In this document: in pieces, positions 1 to 39,847 of the stretch
Position numbering within the stretch: position 1 is the first letter of the stretch
Layout: each line of letters opens with the position of its first letter
Assembly (NCBI GenBank): GCA_905480475.1
Contig: CAJQQO010000007.1
Location: 1-39,847, forward strand
Length of the DNA stretch: 39,847 nucleotides
Reading direction: 5' to 3'
Origin: an uncultured Pseudomonadales bacterium
GTDB taxonomy: Bacteria; Pseudomonadota; Gammaproteobacteria; Pseudomonadales; UBA7434
Program-made: the position numbers and the translations under genes
Notes under the pieces: generated by a model
Told to the model about the DNA's origin: nothing
The model's input: only the letters and a program-made list of their open reading frames with translations
Databases searched by the model: none

Positions 1-267
1 AATTAGTGCGCGGCGTATCTCGGCAATTGCTGCATCAGATAGCTCGCTGGTTAAATCAATACCTGATAACTCGGCACCAATAGTTGCACTCATCAGGCGC
101 ACATCAAAATGCTCGAACTGCAAAGCGTTCAATCGGTGGCGCTCTTGATGCAAATGACCGAGCGGGCCAACCTCAAGATCATAGGGAGGGAATTTAATCC
201 GTTGTGCTTGCAACACACTACCGGGATCAGCGGTACCGGGTTTATCAAGTTTGGTGGCTGTCGACAT
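1..267 (-). CDS. TauD/TfdA-like alpha-ketoglutarate-dependent dioxygenase, N-terminal part (runs off the window's left edge)
   Basis: Reverse strand is open from ATG (CAT at 265-267) to the edge: MSTATKLDKPGTADPGSVLQAQRIKFPPYDLEVGPLGHLHQERHRLNALQFEHFDVRLMSATIGAELSGIDLTSELSDAAIAEIRRALI; the IGAEISGIDLT..L.D..IAEIRRAL segment is typical of the TauD/TfdA N-terminus. Absent from the ORF track because it is truncated. Confidence 0.75.
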   Translation of the reverse strand, partial: MSTATKLDKPGTADPGSVLQAQRIKFPPYDLEVGPLGHLHQERHRLNALQFEHFDVRLMSATIGAELSGIDLTSELSDAAIAEIRRALI

Positions 268-620
268 GCTTTTCGCTCCTGATTAGCCGCTTGAATTTCT
301 TAGCAACTTAGGTCTAATGTTTTTTTTACTGATCAGCGCTGCTGTTATTTGCGCATATCGTACCACTCATCTGCCGTAGCTTAGGTTAACGGTTTCTAAT
401 CCAAACGCTGGGGCGAGCCCTTAAAAGTAAAGATGGTAATGTTTTTTCTGCAATATTAGTCTTGTTGTGATTTCATATCTTGATATAGTTGTATCTTTCT
501 TGCCCGCCAAGAATATTTTCTTATTTCCTCACCACACCTTTTTATTGGTAAGCGGTGCTGCGCCTTTCGGTAGCTTATCAACGGTATTGATCTTACGATC
601 ACGATAATGGATACGCTAGC

Positions 621-1823
621 ATGAGTTCTCAATACACTAATTCAAATCAAACAGCGTTAAATAAGGCCGGTAAGGCCAAGCGTTGGCTTTGGTTGCTGCT
701 TGTTTGTGTGCTTATATTTGCCGTTCTAGCAGGGCTGAAGTTTTTGCAGGTGAGCAAAGCCATTGCCTTTGCGAATTCTTTTCCTGAGCGCTCCGAATCC
801 GTTACGGCGATTACTACTAGTGCATCCAGTTTGCCAGAAATCTTTCGCACTATTGGTGAGGTGCAAGCGACTCAGTATGTAGAATTGCGCACCGAGGTTG
901 ATGGAAAAATTAGCGAGATTAATTTTAAAGGTGGCGAAGCAGTCGAGAAAGATCAGCTATTAATCCAGCTCGATAGCAGTGAAGAGCGCGCCCAGTTACG
1001 CGCGACACGTGCCCAGCTTAAGCTGGCCGAGCTGCAATTAAAGCGTGCCAGCGAACTGCGCAATAAAAATCTTGCGAGTAAAAACGATGTTGATATTGCC
1101 AAGGCCGATAAAGATGTTCTGTTTGCCAATGTCGCGGCACTGGTGGCGACGATAAATAAAAAAACCTTAAAGGCGCCGTTTGCTGCTGATACCGGCGTGC
1201 ATAATTTGCAGGTCGGTCAATATCTCAATGCCAATTCGCTGATTACCGAGCTAAGTGGTGGGGCGGGTCAATTCTGGGTCGACTTTGATTTACCACAAGA
1301 TAAGGCCACTTTGTCGGTAGGTGAATCGGTTGCTGTCTCGGCGCGCAATTTAATAACGGGCTCACTCAATGCAAAAATTGTCAGCGCTGAATCAAGAATT
1401 GACGCCAGTTCGCGAAGCCGTGGCTATCGTGCGCTAATTGTTGAAGCACCTGCCAATCTACGTCCCGGCGCGGTTGTCGATATTGAAGCAAACTTTGGGG
1501 CAATTGATGGCGTGTTTCGTTTGCCTGCGTCGGCGGTGCGTCGTAGTAACTTTGGTGCATTTGTCTATGTGCTTGATCCAGCCGAAGCCGATGCGGCGGC
1601 TAAGCATCGAGCAGTACGCAAGCAGGTGAGTGTTCGTGGAGCCGAAGGCGGCGAGGTATTTATTGACGGGGGTTTGCAGGCAGGCGAAGTGGTTGCCGCT
1701 ATAGGCGCTTTTAAGTTGGAAGACGGCTTGTTGGTTAATATTGTTGAGCGTATGCGCGAAAAAGATAATGTTGAAGATGTAAATACTAAGGATCAAGCCG
1801 CCGTAAACGAGATGGCCCAATGA
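621..1823 (+). CDS. RND efflux periplasmic adaptor (membrane fusion protein)
   Basis: N-terminal TM segment; lipoyl/barrel pattern (VELRTEVDGKISEINFKGGEAVEKDQLLIQLD), helical hairpin, KAPFAADTGVHNLQVGQYL; ATGA overlap with downstream RND permease. Confidence 0.93.
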   Translation: MSSQYTNSNQTALNKAGKAKRWLWLLLVCVLIFAVLAGLKFLQVSKAIAFANSFPERSESVTAITTSASSLPEIFRTIGEVQATQYVELRTEVDGKISEINFKGGEAVEKDQLLIQLDSSEERAQLRATRAQLKLAELQLKRASELRNKNLASKNDVDIAKADKDVLFANVAALVATINKKTLKAPFAADTGVHNLQVGQYLNANSLITELSGGAGQFWVDFDLPQDKATLSVGESVAVSARNLITGSLNAKIVSAESRIDASSRSRGYRALIVEAPANLRPGAVVDIEANFGAIDGVFRLPASAVRRSNFGAFVYVLDPAEADAAAKHRAVRKQVSVRGAEGGEVFIDGGLQAGEVVAAIGAFKLEDGLLVNIVERMREKDNVEDVNTKDQAAVNEMAQ

Positions 1824-4800
1824 GTAGCGGCGACAATAAATTAAATCCGCAACACGATATGGGTAAGCCCAATGCCTTGGATGTTTTTGTTCAACGGCCA
1901 TTATTGGCAGTCGTTATTTCATTGGTGTTAGTCTTAATGGGAATTCGTGCGGCTATGGATATGCCGGTATTGGAATTTCCAGAAATTGAAAGCGCATCTT
2001 TGGTTATCACCACGCCTTATGTTGGCGCCTCGGCAAAAACCGTACAGGGTTTTGTTACCGATCCGATTGAGCGTGCAGCAGCTACCATTCCGGGTGTTGA
2101 CTATATTGATTCGACGACCACTGCTGGCTTAAGTGTGGTTAAAGTTTGGCTTAAGTTAAATGAGTCAAGCACTTTAGCCTTGGCCGAATTAAACGCACGT
2201 TTAAGCCAAATTCGTTTTGAGCTACCGCCCGGAGCAGAAGATCCGGCGATTAATGTAGAGCGTACCGATGCGGCGAATGCGATTTTTTATCTGGGCATTC
2301 AACTGGGTGGCCGTTCATTAGCTGAAGTCACCGACTATATGTCGCGCTATGTATTGCCGGTTATCTCTTCAATCTCTGGCGTACAGCGGGTCGATATTTA
2401 TGGTGGTCGCGCGCCAGCGATGCGTATTTGGCTTGATCCAGCGCGGCTCAATTATTTTAATATTAGCGCCCAACAAGTGCGGCAGGCGCTCGCCAGTAAT
2501 AATGTCATTGCGCCTATCGGTCGAATTGAAAATTCACAACAGCGTATTGATTTACAAACCAGCGCGACTTTAAAAAGTCAGCAAGATTTTGAGCGGCTGG
2601 TGGTCGGTAAAGTCGGTAATACCGTGATTCGGATTGCTGATCTTGCGCGCGTTGAACTTGGCGAAGTGGAAGGTGACACGCTAGCTCGGGAAAATCAACG
2701 CGACACAATCTATTTAGGTGTTTATGGTTTGCCGGGTGCCAATGAATTGGAAATCGGCAATATGCTTTACGATGTGCTAGATGAAGTGAATACTTCATTA
2801 CCCGACGGTATGAAAATCGAAGTCGGTTACGACGGCACACTGTATATGCGTGATGCGCTTAAAGAGATTTTTGTCACCTTGGTTGAAACCGTTTTACTGG
2901 TTGGTATTGTTGTACTCTGCTTTATGGGTTCATTGCGCAGTGCGTTTGTGCCGTTAATTACTATTCCAATCTCACTGCTTGGCGCTATGGCTATTATGAT
3001 GGCTATGGGTTTTTCGTTTAACTTGCTAACAGTGCTGGCGATTGTGTTATCGGTAGGTTTGGTTGTCGATGATGCTATCGTCGTGGTCGAAAATGTCGCG
3101 CGCTTTATGCGCGAAGGTATGAGTCGATCCGAAGCGGCGCTGGCTAGCTCGCGTCAATTACTTACGCCTATCATTGGTATGACTATTACGCTTGCAGCGG
3201 TTTATGTGCCTATTGGATTTTTATCCGGCTTAACCGGTGTATTAATTAAAGAGTTTGCATTTACGCTAGCGGTGGCGGTGCTGATCTCGGGTATCGTGGC
3301 CTTAACCTTATCGCCTATTATGAGTGCCTATGCTAGCCCGCCGCGTGGCGAAGAGGGTAGGGTTACGCGCTGGATTAATATGCGCTTTGATTGGTTGCGC
3401 CAACATTATGAAAATGCTTTGCAGTATAGTTTGCGTTGGACGCCACAGTTATTAGTGTTTGGCTTATTCTTTTCTTTATTGGTCATACCGTTTTTAATGT
3501 TTTCGCAGCAAGAGCTTGCGCCGATTGAAGATGAGAGCTCGATTTTTGTTGTCTCCGAAGCGCCTCCGGAAGCATCGATTGATTACACCCACAAGCATAT
3601 GCACGATGTGGTTGATGTAATGAATAATTTAAACGATGCCACCGATATGTGGCAGATCGTTAATCCTAATGGTTCGTTTGGCGGTCAATCTTTTGTCGAC
3701 CCCAAAGATCGTAATGCAACGCCATTGGAAATGCTGCAATCGACTTTTGGAGAGTTATCCCAAGTGCCGGGTTTGCGCGCCTTCCCCAATTTATTTCCAC
3801 CATTGCCAAGTGCCGGACAGTTTTCGGTTGAGCTGGTAGTGACTGCGCCGGTAAGCACCGAAGAGATGCAGCCTTATGCGCAAAAATTATTGGCGGCAGC
3901 TTATGCCTCCAATTTGTTTTTGTTTGCTGATACCAACTTAAAGCTGGATTTTCCGCAAGCGCATTTTGAGTTGGATCGTGATCGCATTGCCGATCTAGGC
4001 ATGACGGTTGATGATGTGAGCCAACAGTTGGCTACTTATCTTTCTGGCGACTATGTCAATCGTTTTGATCTAGATGGTAAAGCTTATCGGGTTGTACCGA
4101 TGGTTGAGGATTCCAATCGTTTTGATATTCAATCGATTCAACAAATTCATATTCAAACGCCGACGGGCGCTATGGTGCCGTTCTCGTCATTAGCCAGCTT
4201 GGAAGAAAAGATTGGTCCGCGAGTACTTGCCAAGTTCCAACAGCGAAACTCTTTTACTATTTATGCGGGTATGATTCCGGCATTTACCAAAGAGCAAGGG
4301 CTGAGCGCAATTGAGACGGCCGCTGCAGAAATACTACCCGAAGGTTATGTGGTGGATTATGCTGGCGAGTCCAGACAATTGCGTCAAGAGGGAAATACTT
4401 TGTTTGGCGCTTTAGCTTTTGCTTTGGCGTTTGTTTTTCTTGTCTTGGTTGTATTGTTTAATAGTTTGCGCGACCCATTAGTAGTTCTGTTAGGTTGTGT
4501 ACCGCTGGCTTTATCGGGTGCATTAATGTTTACCTTTTTGGGTTGGACCAGCGTCAATATCTATTCGCAGATTGGTTTGATTACGCTAGTGGGTTTGGTC
4601 GCCAAAAACGGTATTCTAATTGTTGAATTTGCCAATCATTTGCAAGAGCAGGGTCGCAATAAGCTAGAAGCTATCATCGAAGGCGCTAGTATTAGATTAA
4701 GGCCAGTATTGATGACAACCGGTGCAACCGTGGTTGGCCATTTCCCATTGGTGTTGGTAACGGGTGCTGGAGCAGAGGCACGAAACAGTATCGGCATTAT

Positions 4801-4972
4801 CTTGGTAGCGGGTATGTTGATAGGCACGATCTTTACCTTATTTATTTTACCCAGCGTCTATTTGGTATTGGCGTCTAATCATGGCCCTAAAGTACAGAGT
4901 GATGACGAGGACGAAGAAAAAAGTAGCGATAATTTTGCCGCTGTCGGCAAAGGCAGTATTGCACCCGGTTAA
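1820..4972 (+). CDS. RND efflux transporter permease (HAE1/MexF-like)
   Basis: 1050 aa; RND motifs (FVQRPLLAVVISLVLVLMGI, PEIESASLVITTPYVGAS, GLVVDDAIVVVENVARFM, GLITLVGLVAKNGILIVEFAN). Confidence 0.95.
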   Translation: MSSGDNKLNPQHDMGKPNALDVFVQRPLLAVVISLVLVLMGIRAAMDMPVLEFPEIESASLVITTPYVGASAKTVQGFVTDPIERAAATIPGVDYIDSTTTAGLSVVKVWLKLNESSTLALAELNARLSQIRFELPPGAEDPAINVERTDAANAIFYLGIQLGGRSLAEVTDYMSRYVLPVISSISGVQRVDIYGGRAPAMRIWLDPARLNYFNISAQQVRQALASNNVIAPIGRIENSQQRIDLQTSATLKSQQDFERLVVGKVGNTVIRIADLARVELGEVEGDTLARENQRDTIYLGVYGLPGANELEIGNMLYDVLDEVNTSLPDGMKIEVGYDGTLYMRDALKEIFVTLVETVLLVGIVVLCFMGSLRSAFVPLITIPISLLGAMAIMMAMGFSFNLLTVLAIVLSVGLVVDDAIVVVENVARFMREGMSRSEAALASSRQLLTPIIGMTITLAAVYVPIGFLSGLTGVLIKEFAFTLAVAVLISGIVALTLSPIMSAYASPPRGEEGRVTRWINMRFDWLRQHYENALQYSLRWTPQLLVFGLFFSLLVIPFLMFSQQELAPIEDESSIFVVSEAPPEASIDYTHKHMHDVVDVMNNLNDATDMWQIVNPNGSFGGQSFVDPKDRNATPLEMLQSTFGELSQVPGLRAFPNLFPPLPSAGQFSVELVVTAPVSTEEMQPYAQKLLAAAYASNLFLFADTNLKLDFPQAHFELDRDRIADLGMTVDDVSQQLATYLSGDYVNRFDLDGKAYRVVPMVEDSNRFDIQSIQQIHIQTPTGAMVPFSSLASLEEKIGPRVLAKFQQRNSFTIYAGMIPAFTKEQGLSAIETAAAEILPEGYVVDYAGESRQLRQEGNTLFGALAFALAFVFLVLVVLFNSLRDPLVVLLGCVPLALSGALMFTFLGWTSVNIYSQIGLITLVGLVAKNGILIVEFANHLQEQGRNKLEAIIEGASIRLRPVLMTTGATVVGHFPLVLVTGAGAEARNSIGIILVAGMLIGTIFTLFILPSVYLVLASNHGPKVQSDDEDEEKSSDNFAAVGKGSIAPG

Positions 4973-5163
4973 ATGCCAGAGGCTATGTTGCGGGAAAAAT
5001 TTTCTTAGCAAAACAGTCATTCAGTAGGCAATAAAAAGCAGTAATTTAACTAATCGCAATGAAATGACCCCTAAGAATCCTATATTCCACTAATTCAAGC
5101 GGGTATTATATAGTTCTAGCTATAAAATAAATAAGCTGCTTTCTAGCATACTCTGGAGCTATT

Positions 5164-6420
5164 ATGATCGAGAATAAACTTCTCAATCTATCACGTCAGC
5201 AACTTGCCCAACTGGGGCGCGAATATATGTTGGCCGCGCAGGTTAATAGTCGCGCCGGTTATGCCAAGGTGCGTATTGATCATGGTGAGAACGCTTATTT
5301 AGATGTCGCCATACCCAATTGGTTAGGTGCTAGTCCGGTTTATACTGGGCGTATGCAGCGTGCAATGGGTTTTGCCGATCAGCCTGATGTCGAGGCAATC
5401 TTTAAAGGTTTGCAGCTTGAGTGCGGTTTAAGTCATCAATACTTTGATGCCTGCTTTGAGCTTGAAAGTTCGCAGCGTGGTTCGTTTTATCTGGATAGTT
5501 GTGGTGCACTATTAGAGGCCGAACCCAGAGGTCCCGAAGCTGTTAAAGTTATGTGCCACGATATTGAAGATCCCACCTTCGATGCCACAGCGGTTGCAAC
5601 CAATCCTCAGGCGCGTATGCGTCCCTATCATCGCCCGCCTAGACAAGCTAACAGTACTGGCCCGGTTTGTAAGTGGGATGTTTTTATTGACAAAGATGCT
5701 GAGCACTTGCCTATGCCTGAAGAGGCAAAGCGAGTGGCGAAAAGTTTGCTTGCCCAAATAGAATTAGACGCAGGCAAGGAAGTGGTCGAGCAGGGCGGTA
5801 TGGATGATTACAGTGGTGACTTGCATAGTAAGCTAGCGCTGGAATCTTTTTCACAAAGTGCTTTAACGCTAATCTGTCAGGAGCTGGGCTTACAAAATAA
5901 TTTATTGGTTAGAGCGATGCTAATGGTAGTGGCCGATCTTTATGGTGAGGATGCCGCTGCTGCCGTTGGCGAGTTTCAAATGATTGGAAGCAGTCGAGTA
6001 GTAAGTGAGCGGCTATGTCGATGTTTGGGATTTAGTGACGGTGGTCTAGCGGCAATTGCCGAAGTGCTAGCGTTGCATCCGGCATTTCAACCTATTGCGT
6101 ATAGCTGCGTTAGTGTTCAGCTGTTAGATGACTCAACATTAGCATTAAATATTAATCCCGGGCCAGCGATGGATGAAGCGGATAACTATAGTTGGTTAAA
6201 AATATTAGCCAGCGGTAATGACACAGGTTTAAAGTCACTACTTAAAGGTATTGATAAAACTGCCAGTTGCAGACGCGACGCGAGCGCAAAAAATCGATGG
6301 TTGATTACTGTGGGTAATGAGCTGGAGCAAGAAGAGCATCTCGCTATTATGGTTTGTAGAGGCGCTGTGGTAACGAGTTTTGATTTGAAGGATGCGCCAG
6401 AAATTATGCGTATTGTTTAA
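5164..6420 (+). CDS. conserved-looking hypothetical protein, 418 aa
   Basis: Long ORF with a purine-rich upstream region (ctctggagctattATG); contains FYLDSCGALLEAEPRGPEAVKVMCHDIEDPTFDATAVATNPQARMRPYHRPPR. I cannot assign a family. Confidence 0.8.
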   Translation: MIENKLLNLSRQQLAQLGREYMLAAQVNSRAGYAKVRIDHGENAYLDVAIPNWLGASPVYTGRMQRAMGFADQPDVEAIFKGLQLECGLSHQYFDACFELESSQRGSFYLDSCGALLEAEPRGPEAVKVMCHDIEDPTFDATAVATNPQARMRPYHRPPRQANSTGPVCKWDVFIDKDAEHLPMPEEAKRVAKSLLAQIELDAGKEVVEQGGMDDYSGDLHSKLALESFSQSALTLICQELGLQNNLLVRAMLMVVADLYGEDAAAAVGEFQMIGSSRVVSERLCRCLGFSDGGLAAIAEVLALHPAFQPIAYSCVSVQLLDDSTLALNINPGPAMDEADNYSWLKILASGNDTGLKSLLKGIDKTASCRRDASAKNRWLITVGNELEQEEHLAIMVCRGAVVTSFDLKDAPEIMRIV

Positions 6421-6444
6421 GCAAGTCGTTCGATGCCAAATGGT

Positions 6445-7344
6445 TTAATCAGCAAAGTTTTGATATTGCTCGGCAATCGTTTCCAAGCGCCAAGGTTTTG
6501 CTTCGCTGGCATCGATATAAGCCATAATTTTTTCTTGCGGCCAAGCAAAGCCTCCCAAGTGCCTACCTGATATTGATAATAGCTGTCCGCTAATATTGCT
6601 GGCTGCGTCACTTATTAAATACTCATAGGCAGCGCAAATAAATTCTGGGGGTAATGCGGTAAGCGCAGATTCCAATCTTTGTTTGTCTAGCATACCTCTT
6701 GAATGCAAGGTCCGCATATTTTCTTCAAATACTTCACCGCTTGATAAGCGGGTTTTAGCGCCGGGCATAATCACATTGCAGCGCACATTGTGTTCTGCCA
6801 AATCTTTAGCAATTGCCGCACTTAAACTATTAATAGCACCTTTAGCTGCGGCATAAGCTGTGCCGCCATAGATACCTTGAAAAGCATGACTGCCGGTATT
6901 GATAATACTGCCGTGTTTCTGCGCCGACATTAGTGGCGCGGCATGGCGGCAAGTATTAAACGTGCCGTTAAGATGTACGTTAATCACTTGCTGCCAATCA
7001 TCGGCTGCAATATTTAAAATAGAACTGCCAGAGGGTTCGGCAATACCGGCGATATTAATTAAGCCATCGATACCGCCATAGTTATCAACACATTGCTGAA
7101 TCAGTTCGCCAGCGTAATTGTAATCCGCTACCGAGCCACAACTGTAGCTAGCGGTTCCGCCGTTAGACCTTATTTCACTAACGGTATCGCTAAGTGCTTG
7201 AGTATTGTTTTTACCGCCGCCGCTACTATTAATTAAAACACTAGCGCCTTTACTGCTAAGTGCAATCGCAACGGCTTTACCGATGCCCATACTTGCGCCA
7301 GTAATAACAATACGTTTTTCTTTTAGGGCTGAGGTTTTTTCCAT
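6445..7344 (-). CDS. SDR family NAD(P)-dependent oxidoreductase
   Basis: Rossmann TGASMGIGKA, NIAG, active site S..H..YGGTAYAAAKGAI, VRCNVIMPGA. Confidence 0.9.
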   Translation of the reverse strand: MEKTSALKEKRIVITGASMGIGKAVAIALSSKGASVLINSSGGGKNNTQALSDTVSEIRSNGGTASYSCGSVADYNYAGELIQQCVDNYGGIDGLINIAGIAEPSGSSILNIAADDWQQVINVHLNGTFNTCRHAAPLMSAQKHGSIINTGSHAFQGIYGGTAYAAAKGAINSLSAAIAKDLAEHNVRCNVIMPGAKTRLSSGEVFEENMRTLHSRGMLDKQRLESALTALPPEFICAAYEYLISDAASNISGQLLSISGRHLGGFAWPQEKIMAYIDASEAKPWRLETIAEQYQNFAD

Positions 7345-7507
7345 AACAGTTCTGTCTTAAACTAATAGTATTAAGGGAGGGTATTGTCCGCCTAACCAGG
7401 GGTTAGGCTCATAGTTATAGTTGAGCGGTCGCGATTGTGAATAGATCTCGGCGTCGGTTTTGTGGCAATACAGCCGCCACAATGCTAATCTTCTCGATGT
7501 TGACTTA

Positions 7508-7544
7508 TGCAATTGTATTGCAAGACATATGCATTGTAATTACA
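7508..7544. promoter_or_regulatory. paired palindromes, putative operator upstream of the SDR gene
   Basis: TGCAATTGTATTGCA (7508-7522; 6-bp arms) and TGTAATTACA (7535-7544; perfect palindrome), about 165-200 bp upstream of the SDR start. Confidence 0.35.
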
Positions 7545-7979
7545 TATAAGCAAGACCATCCAAAACGATAAATATTAAGCGAATATGTTACTGATAAAGA
7601 ACAGACGACTGCGTTGTTAGCGCAAGTGTTACCTCTGTACATCCCGCCGCAATGAAAACCGATATCATTCAAGCAGCTCAGCGCAATTGTGAATTAGCAC
7701 AACGAACTGGCGCAACAGCAGTGTCTGTCGCAGAAAGAATTCTTAGAGCTATAGAGAAAAATCCATTCGTATCTGTGTCGGTAAAGACCTGGTGTTGTTA
7801 GATTGATTAAAGGGTTGTTCCGATTAGCGTGCAAAGGTTACTCAAGGGGCTAATGCCAAACGCTAAATATAAATTTAGGTAAGCTTTAAGGCTAGGTTAA
7901 TTTGTTAGACTGTCGGCTCTTTTACGGTCTATTGCTTTAACTGCTATAAGTTATTCACAAGATAAACGGATTATAAACC

Positions 7980-9983
7980 ATGCAACACTCTACTCAATAT
8001 CTAATACTTAGCTGCGTGGTTCTGCTTGCCGGTTGTGGTGATCCCGAAGTGCCTGCCGAACAATTTTCCGTGGTGGACTACGCCCAGCCATCTACTGCTG
8101 AGCGTCCAACTTGCCTTGATTACAGTCCTAGTAAAAATGCCTACTTTGGCGATTTACATGTGCATACCTCGCTGTCCAATGATGGTTATAGTTTTGGTTC
8201 GCGTGCGGCGCCAGATGATGCTTATCGATACGCTTTTGCTAAAGGCAGTATTGATTTAGCGACTAATAAAAATGATTCGGTCAATACTCGCTCAGTCAGT
8301 ATTGATAGAGCTTTGGATTTTATGGGTGTTACCGATCACGCTGAATTTTTAGGCGAGCAAGTCCTCTGTCATGATGCCAATAGTGGGTTAGCCGATTCGG
8401 AATTTTGTTCTGCCTTTGAAGAGGGCGAAGGTCGCAATCCGGCTTTGCTAGCAAAAATATTTAGTCCATTTCCAAACCGTGATAAAGAGCTTTGTGGTGA
8501 AAATGCCGAGCGATGTCTTGCTGCGGCAAAGATACCTTGGCAGCAAACAATAGCCGCTGCTGAAAAGTGGAACGATACCAGCAGCGCTTGCGAGCGAACG
8601 GCTTTTATTGCATTTGAATACAGTTCAGTGCGCTTGGGCAGTAATCTACACCGCAATGTAATTTTTAAAAATGCGGTAGTGCCACAGCGACCGATTAGTT
8701 ATCTTGATGCGCCGCGTGAGTGGCGACTGTGGGAGATTCTTGATCAAGAGTGTTTAAGTAGCGGCAAGAATTGTGATGCACTCGCAATTCCCCATAACTC
8801 GAATATTAGTAATGGTCGAATGTTTGCCACGGATTACGCAGGTGCCTATAGCAAAAGTGCGCAAGCCGAGCGCGCCAAGTTGCGAATAAAAATCGAACCG
8901 GTTATTGAAATTATGCAGCATAAAGGTGATTCAGAATGTCGCAATGGTTTAAGCGGCGTCTTAGGCGGTGAAGATGAACTTTGTGAATTTGAAAAATTTG
9001 AAAACCTTGCCTTTCTTACTGTTGCCGGCACCACTGATGTTGACGATTGTTACGCCGGCCCCTTAGCGGATTATATGCCGCACAAAGGACCTAATTGTTT
9101 AACGCGCAATAGTTATGTGCGCAATGCATTAATTGAAGGTTTAAGAGAAGAAGCGCGCATTGGTGTGAATCCGTTTAAGTTTGGTATTAGCGCAGCTACT
9201 GATACGCATAATGGTTTGGGCGGCGGTGTCAACGAACGCAACTACCCAGGACATCTAGGTTGGGGGGATGGTACGCCTGAGCGTCGTATTCAATACAAGG
9301 GAAAAATCCCCGGCAATGCCAGCAATAACCCCGGCGGTTTAATGGGTGTGTGGTCTGAGCAAAATACTCGTGAGTCCTTGTTTGACAATATTCGTAATAA
9401 AGAAGTTTTTGGCACGAGCGGCCCCCGTATTAAGCCACGCTTTTTTGGCGGATGGGATTTTCCTGCCGATATTTGTAATGATCCTAAGCTAGTGGAAAAA
9501 GCTTATGCGAACGGTGTTGCGATGGGTGGTGATTTGCCAGCTAAAGCGGCAGATGCGCCGATGTTTATAGCGACCGCGTTAAGTGACCCCGGAACGGCGG
9601 CGATGCCCGGTACGCCATTGCAGCGCTTGCAGGTTATTAAAGGTTGGTATGATGCCGATGGCAATCAACAGCAAAGAATTTACGATGTTGTGGGCGATGC
9701 TAATAACGGCGCTTCTGTAGATCTTAATAGCTGCGCCCCGCAAGGGCAGGGGCATCAGCAGTTATGTACTGTCTGGAGTGATCCGGAATTTAATGCCGAT
9801 GATAGTGCGGTTTATTATATGCGTGCGGTTGAGAATCCCACTTGCCGTTACACGACATGGCAGTGTTTGGATTTGCCTGCCGATAATCGCCCGGCTGAAT
9901 GTGATAACGATGCTTTGCCCAAAACTATTCAGGAGCGCGCATGGAGCTCGCCGATTTGGTATACCGCTGGTAACCAACAATAG
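7980..9983 (+). CDS. DUF3604 family lipoprotein (PHP-like, YFGDLHVHT motif)
   Basis: Signal peptide with lipobox (LLAGC); NAYFGDLHVHTSLSNDGY, MGVTDHAEFLGE, SAATDTHNG, EVFGTSGPRIKPRFFGGWDF, SSPIWYTA. Confidence 0.9.
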   Translation: MQHSTQYLILSCVVLLAGCGDPEVPAEQFSVVDYAQPSTAERPTCLDYSPSKNAYFGDLHVHTSLSNDGYSFGSRAAPDDAYRYAFAKGSIDLATNKNDSVNTRSVSIDRALDFMGVTDHAEFLGEQVLCHDANSGLADSEFCSAFEEGEGRNPALLAKIFSPFPNRDKELCGENAERCLAAAKIPWQQTIAAAEKWNDTSSACERTAFIAFEYSSVRLGSNLHRNVIFKNAVVPQRPISYLDAPREWRLWEILDQECLSSGKNCDALAIPHNSNISNGRMFATDYAGAYSKSAQAERAKLRIKIEPVIEIMQHKGDSECRNGLSGVLGGEDELCEFEKFENLAFLTVAGTTDVDDCYAGPLADYMPHKGPNCLTRNSYVRNALIEGLREEARIGVNPFKFGISAATDTHNGLGGGVNERNYPGHLGWGDGTPERRIQYKGKIPGNASNNPGGLMGVWSEQNTRESLFDNIRNKEVFGTSGPRIKPRFFGGWDFPADICNDPKLVEKAYANGVAMGGDLPAKAADAPMFIATALSDPGTAAMPGTPLQRLQVIKGWYDADGNQQQRIYDVVGDANNGASVDLNSCAPQGQGHQQLCTVWSDPEFNADDSAVYYMRAVENPTCRYTTWQCLDLPADNRPAECDNDALPKTIQERAWSSPIWYTAGNQQ

Positions 9984-10096
9984 GCAAAAGTTTTATCATT
10001 GACTAAGTAGTAGTGTATTATCTGCGGCAGAAAATTCTGTTCTTGCACTACTCACGGTATTCAATTACTCCCACTATTTATTAAAGTGTTTAAACT

Positions 10097-10711
10097 ATGA
10101 AAATTACGATTATTTCTGGCAGTCATCGTCAAAACTCACAAAGCACCAAAATAGCCAAAGCTATGCAAAGTGCCTTAGACGCATTGCCGCAGTGTGATGA
10201 AAGTTATTTATTTGATCTGGCGGATAATCCATTGCCATTGTGGGATGAAGGCATATGGAACGGCGATGCAAAATGGCAGGCTTTACTTGGTCCTATCTCA
10301 GAGCAGTTGGCCAGTAGTGATGCCTTTATTGTGATTGCGCCAGAATGGCATGGAATGGCACCGGCAGGATTAAAAAACTTTTTCTTAATGTGGGGCAAAG
10401 GTGAGCTAGCGCATAAGCCGGCATTAATTGTTACGGTTTCTTCTGCTGACGGTGGTTCTTATCCGGTCGCTGAGTTACGGATGAGTAGTTATAAAAATAA
10501 TCGTATTTGTTTTTTACCCGAGCATTTGATCGTGCGTAATGTTGAGTCGGTATTTAACGATGATGACAAGGATAATAATCCTTCGGCGCAACCGTATTTT
10601 GACGATCGATTAGATTATTGTTTAAAGCAGTTACTCACCTATGGTGAGGCGTTTAAGCAGATTAGGGCCAGTGATGCGGTGAGTCTTGAGACTTATGGCA
10701 GTGGAATGTAA
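10097..10711 (+). CDS. NAD(P)H-dependent FMN reductase / flavodoxin-like oxidoreductase
   Basis: MKITIISGSHRQNSQSTKIA N-terminus, flavodoxin-like fold segments PEWHGMAPAGLKNFFLMW. Confidence 0.88.
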   Translation: MKITIISGSHRQNSQSTKIAKAMQSALDALPQCDESYLFDLADNPLPLWDEGIWNGDAKWQALLGPISEQLASSDAFIVIAPEWHGMAPAGLKNFFLMWGKGELAHKPALIVTVSSADGGSYPVAELRMSSYKNNRICFLPEHLIVRNVESVFNDDDKDNNPSAQPYFDDRLDYCLKQLLTYGEAFKQIRASDAVSLETYGSGM

Positions 10712-10722
10712 TAAAATAAATT

Positions 10723-10757
10723 CTTGGCTTGATCTGGATATTGCAGGTCAAGCCAAG
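10723..10757. terminator. stem-loop between convergent genes (possible bidirectional terminator)
   Basis: CTTGGCTTGATCTG-GATATTG-CAGGTCAAGCCAAG: 14-bp stem with one mismatch (G-U wobble possible in one orientation), lying between the + FMN reductase and the - CDP-alcohol phosphatidyltransferase. The minus-strand 3' flank is T-rich. Confidence 0.6.
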
Positions 10758-10770
10758 ATGCTGCAGGCTT

Positions 10771-11571
10771 TTATGTGCCTTCCTTAACGTAATTGCCAAT
10801 CCGCCCTGAGTTAATGCCTTTACGCAATAAAATAAACACTACGATCAGTACCGAATACCCGATAAAGAATGGAATAATAAATTCGGCCCATCCCAAACAT
10901 AGCATGACGCTAATAATCAGCAATTGAAATCCTAAGCCAAAAGATGAGACAGCGGTCATAAACCATTTAGGGAAGTGATCGCCATCCTCTGCATCTTTAT
11001 CCATTTGATAAATGGCTTTATCAAACACGCTATAGCAAATGTTATACATCCAAAACCATTGATTAACGATGCGCTGTTTTTCGCCCGGCATGGCTGTGGG
11101 TGCTTTGTCTTCAAAGATCCGGCTGGTTTTATCGCCGTTAAATTTATTCCGCAAAATCACATAATAATAGTTATATAAGGTGCCTTGCAGTTGCACAGCA
11201 AAAAAAGCGCAAAACGTTAATAGCCACGAGCCGTCTGTGATATAGCAGATGGTAAAAAGAAAGAAAAAATTCAGAATAATATCAGCAACCGAGTCAAAGT
11301 AACGGCCGGTGTAAGAGGGGGTCTGTTTGACTCGTGCTAGCTCGCCATCGGCGGCATCAAGAACGGATTTAATAACGAGTAAAACGGCGGCTGCCCACAG
11401 TTGCTGATTGAGCATAAAAAAAATGGCAATGATCCCAGCAACAATAAACATCATAGTGATATGGATTGGCGTGACGGCAGTCTCTTTAAAAGCATTGGCT
11501 ATCCAGCGAGCGGGCGGGCGGCCATAATCGGATAGGTCCAGAAATTTATGTTCTGTAGGTAGCTTGGACAT
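10771..11571 (-). CDS. CDP-alcohol phosphatidyltransferase family protein
   Basis: Signature D-x2-DG-x2-AR-x8-G-x3-D-x3-D present: DAADGELARVKQTPSYTGRYFDSVAD; multiple TM segments. Confidence 0.93.
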   Translation of the reverse strand: MSKLPTEHKFLDLSDYGRPPARWIANAFKETAVTPIHITMMFIVAGIIAIFFMLNQQLWAAAVLLVIKSVLDAADGELARVKQTPSYTGRYFDSVADIILNFFFLFTICYITDGSWLLTFCAFFAVQLQGTLYNYYYVILRNKFNGDKTSRIFEDKAPTAMPGEKQRIVNQWFWMYNICYSVFDKAIYQMDKDAEDGDHFPKWFMTAVSSFGLGFQLLIISVMLCLGWAEFIIPFFIGYSVLIVVFILLRKGINSGRIGNYVKEGT

Positions 11572-11962
11572 AGGGGTGAAGATTTTCCTAAAACAGTTGA
11601 GCGGGATAGCTATGTTTCCGAAAACAAGGTGTGACCGAAAAAATTAAAGCTAACAACAGACCATTTTTTTATTAAAGCAATTGCTGTTTGTTTATCATTT
11701 GTACTAATGCTTCTATAGCGCGAGAATATTCTACCTGCTTTTATGCTATTTATTTGTTTATATTGCCCTGTGCCGTTGATTTTGATGCAAATAATTAGCA
11801 TTTGTCGGCAATTGCCAACGCTTTACTGGCAACTCTATCTACGCACTTAAACCGGTTTTAGATCTATTTATAGGGATTTATTTTTATCGATTGTTAGCGG
11901 CCGCTAAAGAGCGGCGTTAAAGACCGATTCTAGAGGGTGATTGGAGGGCGTTAAAGCGCGTT

Positions 11963-12853
11963 TTACAGGCTTGCAACAAGTTCGCAGGCGCGATCTAACT
12001 CAGTGATATCGCCGGTAGTTGGCGTCAGTATTACTTCGTCGTAGCCAATCGCTTCTAGTTGTGCGATGGCTTGTTTAATATGCTCGTTGGAATTTAGCCA
12101 GCATAAATTGGCGGTCTTTTTGGCGTAGTCATCGCCAAAGATTTTCATATAGTCCATCGCAAAATCTTTTAATTGTGTTTCTGCTTGATCTCCCAAGCTA
12201 AACCATAGGGCGACTTGCATCCATGGTTTGCCCTCGCGACCACTGTCTTGCCATAGCGATAAAAAGCGCTGGTAAATCTTTTTTAGTTCGGCCATATCAC
12301 CGGTAAGATTAAAGCCGGCTAAGCCATCGGCCCACTGTACTGCTCGCGCCATGGATTTTGGTCCCAAGGATGAGCTAAATATTTTAGGCCCGCCAGCTTG
12401 TATTGGCGCTGGGCCAATTTTTGGCGCATCAGGAAATTCAAAATTGCCCGACCAAATATCTTTAATGGTTTTAATTTGTTTGTCGAGTCGAGCAAGACGC
12501 GATTTAAAATGCGCCTGTTTGTTCATTAAAGCGTAATCGTATTCACGCATGCCCACGCCAACCCCCAGGGTAAATCGGCCGCTAGACAAAACATCAATAG
12601 TCGCAGCTTGTTTAGCGACGAGTACTTCTTCGTGATAGGGTGTAACTGCGATCAGTGATTGTATGGGAACGCGTTCAGTTAAAACAGCAGCGGCTGACAG
12701 TACGCATTGTAAATCTAAAAATGGGCTGGCGATTCGTTCGCCGGTGGCGAGCCGCGAAAACGGTCCTTGATCAATGGCCGCAATCCATTGTCGTAATGTT
12801 GCTATATCAACATCGGCAACTGTAGACGGAATAGACATACCAATTTTAATCAT
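11963..12853 (-). CDS. LLM-class (luciferase-like) flavin/F420-dependent oxidoreductase
   Basis: KIGMSIPS N-terminus, VLAERVPIQSL-like barrel strand, ATIDVLSSGRFTLGVGVGMREYDY, GPAPIQAGGPKIFSSSLGPKSMARA. Confidence 0.88.
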   Translation of the reverse strand: MIKIGMSIPSTVADVDIATLRQWIAAIDQGPFSRLATGERIASPFLDLQCVLSAAAVLTERVPIQSLIAVTPYHEEVLVAKQAATIDVLSSGRFTLGVGVGMREYDYALMNKQAHFKSRLARLDKQIKTIKDIWSGNFEFPDAPKIGPAPIQAGGPKIFSSSLGPKSMARAVQWADGLAGFNLTGDMAELKKIYQRFLSLWQDSGREGKPWMQVALWFSLGDQAETQLKDFAMDYMKIFGDDYAKKTANLCWLNSNEHIKQAIAQLEAIGYDEVILTPTTGDITELDRACELVASL

Positions 12854-12902
12854 TTTTAATAGCCGGGTTAATTTTACTGAGCTTTATAAAGATTCTCGCG
12901 AG

Positions 12903-13889
12903 CTAATCCTGCATGGCTTTAACATAAGGCCATACCTCAGTTTCAAATAATTTAAGACCTTGCCATGCAAGCGCAGGATCGAGCCCGCCTAATAATGGAC
13001 ATAAAATAAATGTTCTATCGCGACCTAGATTGTTAATCATAGTAACGGCATCTTTAGGGTTTAAAATTTGATAAGCACCACTTGCGCGCAAGTCGTTAAC
13101 ATTAACGCCACCAGCAAATGGGCCAGCGGCTTTACCGTAGGCTTCTTTAGTCCACTCGGCGTAAGATTCAACCACGTGTTGCGCATGAGGCATAATCTTT
13201 TGCCAATCGGCTTCGGGGTCATTACTCACATGTGTGTATATGGGGCCAAGCGCTTTAAATTTTTCGCCGGGATCTGGCTTGCCTAATTCAAGACAGGTGT
13301 TGCGATAGATATCCCAGTTTTCACCGGCGGGCGGATAAAAGCCATCGGCAATATGTGCGGCGCGCTTGGCGACAGCAGGGTGAGTACCGCCCAATAATAA
13401 TCGCGGCGCAGGATTGGGTACGGGTGTAATGGTGATGCTGCGTCCTTCATAGTCAAAAGTTTCTCCGGACCAAGCTTGGCGTAAAAACTTAAAGGCATTA
13501 ACGTATAAGTCTTTTCTATCTTCGCGTCGCTTGCCAAACATTTGAAATTCGTAAGGGCGGTAACCCGCGCCAATAACCACTTCCAAGCGGCCTTGGCAGA
13601 GGTATTGTGCCACCGACAAATCTTCTGCAAGTTTTACCGGATCATAAATAGGCGCTTGCAATATATTCGGCCGTACAGTGATGCGCTGAGTTCTCGCGCC
13701 AATTGCTGATGCCATAGGTATAGGCGATGGAAGATAACCATCATCTGCCGCGTGGTGTTCGCCTAAGCCCACTGCATCAAAACCAATATCGTCTGCCCAG
13801 ACACACATATCTAATGCGGCATCATAGAGCTGCTGTGTATCAGCGCCAAAAGCGGGTGCTCGCATATCAAAGCTAATGACAAATTCCAT
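12903..13889 (-). CDS. LLM-class (luciferase-like) flavin-dependent oxidoreductase
   Basis: MEFVISFDMRAPAFGADTQQLYDAALDMCVWADDIGFDAVGLGEHHAADDGYLPSPIPMASAIGARTQRITV; AEDLSVAQYLCQGRLEVVIGAGYRPYEF. Confidence 0.9.
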   Translation of the reverse strand: MEFVISFDMRAPAFGADTQQLYDAALDMCVWADDIGFDAVGLGEHHAADDGYLPSPIPMASAIGARTQRITVRPNILQAPIYDPVKLAEDLSVAQYLCQGRLEVVIGAGYRPYEFQMFGKRREDRKDLYVNAFKFLRQAWSGETFDYEGRSITITPVPNPAPRLLLGGTHPAVAKRAAHIADGFYPPAGENWDIYRNTCLELGKPDPGEKFKALGPIYTHVSNDPEADWQKIMPHAQHVVESYAEWTKEAYGKAAGPFAGGVNVNDLRASGAYQILNPKDAVTMINNLGRDRTFILCPLLGGLDPALAWQGLKLFETEVWPYVKAMQD

Positions 13890-14057
13890 GATTAAATACC
13901 TGCACGATTGGGTAGCTGTTTGATAAGCTAGTAGGAAAAATTATTGTTGAGTTACTATTTCACAGCGAGCGAAATGTCGCAATAGTATTTTTATATTGAG
14001 GAAGTTTTGGGTAGTAACTATTAGCCAGTCTGGTGCGAATGGTACATGTTTTAGCGA

Positions 14058-14085
14058 AGTGGCATTCGTTGCAACGAATGCCACT
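14058..14085. repeat. 28-bp perfect palindrome between two same-strand genes
   Basis: AGTGGCATTCGTTG|CAACGAATGCCACT, zero-spacer perfect inverted repeat. No T-tract on either side. Confidence 0.85.
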
Positions 14086-14123
14086 GCTATTTGAGGAGGG
14101 CGTAAAATTGTAGGCAGTTAGTG

Positions 14124-15101
14124 TTACTCTCTTCCTAATACAACTAATACTTTGCGTTTGCGCTCACCTGAGTAGGGTAGTCGACCATGCATAGCTAAAT
14201 GATTATGAACAACGGCGACATCGCCGTCTTGCCATTCAAGATTATAGGATACAGATTTTGCAATCGATACCATGGTATCCAAAAATGTTTTGCTAAGCTC
14301 TGAATCATCACCAAAACATAATGCAGTAGCTGGGTTTTCTTTCACGCCTTGCCAGCCCAAGTAAGCCGCGATAATTTGATTAAAGAAAACTTTACGGCCA
14401 CCTTGTAGCGTTCTAATGGCTGGTAGTGCAGCGGTTTGTGCCACTAACGCGTCGTTATCTTTCCATTGCCAAGTGTAATGTAGGCTGCGCAGTTTTTCTT
14501 CTGCCTCTTCTGCAGAGCCAACACTTAATGTGCCTTTCCAACTACGGCCTTGGCCAGTTTCAGGGTCGTCATCACAAGGCATTAAAGTGGTGTACTTAAT
14601 ACCGACACTTTCTAATTTGTTAGTCAGTTCTGGCTCGGCTTTAACTAGTTCATCGTAAATCGTATCGGATCGACAAATAACTGTTTCACCGCCTTTATCT
14701 GCAGCGCTTTCACAAAATAGTGAAATAATGCTGGGGTAAAATGGCGTTTGTGCCATTTCATTGTGAATAAAAATTTCAACGTCTTTAGGTGCTTCGTTGG
14801 CAGTAAACACTTTTTCGGTATGATTGATTCTCACCGCGTTAGATAAGGATTCTTTATAGGTAAAGTTATCGTAGCCAAAGGCAGAGAAAAACGCATCGTA
14901 ACTCTTGGCGTCACAGACTGGAAAGCCTCTAAATAAAATAGCGCCTGTGCAGCCAAGTTCTTTTTTGATCGGTGTTAAGTTTTTAGCTAACCACTGTTCA
15001 GCTTGTGCTAAGGTCTGCACGGAACCATCATTTTTAATAACGGTTGGAAAATGTTGCTGATTGTATTCAAGATCACTCAGCATGTTACTTGTATAGGGCA
15101 T
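14124..15101 (-). CDS. TauD/TfdA family (SyrP-like) Fe(II)/alpha-ketoglutarate-dependent dioxygenase
   Basis: GAILFRGFPV, metal-binding IHNEMAQTPFYPSIISLFCESAADKGGETVICRS, distal VVHNHLAMHGRLPYSGERKRKVLVVLGR. Confidence 0.9.
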   Translation of the reverse strand: MPYTSNMLSDLEYNQQHFPTVIKNDGSVQTLAQAEQWLAKNLTPIKKELGCTGAILFRGFPVCDAKSYDAFFSAFGYDNFTYKESLSNAVRINHTEKVFTANEAPKDVEIFIHNEMAQTPFYPSIISLFCESAADKGGETVICRSDTIYDELVKAEPELTNKLESVGIKYTTLMPCDDDPETGQGRSWKGTLSVGSAEEAEEKLRSLHYTWQWKDNDALVAQTAALPAIRTLQGGRKVFFNQIIAAYLGWQGVKENPATALCFGDDSELSKTFLDTMVSIAKSVSYNLEWQDGDVAVVHNHLAMHGRLPYSGERKRKVLVVLGRE

Positions 15102-15150
15102 TCCGTTATCTCCTGTTCATCTAGTTAACGCGCGTTTGTCTTTAATGGCG

Positions 15151-16110
15151 CTAATCGTAGATTGGATAAAATTTATTAAACGCGGCTTCACAAAAGTTAC
15201 CGGGGTCATTGAATCTACGATTTCTATTTAGCTCGGATATATCCTGCATATCTTGTTCGCTTAGCGAGAAGTCAAAGATATCAAGGTTCTCTTTTAAACG
15301 TTCGGGCTTGGTGCTTTTGCTAACTAAGGTGCAGCCGCGTTGTACACCCCAGCGCAATACGATTTGCGCCTCAGTTTTTTTGTACTTGGCGGCGATAGCG
15401 ACCACAATCGGCTGTGCTAGTACTGACTCAAAAGCTTCGGCCATATCCAATTCAAAATAGGACATCGCACCTAATGGTGAAAACGCGGTTACCGCAATAC
15501 CGTAGTCTTTGGCTAGGCGTATTAAGCGCTCTTGCGTTAAGTAGGGGTGCGATTCAATTTGTAAATCGGCTGGTTTTATTTTGGCGTAGCTCATTAGGTC
15601 ATTGAGTAGACCTGAGTTGTAGTTGCAAACGCCGATAGTCTTTGCCAAACCTTGCTCAACCAGCGTTTCCATTGCGCGCCATGTTTCAGATAGCGGTACT
15701 GGTGCCGTTTGCATTTTGGGTTCGGCTGCATCTGGATCAAAAAACCACTCGGGTGGGTAGCGAGTTTCAAAGGGTACAAATGGTTGGGCGATAGGAAAGT
15801 GAATTAAATAGGAATCAAGATACTCTAGACCCAAATCGCTTAAGGTTTTTTCCAAGGCCGGTTTGACATGTTCTGGGCTGTGGTAGGTGTTCCACAGTTT
15901 CGAGACAATGGTTAAATCTTCTCGTGTACAAATTCCGTCGGCAATTGCACGGGCTATTCCTTGACCGACTTCGACTTCATTGCCGTAGTCGCAAGCACTA
16001 TCGAGATGGCGATAACCCACTTTGATGGCGTTGTATACAACATCGGCGCATTCTGAATTGGGTATTTTCCATAACCCTAAGCCGATCGTGGGGTTTTGCT
16101 GTTCTGCCAT
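15151..16110 (-). CDS. aldo/keto reductase
   Basis: GLGLWKIPN, YRHLDSACDYGNEVEVGQGI, SKLWNTYHSPEHVKPALEKTLSDLGLEYLDSYLIHFPI, IGVCNYNSGLLNDL, PLGAM, IVLRWGVQRGCTLVSKSTKPERLKENL. Confidence 0.95.
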   Translation of the reverse strand: MAEQQNPTIGLGLWKIPNSECADVVYNAIKVGYRHLDSACDYGNEVEVGQGIARAIADGICTREDLTIVSKLWNTYHSPEHVKPALEKTLSDLGLEYLDSYLIHFPIAQPFVPFETRYPPEWFFDPDAAEPKMQTAPVPLSETWRAMETLVEQGLAKTIGVCNYNSGLLNDLMSYAKIKPADLQIESHPYLTQERLIRLAKDYGIAVTAFSPLGAMSYFELDMAEAFESVLAQPIVVAIAAKYKKTEAQIVLRWGVQRGCTLVSKSTKPERLKENLDIFDFSLSEQDMQDISELNRNRRFNDPGNFCEAAFNKFYPIYD

Positions 16111-16150
16111 TTTTGCCTCGCAAAGCGTTGACTATTGATGTTAATATGTA

Positions 16151-16162
16151 TCTTATATAAGA
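16151..16162. promoter_or_regulatory. TCTTATATAAGA palindrome, putative GntR operator (site A)
   Basis: ATGTATCTTATATAAGACATAT, about 40 bp upstream of the aldo/keto reductase start; same 12-mer at 18964 and 24881. Confidence 0.7.
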
Positions 16163-16339
16163 CATATGTTTTGTCAATCATTTATGTCGGGTATTTTACG
16201 CTACTGCCTAAATTACCAGCGATTTTTTAGCGGATGATTCCTAGGCTTGAGATGCGCAAGCGGGCAAGACGACTTATGCTAAGGTCGGTATCTATTAATA
16301 AGCTTATAAGCCAGCGATTGCTAAGACGGGTTTAGATTT

Positions 16340-18070
16340 ATGTTGAATACACGGGTGAGCCGATTTTTGCCGGGTTTGGTTTGGTTGCAGGGGTATCGGC
16401 AAGGCGTTTTTAAAAGTGATTTGTTTTCCGGCATTACCATTGCATTTATGCTTATCCCGCAGGGCATGGCTTATGCCGTGGTTGCGGGTTTGCCGCCCGA
16501 ATACGGACTCTATGCTTGCATCTTCCCGCCAATTATTTACGCCTTATTAGGTACGTCGAATAAAATCTCCATAGGTCCGGTTGCGCTGGATTCCATTTTG
16601 ATTATTACTGGCTTAAGCGTACTGGCGGAACCGGGTACCGAGCATTATCTGGAGTTGGCGATTGCACTGACTTTATTAGTGGGGTTGATTCAGGGCTTTT
16701 TCGGTCTAATTAAATTTGGTTTTATCGCCAACTTTTTATCGCACCCGGTTATTGTCGGTTATACCTCAGCAGCAGCGCTGGTTATTATTGCTAGTCAGCT
16801 TGAAAGTATGCTGGGAGTGGATGTCGCGGGTGGTAATGTCTTTCAAATAATCTACCAGCTGCTACAACAATTCACCGATTGGAATTGGCTTACCGTTGGT
16901 ATAGGTTTAGCTGGTTTATGGTTTATGATTTATCCCAAACGTTTTTTCAAAAGCTTACCTAGCGCTTTATTATTAATGATAATCGGTATGCTGTGCTCGG
17001 GGATCTGGGGCGCACAAAGCTACGGCGTGGATGTGATTTCATCAGTCCCTCAAGGTTTGCCTTCATTAACAATACCCAAGTTATCCATATCCGAATTGGT
17101 TGGCCTATTGCCAGTTGCGCTAACGGTCGCGCTAATGGGTTATGTAGGGACGATGTCGATCTGTAAATCGCAGGAAAAACCGACCGATAAAATTTCTGCC
17201 AGACCTAATCAAGAGTTGCTGGCGGTCGGTGCGGCAAATTTCCTAGGTGCGTTTTTTAAAGCTTTTCCGGTCTCGGCAAGCTTTTCCAGAAGTGCGGCGT
17301 TTAGAGAGTCGGGCGCTTTAACGCAGGTATCCGCTGTCGTTAGTTCGTTGTTTATTTTGATTACGGTACTGTTTTTAACACCGTTTTTTACCAGTTATCC
17401 CTTACCTAAGGCTTTGCTGTCGGCAATTATTATCGTCTCGGTTGCGGGTTTATTTAAGTATGGACAAATGAAAGTACTGTACCAGCAAAACCGTCGTGAA
17501 TTTTTTATTTTGATGACCACCTTTGTGATTACTTTATTGCTCGGTGTGCAGCAGGGCTTGTTATTAGGTGTCGCGCTGTCGATTCTGATGGTTATCTATA
17601 ATACCGCCAATCCCCATATGACCGAGTTAGGTTCTATTCAAAACGGCAGTTTGTTTAGAAATGTTAACCGCTTTAGTGAGGCTGTAGTGCGAGACGATGT
17701 GCTGATTTTTCGTTTTGATGCACCGCTTTATTTTGCCAACAAGGATTACTTTGTTGAAAATCTTTACGCTTGGGTAAAACGCAGAGAGAGTGGTTTATTA
17801 AAGTATGTGATATTTGATGCGGAGGCGGTGAATAGTCTCGATAGCACGGCGATACTGACGTTGCAGCAAGTGATCGAGAACTTTAAAGATCAGGATATTG
17901 AGTTTTTTATCAGTAATCCGATTGGTCCGGTTAGGGATATTATTAAAAAATCGTCTTTGTGTGATTATATGTGTGAGCAGTCAATGTTTTCAACCATTCA
18001 CGATGCAATTACTTATATTGATGATGGCGTGAATATTCATGCGGAAGAGGCGCTGCAAACTAACGATTAG
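16340..18070 (+). CDS. SulP family anion transporter with C-terminal STAS domain
   Basis: FSGITIAFMLIPQGMAYAVVAGLPPEYGLYACIFPPIIYALLGTS, FPVSASFSRSA, C-terminal STAS segment (VLIFRFDAPLYFANKDYF...LKYVIFDAEAVNSLDSTAI). Confidence 0.95.
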   Translation: MLNTRVSRFLPGLVWLQGYRQGVFKSDLFSGITIAFMLIPQGMAYAVVAGLPPEYGLYACIFPPIIYALLGTSNKISIGPVALDSILIITGLSVLAEPGTEHYLELAIALTLLVGLIQGFFGLIKFGFIANFLSHPVIVGYTSAAALVIIASQLESMLGVDVAGGNVFQIIYQLLQQFTDWNWLTVGIGLAGLWFMIYPKRFFKSLPSALLLMIIGMLCSGIWGAQSYGVDVISSVPQGLPSLTIPKLSISELVGLLPVALTVALMGYVGTMSICKSQEKPTDKISARPNQELLAVGAANFLGAFFKAFPVSASFSRSAAFRESGALTQVSAVVSSLFILITVLFLTPFFTSYPLPKALLSAIIIVSVAGLFKYGQMKVLYQQNRREFFILMTTFVITLLLGVQQGLLLGVALSILMVIYNTANPHMTELGSIQNGSLFRNVNRFSEAVVRDDVLIFRFDAPLYFANKDYFVENLYAWVKRRESGLLKYVIFDAEAVNSLDSTAILTLQQVIENFKDQDIEFFISNPIGPVRDIIKKSSLCDYMCEQSMFSTIHDAITYIDDGVNIHAEEALQTND

Positions 18071-18130
18071 TTGCAAAGACTGTTAAAAAGATAGTTCAGG
18101 AAATAGTTAAAAAAATAATTAAGAAAACAG

Positions 18131-18865
18131 CTAAGTGACACTAACCGAGTAGATAAAACTCCGTGTATCACATAAGCTGGATCGCCATTCAATACATTGA
18201 TTATTGATGGTCTTGGCGATGCGATCGACTCTGATTAGTGGTGTACCCACATCAAGCGCTAGGCGTTTGGCGGTTTGCTTATTGGCCAGCTCGGCTTGTA
18301 TTTGCTCTTCAGCATTGGCGACAGAGATACCGTATTCGCGTTGATACAGTGGGTAAAGCGATGCGGAAACGGCCGCCTGCTGGTCAATTTTTGGAAACAG
18401 CGCCTGCGGAATAATAATCGTTTCAGCGACACAAGGGGTTTGATCAACCATCCGAAGCCGACGAATCTCATAGACTTGTTCTTTATCTTTTAGCGCCAAA
18501 ACACTTTGTTCTTGGCGCTTGGCTGCTCGTTGTTTAATCGATTCCACCACGCCTTCGGGTTTTAGTCGGCTACCATCCTGACGAACCAAGCGGAAAAAGC
18601 GAAAGTTGGAGGCCTCATTGGTGTGTTCGGTAACAAATGTGCCCTTGCCCTGGCGGCGTTCAACCAGCTTTTCGGCCTCTAAGGCATTGAGTGCCTTACG
18701 GACAGTACCTTGACTTACACCAAGTTCCGCCGCTAAAGCGAATTCGCTGGGTAGATTTTCTGATGGTTTCCAGTCGCCATCGGAGATGCGCTTAATCAGC
18801 TGCTCGTATACCTGCTTGTATAGCGGCTGGAATCCCAGCGTGTTTTTCATAATGCTTATATCCAA
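18131..18865 (-). CDS. GntR family transcriptional regulator (HutC/UTRA type)
   Basis: PLYKQVYEQLIKRISDGDWKPSENLPSEFALAAELGVSQGTVRKALNALEAEKLVERRQGKGTFV plus UTRA-like C-terminus. Confidence 0.95.
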   Translation of the reverse strand: MDISIMKNTLGFQPLYKQVYEQLIKRISDGDWKPSENLPSEFALAAELGVSQGTVRKALNALEAEKLVERRQGKGTFVTEHTNEASNFRFFRLVRQDGSRLKPEGVVESIKQRAAKRQEQSVLALKDKEQVYEIRRLRMVDQTPCVAETIIIPQALFPKIDQQAAVSASLYPLYQREYGISVANAEEQIQAELANKQTAKRLALDVGTPLIRVDRIAKTINNQCIEWRSSLCDTRSFIYSVSVT

Positions 18866-18903
18866 TAAAACGGTGTAACAGAACAGGCATATTACGCGAT
18901 TAT

Positions 18904-18915
18904 CATTATATAAGA
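18904..18915. promoter_or_regulatory. degenerate operator copy (CATTATATAAGA; site B)
   Basis: TTATCATTATATAAGACATCTG, about 40 bp upstream of the GntR start; right half matches sites A and D (TTATATAAGACAT). Confidence 0.5.
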
Positions 18916-18963
18916 CATCTGAGCTAGCTTATAAAGGATGTGTGTTTAAAATGGATATCTTAC

Positions 18964-18975
18964 TCTTATATAAGA
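18964..18975. promoter_or_regulatory. TCTTATATAAGA palindrome (site C), overlapped by a second palindrome TAAGATATCTTA
   Basis: GGATATCTTACTCTTATATAAGATATCTTATTG in the divergent GntR / FAD dehydrogenase intergenic region. Confidence 0.7.
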
Positions 18976-19067
18976 TATCTTATTGTAAAAGTTATCATTG
19001 GCAGGTATGATTTTGAGTTAATAGCGGCGACCCGCAGCTTTTGCGTGGTCTTGAATAAGCCTTAGCG

Positions 19068-20690
19068 ATGAAATTAAGAAATAACAATCTCGATAAACTG
19101 GGTAATGGCGTCTACGATGTGCTGATTTTAGGCGGTGGCATTAATGGCGCTGTTGCTGCTGCGTCTCTTGCCGCCAAGGGCGCAAAAGTTGCTTTAATTG
19201 ATAAAGGCGACTTTGCCGGTGAGACTAGCTCCAATTCCTCCAACCTTGCTTGGGGCGGTATTAAATATTTGGAGAGTTACGAGTTTTTGCTAGTTAACAA
19301 ACTTTGCCAAAGTCGAAATCACTTAATGCGCAGTTACCCCTCTACTGTTAAAGAGGTTCGTTTTCTTACCACGATTCAAAAAGGCTTTCGCTATCCGCCT
19401 TTTTTTGTATTTCTTGGTAGCATTTTATATTGGTTTATAGGTCGGTTTTTTACTCAAGCACCAAAATATCTTAGCGCTGGCATGTTAAAGCGCCGTGAGT
19501 CGGTGATTGATACCAGTAGTGTGGCCGGTGGCTTTGAATATTCTGATTGTTATCTGTATGACAATGATGCGCGCTTTGTATTTAATTTTATTCGCTCGGC
19601 CCTAAGCTATGACTGTGTCGCTGCTAACTATGTTGAGTCCTTAGGTTCCGAGCGCGCCAATGGTATTTGGTCAACCGTCGCACGCGATAATATCAGTGGT
19701 GAGATAATCACCATAGAATCCAAAGTACTGATTAATGCCTGTGGGCCTTATGTTGATCAACATAATCAAATGACACAGCAAAACACCGAACATAGACATT
19801 TGTTTTCTAAGGGAGCGCATCTAATTGTCGATCGAATCACCGACAGTACACGAGTGCTGGCATTTTTTGCCAGCGATGGACGATTGTTTTTTGTGATTCC
19901 GATGGGGCCCAAAACCTGCATAGGCACTACCGACACTCAGATTGAATCTCCGCATGCAAGTGTGAGCGACGAGGATCGACAATTTATCTTGGACAATGCC
20001 AATACGCTATTAAGACTTGATCGACCCCTAACCACTGACGATATTATTGCTGAGCGCTGCGGTGTACGCCCATTGGCGTTAAAAGGTGAGGATGGTGTAG
20101 CCGATTGGGTTAAGCTATCGCGTAAGCATGTGATTGATATTAATAATCAAGATCAGCATTTAAGTATATTTGGTGGCAAACTAACCGACTGTATTAATGT
20201 GGGCGATGAGGTAGCAGATATTGTTACCGACTTAGGTATTAAGCTACCCTATGCCGATAAGATTTGGTATGGAGAAGCCGATGATGCAATTAAACAAGAA
20301 TTTGTGCATCAAGCGCGGTTGATGGGTTTGGATGCTATGACATCTCCATCCTCTTCCGAACCTCTAACGCAACGACTATGGCGACGCTATGGAGCCAATG
20401 CAATCGCAATGCTCGAGGCCATTCGCAAAGATCCAGCTAGCGCGCAGTTATTAATAGAAAACGCTGAGTATTTGCGCTGTGAATTAGAGCATACCGCCGA
20501 GCACGAAATGATTACCAAGTTAGAGGATTTTTTACGCCGACGATCTAAAATTGAGTTGGTGATTCCTCGCGAAGATATTATCAATGCGCCGGGTTTATAT
20601 AAGGCTTGCAAAATTTTATTTGCCGATCAAGCCGATGCCAAATTGCAGGAATATGTCGATTCTTTGCAAGTGCAAAATGAAGCCGCTTAA
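19068..20690 (+). CDS. GlpD-like FAD-dependent oxidoreductase (glycerol-3-phosphate dehydrogenase family)
   Basis: DVLILGGGINGAVAAASLAAKGAKVALIDKGDFAGETSSNSSNLAWGGIKYLESYEFLLV; INACGPYVD; GTTDTQIE; DAO C-terminal-like region ...FLRRRSKIEL. Confidence 0.88.
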   Translation: MKLRNNNLDKLGNGVYDVLILGGGINGAVAAASLAAKGAKVALIDKGDFAGETSSNSSNLAWGGIKYLESYEFLLVNKLCQSRNHLMRSYPSTVKEVRFLTTIQKGFRYPPFFVFLGSILYWFIGRFFTQAPKYLSAGMLKRRESVIDTSSVAGGFEYSDCYLYDNDARFVFNFIRSALSYDCVAANYVESLGSERANGIWSTVARDNISGEIITIESKVLINACGPYVDQHNQMTQQNTEHRHLFSKGAHLIVDRITDSTRVLAFFASDGRLFFVIPMGPKTCIGTTDTQIESPHASVSDEDRQFILDNANTLLRLDRPLTTDDIIAERCGVRPLALKGEDGVADWVKLSRKHVIDINNQDQHLSIFGGKLTDCINVGDEVADIVTDLGIKLPYADKIWYGEADDAIKQEFVHQARLMGLDAMTSPSSSEPLTQRLWRRYGANAIAMLEAIRKDPASAQLLIENAEYLRCELEHTAEHEMITKLEDFLRRRSKIELVIPREDIINAPGLYKACKILFADQADAKLQEYVDSLQVQNEAA

Positions 20691-20723
20691 CTAACGGCAT
20701 AAGATTATTTTAAAAAACATTTT

Positions 20724-22826
20724 TTGGGATTTGGGTTGATGGCTAATTTTAACTCTGCTGAGCCAGCGTGGAATGATATTCCTGCATTAGATATAACGGC
20801 TGCGGCAACGCTGCTTGATGCAGAGACGGTTTTATTTAAAACCAGCGAAGGTGATTTGCTGATTAATCTATTTGCCTTTGGCGCGCGCTTGCGTTTTGCC
20901 GAGTGTCAGTTTGGCGACTATGGCATGTTGTTAGATGATGCCTTGCAAAGTAAAGCTGCATTAACACTGGATGCCGATAAGCAGCGTAGTGTTATTAAAG
21001 GTGGCGATTATATTTTAACGGTTCAGCATCAGCCGTTTTCCTTTGAGCTAAGCAAGGCTAATAAAGCGGTTCAAAAATCACCTACTGACGGGCATTTTGT
21101 TCGCCAATTTCGTTTGCCGCCGGTTGCGCGGCTAGATGAAGGCTGGTTTGTAAGTTTGGAGCTGGCATCTAACGAACCCGTCTATGGCTTGGGTGAAAAA
21201 TGGGGTGGTCTCAATAAGCGCGGGCAGTTGTTACGTTCTTATAATCACGATGCACTCGGTGTTAATGCAGAAATATCCTATAAAAATACGCCCTTTGCTT
21301 GGAGCCCTAATGGATGGGGCGCATTTGTTCACACGCCTGCGCCGGTCACTCACGGTGTAGGTTTTGCGCCGTGGTCGCAGCGCGCTTATGGTTTATTGGT
21401 TGAAGATACTTCACTGGATTTATTTTTATTAGCCGGTAATGACGGTGCTGAAATTATTCAGCACTATACCGCCATAACCGGCCGCGCGCCGGTGCCGCCG
21501 TTATGGAGCTTGGGGCTTATTCTTTCTAAAGCCTACTACCAAGATGTTGATGAATTATTAGCAACGGCCCATGCAGTGCGCGAGCATAAAATGCCTTGCG
21601 ATGTAATTACCATTGATGGGCGTGCTTGGCAGGATACTGATACACGATTTGCATTTGAATGGGATCCAAAACGTTATACCGATCCAGCGGCAGTGATTAA
21701 TGAATTAAAGTCTTTGGATTTTAAAGTTTGTATTTGGGAGTACCCATTAGTCTCGGTTAAAAATCCGCTGTTTGATGAGATGTCAAAAAAGGGTTGGCTG
21801 CTAAAAGATAAACGTAGCGGCGAGACCTACCGTTATCAATGGGATATGAGTTGTTTTGGTGAGGTGCTAACACCTCTGCCTGACTCAGGCATTGTCGACT
21901 TCACTCATCCCGATGCCTACGCATTTTGGCTCGAGAGCCATAAGCCTTTATTCGATTTGGGTATCGATATGATTAAGGCAGATTTTGGCGAACAGATCGA
22001 AGAAAATATGCAGGCGCACAATGGTGATTGTGGCGATGTTCTGCATAACGCTTATACACTGCTGTACAACCGCTGTGTTTATGAGGCGGCAGAAAAATAT
22101 TGTCAGACGGGGGCGTTTTTATTTAGTCGCTCGTCGTGGATTGGTTCGCAGCGCTATCCCGCCCAATGGGGTGGTGATCCGCAAGGTGACTGGGGTGGTT
22201 TAGCCGGTAGTTTGCGCGGCGGTGTTTCATGGGGAATGTCCGGTGCACCTTTTTATGCTACCGACGTTGGCGGCTTTTATGGCGATCAACGAGATGCCGA
22301 ACTCTATGTGCGCTGGACACAGGCATCTATTTTTTCTGCACATATTCGTTTGCACGGTATTGGTCAGCGTGAACCCTGGAGTTATATTGACGAGACTTTT
22401 GGTGAAACAGCGAGTAACGCCGCTTCTGCGGCACTGCAGTTACGTTATCGCTTGCTGCCGTATTTACAACAAGCCATGGTAGAGGCAAGTGAAACCGGTA
22501 TGCCAGTGCAGCGTGCTATGGTTTTGGCTTTTCCAAATGATCGCGCGGCGTGGGCATTTGAAGATCAGTTTATGTTTGGCGAGCAACTATTAGTTGTGCC
22601 ATGTTTAGAAGCGGGTGGTAATGTCGAGTTTTATTTACCTGCGGGTAAATGGCGGCGGTTTTTGGCTGACGAAATTTTTGAAGGCGGTCAATACCATCGC
22701 TTAACGTTGGCGTTAGACGATATGGCCGTATTTGTTCGTGACGGTGAAAAGATCCCCTTAGGCCCAGAAATTGAAAATACTTGTGCCCTAGAAGGTAAGC
22801 CGGCCATTGAAACTTATTGGCCATAG
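20724..22826 (+). CDS. glycoside hydrolase family 31 alpha-glycosidase (YicI/alpha-xylosidase-like)
   Basis: VYGLGEKWGGLNKRGQ, putative nucleophile MIKADFGEQI, putative acid/base QWGGDPQGDW, SLRGGVSWGMSGAPFYATDVGGF, RLHG, LLPYL. Translation may start at 20739 (MANFNSAEPAW). Confidence 0.92.
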   Translation: MGFGLMANFNSAEPAWNDIPALDITAAATLLDAETVLFKTSEGDLLINLFAFGARLRFAECQFGDYGMLLDDALQSKAALTLDADKQRSVIKGGDYILTVQHQPFSFELSKANKAVQKSPTDGHFVRQFRLPPVARLDEGWFVSLELASNEPVYGLGEKWGGLNKRGQLLRSYNHDALGVNAEISYKNTPFAWSPNGWGAFVHTPAPVTHGVGFAPWSQRAYGLLVEDTSLDLFLLAGNDGAEIIQHYTAITGRAPVPPLWSLGLILSKAYYQDVDELLATAHAVREHKMPCDVITIDGRAWQDTDTRFAFEWDPKRYTDPAAVINELKSLDFKVCIWEYPLVSVKNPLFDEMSKKGWLLKDKRSGETYRYQWDMSCFGEVLTPLPDSGIVDFTHPDAYAFWLESHKPLFDLGIDMIKADFGEQIEENMQAHNGDCGDVLHNAYTLLYNRCVYEAAEKYCQTGAFLFSRSSWIGSQRYPAQWGGDPQGDWGGLAGSLRGGVSWGMSGAPFYATDVGGFYGDQRDAELYVRWTQASIFSAHIRLHGIGQREPWSYIDETFGETASNAASAALQLRYRLLPYLQQAMVEASETGMPVQRAMVLAFPNDRAAWAFEDQFMFGEQLLVVPCLEAGGNVEFYLPAGKWRRFLADEIFEGGQYHRLTLALDDMAVFVRDGEKIPLGPEIENTCALEGKPAIETYWP

Positions 22827-22918
22827 TTCTATAGGTTAATCGCGCTACGCATTTATTTAGCCTAAAGCGATATCAGTTTTTATAAATAATCCTCTCCACG
22901 GTAGGGAGTAATAATAAA

Positions 22919-24652
22919 ATGGCTTTAGATGATCTCTTATTAACGTTTGGATCGTGCGCGTTTTTTATGGCGCTGGTGGCTTGGGTTTCTTACCAAAAAA
23001 CCAAGGGAGAGGTCGATACCAAAGACGGATATTTTCTTGCCGGTCGTGGTTTAACCGGGGTATTTATTGCCGGCTCAATGCTGTTAACCAATTTGTCTGC
23101 CGAACAATTGATTGGTCTTAACGGCTCAGCCTATGGTTTTAATATGAGCAGCATGGCTTGGGAAGTGACTGCCGGTGTGAGTACTATCTGCATGGCGCTG
23201 ATTTTCTTGCCGCGCTATTTAAGCGGTGCTTTTACTACCTTACCCGAGTTTTTAAGCAGTCGTTTTGATGATGATGTTAGACGCTTAACTGTTATTTTAT
23301 TTATGGTCGGCTACGGCCTTGTCACTATCCCCTCTGTATTATATTCCGGCTCTATTGCGGTGATGCGTTTATTTGATGTGCCGGGATTGCTTGATGTAAG
23401 TTACAGCCAAGGGCTAATGATAACGATTTTAGTTGTCGGCATTATTGGCGGTTTGTATGCGGTATTTGGTGGCTTAAAAGCCGTTGCTATTTCTGACACC
23501 ATCAACGGTTTTGGTTTGCTGATTATCGGCATATTGGTACCGATTTTGGGTTTTGCTGCGCTAGGTGATGGCAGTGTGATGGATGGTATAAAAACGGTTA
23601 CCACTACCCACACTGAAAAACTCAATGCGATTGGCGGGCCTAAAGATCCTACGCCGTTTGGTACGATTTTTACCGGTATGATTTTCGCCAATTTATTTTA
23701 TTGGTGTACCAATCAATATGTTATTCAACGAACGCTAGGAGCGAAAAATCTAGCTGAAGGGCAGAAGGGCGTTATCTTTTCAGGCTTTTTTAAAATTCTG
23801 GTGCCTTTTATGATGATGATGCCGGGCATTATTGCATTTCATCTTTATGGTGGTGGGCTGCAATCGATTGACTTGGCGTTCCCGCAATTAATTAAAGATG
23901 TGTTGCCAGTTTATATGTCGGGGTTTTTTCTGGCGGTATTATTAGGTGCGGTATTTAGTTCGTTTAACTCTTTATTAAATAGTGCAGCAACACTTTTTTG
24001 TTTAGATGTTTATGAACCCTTAAAGAAAGAAAAAGTTAGCGATGCGCAAATGATTAAAGTCGCTAAGATCGCCAGTATAGTGATCGCTATCTTTTCTTTT
24101 ATTGTCGCACCATTATTGCAATACGCCCCTGAAGGTTTGTGGCAGATAATTAGAATATTTACCGGCTTTTATAATATCCCCGTTGTTGCTGTAGTTATCG
24201 TGGGTTTATTTACCAAGCGTGTTCCGGGTCTTGGCGCTAAGGTTGCCATTATTTTTCATATTATTGCTTATGGCTTATTAAAGTTTGTTTTTGACGAGCA
24301 GATCGATATTCACTTCTTACATCTTTACGCAATATTATTTGTAATTGAAGTCGCGATTATGTTGCTTATTGGCTATTTCAAACCCTTAGAACAGCCTTGG
24401 CAGTTTGAGCGCAAGCATGAAGTTGAGTTAGTGCCTTGGGCTTATGCGATACCAGTATCCATTACCTTGTTTTCATGCATTGCCGCTTTGTATGTATTGT
24501 TCTCACCCGTTGGTTTGGTTACCGGATTCGGCCCACTATTTTGGCCAGTGATGACACTTATATTGCTGCTAAATATTATTGGCTGGTTTTATAGTTTGAA
24601 ACGCTGGCGTTACACCTATGCGGATTACATTAAGAAAGAGACTGCTTCGTAA
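22919..24652 (+). CDS. sodium:solute symporter (SSS family, SglT-like)
   Basis: DGYFLAGRGLTGVFIAGSMLLTNLSAEQLIGLNGSAYGFNMSSMAWEV; multi-TM; GAVFSSFNSLLNSAATLFCLDVYEPL. Confidence 0.94.
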   Translation: MALDDLLLTFGSCAFFMALVAWVSYQKTKGEVDTKDGYFLAGRGLTGVFIAGSMLLTNLSAEQLIGLNGSAYGFNMSSMAWEVTAGVSTICMALIFLPRYLSGAFTTLPEFLSSRFDDDVRRLTVILFMVGYGLVTIPSVLYSGSIAVMRLFDVPGLLDVSYSQGLMITILVVGIIGGLYAVFGGLKAVAISDTINGFGLLIIGILVPILGFAALGDGSVMDGIKTVTTTHTEKLNAIGGPKDPTPFGTIFTGMIFANLFYWCTNQYVIQRTLGAKNLAEGQKGVIFSGFFKILVPFMMMMPGIIAFHLYGGGLQSIDLAFPQLIKDVLPVYMSGFFLAVLLGAVFSSFNSLLNSAATLFCLDVYEPLKKEKVSDAQMIKVAKIASIVIAIFSFIVAPLLQYAPEGLWQIIRIFTGFYNIPVVAVVIVGLFTKRVPGLGAKVAIIFHIIAYGLLKFVFDEQIDIHFLHLYAILFVIEVAIMLLIGYFKPLEQPWQFERKHEVELVPWAYAIPVSITLFSCIAALYVLFSPVGLVTGFGPLFWPVMTLILLLNIIGWFYSLKRWRYTYADYIKKETAS

Positions 24653-24880
24653 AACATTACCGAATAAAAATTGTTTGTTTAATAAGAGACCGTTTAAAAC
24701 GACAGTGTTTAATACGGCATTGAAGAATAAGAAAAAATTGTTTATTCAGTATGCAAATGTTTTGTATTGTTTATTTCTTAAGCGAAAGGGTCTTTTCTGC
24801 ATGCTAATAAATGACTGAAATTTCGCCGAATCATATGTCGATAATTTAATACTCCGCTGATTCGTACACTAGTTACTATA

Positions 24881-24892
24881 TCTTATATAAGA
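24881..24892. promoter_or_regulatory. TCTTATATAAGA palindrome, putative GntR operator (site D)
   Basis: ACTATATCTTATATAAGACATCATC, about 185 bp upstream of the TonB-dependent receptor start. Confidence 0.7.
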
Positions 24893-25076
24893 CATCATCT
24901 GTATGATACTTCGCTTCTAGTGTCTTATGGGTAATGCTGCTGGTTGAATAGCAATCAGTGAGGATTTACCAAATCAAGTCGCTACGAGTATTGGGAAGTT
25001 TTGAAAAATAACTACCGGCAGTTTTGTTAGACCGGTTATAACTAGATCAAAAAAATACCAACGGGAGAGTTCCATT

Positions 25077-27341
25077 ATGATGAAAAAAACAGCAGTGAGT
25101 CGGGCTTTGGCCTTGATGATACCTGCGAGTCTGGCTTTTCAGGCTCCAGTCGCGTTAGCGTTGGAAGAGATTGTTGTGACATCTCAGAAGCGCGAACAAA
25201 GTTTAAGTGATGTTCCTATCGCTGTATCAGTATTAGGAACAGAACAAATCGATTCTACTTTTTCAAATAGTATTGAATCACTTCAGGCGTATATTCCTTC
25301 GGTGAGTTTCCGAACGGGTAATACTACGCGTAACTCGGCATTAACCGTGCGTGGTATTGGTACTGTTTCGTTTAGTATTGGTGCTGAGCCAAGTGTCTCA
25401 ACAGTAGTTGATAACGTTGTGCTTGGTCGTTCTGGCCAAGCGTTTGGCGATTTGTATGACTTGGAGCGCATAGAGGTATTACGTGGTCCACAAGGCACTT
25501 TATTCGGTAAGAATGCATCGGCAGGTGTAGTTAACTTAGTGACTAAAAAGCCAACCGAAGAGTTTGAAGGCTATGTTGATTTCTCTTTCTTCCAAGATGA
25601 TGAGTATCGAGCTAAGGCGCGTGTATCGGGTAAATTAACCGATAGAATTAACGCCAGCGTAACCGTGATGGACGCGGAGTTTGATGGCTATATCGATAAC
25701 GTATTCACTAATGAAAAAGTTAACGGCTATGACAAGCAGGGCATTCGTGCGATGTTTGATGTAGAAGTCAGTGATGACACACAAGCATTAATTATTTATG
25801 AGGATTATGATGCCGATAATGACTGCTGTGATGATCTGGTAGGTAGAAACACTAATGCCTCGCGTCCATTAGATCCTTCGGTATTTGTTTCAGGCTCGGG
25901 TTTGAATCTTGATCAGCGCAGTGTCGATCATGATTTCCAAACACGTACGCTAGACTCAACAACCGCGCTGTCTTTGCAGTTGGTTAAATCTATTGGCGAT
26001 TATACCTTAACGTCGATTACTGCTAGAAGAACCTGGGAAAACACAGAGTTCCGCGAAGGTGATTTCACTTCACAAAATGGTGATTCAACAGATATCGTAG
26101 ATTTTTCTACCGTTGGTTTCCAGTTGCATGATGTGGGTCCACAAGAGTGGCGTCAATTGTCGCAAGAGATTCGCCTAGCGTCTCCCGGTGGTGAATTGGT
26201 TGATTGGCAAGTGGGTGGTTTTTATTGGGATATCGATTCGGCCCGTAACTTTACCCGTGAAGCCAGTTGTCAGGATACCGCTGATAACACCGCTATCCTC
26301 GTTGCAGCGAACGCCGCAGATACCACTTTGGGTTTAACTTGTCAGCAAAATGATATTGTTTCTGCAACTGCATTTATGAGCACCGAGTTTACTAACTACG
26401 CGGTGTTTGGTGATGCGAGCTGGAATCTTACCGATGCGTTTAGCGTGTTGTTTGGTTTGCGCTATACCGATGACGAAGTAAGCTTTAAACATAATCGTCG
26501 AAACAATGATGAGTTTGGTCGTCGAGGTGTTGGTGTTAGACAAGCGACGCTGGATACAGATTTTGACGGCAAAACTAGCGATACCAATTTGTCTGGTAAG
26601 TTAGGTGTTCAATTTAACCTTGGTGAGAGCAATTTACTTTATGCCACTTACTCTACCGGTTATAAAGGTCCTGCGTTTAACGTTTTCTACAATATGAGCG
26701 CTAACGACATTAACCCAATTGATGCAGAGGAATCTGACTCGTATGAACTGGGTTATAAATACACCGGTGAAAACTTGTTCGTAAGCTTTGCTTTATATCA
26801 AACTGAGATTGATGATTTTCAAGCGAATGACTTCGATGCTTCTGATGGTGTAACGACTACCGGCTTTACCAATGGTGGTGATGTTGAAACCCAAGGCGCA
26901 GAGCTTGACTTTCAATGGCAAGCACTTGAAAACTGGATTCTTCGTGGCGGTATAGCTATTTCTGAAGCGGAAACCACCTTAGGTGATGACCTACCATTTG
27001 CACCAGATTCTAAATACTCACTTACTAGCGATTACACTATAGAGATGAGCAGCGGTTCAGAATTGGTACTTAATGCTTCTTATGTTTATACCGACGAGCA
27101 GTTGTCAGGTAATATTGGCCAAAATGAAATGACTAACCCAGAAGTTTTGCTTCCGGACTACGATATAATTAACGCCAGCGTGACTTACCGTGCACCGGAT
27201 GATACTTATTCAATATCATTAATCGGTAAAAACCTAACTGATGAATCTTATGCAACCACTTACAGTGGTGACGGCTTCCGATATCAAATTCCGCGTGATG
27301 CTGAAAGATACTTTGGTGCCAATTTCAGGTTTAACTTTTAA
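25077..27341 (+). CDS. TonB-dependent outer-membrane receptor
   Basis: Signal peptide, TonB box-like EEIVVTSQKREQSLSDVPIAVSVL, plug motifs VRGIGTVSFSIGAEPSVSTVVDNVVLGRSGQAFGDLYDLERIEVLRGPQGTLFGKNASAGVVNLVTKKP, C-terminal ...YFGANFRFNF. Confidence 0.97.
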   Translation: MMKKTAVSRALALMIPASLAFQAPVALALEEIVVTSQKREQSLSDVPIAVSVLGTEQIDSTFSNSIESLQAYIPSVSFRTGNTTRNSALTVRGIGTVSFSIGAEPSVSTVVDNVVLGRSGQAFGDLYDLERIEVLRGPQGTLFGKNASAGVVNLVTKKPTEEFEGYVDFSFFQDDEYRAKARVSGKLTDRINASVTVMDAEFDGYIDNVFTNEKVNGYDKQGIRAMFDVEVSDDTQALIIYEDYDADNDCCDDLVGRNTNASRPLDPSVFVSGSGLNLDQRSVDHDFQTRTLDSTTALSLQLVKSIGDYTLTSITARRTWENTEFREGDFTSQNGDSTDIVDFSTVGFQLHDVGPQEWRQLSQEIRLASPGGELVDWQVGGFYWDIDSARNFTREASCQDTADNTAILVAANAADTTLGLTCQQNDIVSATAFMSTEFTNYAVFGDASWNLTDAFSVLFGLRYTDDEVSFKHNRRNNDEFGRRGVGVRQATLDTDFDGKTSDTNLSGKLGVQFNLGESNLLYATYSTGYKGPAFNVFYNMSANDINPIDAEESDSYELGYKYTGENLFVSFALYQTEIDDFQANDFDASDGVTTTGFTNGGDVETQGAELDFQWQALENWILRGGIAISEAETTLGDDLPFAPDSKYSLTSDYTIEMSSGSELVLNASYVYTDEQLSGNIGQNEMTNPEVLLPDYDIINASVTYRAPDDTYSISLIGKNLTDESYATTYSGDGFRYQIPRDAERYFGANFRFNF

Positions 27342-27375
27342 ACCATTGTTTTCCATTTTGTCTTGTCGATTGACA

Positions 27376-27402
27376 GGGGCGGTTAAACCGCCCCTTTTTT
27401 TT
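27376..27402 (+). terminator. Rho-independent terminator after the TonB-dependent receptor
   Basis: GGGGCGGTTAAACCGCCCC (27376-27394; perfect stem) followed by TTTTTTTT, 34 nt after the stop codon. Confidence 0.93.
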
Positions 27403-27654
27403 GTCCGCATTTCCTGCCATCCCTCCATGCTTATTTTACTTTTCCGGTGCGATGGGTACTTGCCTTAGGTAGGGTTTTGAATTACTTTCCTAAGCCTTTG
27501 ACGACGGTCAAGGTTAAGCTGATAATGTCCCGCGAGGGTATGGCTTGGCTCAGCTGCTTGCAGCTGTTGGAATGGGCATTAAACCTCGGTACACGTAATA
27601 CGATTCCGAATTAGTGTGTGGTGTTGGTCACAAGAAGTAACACAAGGTAATCCT

Positions 27655-28374
27655 ATGTCTTTAAGTGCGAGCTTTCAGCCGCTTTATAAGCAAGTATACG
27701 ATTTGTTAACTGGCCGATTGGTTGAGGGGCATTGGAAGCCTTCTGAGTCGATACCCAGTGAAATGGCGCTTGCTGAGGAGTTAGGCGTTAGCCAAGGTAC
27801 GGTGCGCAAAGCATTAAACCAAATGGTGGCAGAGAATTTGCTCGAACGGCAACAAGGCAAGGGCACCTATGTTGCCGAGCATACGCAAGAGAGTTCCTTG
27901 TTTCGTTTTTTTCGCCTGCGTGAGCCACATGGTGAAAGCCTAATTCCTGAGACGCAGGTACTATCATCTTCACGTCGAGCCGCCACTCAAAAGGAGCGTG
28001 ATCAGCTTGGGCTAACGGCCAAAGTGCAAGTGGTAGAGTTGCTGCGCTTACGATTTTTAAAAGGTGAGCCAGCGATCTTTGAAAAGGTTATTCAGCCGCT
28101 GTCGGTATTTCCGAATATTGATAAAGAGCAAGTCTTACCTAATTCCCTATATACGCTTTATCAGGAAAAATACGGCATTAGTATTGTCTCAGTGCGAGAC
28201 GAATTGCGCGCCACTGAATTACCCAAGGCGTATGCCAAGCATCTAGGCTTGCCAGCGGGTTCGCCAGTACTGAAGGTAGAGCGAGCGAGTATTCATATCG
28301 ATGGTAGGGTCGTTGAGCTAAGTCACGCCTATTGCAGTACCAAGCACTTTGTTTATTCGGTTCAGCATAAATAA
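27655..28374 (+). CDS. GntR family transcriptional regulator (UTRA type), paralogue of 18131..18865
   Basis: SASFQPLYKQVYDLLTGRLVEGHWKPSESIPSEMALAEELGVSQGTVRKALNQMVAENLLERQQGKGTYV. ATG at 27655 preferred over the ORF-track start 27616 because it aligns with the paralogue and has AAGG upstream. Confidence 0.93.
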   Translation: MSLSASFQPLYKQVYDLLTGRLVEGHWKPSESIPSEMALAEELGVSQGTVRKALNQMVAENLLERQQGKGTYVAEHTQESSLFRFFRLREPHGESLIPETQVLSSSRRAATQKERDQLGLTAKVQVVELLRLRFLKGEPAIFEKVIQPLSVFPNIDKEQVLPNSLYTLYQEKYGISIVSVRDELRATELPKAYAKHLGLPAGSPVLKVERASIHIDGRVVELSHAYCSTKHFVYSVQHK

Positions 28375-28440
28375 ATCCGCGCCTAGTAAAATGTGCGCTA
28401 AGTATACTATCGTGTTAAACCACTAAGCCTCATACGCAAT

Positions 28441-28866
28441 ATGGCACTTAAGTTTAAAAATTTTCGACGATTGGGTTCGGATTTTAAATCTACGCCGGTG
28501 CCTGAAGAATTTATTCGCAAGCAAAATAATCTTTACGTTATTGAATTTGTGCAATTCCTGTTGGCTCTGTTCTTTATCGGTAATCAACTTTACGCACAAT
28601 TCAACGAGCTGAATACTGATTTTTATCATTGGGGGTTAGGTCTGGCTTTTTTATTTTCGATGATTAGCTGTACCGTTGAAAGTAAATATTATCGTACCGT
28701 TGTGGCGGCTGCATTTTTAAGTTGTCTGCTGATAGGAATACAGCAGTCTTGGCATAGCTATATTCTGTATGCCGTAACGGCCGGTGTCATTGTAGTGTTC
28801 TACTTCTTATATTTACACTCAGCTAATGAAAAGTATTTTTTGTGGTTAAAATCAATATCGCAATAA
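28441..28866 (+). CDS. hypothetical integral membrane protein, 141 aa
   Basis: Several hydrophobic helices (FVQFLLALFFIG, LGLAFLFSMI, TVVAAAFLSCLLIGI, YAVTAGVIVVFYFLYL). No family recognised. Confidence 0.6.
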   Translation: MALKFKNFRRLGSDFKSTPVPEEFIRKQNNLYVIEFVQFLLALFFIGNQLYAQFNELNTDFYHWGLGLAFLFSMISCTVESKYYRTVVAAAFLSCLLIGIQQSWHSYILYAVTAGVIVVFYFLYLHSANEKYFLWLKSISQ

Positions 28867-28899
28867 TATTTTTTCCAAGCATTTTTCCTTAAATATTTT

Positions 28900-29448
28900 T
28901 TGCCGCGATTGACTATGAATACAATTGATTTACAAGCAACGCTAAGCGGTAGCACTGTCACCCTGCGTCCACTGCAGGCGGATGATTTTGAGGCCTTATA
29001 TAAAGCGGCATCAGATCCGCAAATATGGGCGATGCATCCAGACTCTTCGCGTTATCAGCGCGATGTGTTTGAGCAGCGGTTTTTTAAAAGTGCTATTGCA
29101 AGTGGTGGTGCGTTAGCGATTGTAGAAAATAAAACAGGCCGGGTTATTGGCTCTTCTCGCTATTACGAATACGATGCAAAAAAAAGCGAGATTTCTATTG
29201 GCTATACCTTTCTAGAACAGTCGCATTGGGGGGTGGGAACTAACAGTGAAATGAAAGCCTTAATGCTTGAGCATATCTTTCAGTACGTTGATGTTGTCTG
29301 GTTCCATGTCGGAAAAGTTAATCTGCGCTCACGCAATGCCGTTGAAAAACTAGGTGCAGTACTTGATTATGAGAAAGCCCGTGAGCTTAACGGTGTTCCT
29401 TATGTGCAGCTGTATTATCGTTTGGATAAATCGAATTATCTTTGCTAG
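28900..29448 (+). CDS. GNAT family N-acetyltransferase (RimJ/RimL-like)
   Basis: VTLRPLQADDFEALYKAASDPQIWAMHP...GRVIGSSRYYEYDAKKSEISIGYTFL...VGTNSEMKALMLEHIFQ; start may be 28915 (MNTIDLQ). Confidence 0.9.
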   Translation: MPRLTMNTIDLQATLSGSTVTLRPLQADDFEALYKAASDPQIWAMHPDSSRYQRDVFEQRFFKSAIASGGALAIVENKTGRVIGSSRYYEYDAKKSEISIGYTFLEQSHWGVGTNSEMKALMLEHIFQYVDVVWFHVGKVNLRSRNAVEKLGAVLDYEKARELNGVPYVQLYYRLDKSNYLC

Positions 29449-29452
29449 CAGT

Positions 29453-30415
29453 CTATTCTGGATTGATGGGATTTATCAAAGGTTTCCACCACTGCTTACT
29501 AGGTAGCTTATCCTTAATGTTTATTATTTCTCCCAGTATCGGTGTAAGTAAATTCTCCTGCTGTTCTTTTGCGGCTTTACTTAGCCGTTCAATCGGCTCA
29601 TACCAAGAGTGCAATCCTAAATCAAACATGCCCCAGTGTATCGGCACTAATAAATCACCGCGTAAATCCTGATGCGCTTGCACGGTTTGTTCTGGTGTTT
29701 GATGAATATAAGGCCAGCCATCATCATAGGCACCGTTTTCCAGAAAAGTTAAATCAAATGGACCAAGCTTATCGCCAATTTCTTTGTAATGGGGGCCGTA
29801 ACCTGAATCGCCACTAAAAAATACTCGCTGCGTTTTCCCGCTAATGCTCCATGACGCCCAAAGTGTTTTATTATTATCAATTAACCAACGGCCAGAAAAA
29901 TGCTGTGCCGGTGTTGCGGTTAGTGTTAGTCCATTAAGTTCGGTGCTCTCCCACCAGTCTAGCTCGGTAATTCTATCCGTTTTAACACCCCATGATTTTA
30001 AAAGTTTGCCAACGCCGAGAGGCACGATAAATTGTATATTACCTTTGGCTAGTTTCTTAATGGTTTTTTTATCCAGATGATCGTAATGATTGTGAGAGAT
30101 AAGCACTACATCAATATCGCTTATTTTATCCAGGGTGATAGCGGGTGGCTGAAAGCGCTTGATAGAAAAGGGTACTGGCGAGGCGTATTTGGAAAAAATC
30201 GGATCTAGCAGTATGCGAATGCCTTCGACTTCAAGAAATATCGTCGAGTGTCCTAGCCAAATAAACCGCAGTTCATTACTCTTGCTTGCCAACATTGATG
30301 GCGCTGTAGTAACTTCCGGAAGTTTTTGCGTGGGTCGACGATCATTTTTACTAAAAAAGAAATCGTAAATAATTTTTGGTGAGGTTTGCCTGCCAACAAC
30401 TTCAGGTGTTGGCAC
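29453..30415 (-). CDS. MBL-fold metallo-hydrolase (UlaG/NAPE-PLD-like), probably exported; true start likely upstream of 30415
   Basis: FIWLGHSTIFLEVEGIRILLDPIF, VVLISHNHYDHLDKKTIKKL, FFSGDSGYGPHYKEIG, PIHWGMFDLG. The reading frame stays open upstream and encodes a signal-peptide-like segment. Confidence 0.85.
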   Translation of the reverse strand: MPTPEVVGRQTSPKIIYDFFFSKNDRRPTQKLPEVTTAPSMLASKSNELRFIWLGHSTIFLEVEGIRILLDPIFSKYASPVPFSIKRFQPPAITLDKISDIDVVLISHNHYDHLDKKTIKKLAKGNIQFIVPLGVGKLLKSWGVKTDRITELDWWESTELNGLTLTATPAQHFSGRWLIDNNKTLWASWSISGKTQRVFFSGDSGYGPHYKEIGDKLGPFDLTFLENGAYDDGWPYIHQTPEQTVQAHQDLRGDLLVPIHWGMFDLGLHSWYEPIERLSKAAKEQQENLLTPILGEIINIKDKLPSKQWWKPLINPINPE

Positions 30416-30640
30416 AGTATTTTTAAAAATCTTATTTTCTTTATCGTATTGCGTTGAATTAGCTATACGCTGCGTTGTGGATGCCTGATCTAAATCTTTA
30501 GCGCTTACATGAATTGAAGAACAGAAAATGAAAACGATAAGACTAACAATAGCTCGGTAAGTGTTGATTATTATAATCCTATCGCTTTGTGTTTGCTTGC
30601 TAACTTTATGGCTATGGTAACCGCAGTTTGAAATATAAAT

Positions 30641-31432
30641 TTATTTTATTCGGCGTCGTTTGGAAAAATACAAGCCGGATAAAGCGCTAACAAACAATAA
30701 TAGCGCCGAAGGTATAGGTACTTGCGAGTTTTGTCCGGGTGTGCCTTCAATGCCGACAACATCGTAAATAAAATTATCATATCCCACGCCACTAATATCA
30801 TCGTTAACCAAGCTTAAGCCGGCGATATTAAATGCGCCGTCGTCATTGATAAAGCCAAATGAAAGTACCGCTGAGCCATCCAGTGCTAGCGTAAACTGAT
30901 TCAGTAAGGAGCCATCTCTTGCCCAAAACGATGCGATAACATTGCCACCAATACCTTCGCTATCGACGTCACTACCCAAGACATCAAAAGCGATTTGTGA
31001 TTGATCAAAATCGAAAAGTACTGCAACCGAGCCTTCGCCTAAACTCATCACCGAGCTCTCGCCTGACAATCCGCTATTGCCACCTAAGTTACCGGTGGTA
31101 AGGTTTTCGCCAGCAACGCCGTTCGATAAACTTAATTCATCGGTGGGTGTGCCGATAAGTGTATCTAAACCGCCGACCTCTACAACTGTTTGTCCTGCAA
31201 AGCGCTCGGAAAATGATGTTAGTCCGGATTCCAGTACGCCATCATAGCTTACCAGCTCGTCTGGCAATAACCCCAGATCTTCAAAGTCGACAATATTTGT
31301 CGCGGTTAAAGAGCTTGAAGCCACTTGAATAAGTGCTGCTTGGCTTGTGAGTGATAGCAGTAGTGTTGCAGTACCGATAATTGTTGATGTGGTAAGTTTA
31401 CTTAAAGAAGGTGAAGCGTTTGGGGTGCGCAT
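30641..31432 (-). CDS. secreted protein with a PEP-CTERM-like sorting signal
   Basis: N-terminal signal peptide (TIIGTATLLLSLTSQAA) and C-terminal VPIPSALLLFVSALSGLYFSKRRRIK (VPxP + TM + Arg cluster). Confidence 0.75.
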   Translation of the reverse strand: MRTPNASPSLSKLTTSTIIGTATLLLSLTSQAALIQVASSSLTATNIVDFEDLGLLPDELVSYDGVLESGLTSFSERFAGQTVVEVGGLDTLIGTPTDELSLSNGVAGENLTTGNLGGNSGLSGESSVMSLGEGSVAVLFDFDQSQIAFDVLGSDVDSEGIGGNVIASFWARDGSLLNQFTLALDGSAVLSFGFINDDGAFNIAGLSLVNDDISGVGYDNFIYDVVGIEGTPGQNSQVPIPSALLLFVSALSGLYFSKRRRIK

Positions 31433-31721
31433 AATATGGTTTCCTTATTATTGTTTTACTTTTTTATGTTTGTTATCGGATCTTATTAGTTGCGATATTC
31501 ATTTTGCGACGATTACAAGCGATTGTAAATATCGATACCGGATGTTTATTAATAAGCTGTTACTTATGTAATGCAGGAGTAAGTTTATTTCGCATAATTA
31601 ACGTTACCGCCTTGGCTAAGCAACTGATAATATTGGATTATTAAGTTGCTGTGTTTTTAATGTTCTAGCGGCTTAGGTGTAGCGAATAGTTTGATCACAC
31701 ACGGGTAGTTTAATAGCGATA

Positions 31722-32870
31722 ATGATGACAATGACAAAAACGTATACAGCGAGTATCAAAAACGCCAAGGGTCTAACAGCTTTGCTAATTGGTGGCACAG
31801 GGCCTACTGGTCACTATATTGTCAATGGGCTATTGGCGCGTGGTTATAGCGTAGCGATACTGCATACCGGTAATCATGAAGTTGACGAGATTCCCGCCGA
31901 GGTCGAGCATATTCATACCGACCCTTATAATGAGGCTTGTTTAGTTGAGGCTTTGGCCGACAGAATGTTTGATTTATGCGTGGCGACTTATGGGCGCTTG
32001 CGTGTGATTGCCAAACTAATGCAAGGCAAGTGCGGGCATTTTATTTCAGTCGGTGGTCAGCCCTGTTATGTGGGTTATATGAATCCGATGGCCTGCAAGC
32101 CCGAAGGTATGCCTGTGCCTACTAGTGAAGATGCTTTACTGGTATCAAAGCCTGAGCAAGATGAAAAAGGTTATCGCATTGTGTTAACCGAGCAAATGTT
32201 ATTTGAGACGCAGCCCGACGCCACCCATTTTCGCTATCCAATTGTTTATGGTAAATATCAAGCGCTACCGCGCGAATGGAGTATTGTTAAGCGTATTATG
32301 GATGGTCGGCCACATATTATTTTGGCCGATGATGGTTTGTCATTGCTTAGTTTGGGTTATGCGGAAAATCTAGCGCATGCATTATTATTAGCCGTTGATC
32401 AGCCTGAAAAATCTCGCGGTGAAATATTTAATTGCAGTGATGAGCATACTCTAACAGTTAGGCAAATGGTCGAAGTGATTGCCGAAGGTCTGTCGCATAA
32501 CTGGCGTATAGTCTCTATGCCCTATGAGTTAGCTAGGCCGGCAAAGCCATTAATTATGCAGCCGCTAAGCACGCATAAGATGGTTGATATTGCCAAGCTA
32601 CGTACGCGCTTGGGTTATAAGGATATTGTTAAGCCTGAAATCGCACTGCAGCGTACTGCAAAATACTTGCTTGAAAATCCACTGGATAATGAAGGCTGGC
32701 AAGTTAAAGCGCTAGAAGATCCCTTTGATTATGCCGCCGAAGATAAATTAATTGAGGCTTGGGATAAAGCGATTGCCTCAATGCCGCCAGTAGAGTTTGC
32801 CGTTGAGCCGGGTTATACCATGGCGTATAGCGGGCCGGGCGGAAGAGAACGAACAAATAAAAACTTTTAA
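31722..32870 (+). CDS. NAD-dependent epimerase/dehydratase or reductase (extended SDR-like)
   Basis: TALLIGGTGPTGHYIVNGLLARGYSVAILHTG Rossmann motif; FNCSDEHTLTVRQMVEVIAEGL. Start may be 31725 or 31731. Confidence 0.85.
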   Translation: MMTMTKTYTASIKNAKGLTALLIGGTGPTGHYIVNGLLARGYSVAILHTGNHEVDEIPAEVEHIHTDPYNEACLVEALADRMFDLCVATYGRLRVIAKLMQGKCGHFISVGGQPCYVGYMNPMACKPEGMPVPTSEDALLVSKPEQDEKGYRIVLTEQMLFETQPDATHFRYPIVYGKYQALPREWSIVKRIMDGRPHIILADDGLSLLSLGYAENLAHALLLAVDQPEKSRGEIFNCSDEHTLTVRQMVEVIAEGLSHNWRIVSMPYELARPAKPLIMQPLSTHKMVDIAKLRTRLGYKDIVKPEIALQRTAKYLLENPLDNEGWQVKALEDPFDYAAEDKLIEAWDKAIASMPPVEFAVEPGYTMAYSGPGGRERTNKNF

Positions 32871-32878
32871 TGATCTGA

Positions 32879-33817
32879 TCAAGCTCGATCACGGTTTTGA
32901 GCCACTTCCTTAGGCGATGGGATCTGGCCGCAGGCCGAGCAATGAATATCAATTGCCAGTGTTGCCCCGCATGTTTCATGAATAAGATTGGCTGCGGCTG
33001 GTTTTTCTGTCATCCAATCAATTGCCCATTGGCGCAATGCCATAGTAAAAGGATATAGCGACTTGCCTTTAGCTGTTAGTTTATAGGCATAACGGGGCGG
33101 GTTTTCCTGATAGCGTTGACGTTTAAATACCTCTGCTTCCACCAATGTTTTTAAGCGCTCTACCAAAACCGCCGAAGCAATTTGTAGTGGCCGTAAAAAA
33201 TCATCGTAGCGATTAGTGCCAAAAAACGCCAATATCAAAATCAGTAATGTCCAGCGATCACCAACAAGGTTGGTCAGTTGTACAGGCGTATCAGGATTTA
33301 TTACCGGCGTGGATGTTCTCACGCGACGATGTCCATGAATCGTTTTTAAAACGTCTACTTGCGTGCCAAGCTCACTGTCGTGATCCAACCATTTAATATC
33401 TTCTAACTGCAATTTTTGTTGGCAATGTCGGCAGGCAATCTCGGGATGCAAAGTATTTTTGCAGCGGGTATGAAAGCGCTGGATATCTAATACGGGATTA
33501 TGTTGCGGGTTCCAATCAAGCTCCCACTGCTGAGCTAGTAGTGAAGCGCCAAATAGCGCCAGTCCTTTTTCGCTAAGCCGATACTCAAAACGTCTTGCCG
33601 ATGGCGAGTAGGGGCGCTTATAAAAAATATCGTGATCAACCAAGGCCTTAAGCCGACGAGTAAGTGTTGCACGGCTAGCGCCGGTGGCTTCACGAAATTG
33701 CTCAAACCGGCGATGGCCAGAAAAAGCGCCCTGCAAAATAAGTAGCGTCCAGCGATCACCAATAATATCTAAACTATTGGCAATGGCTTGATCGAGAATA
33801 AGAGGTTTGTCTGGCAT
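32879..33817 (-). CDS. HxlR family transcriptional regulator with two tandem HxlR domains
   Basis: NSLDIIGDRWTLLILQGAFSGHRRFEQFREATGASRATLTRRLKALVDHDIF... and LTNLVGDRWTLLILILAFFGTNRYDDFLRPLQIASAVLVERLKTLVEAEVF... within one ORF. Confidence 0.9.
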   Translation of the reverse strand: MPDKPLILDQAIANSLDIIGDRWTLLILQGAFSGHRRFEQFREATGASRATLTRRLKALVDHDIFYKRPYSPSARRFEYRLSEKGLALFGASLLAQQWELDWNPQHNPVLDIQRFHTRCKNTLHPEIACRHCQQKLQLEDIKWLDHDSELGTQVDVLKTIHGHRRVRTSTPVINPDTPVQLTNLVGDRWTLLILILAFFGTNRYDDFLRPLQIASAVLVERLKTLVEAEVFKRQRYQENPPRYAYKLTAKGKSLYPFTMALRQWAIDWMTEKPAAANLIHETCGATLAIDIHCSACGQIPSPKEVAQNRDRA

Positions 33818-33900
33818 TAGCTAATGTTATCAAAGCCTTAGCTGCGGTTATACAGTAGATCGCGAGCGGCTACCTTGCCAGAGTCAAAATTAGATCTTAT

Positions 33901-33913
33901 TAGTCTCATAGTA
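33901..33913. repeat. direct repeat copy 1, TAGTCTCATAGTA (putative operator)
   Basis: Identical 13-mer at 33998-34010, both in the divergent HxlR / carotenoid oxygenase intergenic region. Confidence 0.7.
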
Positions 33914-33997
33914 AGGTAAGTGTTGATGCTTGTTATATAGACAATATGTGCTGTTTTATATGGATTGGGGAGGTTGACTCGCTTAATTCAAATTTGA

Positions 33998-34010
33998 TAG
34001 TCTCATAGTA
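33998..34010. repeat. direct repeat copy 2, TAGTCTCATAGTA (putative operator)
   Basis: Identical to 33901-33913; start-to-start spacing 97 bp. Confidence 0.7.
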
Positions 34011-34101
34011 GAAGTAACTAAAGATGAATGCTACATAGTTAGATTGAGCTGCTTACTTCTATTCTCCCTATGCCTTGCCTTAGCGACTGAGACAACTTGC
34101 C

Positions 34102-35589
34102 ATGAATATCACTTGGAAAAACACCGTTGAACATACGCTCAAGCCTAGCCCGCATCCGTATTTAAGCGGTGCGTGGACACCCAACTTTACCGAGTACGAC
34201 GCCGAGGATATGGAGGTTATTGGCAGCATTCCCACGGATATTGACGGCATCTATATACGTAATACCGAAAACCCGGTGCACGAGGCGCTGGGTCATTACC
34301 ATCCGTTTGATGGCGATGGCATGTTACACACAATGGCTTTTAAAGACGGTAAGGCGGTATATCGCAATCGCTTTGTGCGAACCAAGGGTTTTGACGCCGA
34401 GCAAGAAGCTGGCAAGGCTTTGTGGACAGGGTTTGTTAATGATGCGTCTAAATCAAAGAGGCCCGGCACCGGTGTGCAAGGTTATTTAAAAGATGCATCG
34501 TCGACTGACGTGATTGTTCATGCAGGACAAATTCTTTCAACTTTCTGGCAATGCGGTGATGGTTATAGGCTTAACCCCTATACGCTTGAGCAATATGGCG
34601 CGGAGCGCTGGACACCTATTGACGGCATTTCCGCGCATCCCAAAGTTGATGAGCGCACCGGCGAGTTATTATTTTTTAATTACTCCAAGTACCCGCCGTA
34701 TCAGCACTACGGTGTGGTTGATAAAAATAATAAGCTGGTTCATTACACACCGGTGCCATTACCCGGGCCACGCTTGCCACATGATATGGCGTTTAGCAAA
34801 AACTATTCTATTTTGGTGGACCTCCCGATGTATTGGGACCCGGAAAAACTTGCCCAAGGTTTACATCATCCTTGTTACTTTCCCGATCAAACTACACGCT
34901 TTGCGATTTTGCCACGCTATGGCGGCGAAAAAGATATTATGTGGTTTGAGGCTGCGCCTACTTATGTTTTGCATTGGATGAATGCCTATGAAGAAGGTGA
35001 TGAACTTATTCTCGACGGCTATTTTCAAGACAAGCCGTCGCCACCGCCATTGCCGGGTTTACCCAAAGCAGTAGGTTTATTAATGTCGAATATTGATCAG
35101 CACTCCTTTCAATCCAAACTGCATCGCTGGCGATTTAATTTAAAAACCGGTGAGGTGAATGAGCAGCATCTTGATGAGCGCGTATTGGAGTTCGGCACAT
35201 TTAATCAACGGTATGCGGGTCATAAATCGCGTTACTTGTATTCCACTTGGGGCGAGCCCGGTTGGTTTTTATTTTCGGGTTTGGTTAAGCATGATTTGGC
35301 TACCGGCGAATCTACAGAGCTGGCTTTTGGTGAGCAGCGTTTTGGCAGCGAGGCACCGTTTGCGCCAAGGGTAAACGCCTGTAGTGAGGACGATGGGTAT
35401 CTGGTCAGTTTTATCACGGATATGCAAGCCAATCGCTCGGAGTGTATTTTAATCGACGCCAAAGATATTGAGGCGGGGCCTGTCTGCCAAATTATATTGC
35501 CGCATCGAATTGCCAGCGGCACGCATGCCACATGGGCTGATGGCCCAGCCACGCGTGAAGATATAAAACGGTCGCAATGTACAGCCTAA
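34102..35589 (+). CDS. carotenoid oxygenase family protein (RPE65/CCD/lignostilbene dioxygenase superfamily)
   Basis: IDGIYIRNTENPVHEALGHYHPFDGDGMLHTMAFKDGKAVYRNRFVRTKGF; RLPHDMAFSKNYSILVDLPMYWDP; HWMNAYEEGDELILDGYF; GTHATWA. Confidence 0.92.
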   Translation: MNITWKNTVEHTLKPSPHPYLSGAWTPNFTEYDAEDMEVIGSIPTDIDGIYIRNTENPVHEALGHYHPFDGDGMLHTMAFKDGKAVYRNRFVRTKGFDAEQEAGKALWTGFVNDASKSKRPGTGVQGYLKDASSTDVIVHAGQILSTFWQCGDGYRLNPYTLEQYGAERWTPIDGISAHPKVDERTGELLFFNYSKYPPYQHYGVVDKNNKLVHYTPVPLPGPRLPHDMAFSKNYSILVDLPMYWDPEKLAQGLHHPCYFPDQTTRFAILPRYGGEKDIMWFEAAPTYVLHWMNAYEEGDELILDGYFQDKPSPPPLPGLPKAVGLLMSNIDQHSFQSKLHRWRFNLKTGEVNEQHLDERVLEFGTFNQRYAGHKSRYLYSTWGEPGWFLFSGLVKHDLATGESTELAFGEQRFGSEAPFAPRVNACSEDDGYLVSFITDMQANRSECILIDAKDIEAGPVCQIILPHRIASGTHATWADGPATREDIKRSQCTA

Positions 35590-35611
35590 CAATAAAACTT
35601 AGAGGTGGGTG

Positions 35612-36850
35612 ATGCTGAGTCCGCAGCGTATTTATATTCTTGGTGGTTATCAAAGCGACTTTTCCCGTAATTGGGCGCGTGATGGTCAGCCACTCTATGA
35701 CGGTTTTGCAACTACGGTACAGCAGGGTTTGCAAGCCACGGGTTTGGACGCCGCTGATATTCAGGTCGGGCATGTTGGTAATTTTGTTGCGCCGCTCTTT
35801 ACTGGGCAAGCGCATTTAGGTGGGTTCTTTGGTCATATAGATCCGGCCTTGCATTATCTGCCTGCCAGTAGTCATGAAGCGGCCTGTGCATCAGGCTCCA
35901 TGGCAATGCTTGCCGCAATGGCTGACATAAGTGCAGGTTATTATGATTTAGCCTGTGTCTTAGGCGTTGAACAAATGCGTAATGTTGCTGCTGAAAAAAG
36001 TTCAGAGAATTTGCGCGCCGCCGCATGGGTAGGGCAGGAGTGGCAGCATACGCCTTATGTTTGGCCCTGTGCATTTGATAACTTATTAGATGAATACGAT
36101 CAGCGTTACGGTGTTAATGCAGAGCATTTGCAAGCGATCTCAAAAAAGAATTTTGCTAACGCGCGTAACAATCCCAATGCGCAAACGCGCAATTGGACAT
36201 TAGATGAAAATAGTTTCTCTAATGATGACGAAGCCAATCCAGTGATTAGTGGGCGTATTCGGCGTTATGACTGCGGGCAAATTAGTGATGGTGCAGCGGT
36301 AGTGTTTCTTGCAAGCGAATCGCGGGCTCGGCAATATGCCAAATCGCATAATGTGGATTTACAGCAAATACCGTATATCAAATCCTTTGCGCATGTTGGC
36401 GCACCCATGCTATGGCAAGAAAAATTACGATTAAGTGCCGGGCAGGATTATATTTTTCCGCATCTGCAAGGTTTATTTAAACAAGCCTTAAGCGATGCCG
36501 GTTTTGAATCTGTTGCCAGCCTTGATGGTTTGGAAGTGCATGATTGTTTTTCAATAACTGAATATATGCTGCTTGACCATAGTGGTTGGTATCCGCCCGG
36601 TCAGGCATGGCAAGCCATTGAAGCGGGTGATACCGAAGTGGGCGGAAAGCTACCAATTAATAGCAGTGGTGGATTGTTAGGGCTTGGTCATCCGGTTGGT
36701 GCAACCGGCGTGCGTATGGTATTAGATGCTTACAAACAAAGTTGCGGTATCGCGGGTGATTATCAAATTGAAGGTGCCAATAATTTAATGACAGTTAATT
36801 TGGGTGGTAGTGCAACCACTTGTGCCAGTTTTATTATTGGGCGTGATTAA
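35612..36850 (+). CDS. thiolase family protein (SCP-x-like acetyl-CoA acetyltransferase)
   Basis: EAACASGSMAMLAAMADISAGYYDLACVLGVEQM (nucleophilic Cys), EVHDCFSITEYM, NSSGGLLGLGHPVGATGVRM. Confidence 0.9.
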   Translation: MLSPQRIYILGGYQSDFSRNWARDGQPLYDGFATTVQQGLQATGLDAADIQVGHVGNFVAPLFTGQAHLGGFFGHIDPALHYLPASSHEAACASGSMAMLAAMADISAGYYDLACVLGVEQMRNVAAEKSSENLRAAAWVGQEWQHTPYVWPCAFDNLLDEYDQRYGVNAEHLQAISKKNFANARNNPNAQTRNWTLDENSFSNDDEANPVISGRIRRYDCGQISDGAAVVFLASESRARQYAKSHNVDLQQIPYIKSFAHVGAPMLWQEKLRLSAGQDYIFPHLQGLFKQALSDAGFESVASLDGLEVHDCFSITEYMLLDHSGWYPPGQAWQAIEAGDTEVGGKLPINSSGGLLGLGHPVGATGVRMVLDAYKQSCGIAGDYQIEGANNLMTVNLGGSATTCASFIIGRD

Positions 36851-36851
36851 A

Positions 36852-38087
36852 ATGAATACGGCTTATATTATTGATGCGGTAAGAATTCCGCGCGCAAAAA
36901 TAACCAGCGATGCTGAAAAAAAGCAAGGCGTTTACGCTCAGCTAAAACCGGTTGATTTATTAAAACCTCTATTTAACGCCATATGTGAGCGCAATGATTT
37001 TTTGTCGCATCATGTCGATGATGTTTTATTAGGTTGCGCAACGCAAAGCGGTGATCAAGGCGCCAATCTGGCAAAGATCGCTGCGCTTTATGCGGGTTGG
37101 TCCGATAAGGTTGCTGGTATAACGCTAAACCGTTTTTGTTGTTCAGGACTTGATGCGGTTAACTTAGCTGCTAGTAAAATTATCGCTGGGTCAGATGATC
37201 TGGTAGTCGCGGGTGGTGTAGAGCAATTAACGCGCGTGCCGATGTTTTCGGATCGTGGTGCATGGTATAGCGATAAGGACGTTATGGAGCGTACGCGTTT
37301 TATGCATATGGGTTTGGCTGCCGATTTAATTGCCGTGCAAGAGAATTATAGCCGTGCGCAACTTGATGATGTTGCATTGCAATCTCATCAGCGTGCAGCC
37401 CATGCGGTTAGCAACGCTTACTTTGAGCATTCAATAGTAAAAGTAAACGATGCGCAGGGTGGCAGTTTGCTTGATAGTGATAACGCCATCCGCCAATCTA
37501 TCGATGCACAAAAACTTGCGAGCCTACCGGCAAGCTTTACTGATTTTATAGCTATGGGCCAGCAAGTTGTCGATAAGGTTTATCCCGATACAGAATTAAG
37601 AGCTTTGCACAGTGCAGGCAATTCGCCGGCCTTGGTTGATGGTGCATCATTAGTATTGTTAGCCAATCAAGCCAGTTGTCAGCGCTTGGGTTTAAAGCCG
37701 CGAGCACGTATTCGTCATTTTGCCAATGCCAGCGATGAACCGGTCCGTATGTTAACCGGTCATATTCGAGCCACAGAAAAGCTATTGCGAGCGACCAATC
37801 TAACACCCGCTGATATTGATTTTTGGGAAGTCAACGAATCATTTGCGGCAAGCGCATTAAAGTACCAACAGGATTTTGCTATAGCCGATAATTGTTTTAA
37901 TGTTAACGGCGGTGCGATTGCTATGGGGCATCCCTTGGGCGCAACCGGTGGTAATTTACTGGGGATGTTGCTTGATGAGCTAGAGCGCCGTGATCAAAAA
38001 CGTGGGGTTGTAGCGATATGTGGTGGCGCTGGTGTAGGTGTCGCTACACTTATTGAGCGACTGACTGATGCGGAAATGGGTGCGTAG
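36852..38087 (+). CDS. acetyl-CoA C-acyltransferase (thiolase)
   Basis: NTAYIIDAVRIPRAK, LNRFCCSGLDAVNLAASKI, VNESFAASAL, NGGAIAMGHPLGATGG, CGGAGVGVATLIER. ATG at 36852, 1 nt after the upstream stop; ORF-track start 36804 overlaps the previous gene and is less likely. Confidence 0.94.
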   Translation: MNTAYIIDAVRIPRAKITSDAEKKQGVYAQLKPVDLLKPLFNAICERNDFLSHHVDDVLLGCATQSGDQGANLAKIAALYAGWSDKVAGITLNRFCCSGLDAVNLAASKIIAGSDDLVVAGGVEQLTRVPMFSDRGAWYSDKDVMERTRFMHMGLAADLIAVQENYSRAQLDDVALQSHQRAAHAVSNAYFEHSIVKVNDAQGGSLLDSDNAIRQSIDAQKLASLPASFTDFIAMGQQVVDKVYPDTELRALHSAGNSPALVDGASLVLLANQASCQRLGLKPRARIRHFANASDEPVRMLTGHIRATEKLLRATNLTPADIDFWEVNESFAASALKYQQDFAIADNCFNVNGGAIAMGHPLGATGGNLLGMLLDELERRDQKRGVVAICGGAGVGVATLIERLTDAEMGA

Positions 38088-38274
38088 TTCTAGTTGCTAT
38101 CTTTGTATTCAAGAGTATTCGCTGGTGGCAAGCCAAGTTATACTAGCGCCTCAAAAAGTCTAATAGCTAAAGCGCTGGATCAGCCTCTTTGAAATAACTG
38201 CGAGCAGCCAGTGCTTGAAGCTGCGGTAGCTGCAAGCATAGACAATAAAATATAAGAAGGAATAGGGCGTAGAA

Positions 38275-38811
38275 ATGAAGCGTAGGCAATTTGGCAAAAC
38301 AGCAATTTTAGGTGCCGCTGGTTTAATTGGTGGTGGTGCGGTTTGGCTTGGTATGGACAGAGCGCATGAGGAATTGACTATCACCTCTGCATTGGCGAAG
38401 TTGGAAGTGTTGTCGAATAAGCCGTTATCCAATTCAGGTGAATGGAATCCTTATCAAATATTTATGCACTGCGCGCAAAGTGTTGAGTATTCAATGACAG
38501 GTTTTCCCGAGCATAAGTCTGCGCTTTTTAAAAATACTGCGGGTCAGCTTGCCTTCTCGGTCTTTTCTGCTCGCGGTGAAATGAGCCATGGTTTAAGTGA
38601 GCCGATTGCTGGGGCACCGCTATTTACTGCGGAGCAAGACGTGGATAGCGCTATCAATCGTTTGAAACAATCGCTAATGGATTTTGAAAGTTATCAAGGT
38701 GATCTGGCTCCGCATTTTGTTTATGGTGAGTTATCCCGTCAGGATTATGAAATTGCTCATGTTATTCATTTGAATAATCATTTGTTTGAAATTCAAATGT
38801 TGGAAGCTTAA
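38275..38811 (+). CDS. DUF1569-like protein with Tat-type signal
   Basis: MKRRQFGKTAILGAAGLIGGGAVWLG twin-arginine leader; HCAQSVEYSMTGFPEHKSALF, LSEPIAGAPLF. Confidence 0.78.
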   Translation: MKRRQFGKTAILGAAGLIGGGAVWLGMDRAHEELTITSALAKLEVLSNKPLSNSGEWNPYQIFMHCAQSVEYSMTGFPEHKSALFKNTAGQLAFSVFSARGEMSHGLSEPIAGAPLFTAEQDVDSAINRLKQSLMDFESYQGDLAPHFVYGELSRQDYEIAHVIHLNNHLFEIQMLEA

Positions 38812-38868
38812 ATCTAAAACCTTAACTTCTCAGGCATGCTTTTATTTTACTGTTTCCAAAGTCCTAAA

Positions 38869-39847
38869 TTAATTTGCTGGCGAATACCAAACCGGTGATG
38901 TCACCGCGCGCTCTTGTAACCATGCGGGCTGGTCTTTAGGAAGTGGTACATCGAGTCGATGCGCATCGTAGGTGCTCCATCGGCAGGTCGGTATTTGCAA
39001 AACACGTGCATAATAAAAAGCCCGTTGCGCTGAGTTAAACTCCGGATCATGCCAGACGGTATTAAACGTCGCGTCACCTTGCTCTTTGTTAAAACTGCAA
39101 TCATCTAACACAGGCGGTGTAACTTCTAATGCGCAGCGATGCGTTTTTAAATCGGGTCGCACTCCGCCAGCACAAGCGACATCATAAACACGCTCAATTG
39201 CTTTACCGTTTTCAACCCATGATTTAATCATTTGCAAACGCTCTAACGGTGCAGCTTGTGGATCTTGTACGGCCTGCAAGATAAATGACAAGGCTTGATC
39301 TTTAGTGGCGGCTTGGTTTGATAACTCGCCACCCATCGGAACTCCGCGAGCATAGCCGTTAGCTGCCGTATTTTTAAGATCTGCATTATTAAAATCCCAG
39401 CCGGCAAATAAACGAATGCGCATACGCGGGCCAGAAGTGGCAAAGACTTCGCGTGCACGCAATGCATCAAATAAATCCTCACGGGTATTGGCTTCGGCCC
39501 AAATTCCCGCTAAGCCAGCGGCACTAAAAGGCGAGCTGCGTGGGCCGTCGGCAAAATCAAAGCCCTCAGGTTTTTCACCACCTAATAAACGCACTTCGCG
39601 CGTGCCATCCGATACACCGATCTTGCCAAAGTAATTAGACTCTTCAACTGCGCTTGCGGCATTGTGTCCATCGGATGAGCCAATCATGCCAAAGCGATAG
39701 GGGTTAACACCGCGATCGGCTTCCATCTCTAAACCATCTTTCATAGCCTGGCGTGCGTAACTGCCTTTTGCTTCGCCAATAACATCCGGTTTGCCTAATA
39801 TATTTTCCAGCATCGCGAATTGCGCCCATTCATCATTTGTTGATAGC
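38869..39847 (-). CDS. DUF3604 family protein, C-terminal part (runs off the window's right edge)
   Basis: VNPYRFGMIGSSDGHNA, LAGIWAEANTREDLFDALRAREVFATSGPRMRIRLFAGWDF, VTSPVWYSPAN; the frame stays open upstream of the ORF-track Met (LSTNDEWAQFAMLEN) to the edge. Confidence 0.88.
   Translation of the reverse strand, partial: LSTNDEWAQFAMLENILGKPDVIGEAKGSYARQAMKDGLEMEADRGVNPYRFGMIGSSDGHNAASAVEESNYFGKIGVSDGTREVRLLGGEKPEGFDFADGPRSSPFSAAGLAGIWAEANTREDLFDALRAREVFATSGPRMRIRLFAGWDFNNADLKNTAANGYARGVPMGGELSNQAATKDQALSFILQAVQDPQAAPLERLQMIKSWVENGKAIERVYDVACAGGVRPDLKTHRCALEVTPPVLDDCSFNKEQGDATFNTVWHDPEFNSAQRAFYYARVLQIPTCRWSTYDAHRLDVPLPKDQPAWLQERAVTSPVWYSPAN

Follow-up and report, generated by a model that had tools for sequence, protein, structure and literature searches.

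The locus described here is very probably a system for the oxygenolytic utilization of sulfoquinovose (SQ), with the head group of algal and plant sulfolipid, sulfoquinovosyl-glycerol (SQGro), as its substrate, a reading that builds on analogy with published pathways. It lies in a 39,847-nucleotide stretch of DNA from an uncultured marine Pseudomonadales bacterium, which we call the window. Little room is left for another substrate because of the combined weight of several indirect lines of evidence: a YihQ-type sulfoquinovosidase next to the related genes in Vibrio, a GH188 sulfoquinovosidase homologue in the same place in a second genome, a probable sulfo-ED-like cluster that uses the same glycosidase clade, anion exporters that replace one another and are accompanied by a SorA-like enzyme, and the joint occurrence of GlpK, GlpD and the GH31 enzyme. 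The original prediction had proposed a glycoside utilization system, and the genes it named were all recovered by ORF coordinates and profile searches, with the order, strands and families it gave.

In our model, SQGro would cross the outer membrane through the TonB-dependent receptor (25077–27341, plus strand; PF00593 and PF07715) and the inner membrane through the SSS-family sodium:solute symporter of the YidK/PRK10484 type (22919–24652, plus strand; NF007790, 731 bits with a cut-off of 401). The GH31 alpha-glycosidase (20739–22826, plus strand; PF01055, 276 bits) should be cytoplasmic, since its N terminus shows no obvious signal peptide, and its gene context suggests that it would split SQGro into SQ and glycerol. 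By analogy with the published sulfo-SDO and sulfo-ASDO pathways (PMC12890257), the Fe(II)/alpha-ketoglutarate (alpha-KG) dioxygenase (14124–15101, minus strand; PF02668, Pfam TauD, 104 bits) would hydroxylate the sulfonate-bearing C6 of SQ, with collapse of the product to 6-dehydroglucose and sulfite, and the aldo/keto reductase (AKR; 15151–16110, minus strand; PF00248, 151 bits) would reduce 6-dehydroglucose to glucose, which would be burned along with the glycerol. The SulP+STAS anion transporter (16340–18070, plus strand; TIGR00815, 450 bits, over the cut-off), a candidate sulfite/sulfate exporter, may remove the sulfite or sulfate. A GlpK from another part of the genome would phosphorylate the glycerol, and the GlpD-like FAD dehydrogenase (DAO; 19068–20690, plus strand; PF01266 and PF16901) would then oxidize the product. 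From the placement of the operators the GntR/UTRA regulator or regulators are predicted to control the whole set via a shared palindrome. The cut of a C–S bond by the dioxygenase, the reduction of the aldehyde by the AKR and the movement of the anion by SulP were already part of the original prediction, and the related loci strongly support them. Neighbouring luciferase-like monooxygenases (11963–13889) and an FMN reductase were considered as an SquD/SsuE-like arm and excluded from the system because the related loci lack them.

The dioxygenase belongs to the Fe(II)/alpha-KG family and has its metal and cosubstrate residues intact. H113-x-E115...H305 and R316, which occupies the position of the alpha-KG arginine 11 residues past H305, are invariant in an alignment with 10 relatives (A2), and H113, E115 and H305 are also invariant across 19 relatives. 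Its nearest solved relatives are 9yut and Arabidopsis At3g21360; TauD and AtsK are comparable, distant structural neighbours with 12–15% identity, and BLAST gave no significant match to E. coli TauD, represented by a fragment of 235 aa. The AKR gene lies immediately next to the dioxygenase gene in the window and in almost every related locus; the gap in the window measures exactly the 49 bp that had been claimed. The nearest solved structures to the AKR are yeast-type xylose/aldose reductases. By analogy, the two proteins are candidates for the roles of SqoD (sulfoquinovose dioxygenase) and SquF (6-dehydroglucose reductase).

Related loci connect this pair to known sulfoquinovose genes. In Vibrio sp. 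CK2-1 (L009), an AKR and a dioxygenase 72% and 63% identical to those of the window share the locus with a TRAP transporter and a YihQ-family sulfoquinovosidase, which matches E. coli YihQ (5aed) with 856 bits and has the GKRxxWxW motif. In G269, the gene preceding the pair encodes a homologue of 8qc2 and 8qc3, which are GH188 sulfoquinovosidases (PMC10755693); GH188 has been reported together with sulfo-SDO (PMC10755693), and sulfo-SDO is known from Vibrio and other marine gammaproteobacteria (PMC13372026; PMC12890257). A further genome, G476, has a GH31 of the window's clade in a cluster that also encodes a lactonase, an ILVD dehydratase, an HpaI-type aldolase, an aldehyde dehydrogenase, TRAP, TauE and an SDR; among solved structures, the SDR matches the sulfoquinovose 1-dehydrogenase 9gwu best. 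From its gene content, this cluster is probably sulfo-ED-like; since the dehydratase scores as an L-arabinonate dehydratase, a pentose pathway is a less likely alternative.

The fate of the anion can be followed in the same loci. SulP, TauE and YeiH are non-homologous anion exporters that substitute for one another between lineages, with TauE plus YeiH in Pseudoalteromonas and YeiH in G363 and G267 in the place of SulP. In G359 and G1083, YeiH is followed by a SorA-like molybdenum sulfite dehydrogenase, and in G1083 a small CxxCH-containing protein comes next. SulP and YeiH are, however, annotated as sulfate transporters, and AtsK is as near to the dioxygenase as TauD is, both of which would fit a glycoside whose sugar is 6-O-sulfated as the substrate: an AtsK-like dioxygenase would then produce sulfate and a 6-aldehyde, the AKR would reduce the aldehyde, and SulP would export sulfate. 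We consider this very unlikely, given that TauE and the sulfite dehydrogenase point to sulfite, that the glycosidases accompanying the pair in Vibrio and G269 belong to known sulfoquinovosidase types, and that the probable sulfo-ED cluster of G476 stands under the shared operator.

The glycosidase of the oxygenolytic SQ pathway proposed here would be the GH31 enzyme, the sole GH31 protein in the genome of the window. Its ORF is listed from a TTG at 20724; since homology begins at residue 6, translation probably starts from the ATG at 20739. Order- and phylum-wide searches retrieved clade members with at least 54% identity, then a gap down to YicI-type enzymes at 36–39%, and in the tree the clade stands apart from the YicI and YihQ types with a support of 0.99 (tip L047 is an artefact of a wrong-frame ORF). 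The catalytic Asp nucleophile and the acid/base, in columns D405 and D472, are invariant. Like the GH31 sulfoquinovosidases E. coli YihQ, the A. tumefaciens enzyme and E. rectale SftG, the protein combines the GH31 fold and both catalytic aspartates with a place in an SQ locus. The clade is, however, only 28–34% identical to the Vibrio YihQ-type enzyme and does not keep R301, W304 and Y508 of YihQ, which we take to be the sulfonate-binding residues; the corresponding columns hold D/Q/N/E/P, F/Y and F. Instead, R300 (in DGRAWQ) and R308 (at the position of YicI W315) are present in 13 of 13 clade members. These two arginines may bind the sulfonate; their placement near C6 comes from the alignment, because the predicted structure has low confidence in the active-site loops (residues 301–317 and 467–492).

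The closest solved structure to the GH31 enzyme is the alpha-xylosidase YicI, with which it shares the conserved K414-D416 region. Together with an AKR closest to xylose reductase, a YidK-like symporter and ED-type enzymes in G476 that resemble pentose pathways too, this would suit a locus for a sulfur-free alpha-glycoside (isoprimeverose, an alpha-xyloside or glucosylglycerol), with the dioxygenase and the AKR controlled by its regulator but used for something else. Yet all 13 clade members have G, A and R in place of C307, F308 and W315, presumably the −1 subsite residues of YicI; an Arg is inserted, and the match to the curated NCBIfam model PRK10658 (444.8 bits) stays under the cut-off of 606. 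Moreover, a sulfur-free substrate leaves the recurrent TauE, YeiH and SulP, the sulfite dehydrogenase and the known sulfoquinovosidases unexplained, and we therefore regard it as highly improbable. A xyloside locus, as the Pfam and NCBIfam names (xylosidase, xylose reductase) would have it, was set aside in view of context and residues.

Context instead makes the GH31 enzyme a candidate second type of sulfoquinovosidase within GH31, coupled to uptake by a TonB receptor and a Na+ symporter. The dioxygenase is present in every genome in which this clade was found, and 10 of the 11 genomes carrying the clade have neither a YihQ-type nor a convincing GH188 sulfoquinovosidase; the exception comes from G621, a MAG of 6.4 Mb (contamination 6%) whose additional sulfoquinovosidase candidates are only 37% and 34% identical. 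It is also conceivable, if rather unlikely, that the core pathway stands as described but the locus serves free SQ, the GH31 enzyme cleaving another SQ-containing or an unrelated glycoside. The missing canonical sulfonate-binding residues and an AKR-dioxygenase pair with no glycosidase nearby (L013) would be in keeping with this; the constant company of the dioxygenase, the occurrence of the clade in the probable sulfo-ED cluster, the 10 genomes with no other sulfoquinovosidase and the glycerol release implied by GlpK-GlpD beside GH31 argue against it. On balance, we think it rather probable that SQ-glyceride cleavage is the role of the clade and that sulfonate recognition was gained independently, via Arg300 and Arg308 on a YicI-like scaffold, for the TonB- and Na+-dependent scavenging of SQ-glycerides in SAR92/Cellvibrionales, Pseudoalteromonas and relatives, common to sulfo-SDO and sulfo-ED under one GntR operator.

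Glycerol is the aglycone of SQGro, and the GlpD homologue can be explained by its catabolism because GlpK, GlpD and GH31 are co-directional neighbours in G640 (L031). The GlpD-like protein, a candidate glycerol-3-phosphate dehydrogenase, is 31% identical to E. coli GlpD and keeps H233, R317, R332 and K354, with R54 replaced by K. It reaches 253 bits with the curated NCBIfam GlpD model, below the cut-off of 360, which is also missed in seven of eight control genomes with a match. No second GlpD homologue was found in the genome of the window at the threshold used, and GlpK is encoded outside the locus; most of the related loci have no GlpD gene. The original prediction had offered a glycosyl-glycerol as an alternative to a sulfosugar on account of this gene. 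Its glycerol aglycone probably holds up, and the two ideas merge in sulfoquinovosyl-glycerol, the most likely substrate. A role of GlpD as a dehydrogenase of DHPS, the sulfonate analogue of glycerol-3-phosphate, is less likely, given GlpK beside GlpD in G640 and an oxygenolytic route that has no DHPS.

How much of this is new has to be judged against several known systems. The sulfo-SDO/sulfo-ASDO pathway with SqoD and SquF was reportedly described by Ye et al. in 2023 from Marinobacterium aestuarii. As in that pathway, a gene for an Fe/alpha-KG dioxygenase is paired with an oxidoreductase gene in marine gammaproteobacteria, and pairs of the type in the window are tied to known sulfoquinovosidases (in relatives, not in the window) and to sulfite handling, a likeness in gene content. 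The window differs by a YicI-like GH31 enzyme instead of YihQ or GH188 and by its TonB receptor and SSS symporter, GlpD, SulP and GntR operator. The GH188 NAD+-dependent sulfoquinovosidase SqgA fills, in G269, the glycosidase slot beside the AKR-dioxygenase pair, but the GH31 fold is unrelated to it and GH188 is absent from the genome of the window. Sulfo-ED of the Pseudomonas putida SQ1 type is linked to the window through the GH31 clade and operator shared with G476; unlike sulfo-ED, the window has no ED enzymes, and the dioxygenase is proposed to cleave the C–S bond instead. The original description of the system as undescribed was only partly right, since a dioxygenase-plus-reductase pathway for sulfoquinovose was published in 2023: the core two-enzyme chemistry is already known, and it is the sugar-splitting GH31 enzyme that looks like a new type. 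Neither a YicI-like GH31 clade as a gateway for SQ-glycosides nor TonB-linked uptake nor a shared GntR operator was found in the papers searched; an earlier description elsewhere is possible because the search covered open-licence papers only.

To our knowledge, the sulfoquinovosidases described so far are either GH31 enzymes of the YihQ type or GH188 enzymes. If a further type exists, its carriers among SAR92, Pseudoalteromonas and relatives are now missed or thought to be limited to free SQ. Sulfoquinovose production amounts to billions of tons per year, and its degraders in the ocean are being sought (PMC13372026). For the uptake of sulfosugars, the locus offers a named outer-membrane receptor, symporter and operator; convergent sulfonate recognition within GH31 could be tested directly on its GH31 clade.

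The shared operator that had been claimed was found as a palindrome, TATCTTATATAAGACAT or a near copy of it, at three places: in the divergent AKR/SulP promoter (operator 1, 16149–16165, with the AKR start 40 bp downstream), before the GlpD-like gene (operator 2, 18962–18978) and before the TonB receptor gene (operator 3, 24879–24895). The palindrome TCTTATATAAGA has three exact copies in the 3.5-Mb genome, all at promoters of this locus; the 12-bp operator core has three perfect sites genome-wide, all within it. Within the genome, only exact sites carry weight, because at one mismatch a backwards control pattern gave at least as many matches as the core over the whole genome. Across genomes, 17 loci could be tested, and 14 of them have the core, with one mismatch or none, at a distance of up to 132 bp from the AKR gene on its upstream side (some of the loci, such as L011/L012, form near-identical pairs and hence are not independent); of random 220-bp windows drawn from these loci, 1.2% contain it. 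The core is absent upstream of the AKR gene in the remaining three, L009, L029 and L013; in L009 and L029, other sulfoquinovosidases are in use and the stretch read has no GntR relative. In G476, the same exact operator precedes both the sulfo-ED-like cluster and the unlinked AKR-dioxygenase pair. Two GntR/UTRA regulators are encoded at the locus. Regulator 1, of the HutC subfamily (18131–18865, minus strand; PF00392 and PF07702), has a 63% identical relative between GH31 and SulP in L005. Regulator 2 (27616–28374, plus strand) has relatives with 65–78% identity adjoining GH31 or the TonB receptor in L025–L027 and L030 and is the more widely conserved local regulator of the two.

Conservation of the locus extends over SAR92/Cellvibrionales, Pseudoalteromonas and further gammaproteobacteria. 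Loss of synteny between the blocks at 14124–16110 and 19068–27341, which the original prediction had named as evidence against a single system, was looked for in relatives; at least eight further genomes keep the two blocks together. Nine loci with the dioxygenase came from a scan of named genomes. The AKR, dioxygenase, SulP, GH31, SSS and TonB receptor genes occur together in two Cellvibrionales MAGs (L005 and L006) and in HTCC2207 (L007), which also has GlpD at the locus. In SAR92 H231 (G750/L008), the dioxygenase has no adjacent AKR, and the TonB receptor is missing too. In a class-wide sample of 369 genomes, five further carriers of the dioxygenase were found, one with the GH188 homologue and four with the GH31-SSS set, for three of which the TonB receptor lies in the stretch read. 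A genome of the same genus (G011) retains the whole set, GlpD included, and in Pseudoalteromonas (L011 and L012) the order is receptor-SSS-GH31-TauE-GntR-AKR-dioxygenase-YeiH. The SSS symporter is retained in the related loci, and the TonB receptor adjoins it in L005–L007, L011, L012, L025–L027 and L030.

Two candidate routes of sulfoquinovose (SQ) degradation are found in one related genome, G476 (loci L033/L034 and L059), which carries a sulfo-ED-like cluster with a GH31 of the distinct YicI-like clade and, unlinked to it, an aldo/keto reductase (AKR)-dioxygenase pair. The same palindromic operator is present at both sites, and G476 apparently has a single regulon with two SQ routes. In two further related loci, a gene for a SorA-like molybdenum sulfite dehydrogenase immediately follows YeiH (L028, 7073-8479; L057, 16023-17360); in L057, the next gene encodes a small protein bearing a CxxCH motif.

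SAR92 H231 (G750; L008/L032) has a variant with the dioxygenase, SulP, GH31, and the SSS symporter that lacks the AKR, a GntR regulator, and a TonB receptor matching that of the window. In place of the missing partners, a 1026-aa protein adjoins the dioxygenase in L008 (11153-14233); judging from its N terminus, it is possibly a TonB-dependent receptor. In the same-genus relative (L030), the dioxygenase gene (5737-6694) is interrupted by an in-frame TAG, although the remaining genes of the locus are whole; either the gene has recently become a pseudogene or the stop codon is a sequencing error. Among solved structures, the dioxygenase is closest in sequence to a TauD/TfdA-like protein represented by five recent PDB entries (9yut-9yux).

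The locus is bordered by an FMN reductase (window 10097-10711) and two adjoining luciferase-like monooxygenases (11963-12853 and 12903-13889). None of the three reaches a curated NCBIfam cutoff, and they are not conserved together with the locus in the related loci. The window also has two DUF3604 genes, one on each side (7980-9983 and 38869-39813), and a DUF3604 gene likewise adjoins the SSS gene of L008.

Follow-up and report, generated by a model that had tools for sequence, protein, structure and literature searches.

A palindrome shared by dispersed promoters and a predicted GntR regulon, probably for sulfoquinovose use, in an uncultured Pseudomonadales bacterium

Gene cluster and palindrome copies

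The window analysed here, a stretch of 39,847 nucleotides from an uncultured Pseudomonadales bacterium, contains a cluster in which two minus-strand genes encode a TauD-type Fe(II)/2-oxoglutarate dioxygenase (14124–15101), a candidate SqoD-like sulfoquinovose (SQ) dioxygenase, and an aldo/keto reductase (AKR; 15151–16110), a candidate SquF-like 6-dehydroglucose reductase. The plus strand encodes a SulP permease with a STAS domain (16340–18070; a candidate sulfite/sulfate exporter), a GlpD-like FAD dehydrogenase (19068–20690), a GH31 glycosidase closer to YicI than to YihQ (20724–22826; a candidate SQ glycosidase), a YidK-like sodium:solute symporter (22919–24652), and a TonB-dependent receptor (25077–27341). 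There are two regulator genes, encoding the HutC-subfamily protein GntR1 (18131–18865, minus strand) and its paralogue GntR2 (27616–28374, plus strand). The dioxygenase has the TauD fold and the invariant H113/E115/H305 residues, and its closest fold among solved structures is At3g21360, a match that does not settle the substrate; the AKR gene adjoins it here and in most of the 80 relative loci described below. Two luciferase-like monooxygenase genes (11963–13889) also adjoin the dioxygenase gene, and these were rejected as regulon members since no homologue lies beside TauD in any of the 80 loci. A gene of the RPE65-family carotenoid-oxygenase type and a thiolase gene (34102–36850) lie outside the regulon.

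The 12 bp palindrome TCTTATATAAGA, to which no strand is assigned, is present in three exact copies: operator A (16151–16162), between the divergent AKR and SulP genes at a position kept in relatives; operator B (18964–18975), in the divergent region between GntR1 and the GlpD-like gene; and operator C (24881–24892), upstream of the TonB receptor gene, where it is conserved (38 sites). All three had been reported in the first-pass annotation and each is found by a pattern scan, as is the degenerate copy CATTATATAAGA (18904–18915, likewise unstranded), which lies proximal to GntR1 and has two mismatches to the 12-mer. Scanning at up to two mismatches gives nothing in the window beyond these four, every one of them intergenic as claimed, and the middle site is indeed compound, with the palindrome TAAGATATCTTA (18971–18982) covering the right arm of operator B. 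The degenerate copy is not significant by itself, with 2.3 matches at that level expected by chance; we note that in a close relative (G256) the corresponding GH31/GntR1 intergenic region likewise holds a second, imperfect site. The annotation further linked at least three transcription units through these sites, and the three that it named stand, but the count was too low; operator A lies upstream of the divergent SulP gene as well, and the number of units is therefore four to five.

A genome-wide motif scan, which had been suggested as a check, finds the exact 12-mer only at these sites, with all three copies in the 3.54 Mb draft genome falling inside 8.7 kb of the window, a count that applies to this draft (376 contigs, 88% complete). 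Base composition predicts 0.005 exact copies per window and 0.48 per genome, and the probability of three copies within a given 8.75 kb is about 3e-10. Because a reversed control pattern also has one copy in the genome, the case rests on clustering and conservation and not on the raw count. When 381 members of the order were scanned, genomes without such a GntR gene yielded few matches, and the 20 that were inspected sit at unrelated genes or in coding positions, and were discarded as further regulon sites.

Conservation of the site and its association with GntR genes

Comparison of intergenic regions in related genomes, the second suggested check, shows that the site recurs at orthologous promoters. 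Fourteen relatives carrying related GntR proteins were drawn from the family and order of the host, and the exact 12-mer is present in eight of them, with 1–3 copies each that are mostly at equivalent genes. We also collected 80 named loci with a TauD protein, covering other marine gammaproteobacteria with the dioxygenase/AKR pair; 55 of these contain the 12-mer, for a total of 100 copies, while the next most common 12 bp palindrome has eight. Among 18 named genomes, 14 carry 1–4 copies each, compared to two in total for the reversed controls, and the copies in relatives are nearly all at regulon genes. All of these counts are over related sequences, and are thus not independent.

The association with the regulator gene was examined in the 73 loci that span 10 kb or more, with a site defined as a match within one mismatch. 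A site is present in all 39 loci that encode a related GntR protein, compared to 19 of the 34 that do not (the other 15 lack it), and there are 138 near-matches in this comparison against five for the reversed control. Several of the 19 site-bearing loci that lack a GntR gene come from genomes of the Paraglaciecola type, where the cluster is split; P. polaris has its GntR gene together with a site, and its GH31 gene elsewhere on the same contig. Porticoccaceae-type loci (L097–L100) have a one-mismatch site, TCTTATATAATA, upstream of the AKR gene, and GntR was undetected within most of these loci. A chance origin, or a structural AT-rich repeat that no regulator recognises, is conceivable, and the sequence is AT-rich and the two-mismatch window scan yields roughly the expected number of matches; however, the counts are far above every control and are coupled to the GntR gene, and this co-occurrence contradicts a chance repeat so directly that we give the idea practically no weight.

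Genes that have become separated from the cluster also carry the site. In Planctobacterium marinum (L178) a GlpD-like gene distant from the cluster has an operator immediately upstream, Pseudomaricurvus has one at a separate TonB receptor gene, and in the G111 genome the TauD–AKR pair and the GntR gene are on different contigs, with an operator at both. Since these genes, unlinked in other genomes, keep the site, it behaves as a marker of the regulon. The proposal that the dispersed units form a single regulon thus gains support from rarity in the genome, recurrence at orthologous promoters, co-occurrence with GntR, and the unlinked members, and we regard it as well founded at the level of comparative sequence analysis.

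Regulators and the relationship to SdhR

Both proteins have an N-terminal GntR domain (PF00392) and a C-terminal UTRA domain (PF07702), as expected of the HutC subfamily, and GntR1 was also modelled. The recognition helix of GntR1 is SQGTVRKAL, and that of GntR2 is identical. The operator does not match the HutC consensus NyGTMTAKACNy, its core being TTATATAA versus GTMTAKAC. The GntR2 type is the sole regulator in some relatives, and in one of these (G011) a cluster with the GntR2 type only has both sites, such that GntR2 may suffice; we therefore consider that either paralogue may bind the operator. No site was found upstream of GntR2 itself at up to three mismatches. In the same G011 cluster the TauD gene is in two frames (L070:1-711), split near 215–220, which suggests either a frameshift or an assembly error.

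The regulators that accompany the exact site nearly all have the helix SQGTVRKA, the two exceptions having SQGTTRKA or SQGTMRKA, and regulators with other helices (SVGTLRKAL, for example) are found near variant palindromes such as TCATATATAAGA. At eight loci (L035, L036, L037, L039, L046–L048 and L050) related GntR clades adjoin the variants TCATATATAAGA or TCATATATATGA; several variant-palindrome loci adjoin either an amidohydrolase gene or a split gene pair of the altronate/galactarate-dehydratase type, the latter presumably resembling sulfolactate sulfo-lyase. It is possible that the variant palindromes and helices form an operator/recognition-helix series.

A literature text search for the 12-mer gave a single match, a study (Suvorova et al. 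2015, PMC4494728) in which TCTTATGTCTTATATAAGACATAAGA is the motif given for SdhR, a HutC-subfamily regulator named as departing from the family consensus. The extended operator is approximately CTTATG-TCTTATATAAGA-CATAAG, with the CTTATG flanks derived from the consensus of 100 sites, and the window copies agree with the published 26 bp SdhR motif at 16–20 of the 26 positions. SdhR and the window system therefore have in common the operator core and flanks, the helix SQGTVRKA, and the GntR plus UTRA domains. When 369 genomes of the class were searched with the extended motif, matches were found at additional TauD–AKR clusters, and others lie upstream of GntR genes that adjoin sdhC, or malic-enzyme, HpcH and MaoC genes; from their neighbours and motif, we infer that the GntR proteins encoded beside sdhC or malic-enzyme genes are SdhR.

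One account of this similarity would be that the window regulator is itself SdhR, and the regulon one of central metabolism, as the identity of the operator to the published consensus and the shared recognition helix might suggest. However, the regulon GntR proteins form a clade of their own (support 0.958), apart from the SdhR-like proteins encoded next to sdhC or malic-enzyme genes (0.995), in a FastTree phylogeny built from a modest alignment. There is also no exact site at sdh genes in the host draft genome, and no succinate dehydrogenase subunit (0 of 20) among the proteins scanned in the region; adjacency to sdhC was seen solely in another genome (L205), with an SdhR-like protein, and not in the window. 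The targets are thus sdh genes for SdhR versus the TauD, AKR, GH31, symporter and TonB genes here, and the tree and target genes together lead us to rule out SdhR identity as very improbable. We conclude that the operator type was already known, but that the GntR clade is different and the regulon is new; no prior description of it was found in the literature searched, with RegPrecise, Suvorova 2012 and Ye 2023 lying outside that search.

Promoter overlap, substrate and known systems

A predicted sigma-70 promoter of the AKR-TauD unit (16150–16177, minus strand; TTGACA, a 16 bp spacer, and TAAGAT) overlaps operator A with its spacer and −10 box. Although a single match to the promoter consensus is near chance (0.7 expected), in relatives a TTGACA-like −35 box begins 32 nt before the operator at 19 of 39 AKR sites and 17 of 21 GH31 sites, and a −35-like box begins 15 nt before it at nine of the 39 AKR-upstream sites. 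At either offset the operator would lie over the −10 box or the transcription start, consistent with repression by occlusion, and the overlap with the AKR and GH31 core promoters argues for repression as the predicted mode. Scans of the GntR1/GlpD and TonB sites gave no box above chance, and the mechanism is less sure there.

Operator conservation, GntR co-occurrence, the promoter-box overlap and the unlinked members are all visible in the sequence; binding, repression, effector and substrate we infer. We think it probable that a HutC-subfamily GntR repressor uses TCTTATATAAGA as its operator and that the regulon most likely serves sulfoquinovose use. With no inducer present, a dimer of GntR1 and/or GntR2 would occupy the operators and block RNA polymerase at the AKR-TauD, GlpD-GH31-symporter and TonB promoters, with GntR also shutting its own promoter (autoregulation). 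The combination of GntR and UTRA domains makes release by a small ligand the expected mode, and a substrate-derived ligand binding to the UTRA domain would thus free the DNA. The TonB receptor and the symporter would then import sulfoquinovose glycosides, from which the GH31 enzyme would liberate sulfoquinovose; the TauD-type dioxygenase would cut its C–S bond, the AKR would reduce the cleavage product to glucose, and the SulP permease would deal with the sulfur.

Sulfoquinovose, a sugar that contains sulfur and occurs in the membranes of plants and algae, has an output of billions of tons yearly, and its degradation by bacteria contributes to the sulfur cycle. The residues of YihQ that contact the sulfonate we take to be Gln288, Arg301, Trp304 and Tyr508. 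The Gln288 equivalent is kept in the GH31 proteins (55 of 55 sequences), but Arg301 is mostly replaced by Asp, and Trp304 and Tyr508 each by Phe, and with three of the four signature residues replaced we rejected a YihQ-type sulfoquinovosidase assignment. It is because only one of the four is kept that we refer to sulfoquinovose as the likely, rather than the demonstrated, substrate of the regulon.

The regulon could also be real but serve another sugar, such as alpha-xylosides or some other sulfonated or plain sugar, with a YicI-type alpha-xylosidase as the GH31 and an AKR of the xylose-reductase type. Consistent with this, the YicI alpha-xylosidase model gives the GH31 protein 445 bits, versus 209 for PRK10426, the best PDB matches of the AKR are aldose/xylose reductases, and the ED-type dehydratase of the related clusters described below is above the L-arabinonate dehydratase cut-off. 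However, an oxygen-dependent TauD-type dioxygenase with an AKR suits C–S cleavage, SulP or TauE permeases are recurrent, and the dehydrogenase of the ED clusters is closest to SQ dehydrogenase. Moreover, Vibrio splendidus and V. ulleungensis, which are named as sulfo-SDO positive in passages of PMC13372026, carry a TauD–AKR pair resembling that of the window. We therefore consider another sugar unlikely, and retain sulfoquinovose as the probable substrate. The Vibrio TauD–AKR loci (L101, L104, L163 and L164) have neither a related GntR gene nor a site, and a different regulator is likely there.

The 12 bp signature, being nearly absent elsewhere in these genomes, is a cheap marker for the regulon, and points to uptake components (the TonB receptor and symporter) and candidate enzymes (the non-YihQ GH31 and the GlpD-like dehydrogenase) that do not figure in the available passages on sulfo-SDO. 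It also offers a clean example of sister regulators that retain one operator while controlling different pathways. A broader possibility, in our view slightly short of an even chance, is that one GntR clade with its near-invariant operator is a general sulfoquinovose switch in marine gammaproteobacteria, spanning sulfo-SDO and sulfo-ED, that the sister clade, SdhR, retained an identical operator at respiratory genes, and that the linked GH31 represents a new sulfoquinovosidase type distinct from YihQ.

Among the known systems, CsqR is a DeoR-family protein, unrelated to GntR/HutC. This protein (also YihW) is the local regulator of the E. coli yih sulfoquinovose genes (PMC10991401), and the window GntR proteins would likewise be local regulators of sulfoquinovose catabolism, although of a different family. 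In the sulfo-SDO pathway, as outlined in passages of PMC12890257, SqoD turns sulfoquinovose into sulfite and 6-dehydroglucose, and SquF reduces the latter to glucose; both enzymes were characterised in Marinobacterium aestuarii (Ye et al. 2023, via PMC12890257). The window cluster resembles that system (sulfo-SDO, or sulfo-ASDO) in pairing an Fe/2-oxoglutarate dioxygenase with an NAD(P)H-type oxidoreductase, but unlike it, as far as those passages describe it, has a YicI-like GH31, a TonB receptor, a symporter, and a defined regulon. The sulfo-ED pathway of Pseudomonas putida is not the one in the window; however, four genomes (G291, G326, G036 and G111) have the regulon GntR clade and operator on clusters that resemble it, with an SQ-dehydrogenase-like SDR (whose best PDB match in G291 is 9gwu, the P. 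putida SQ dehydrogenase), an IlvD-type dehydratase, an HpcH aldolase, an aldehyde dehydrogenase, TauE, and a TRAP transporter.
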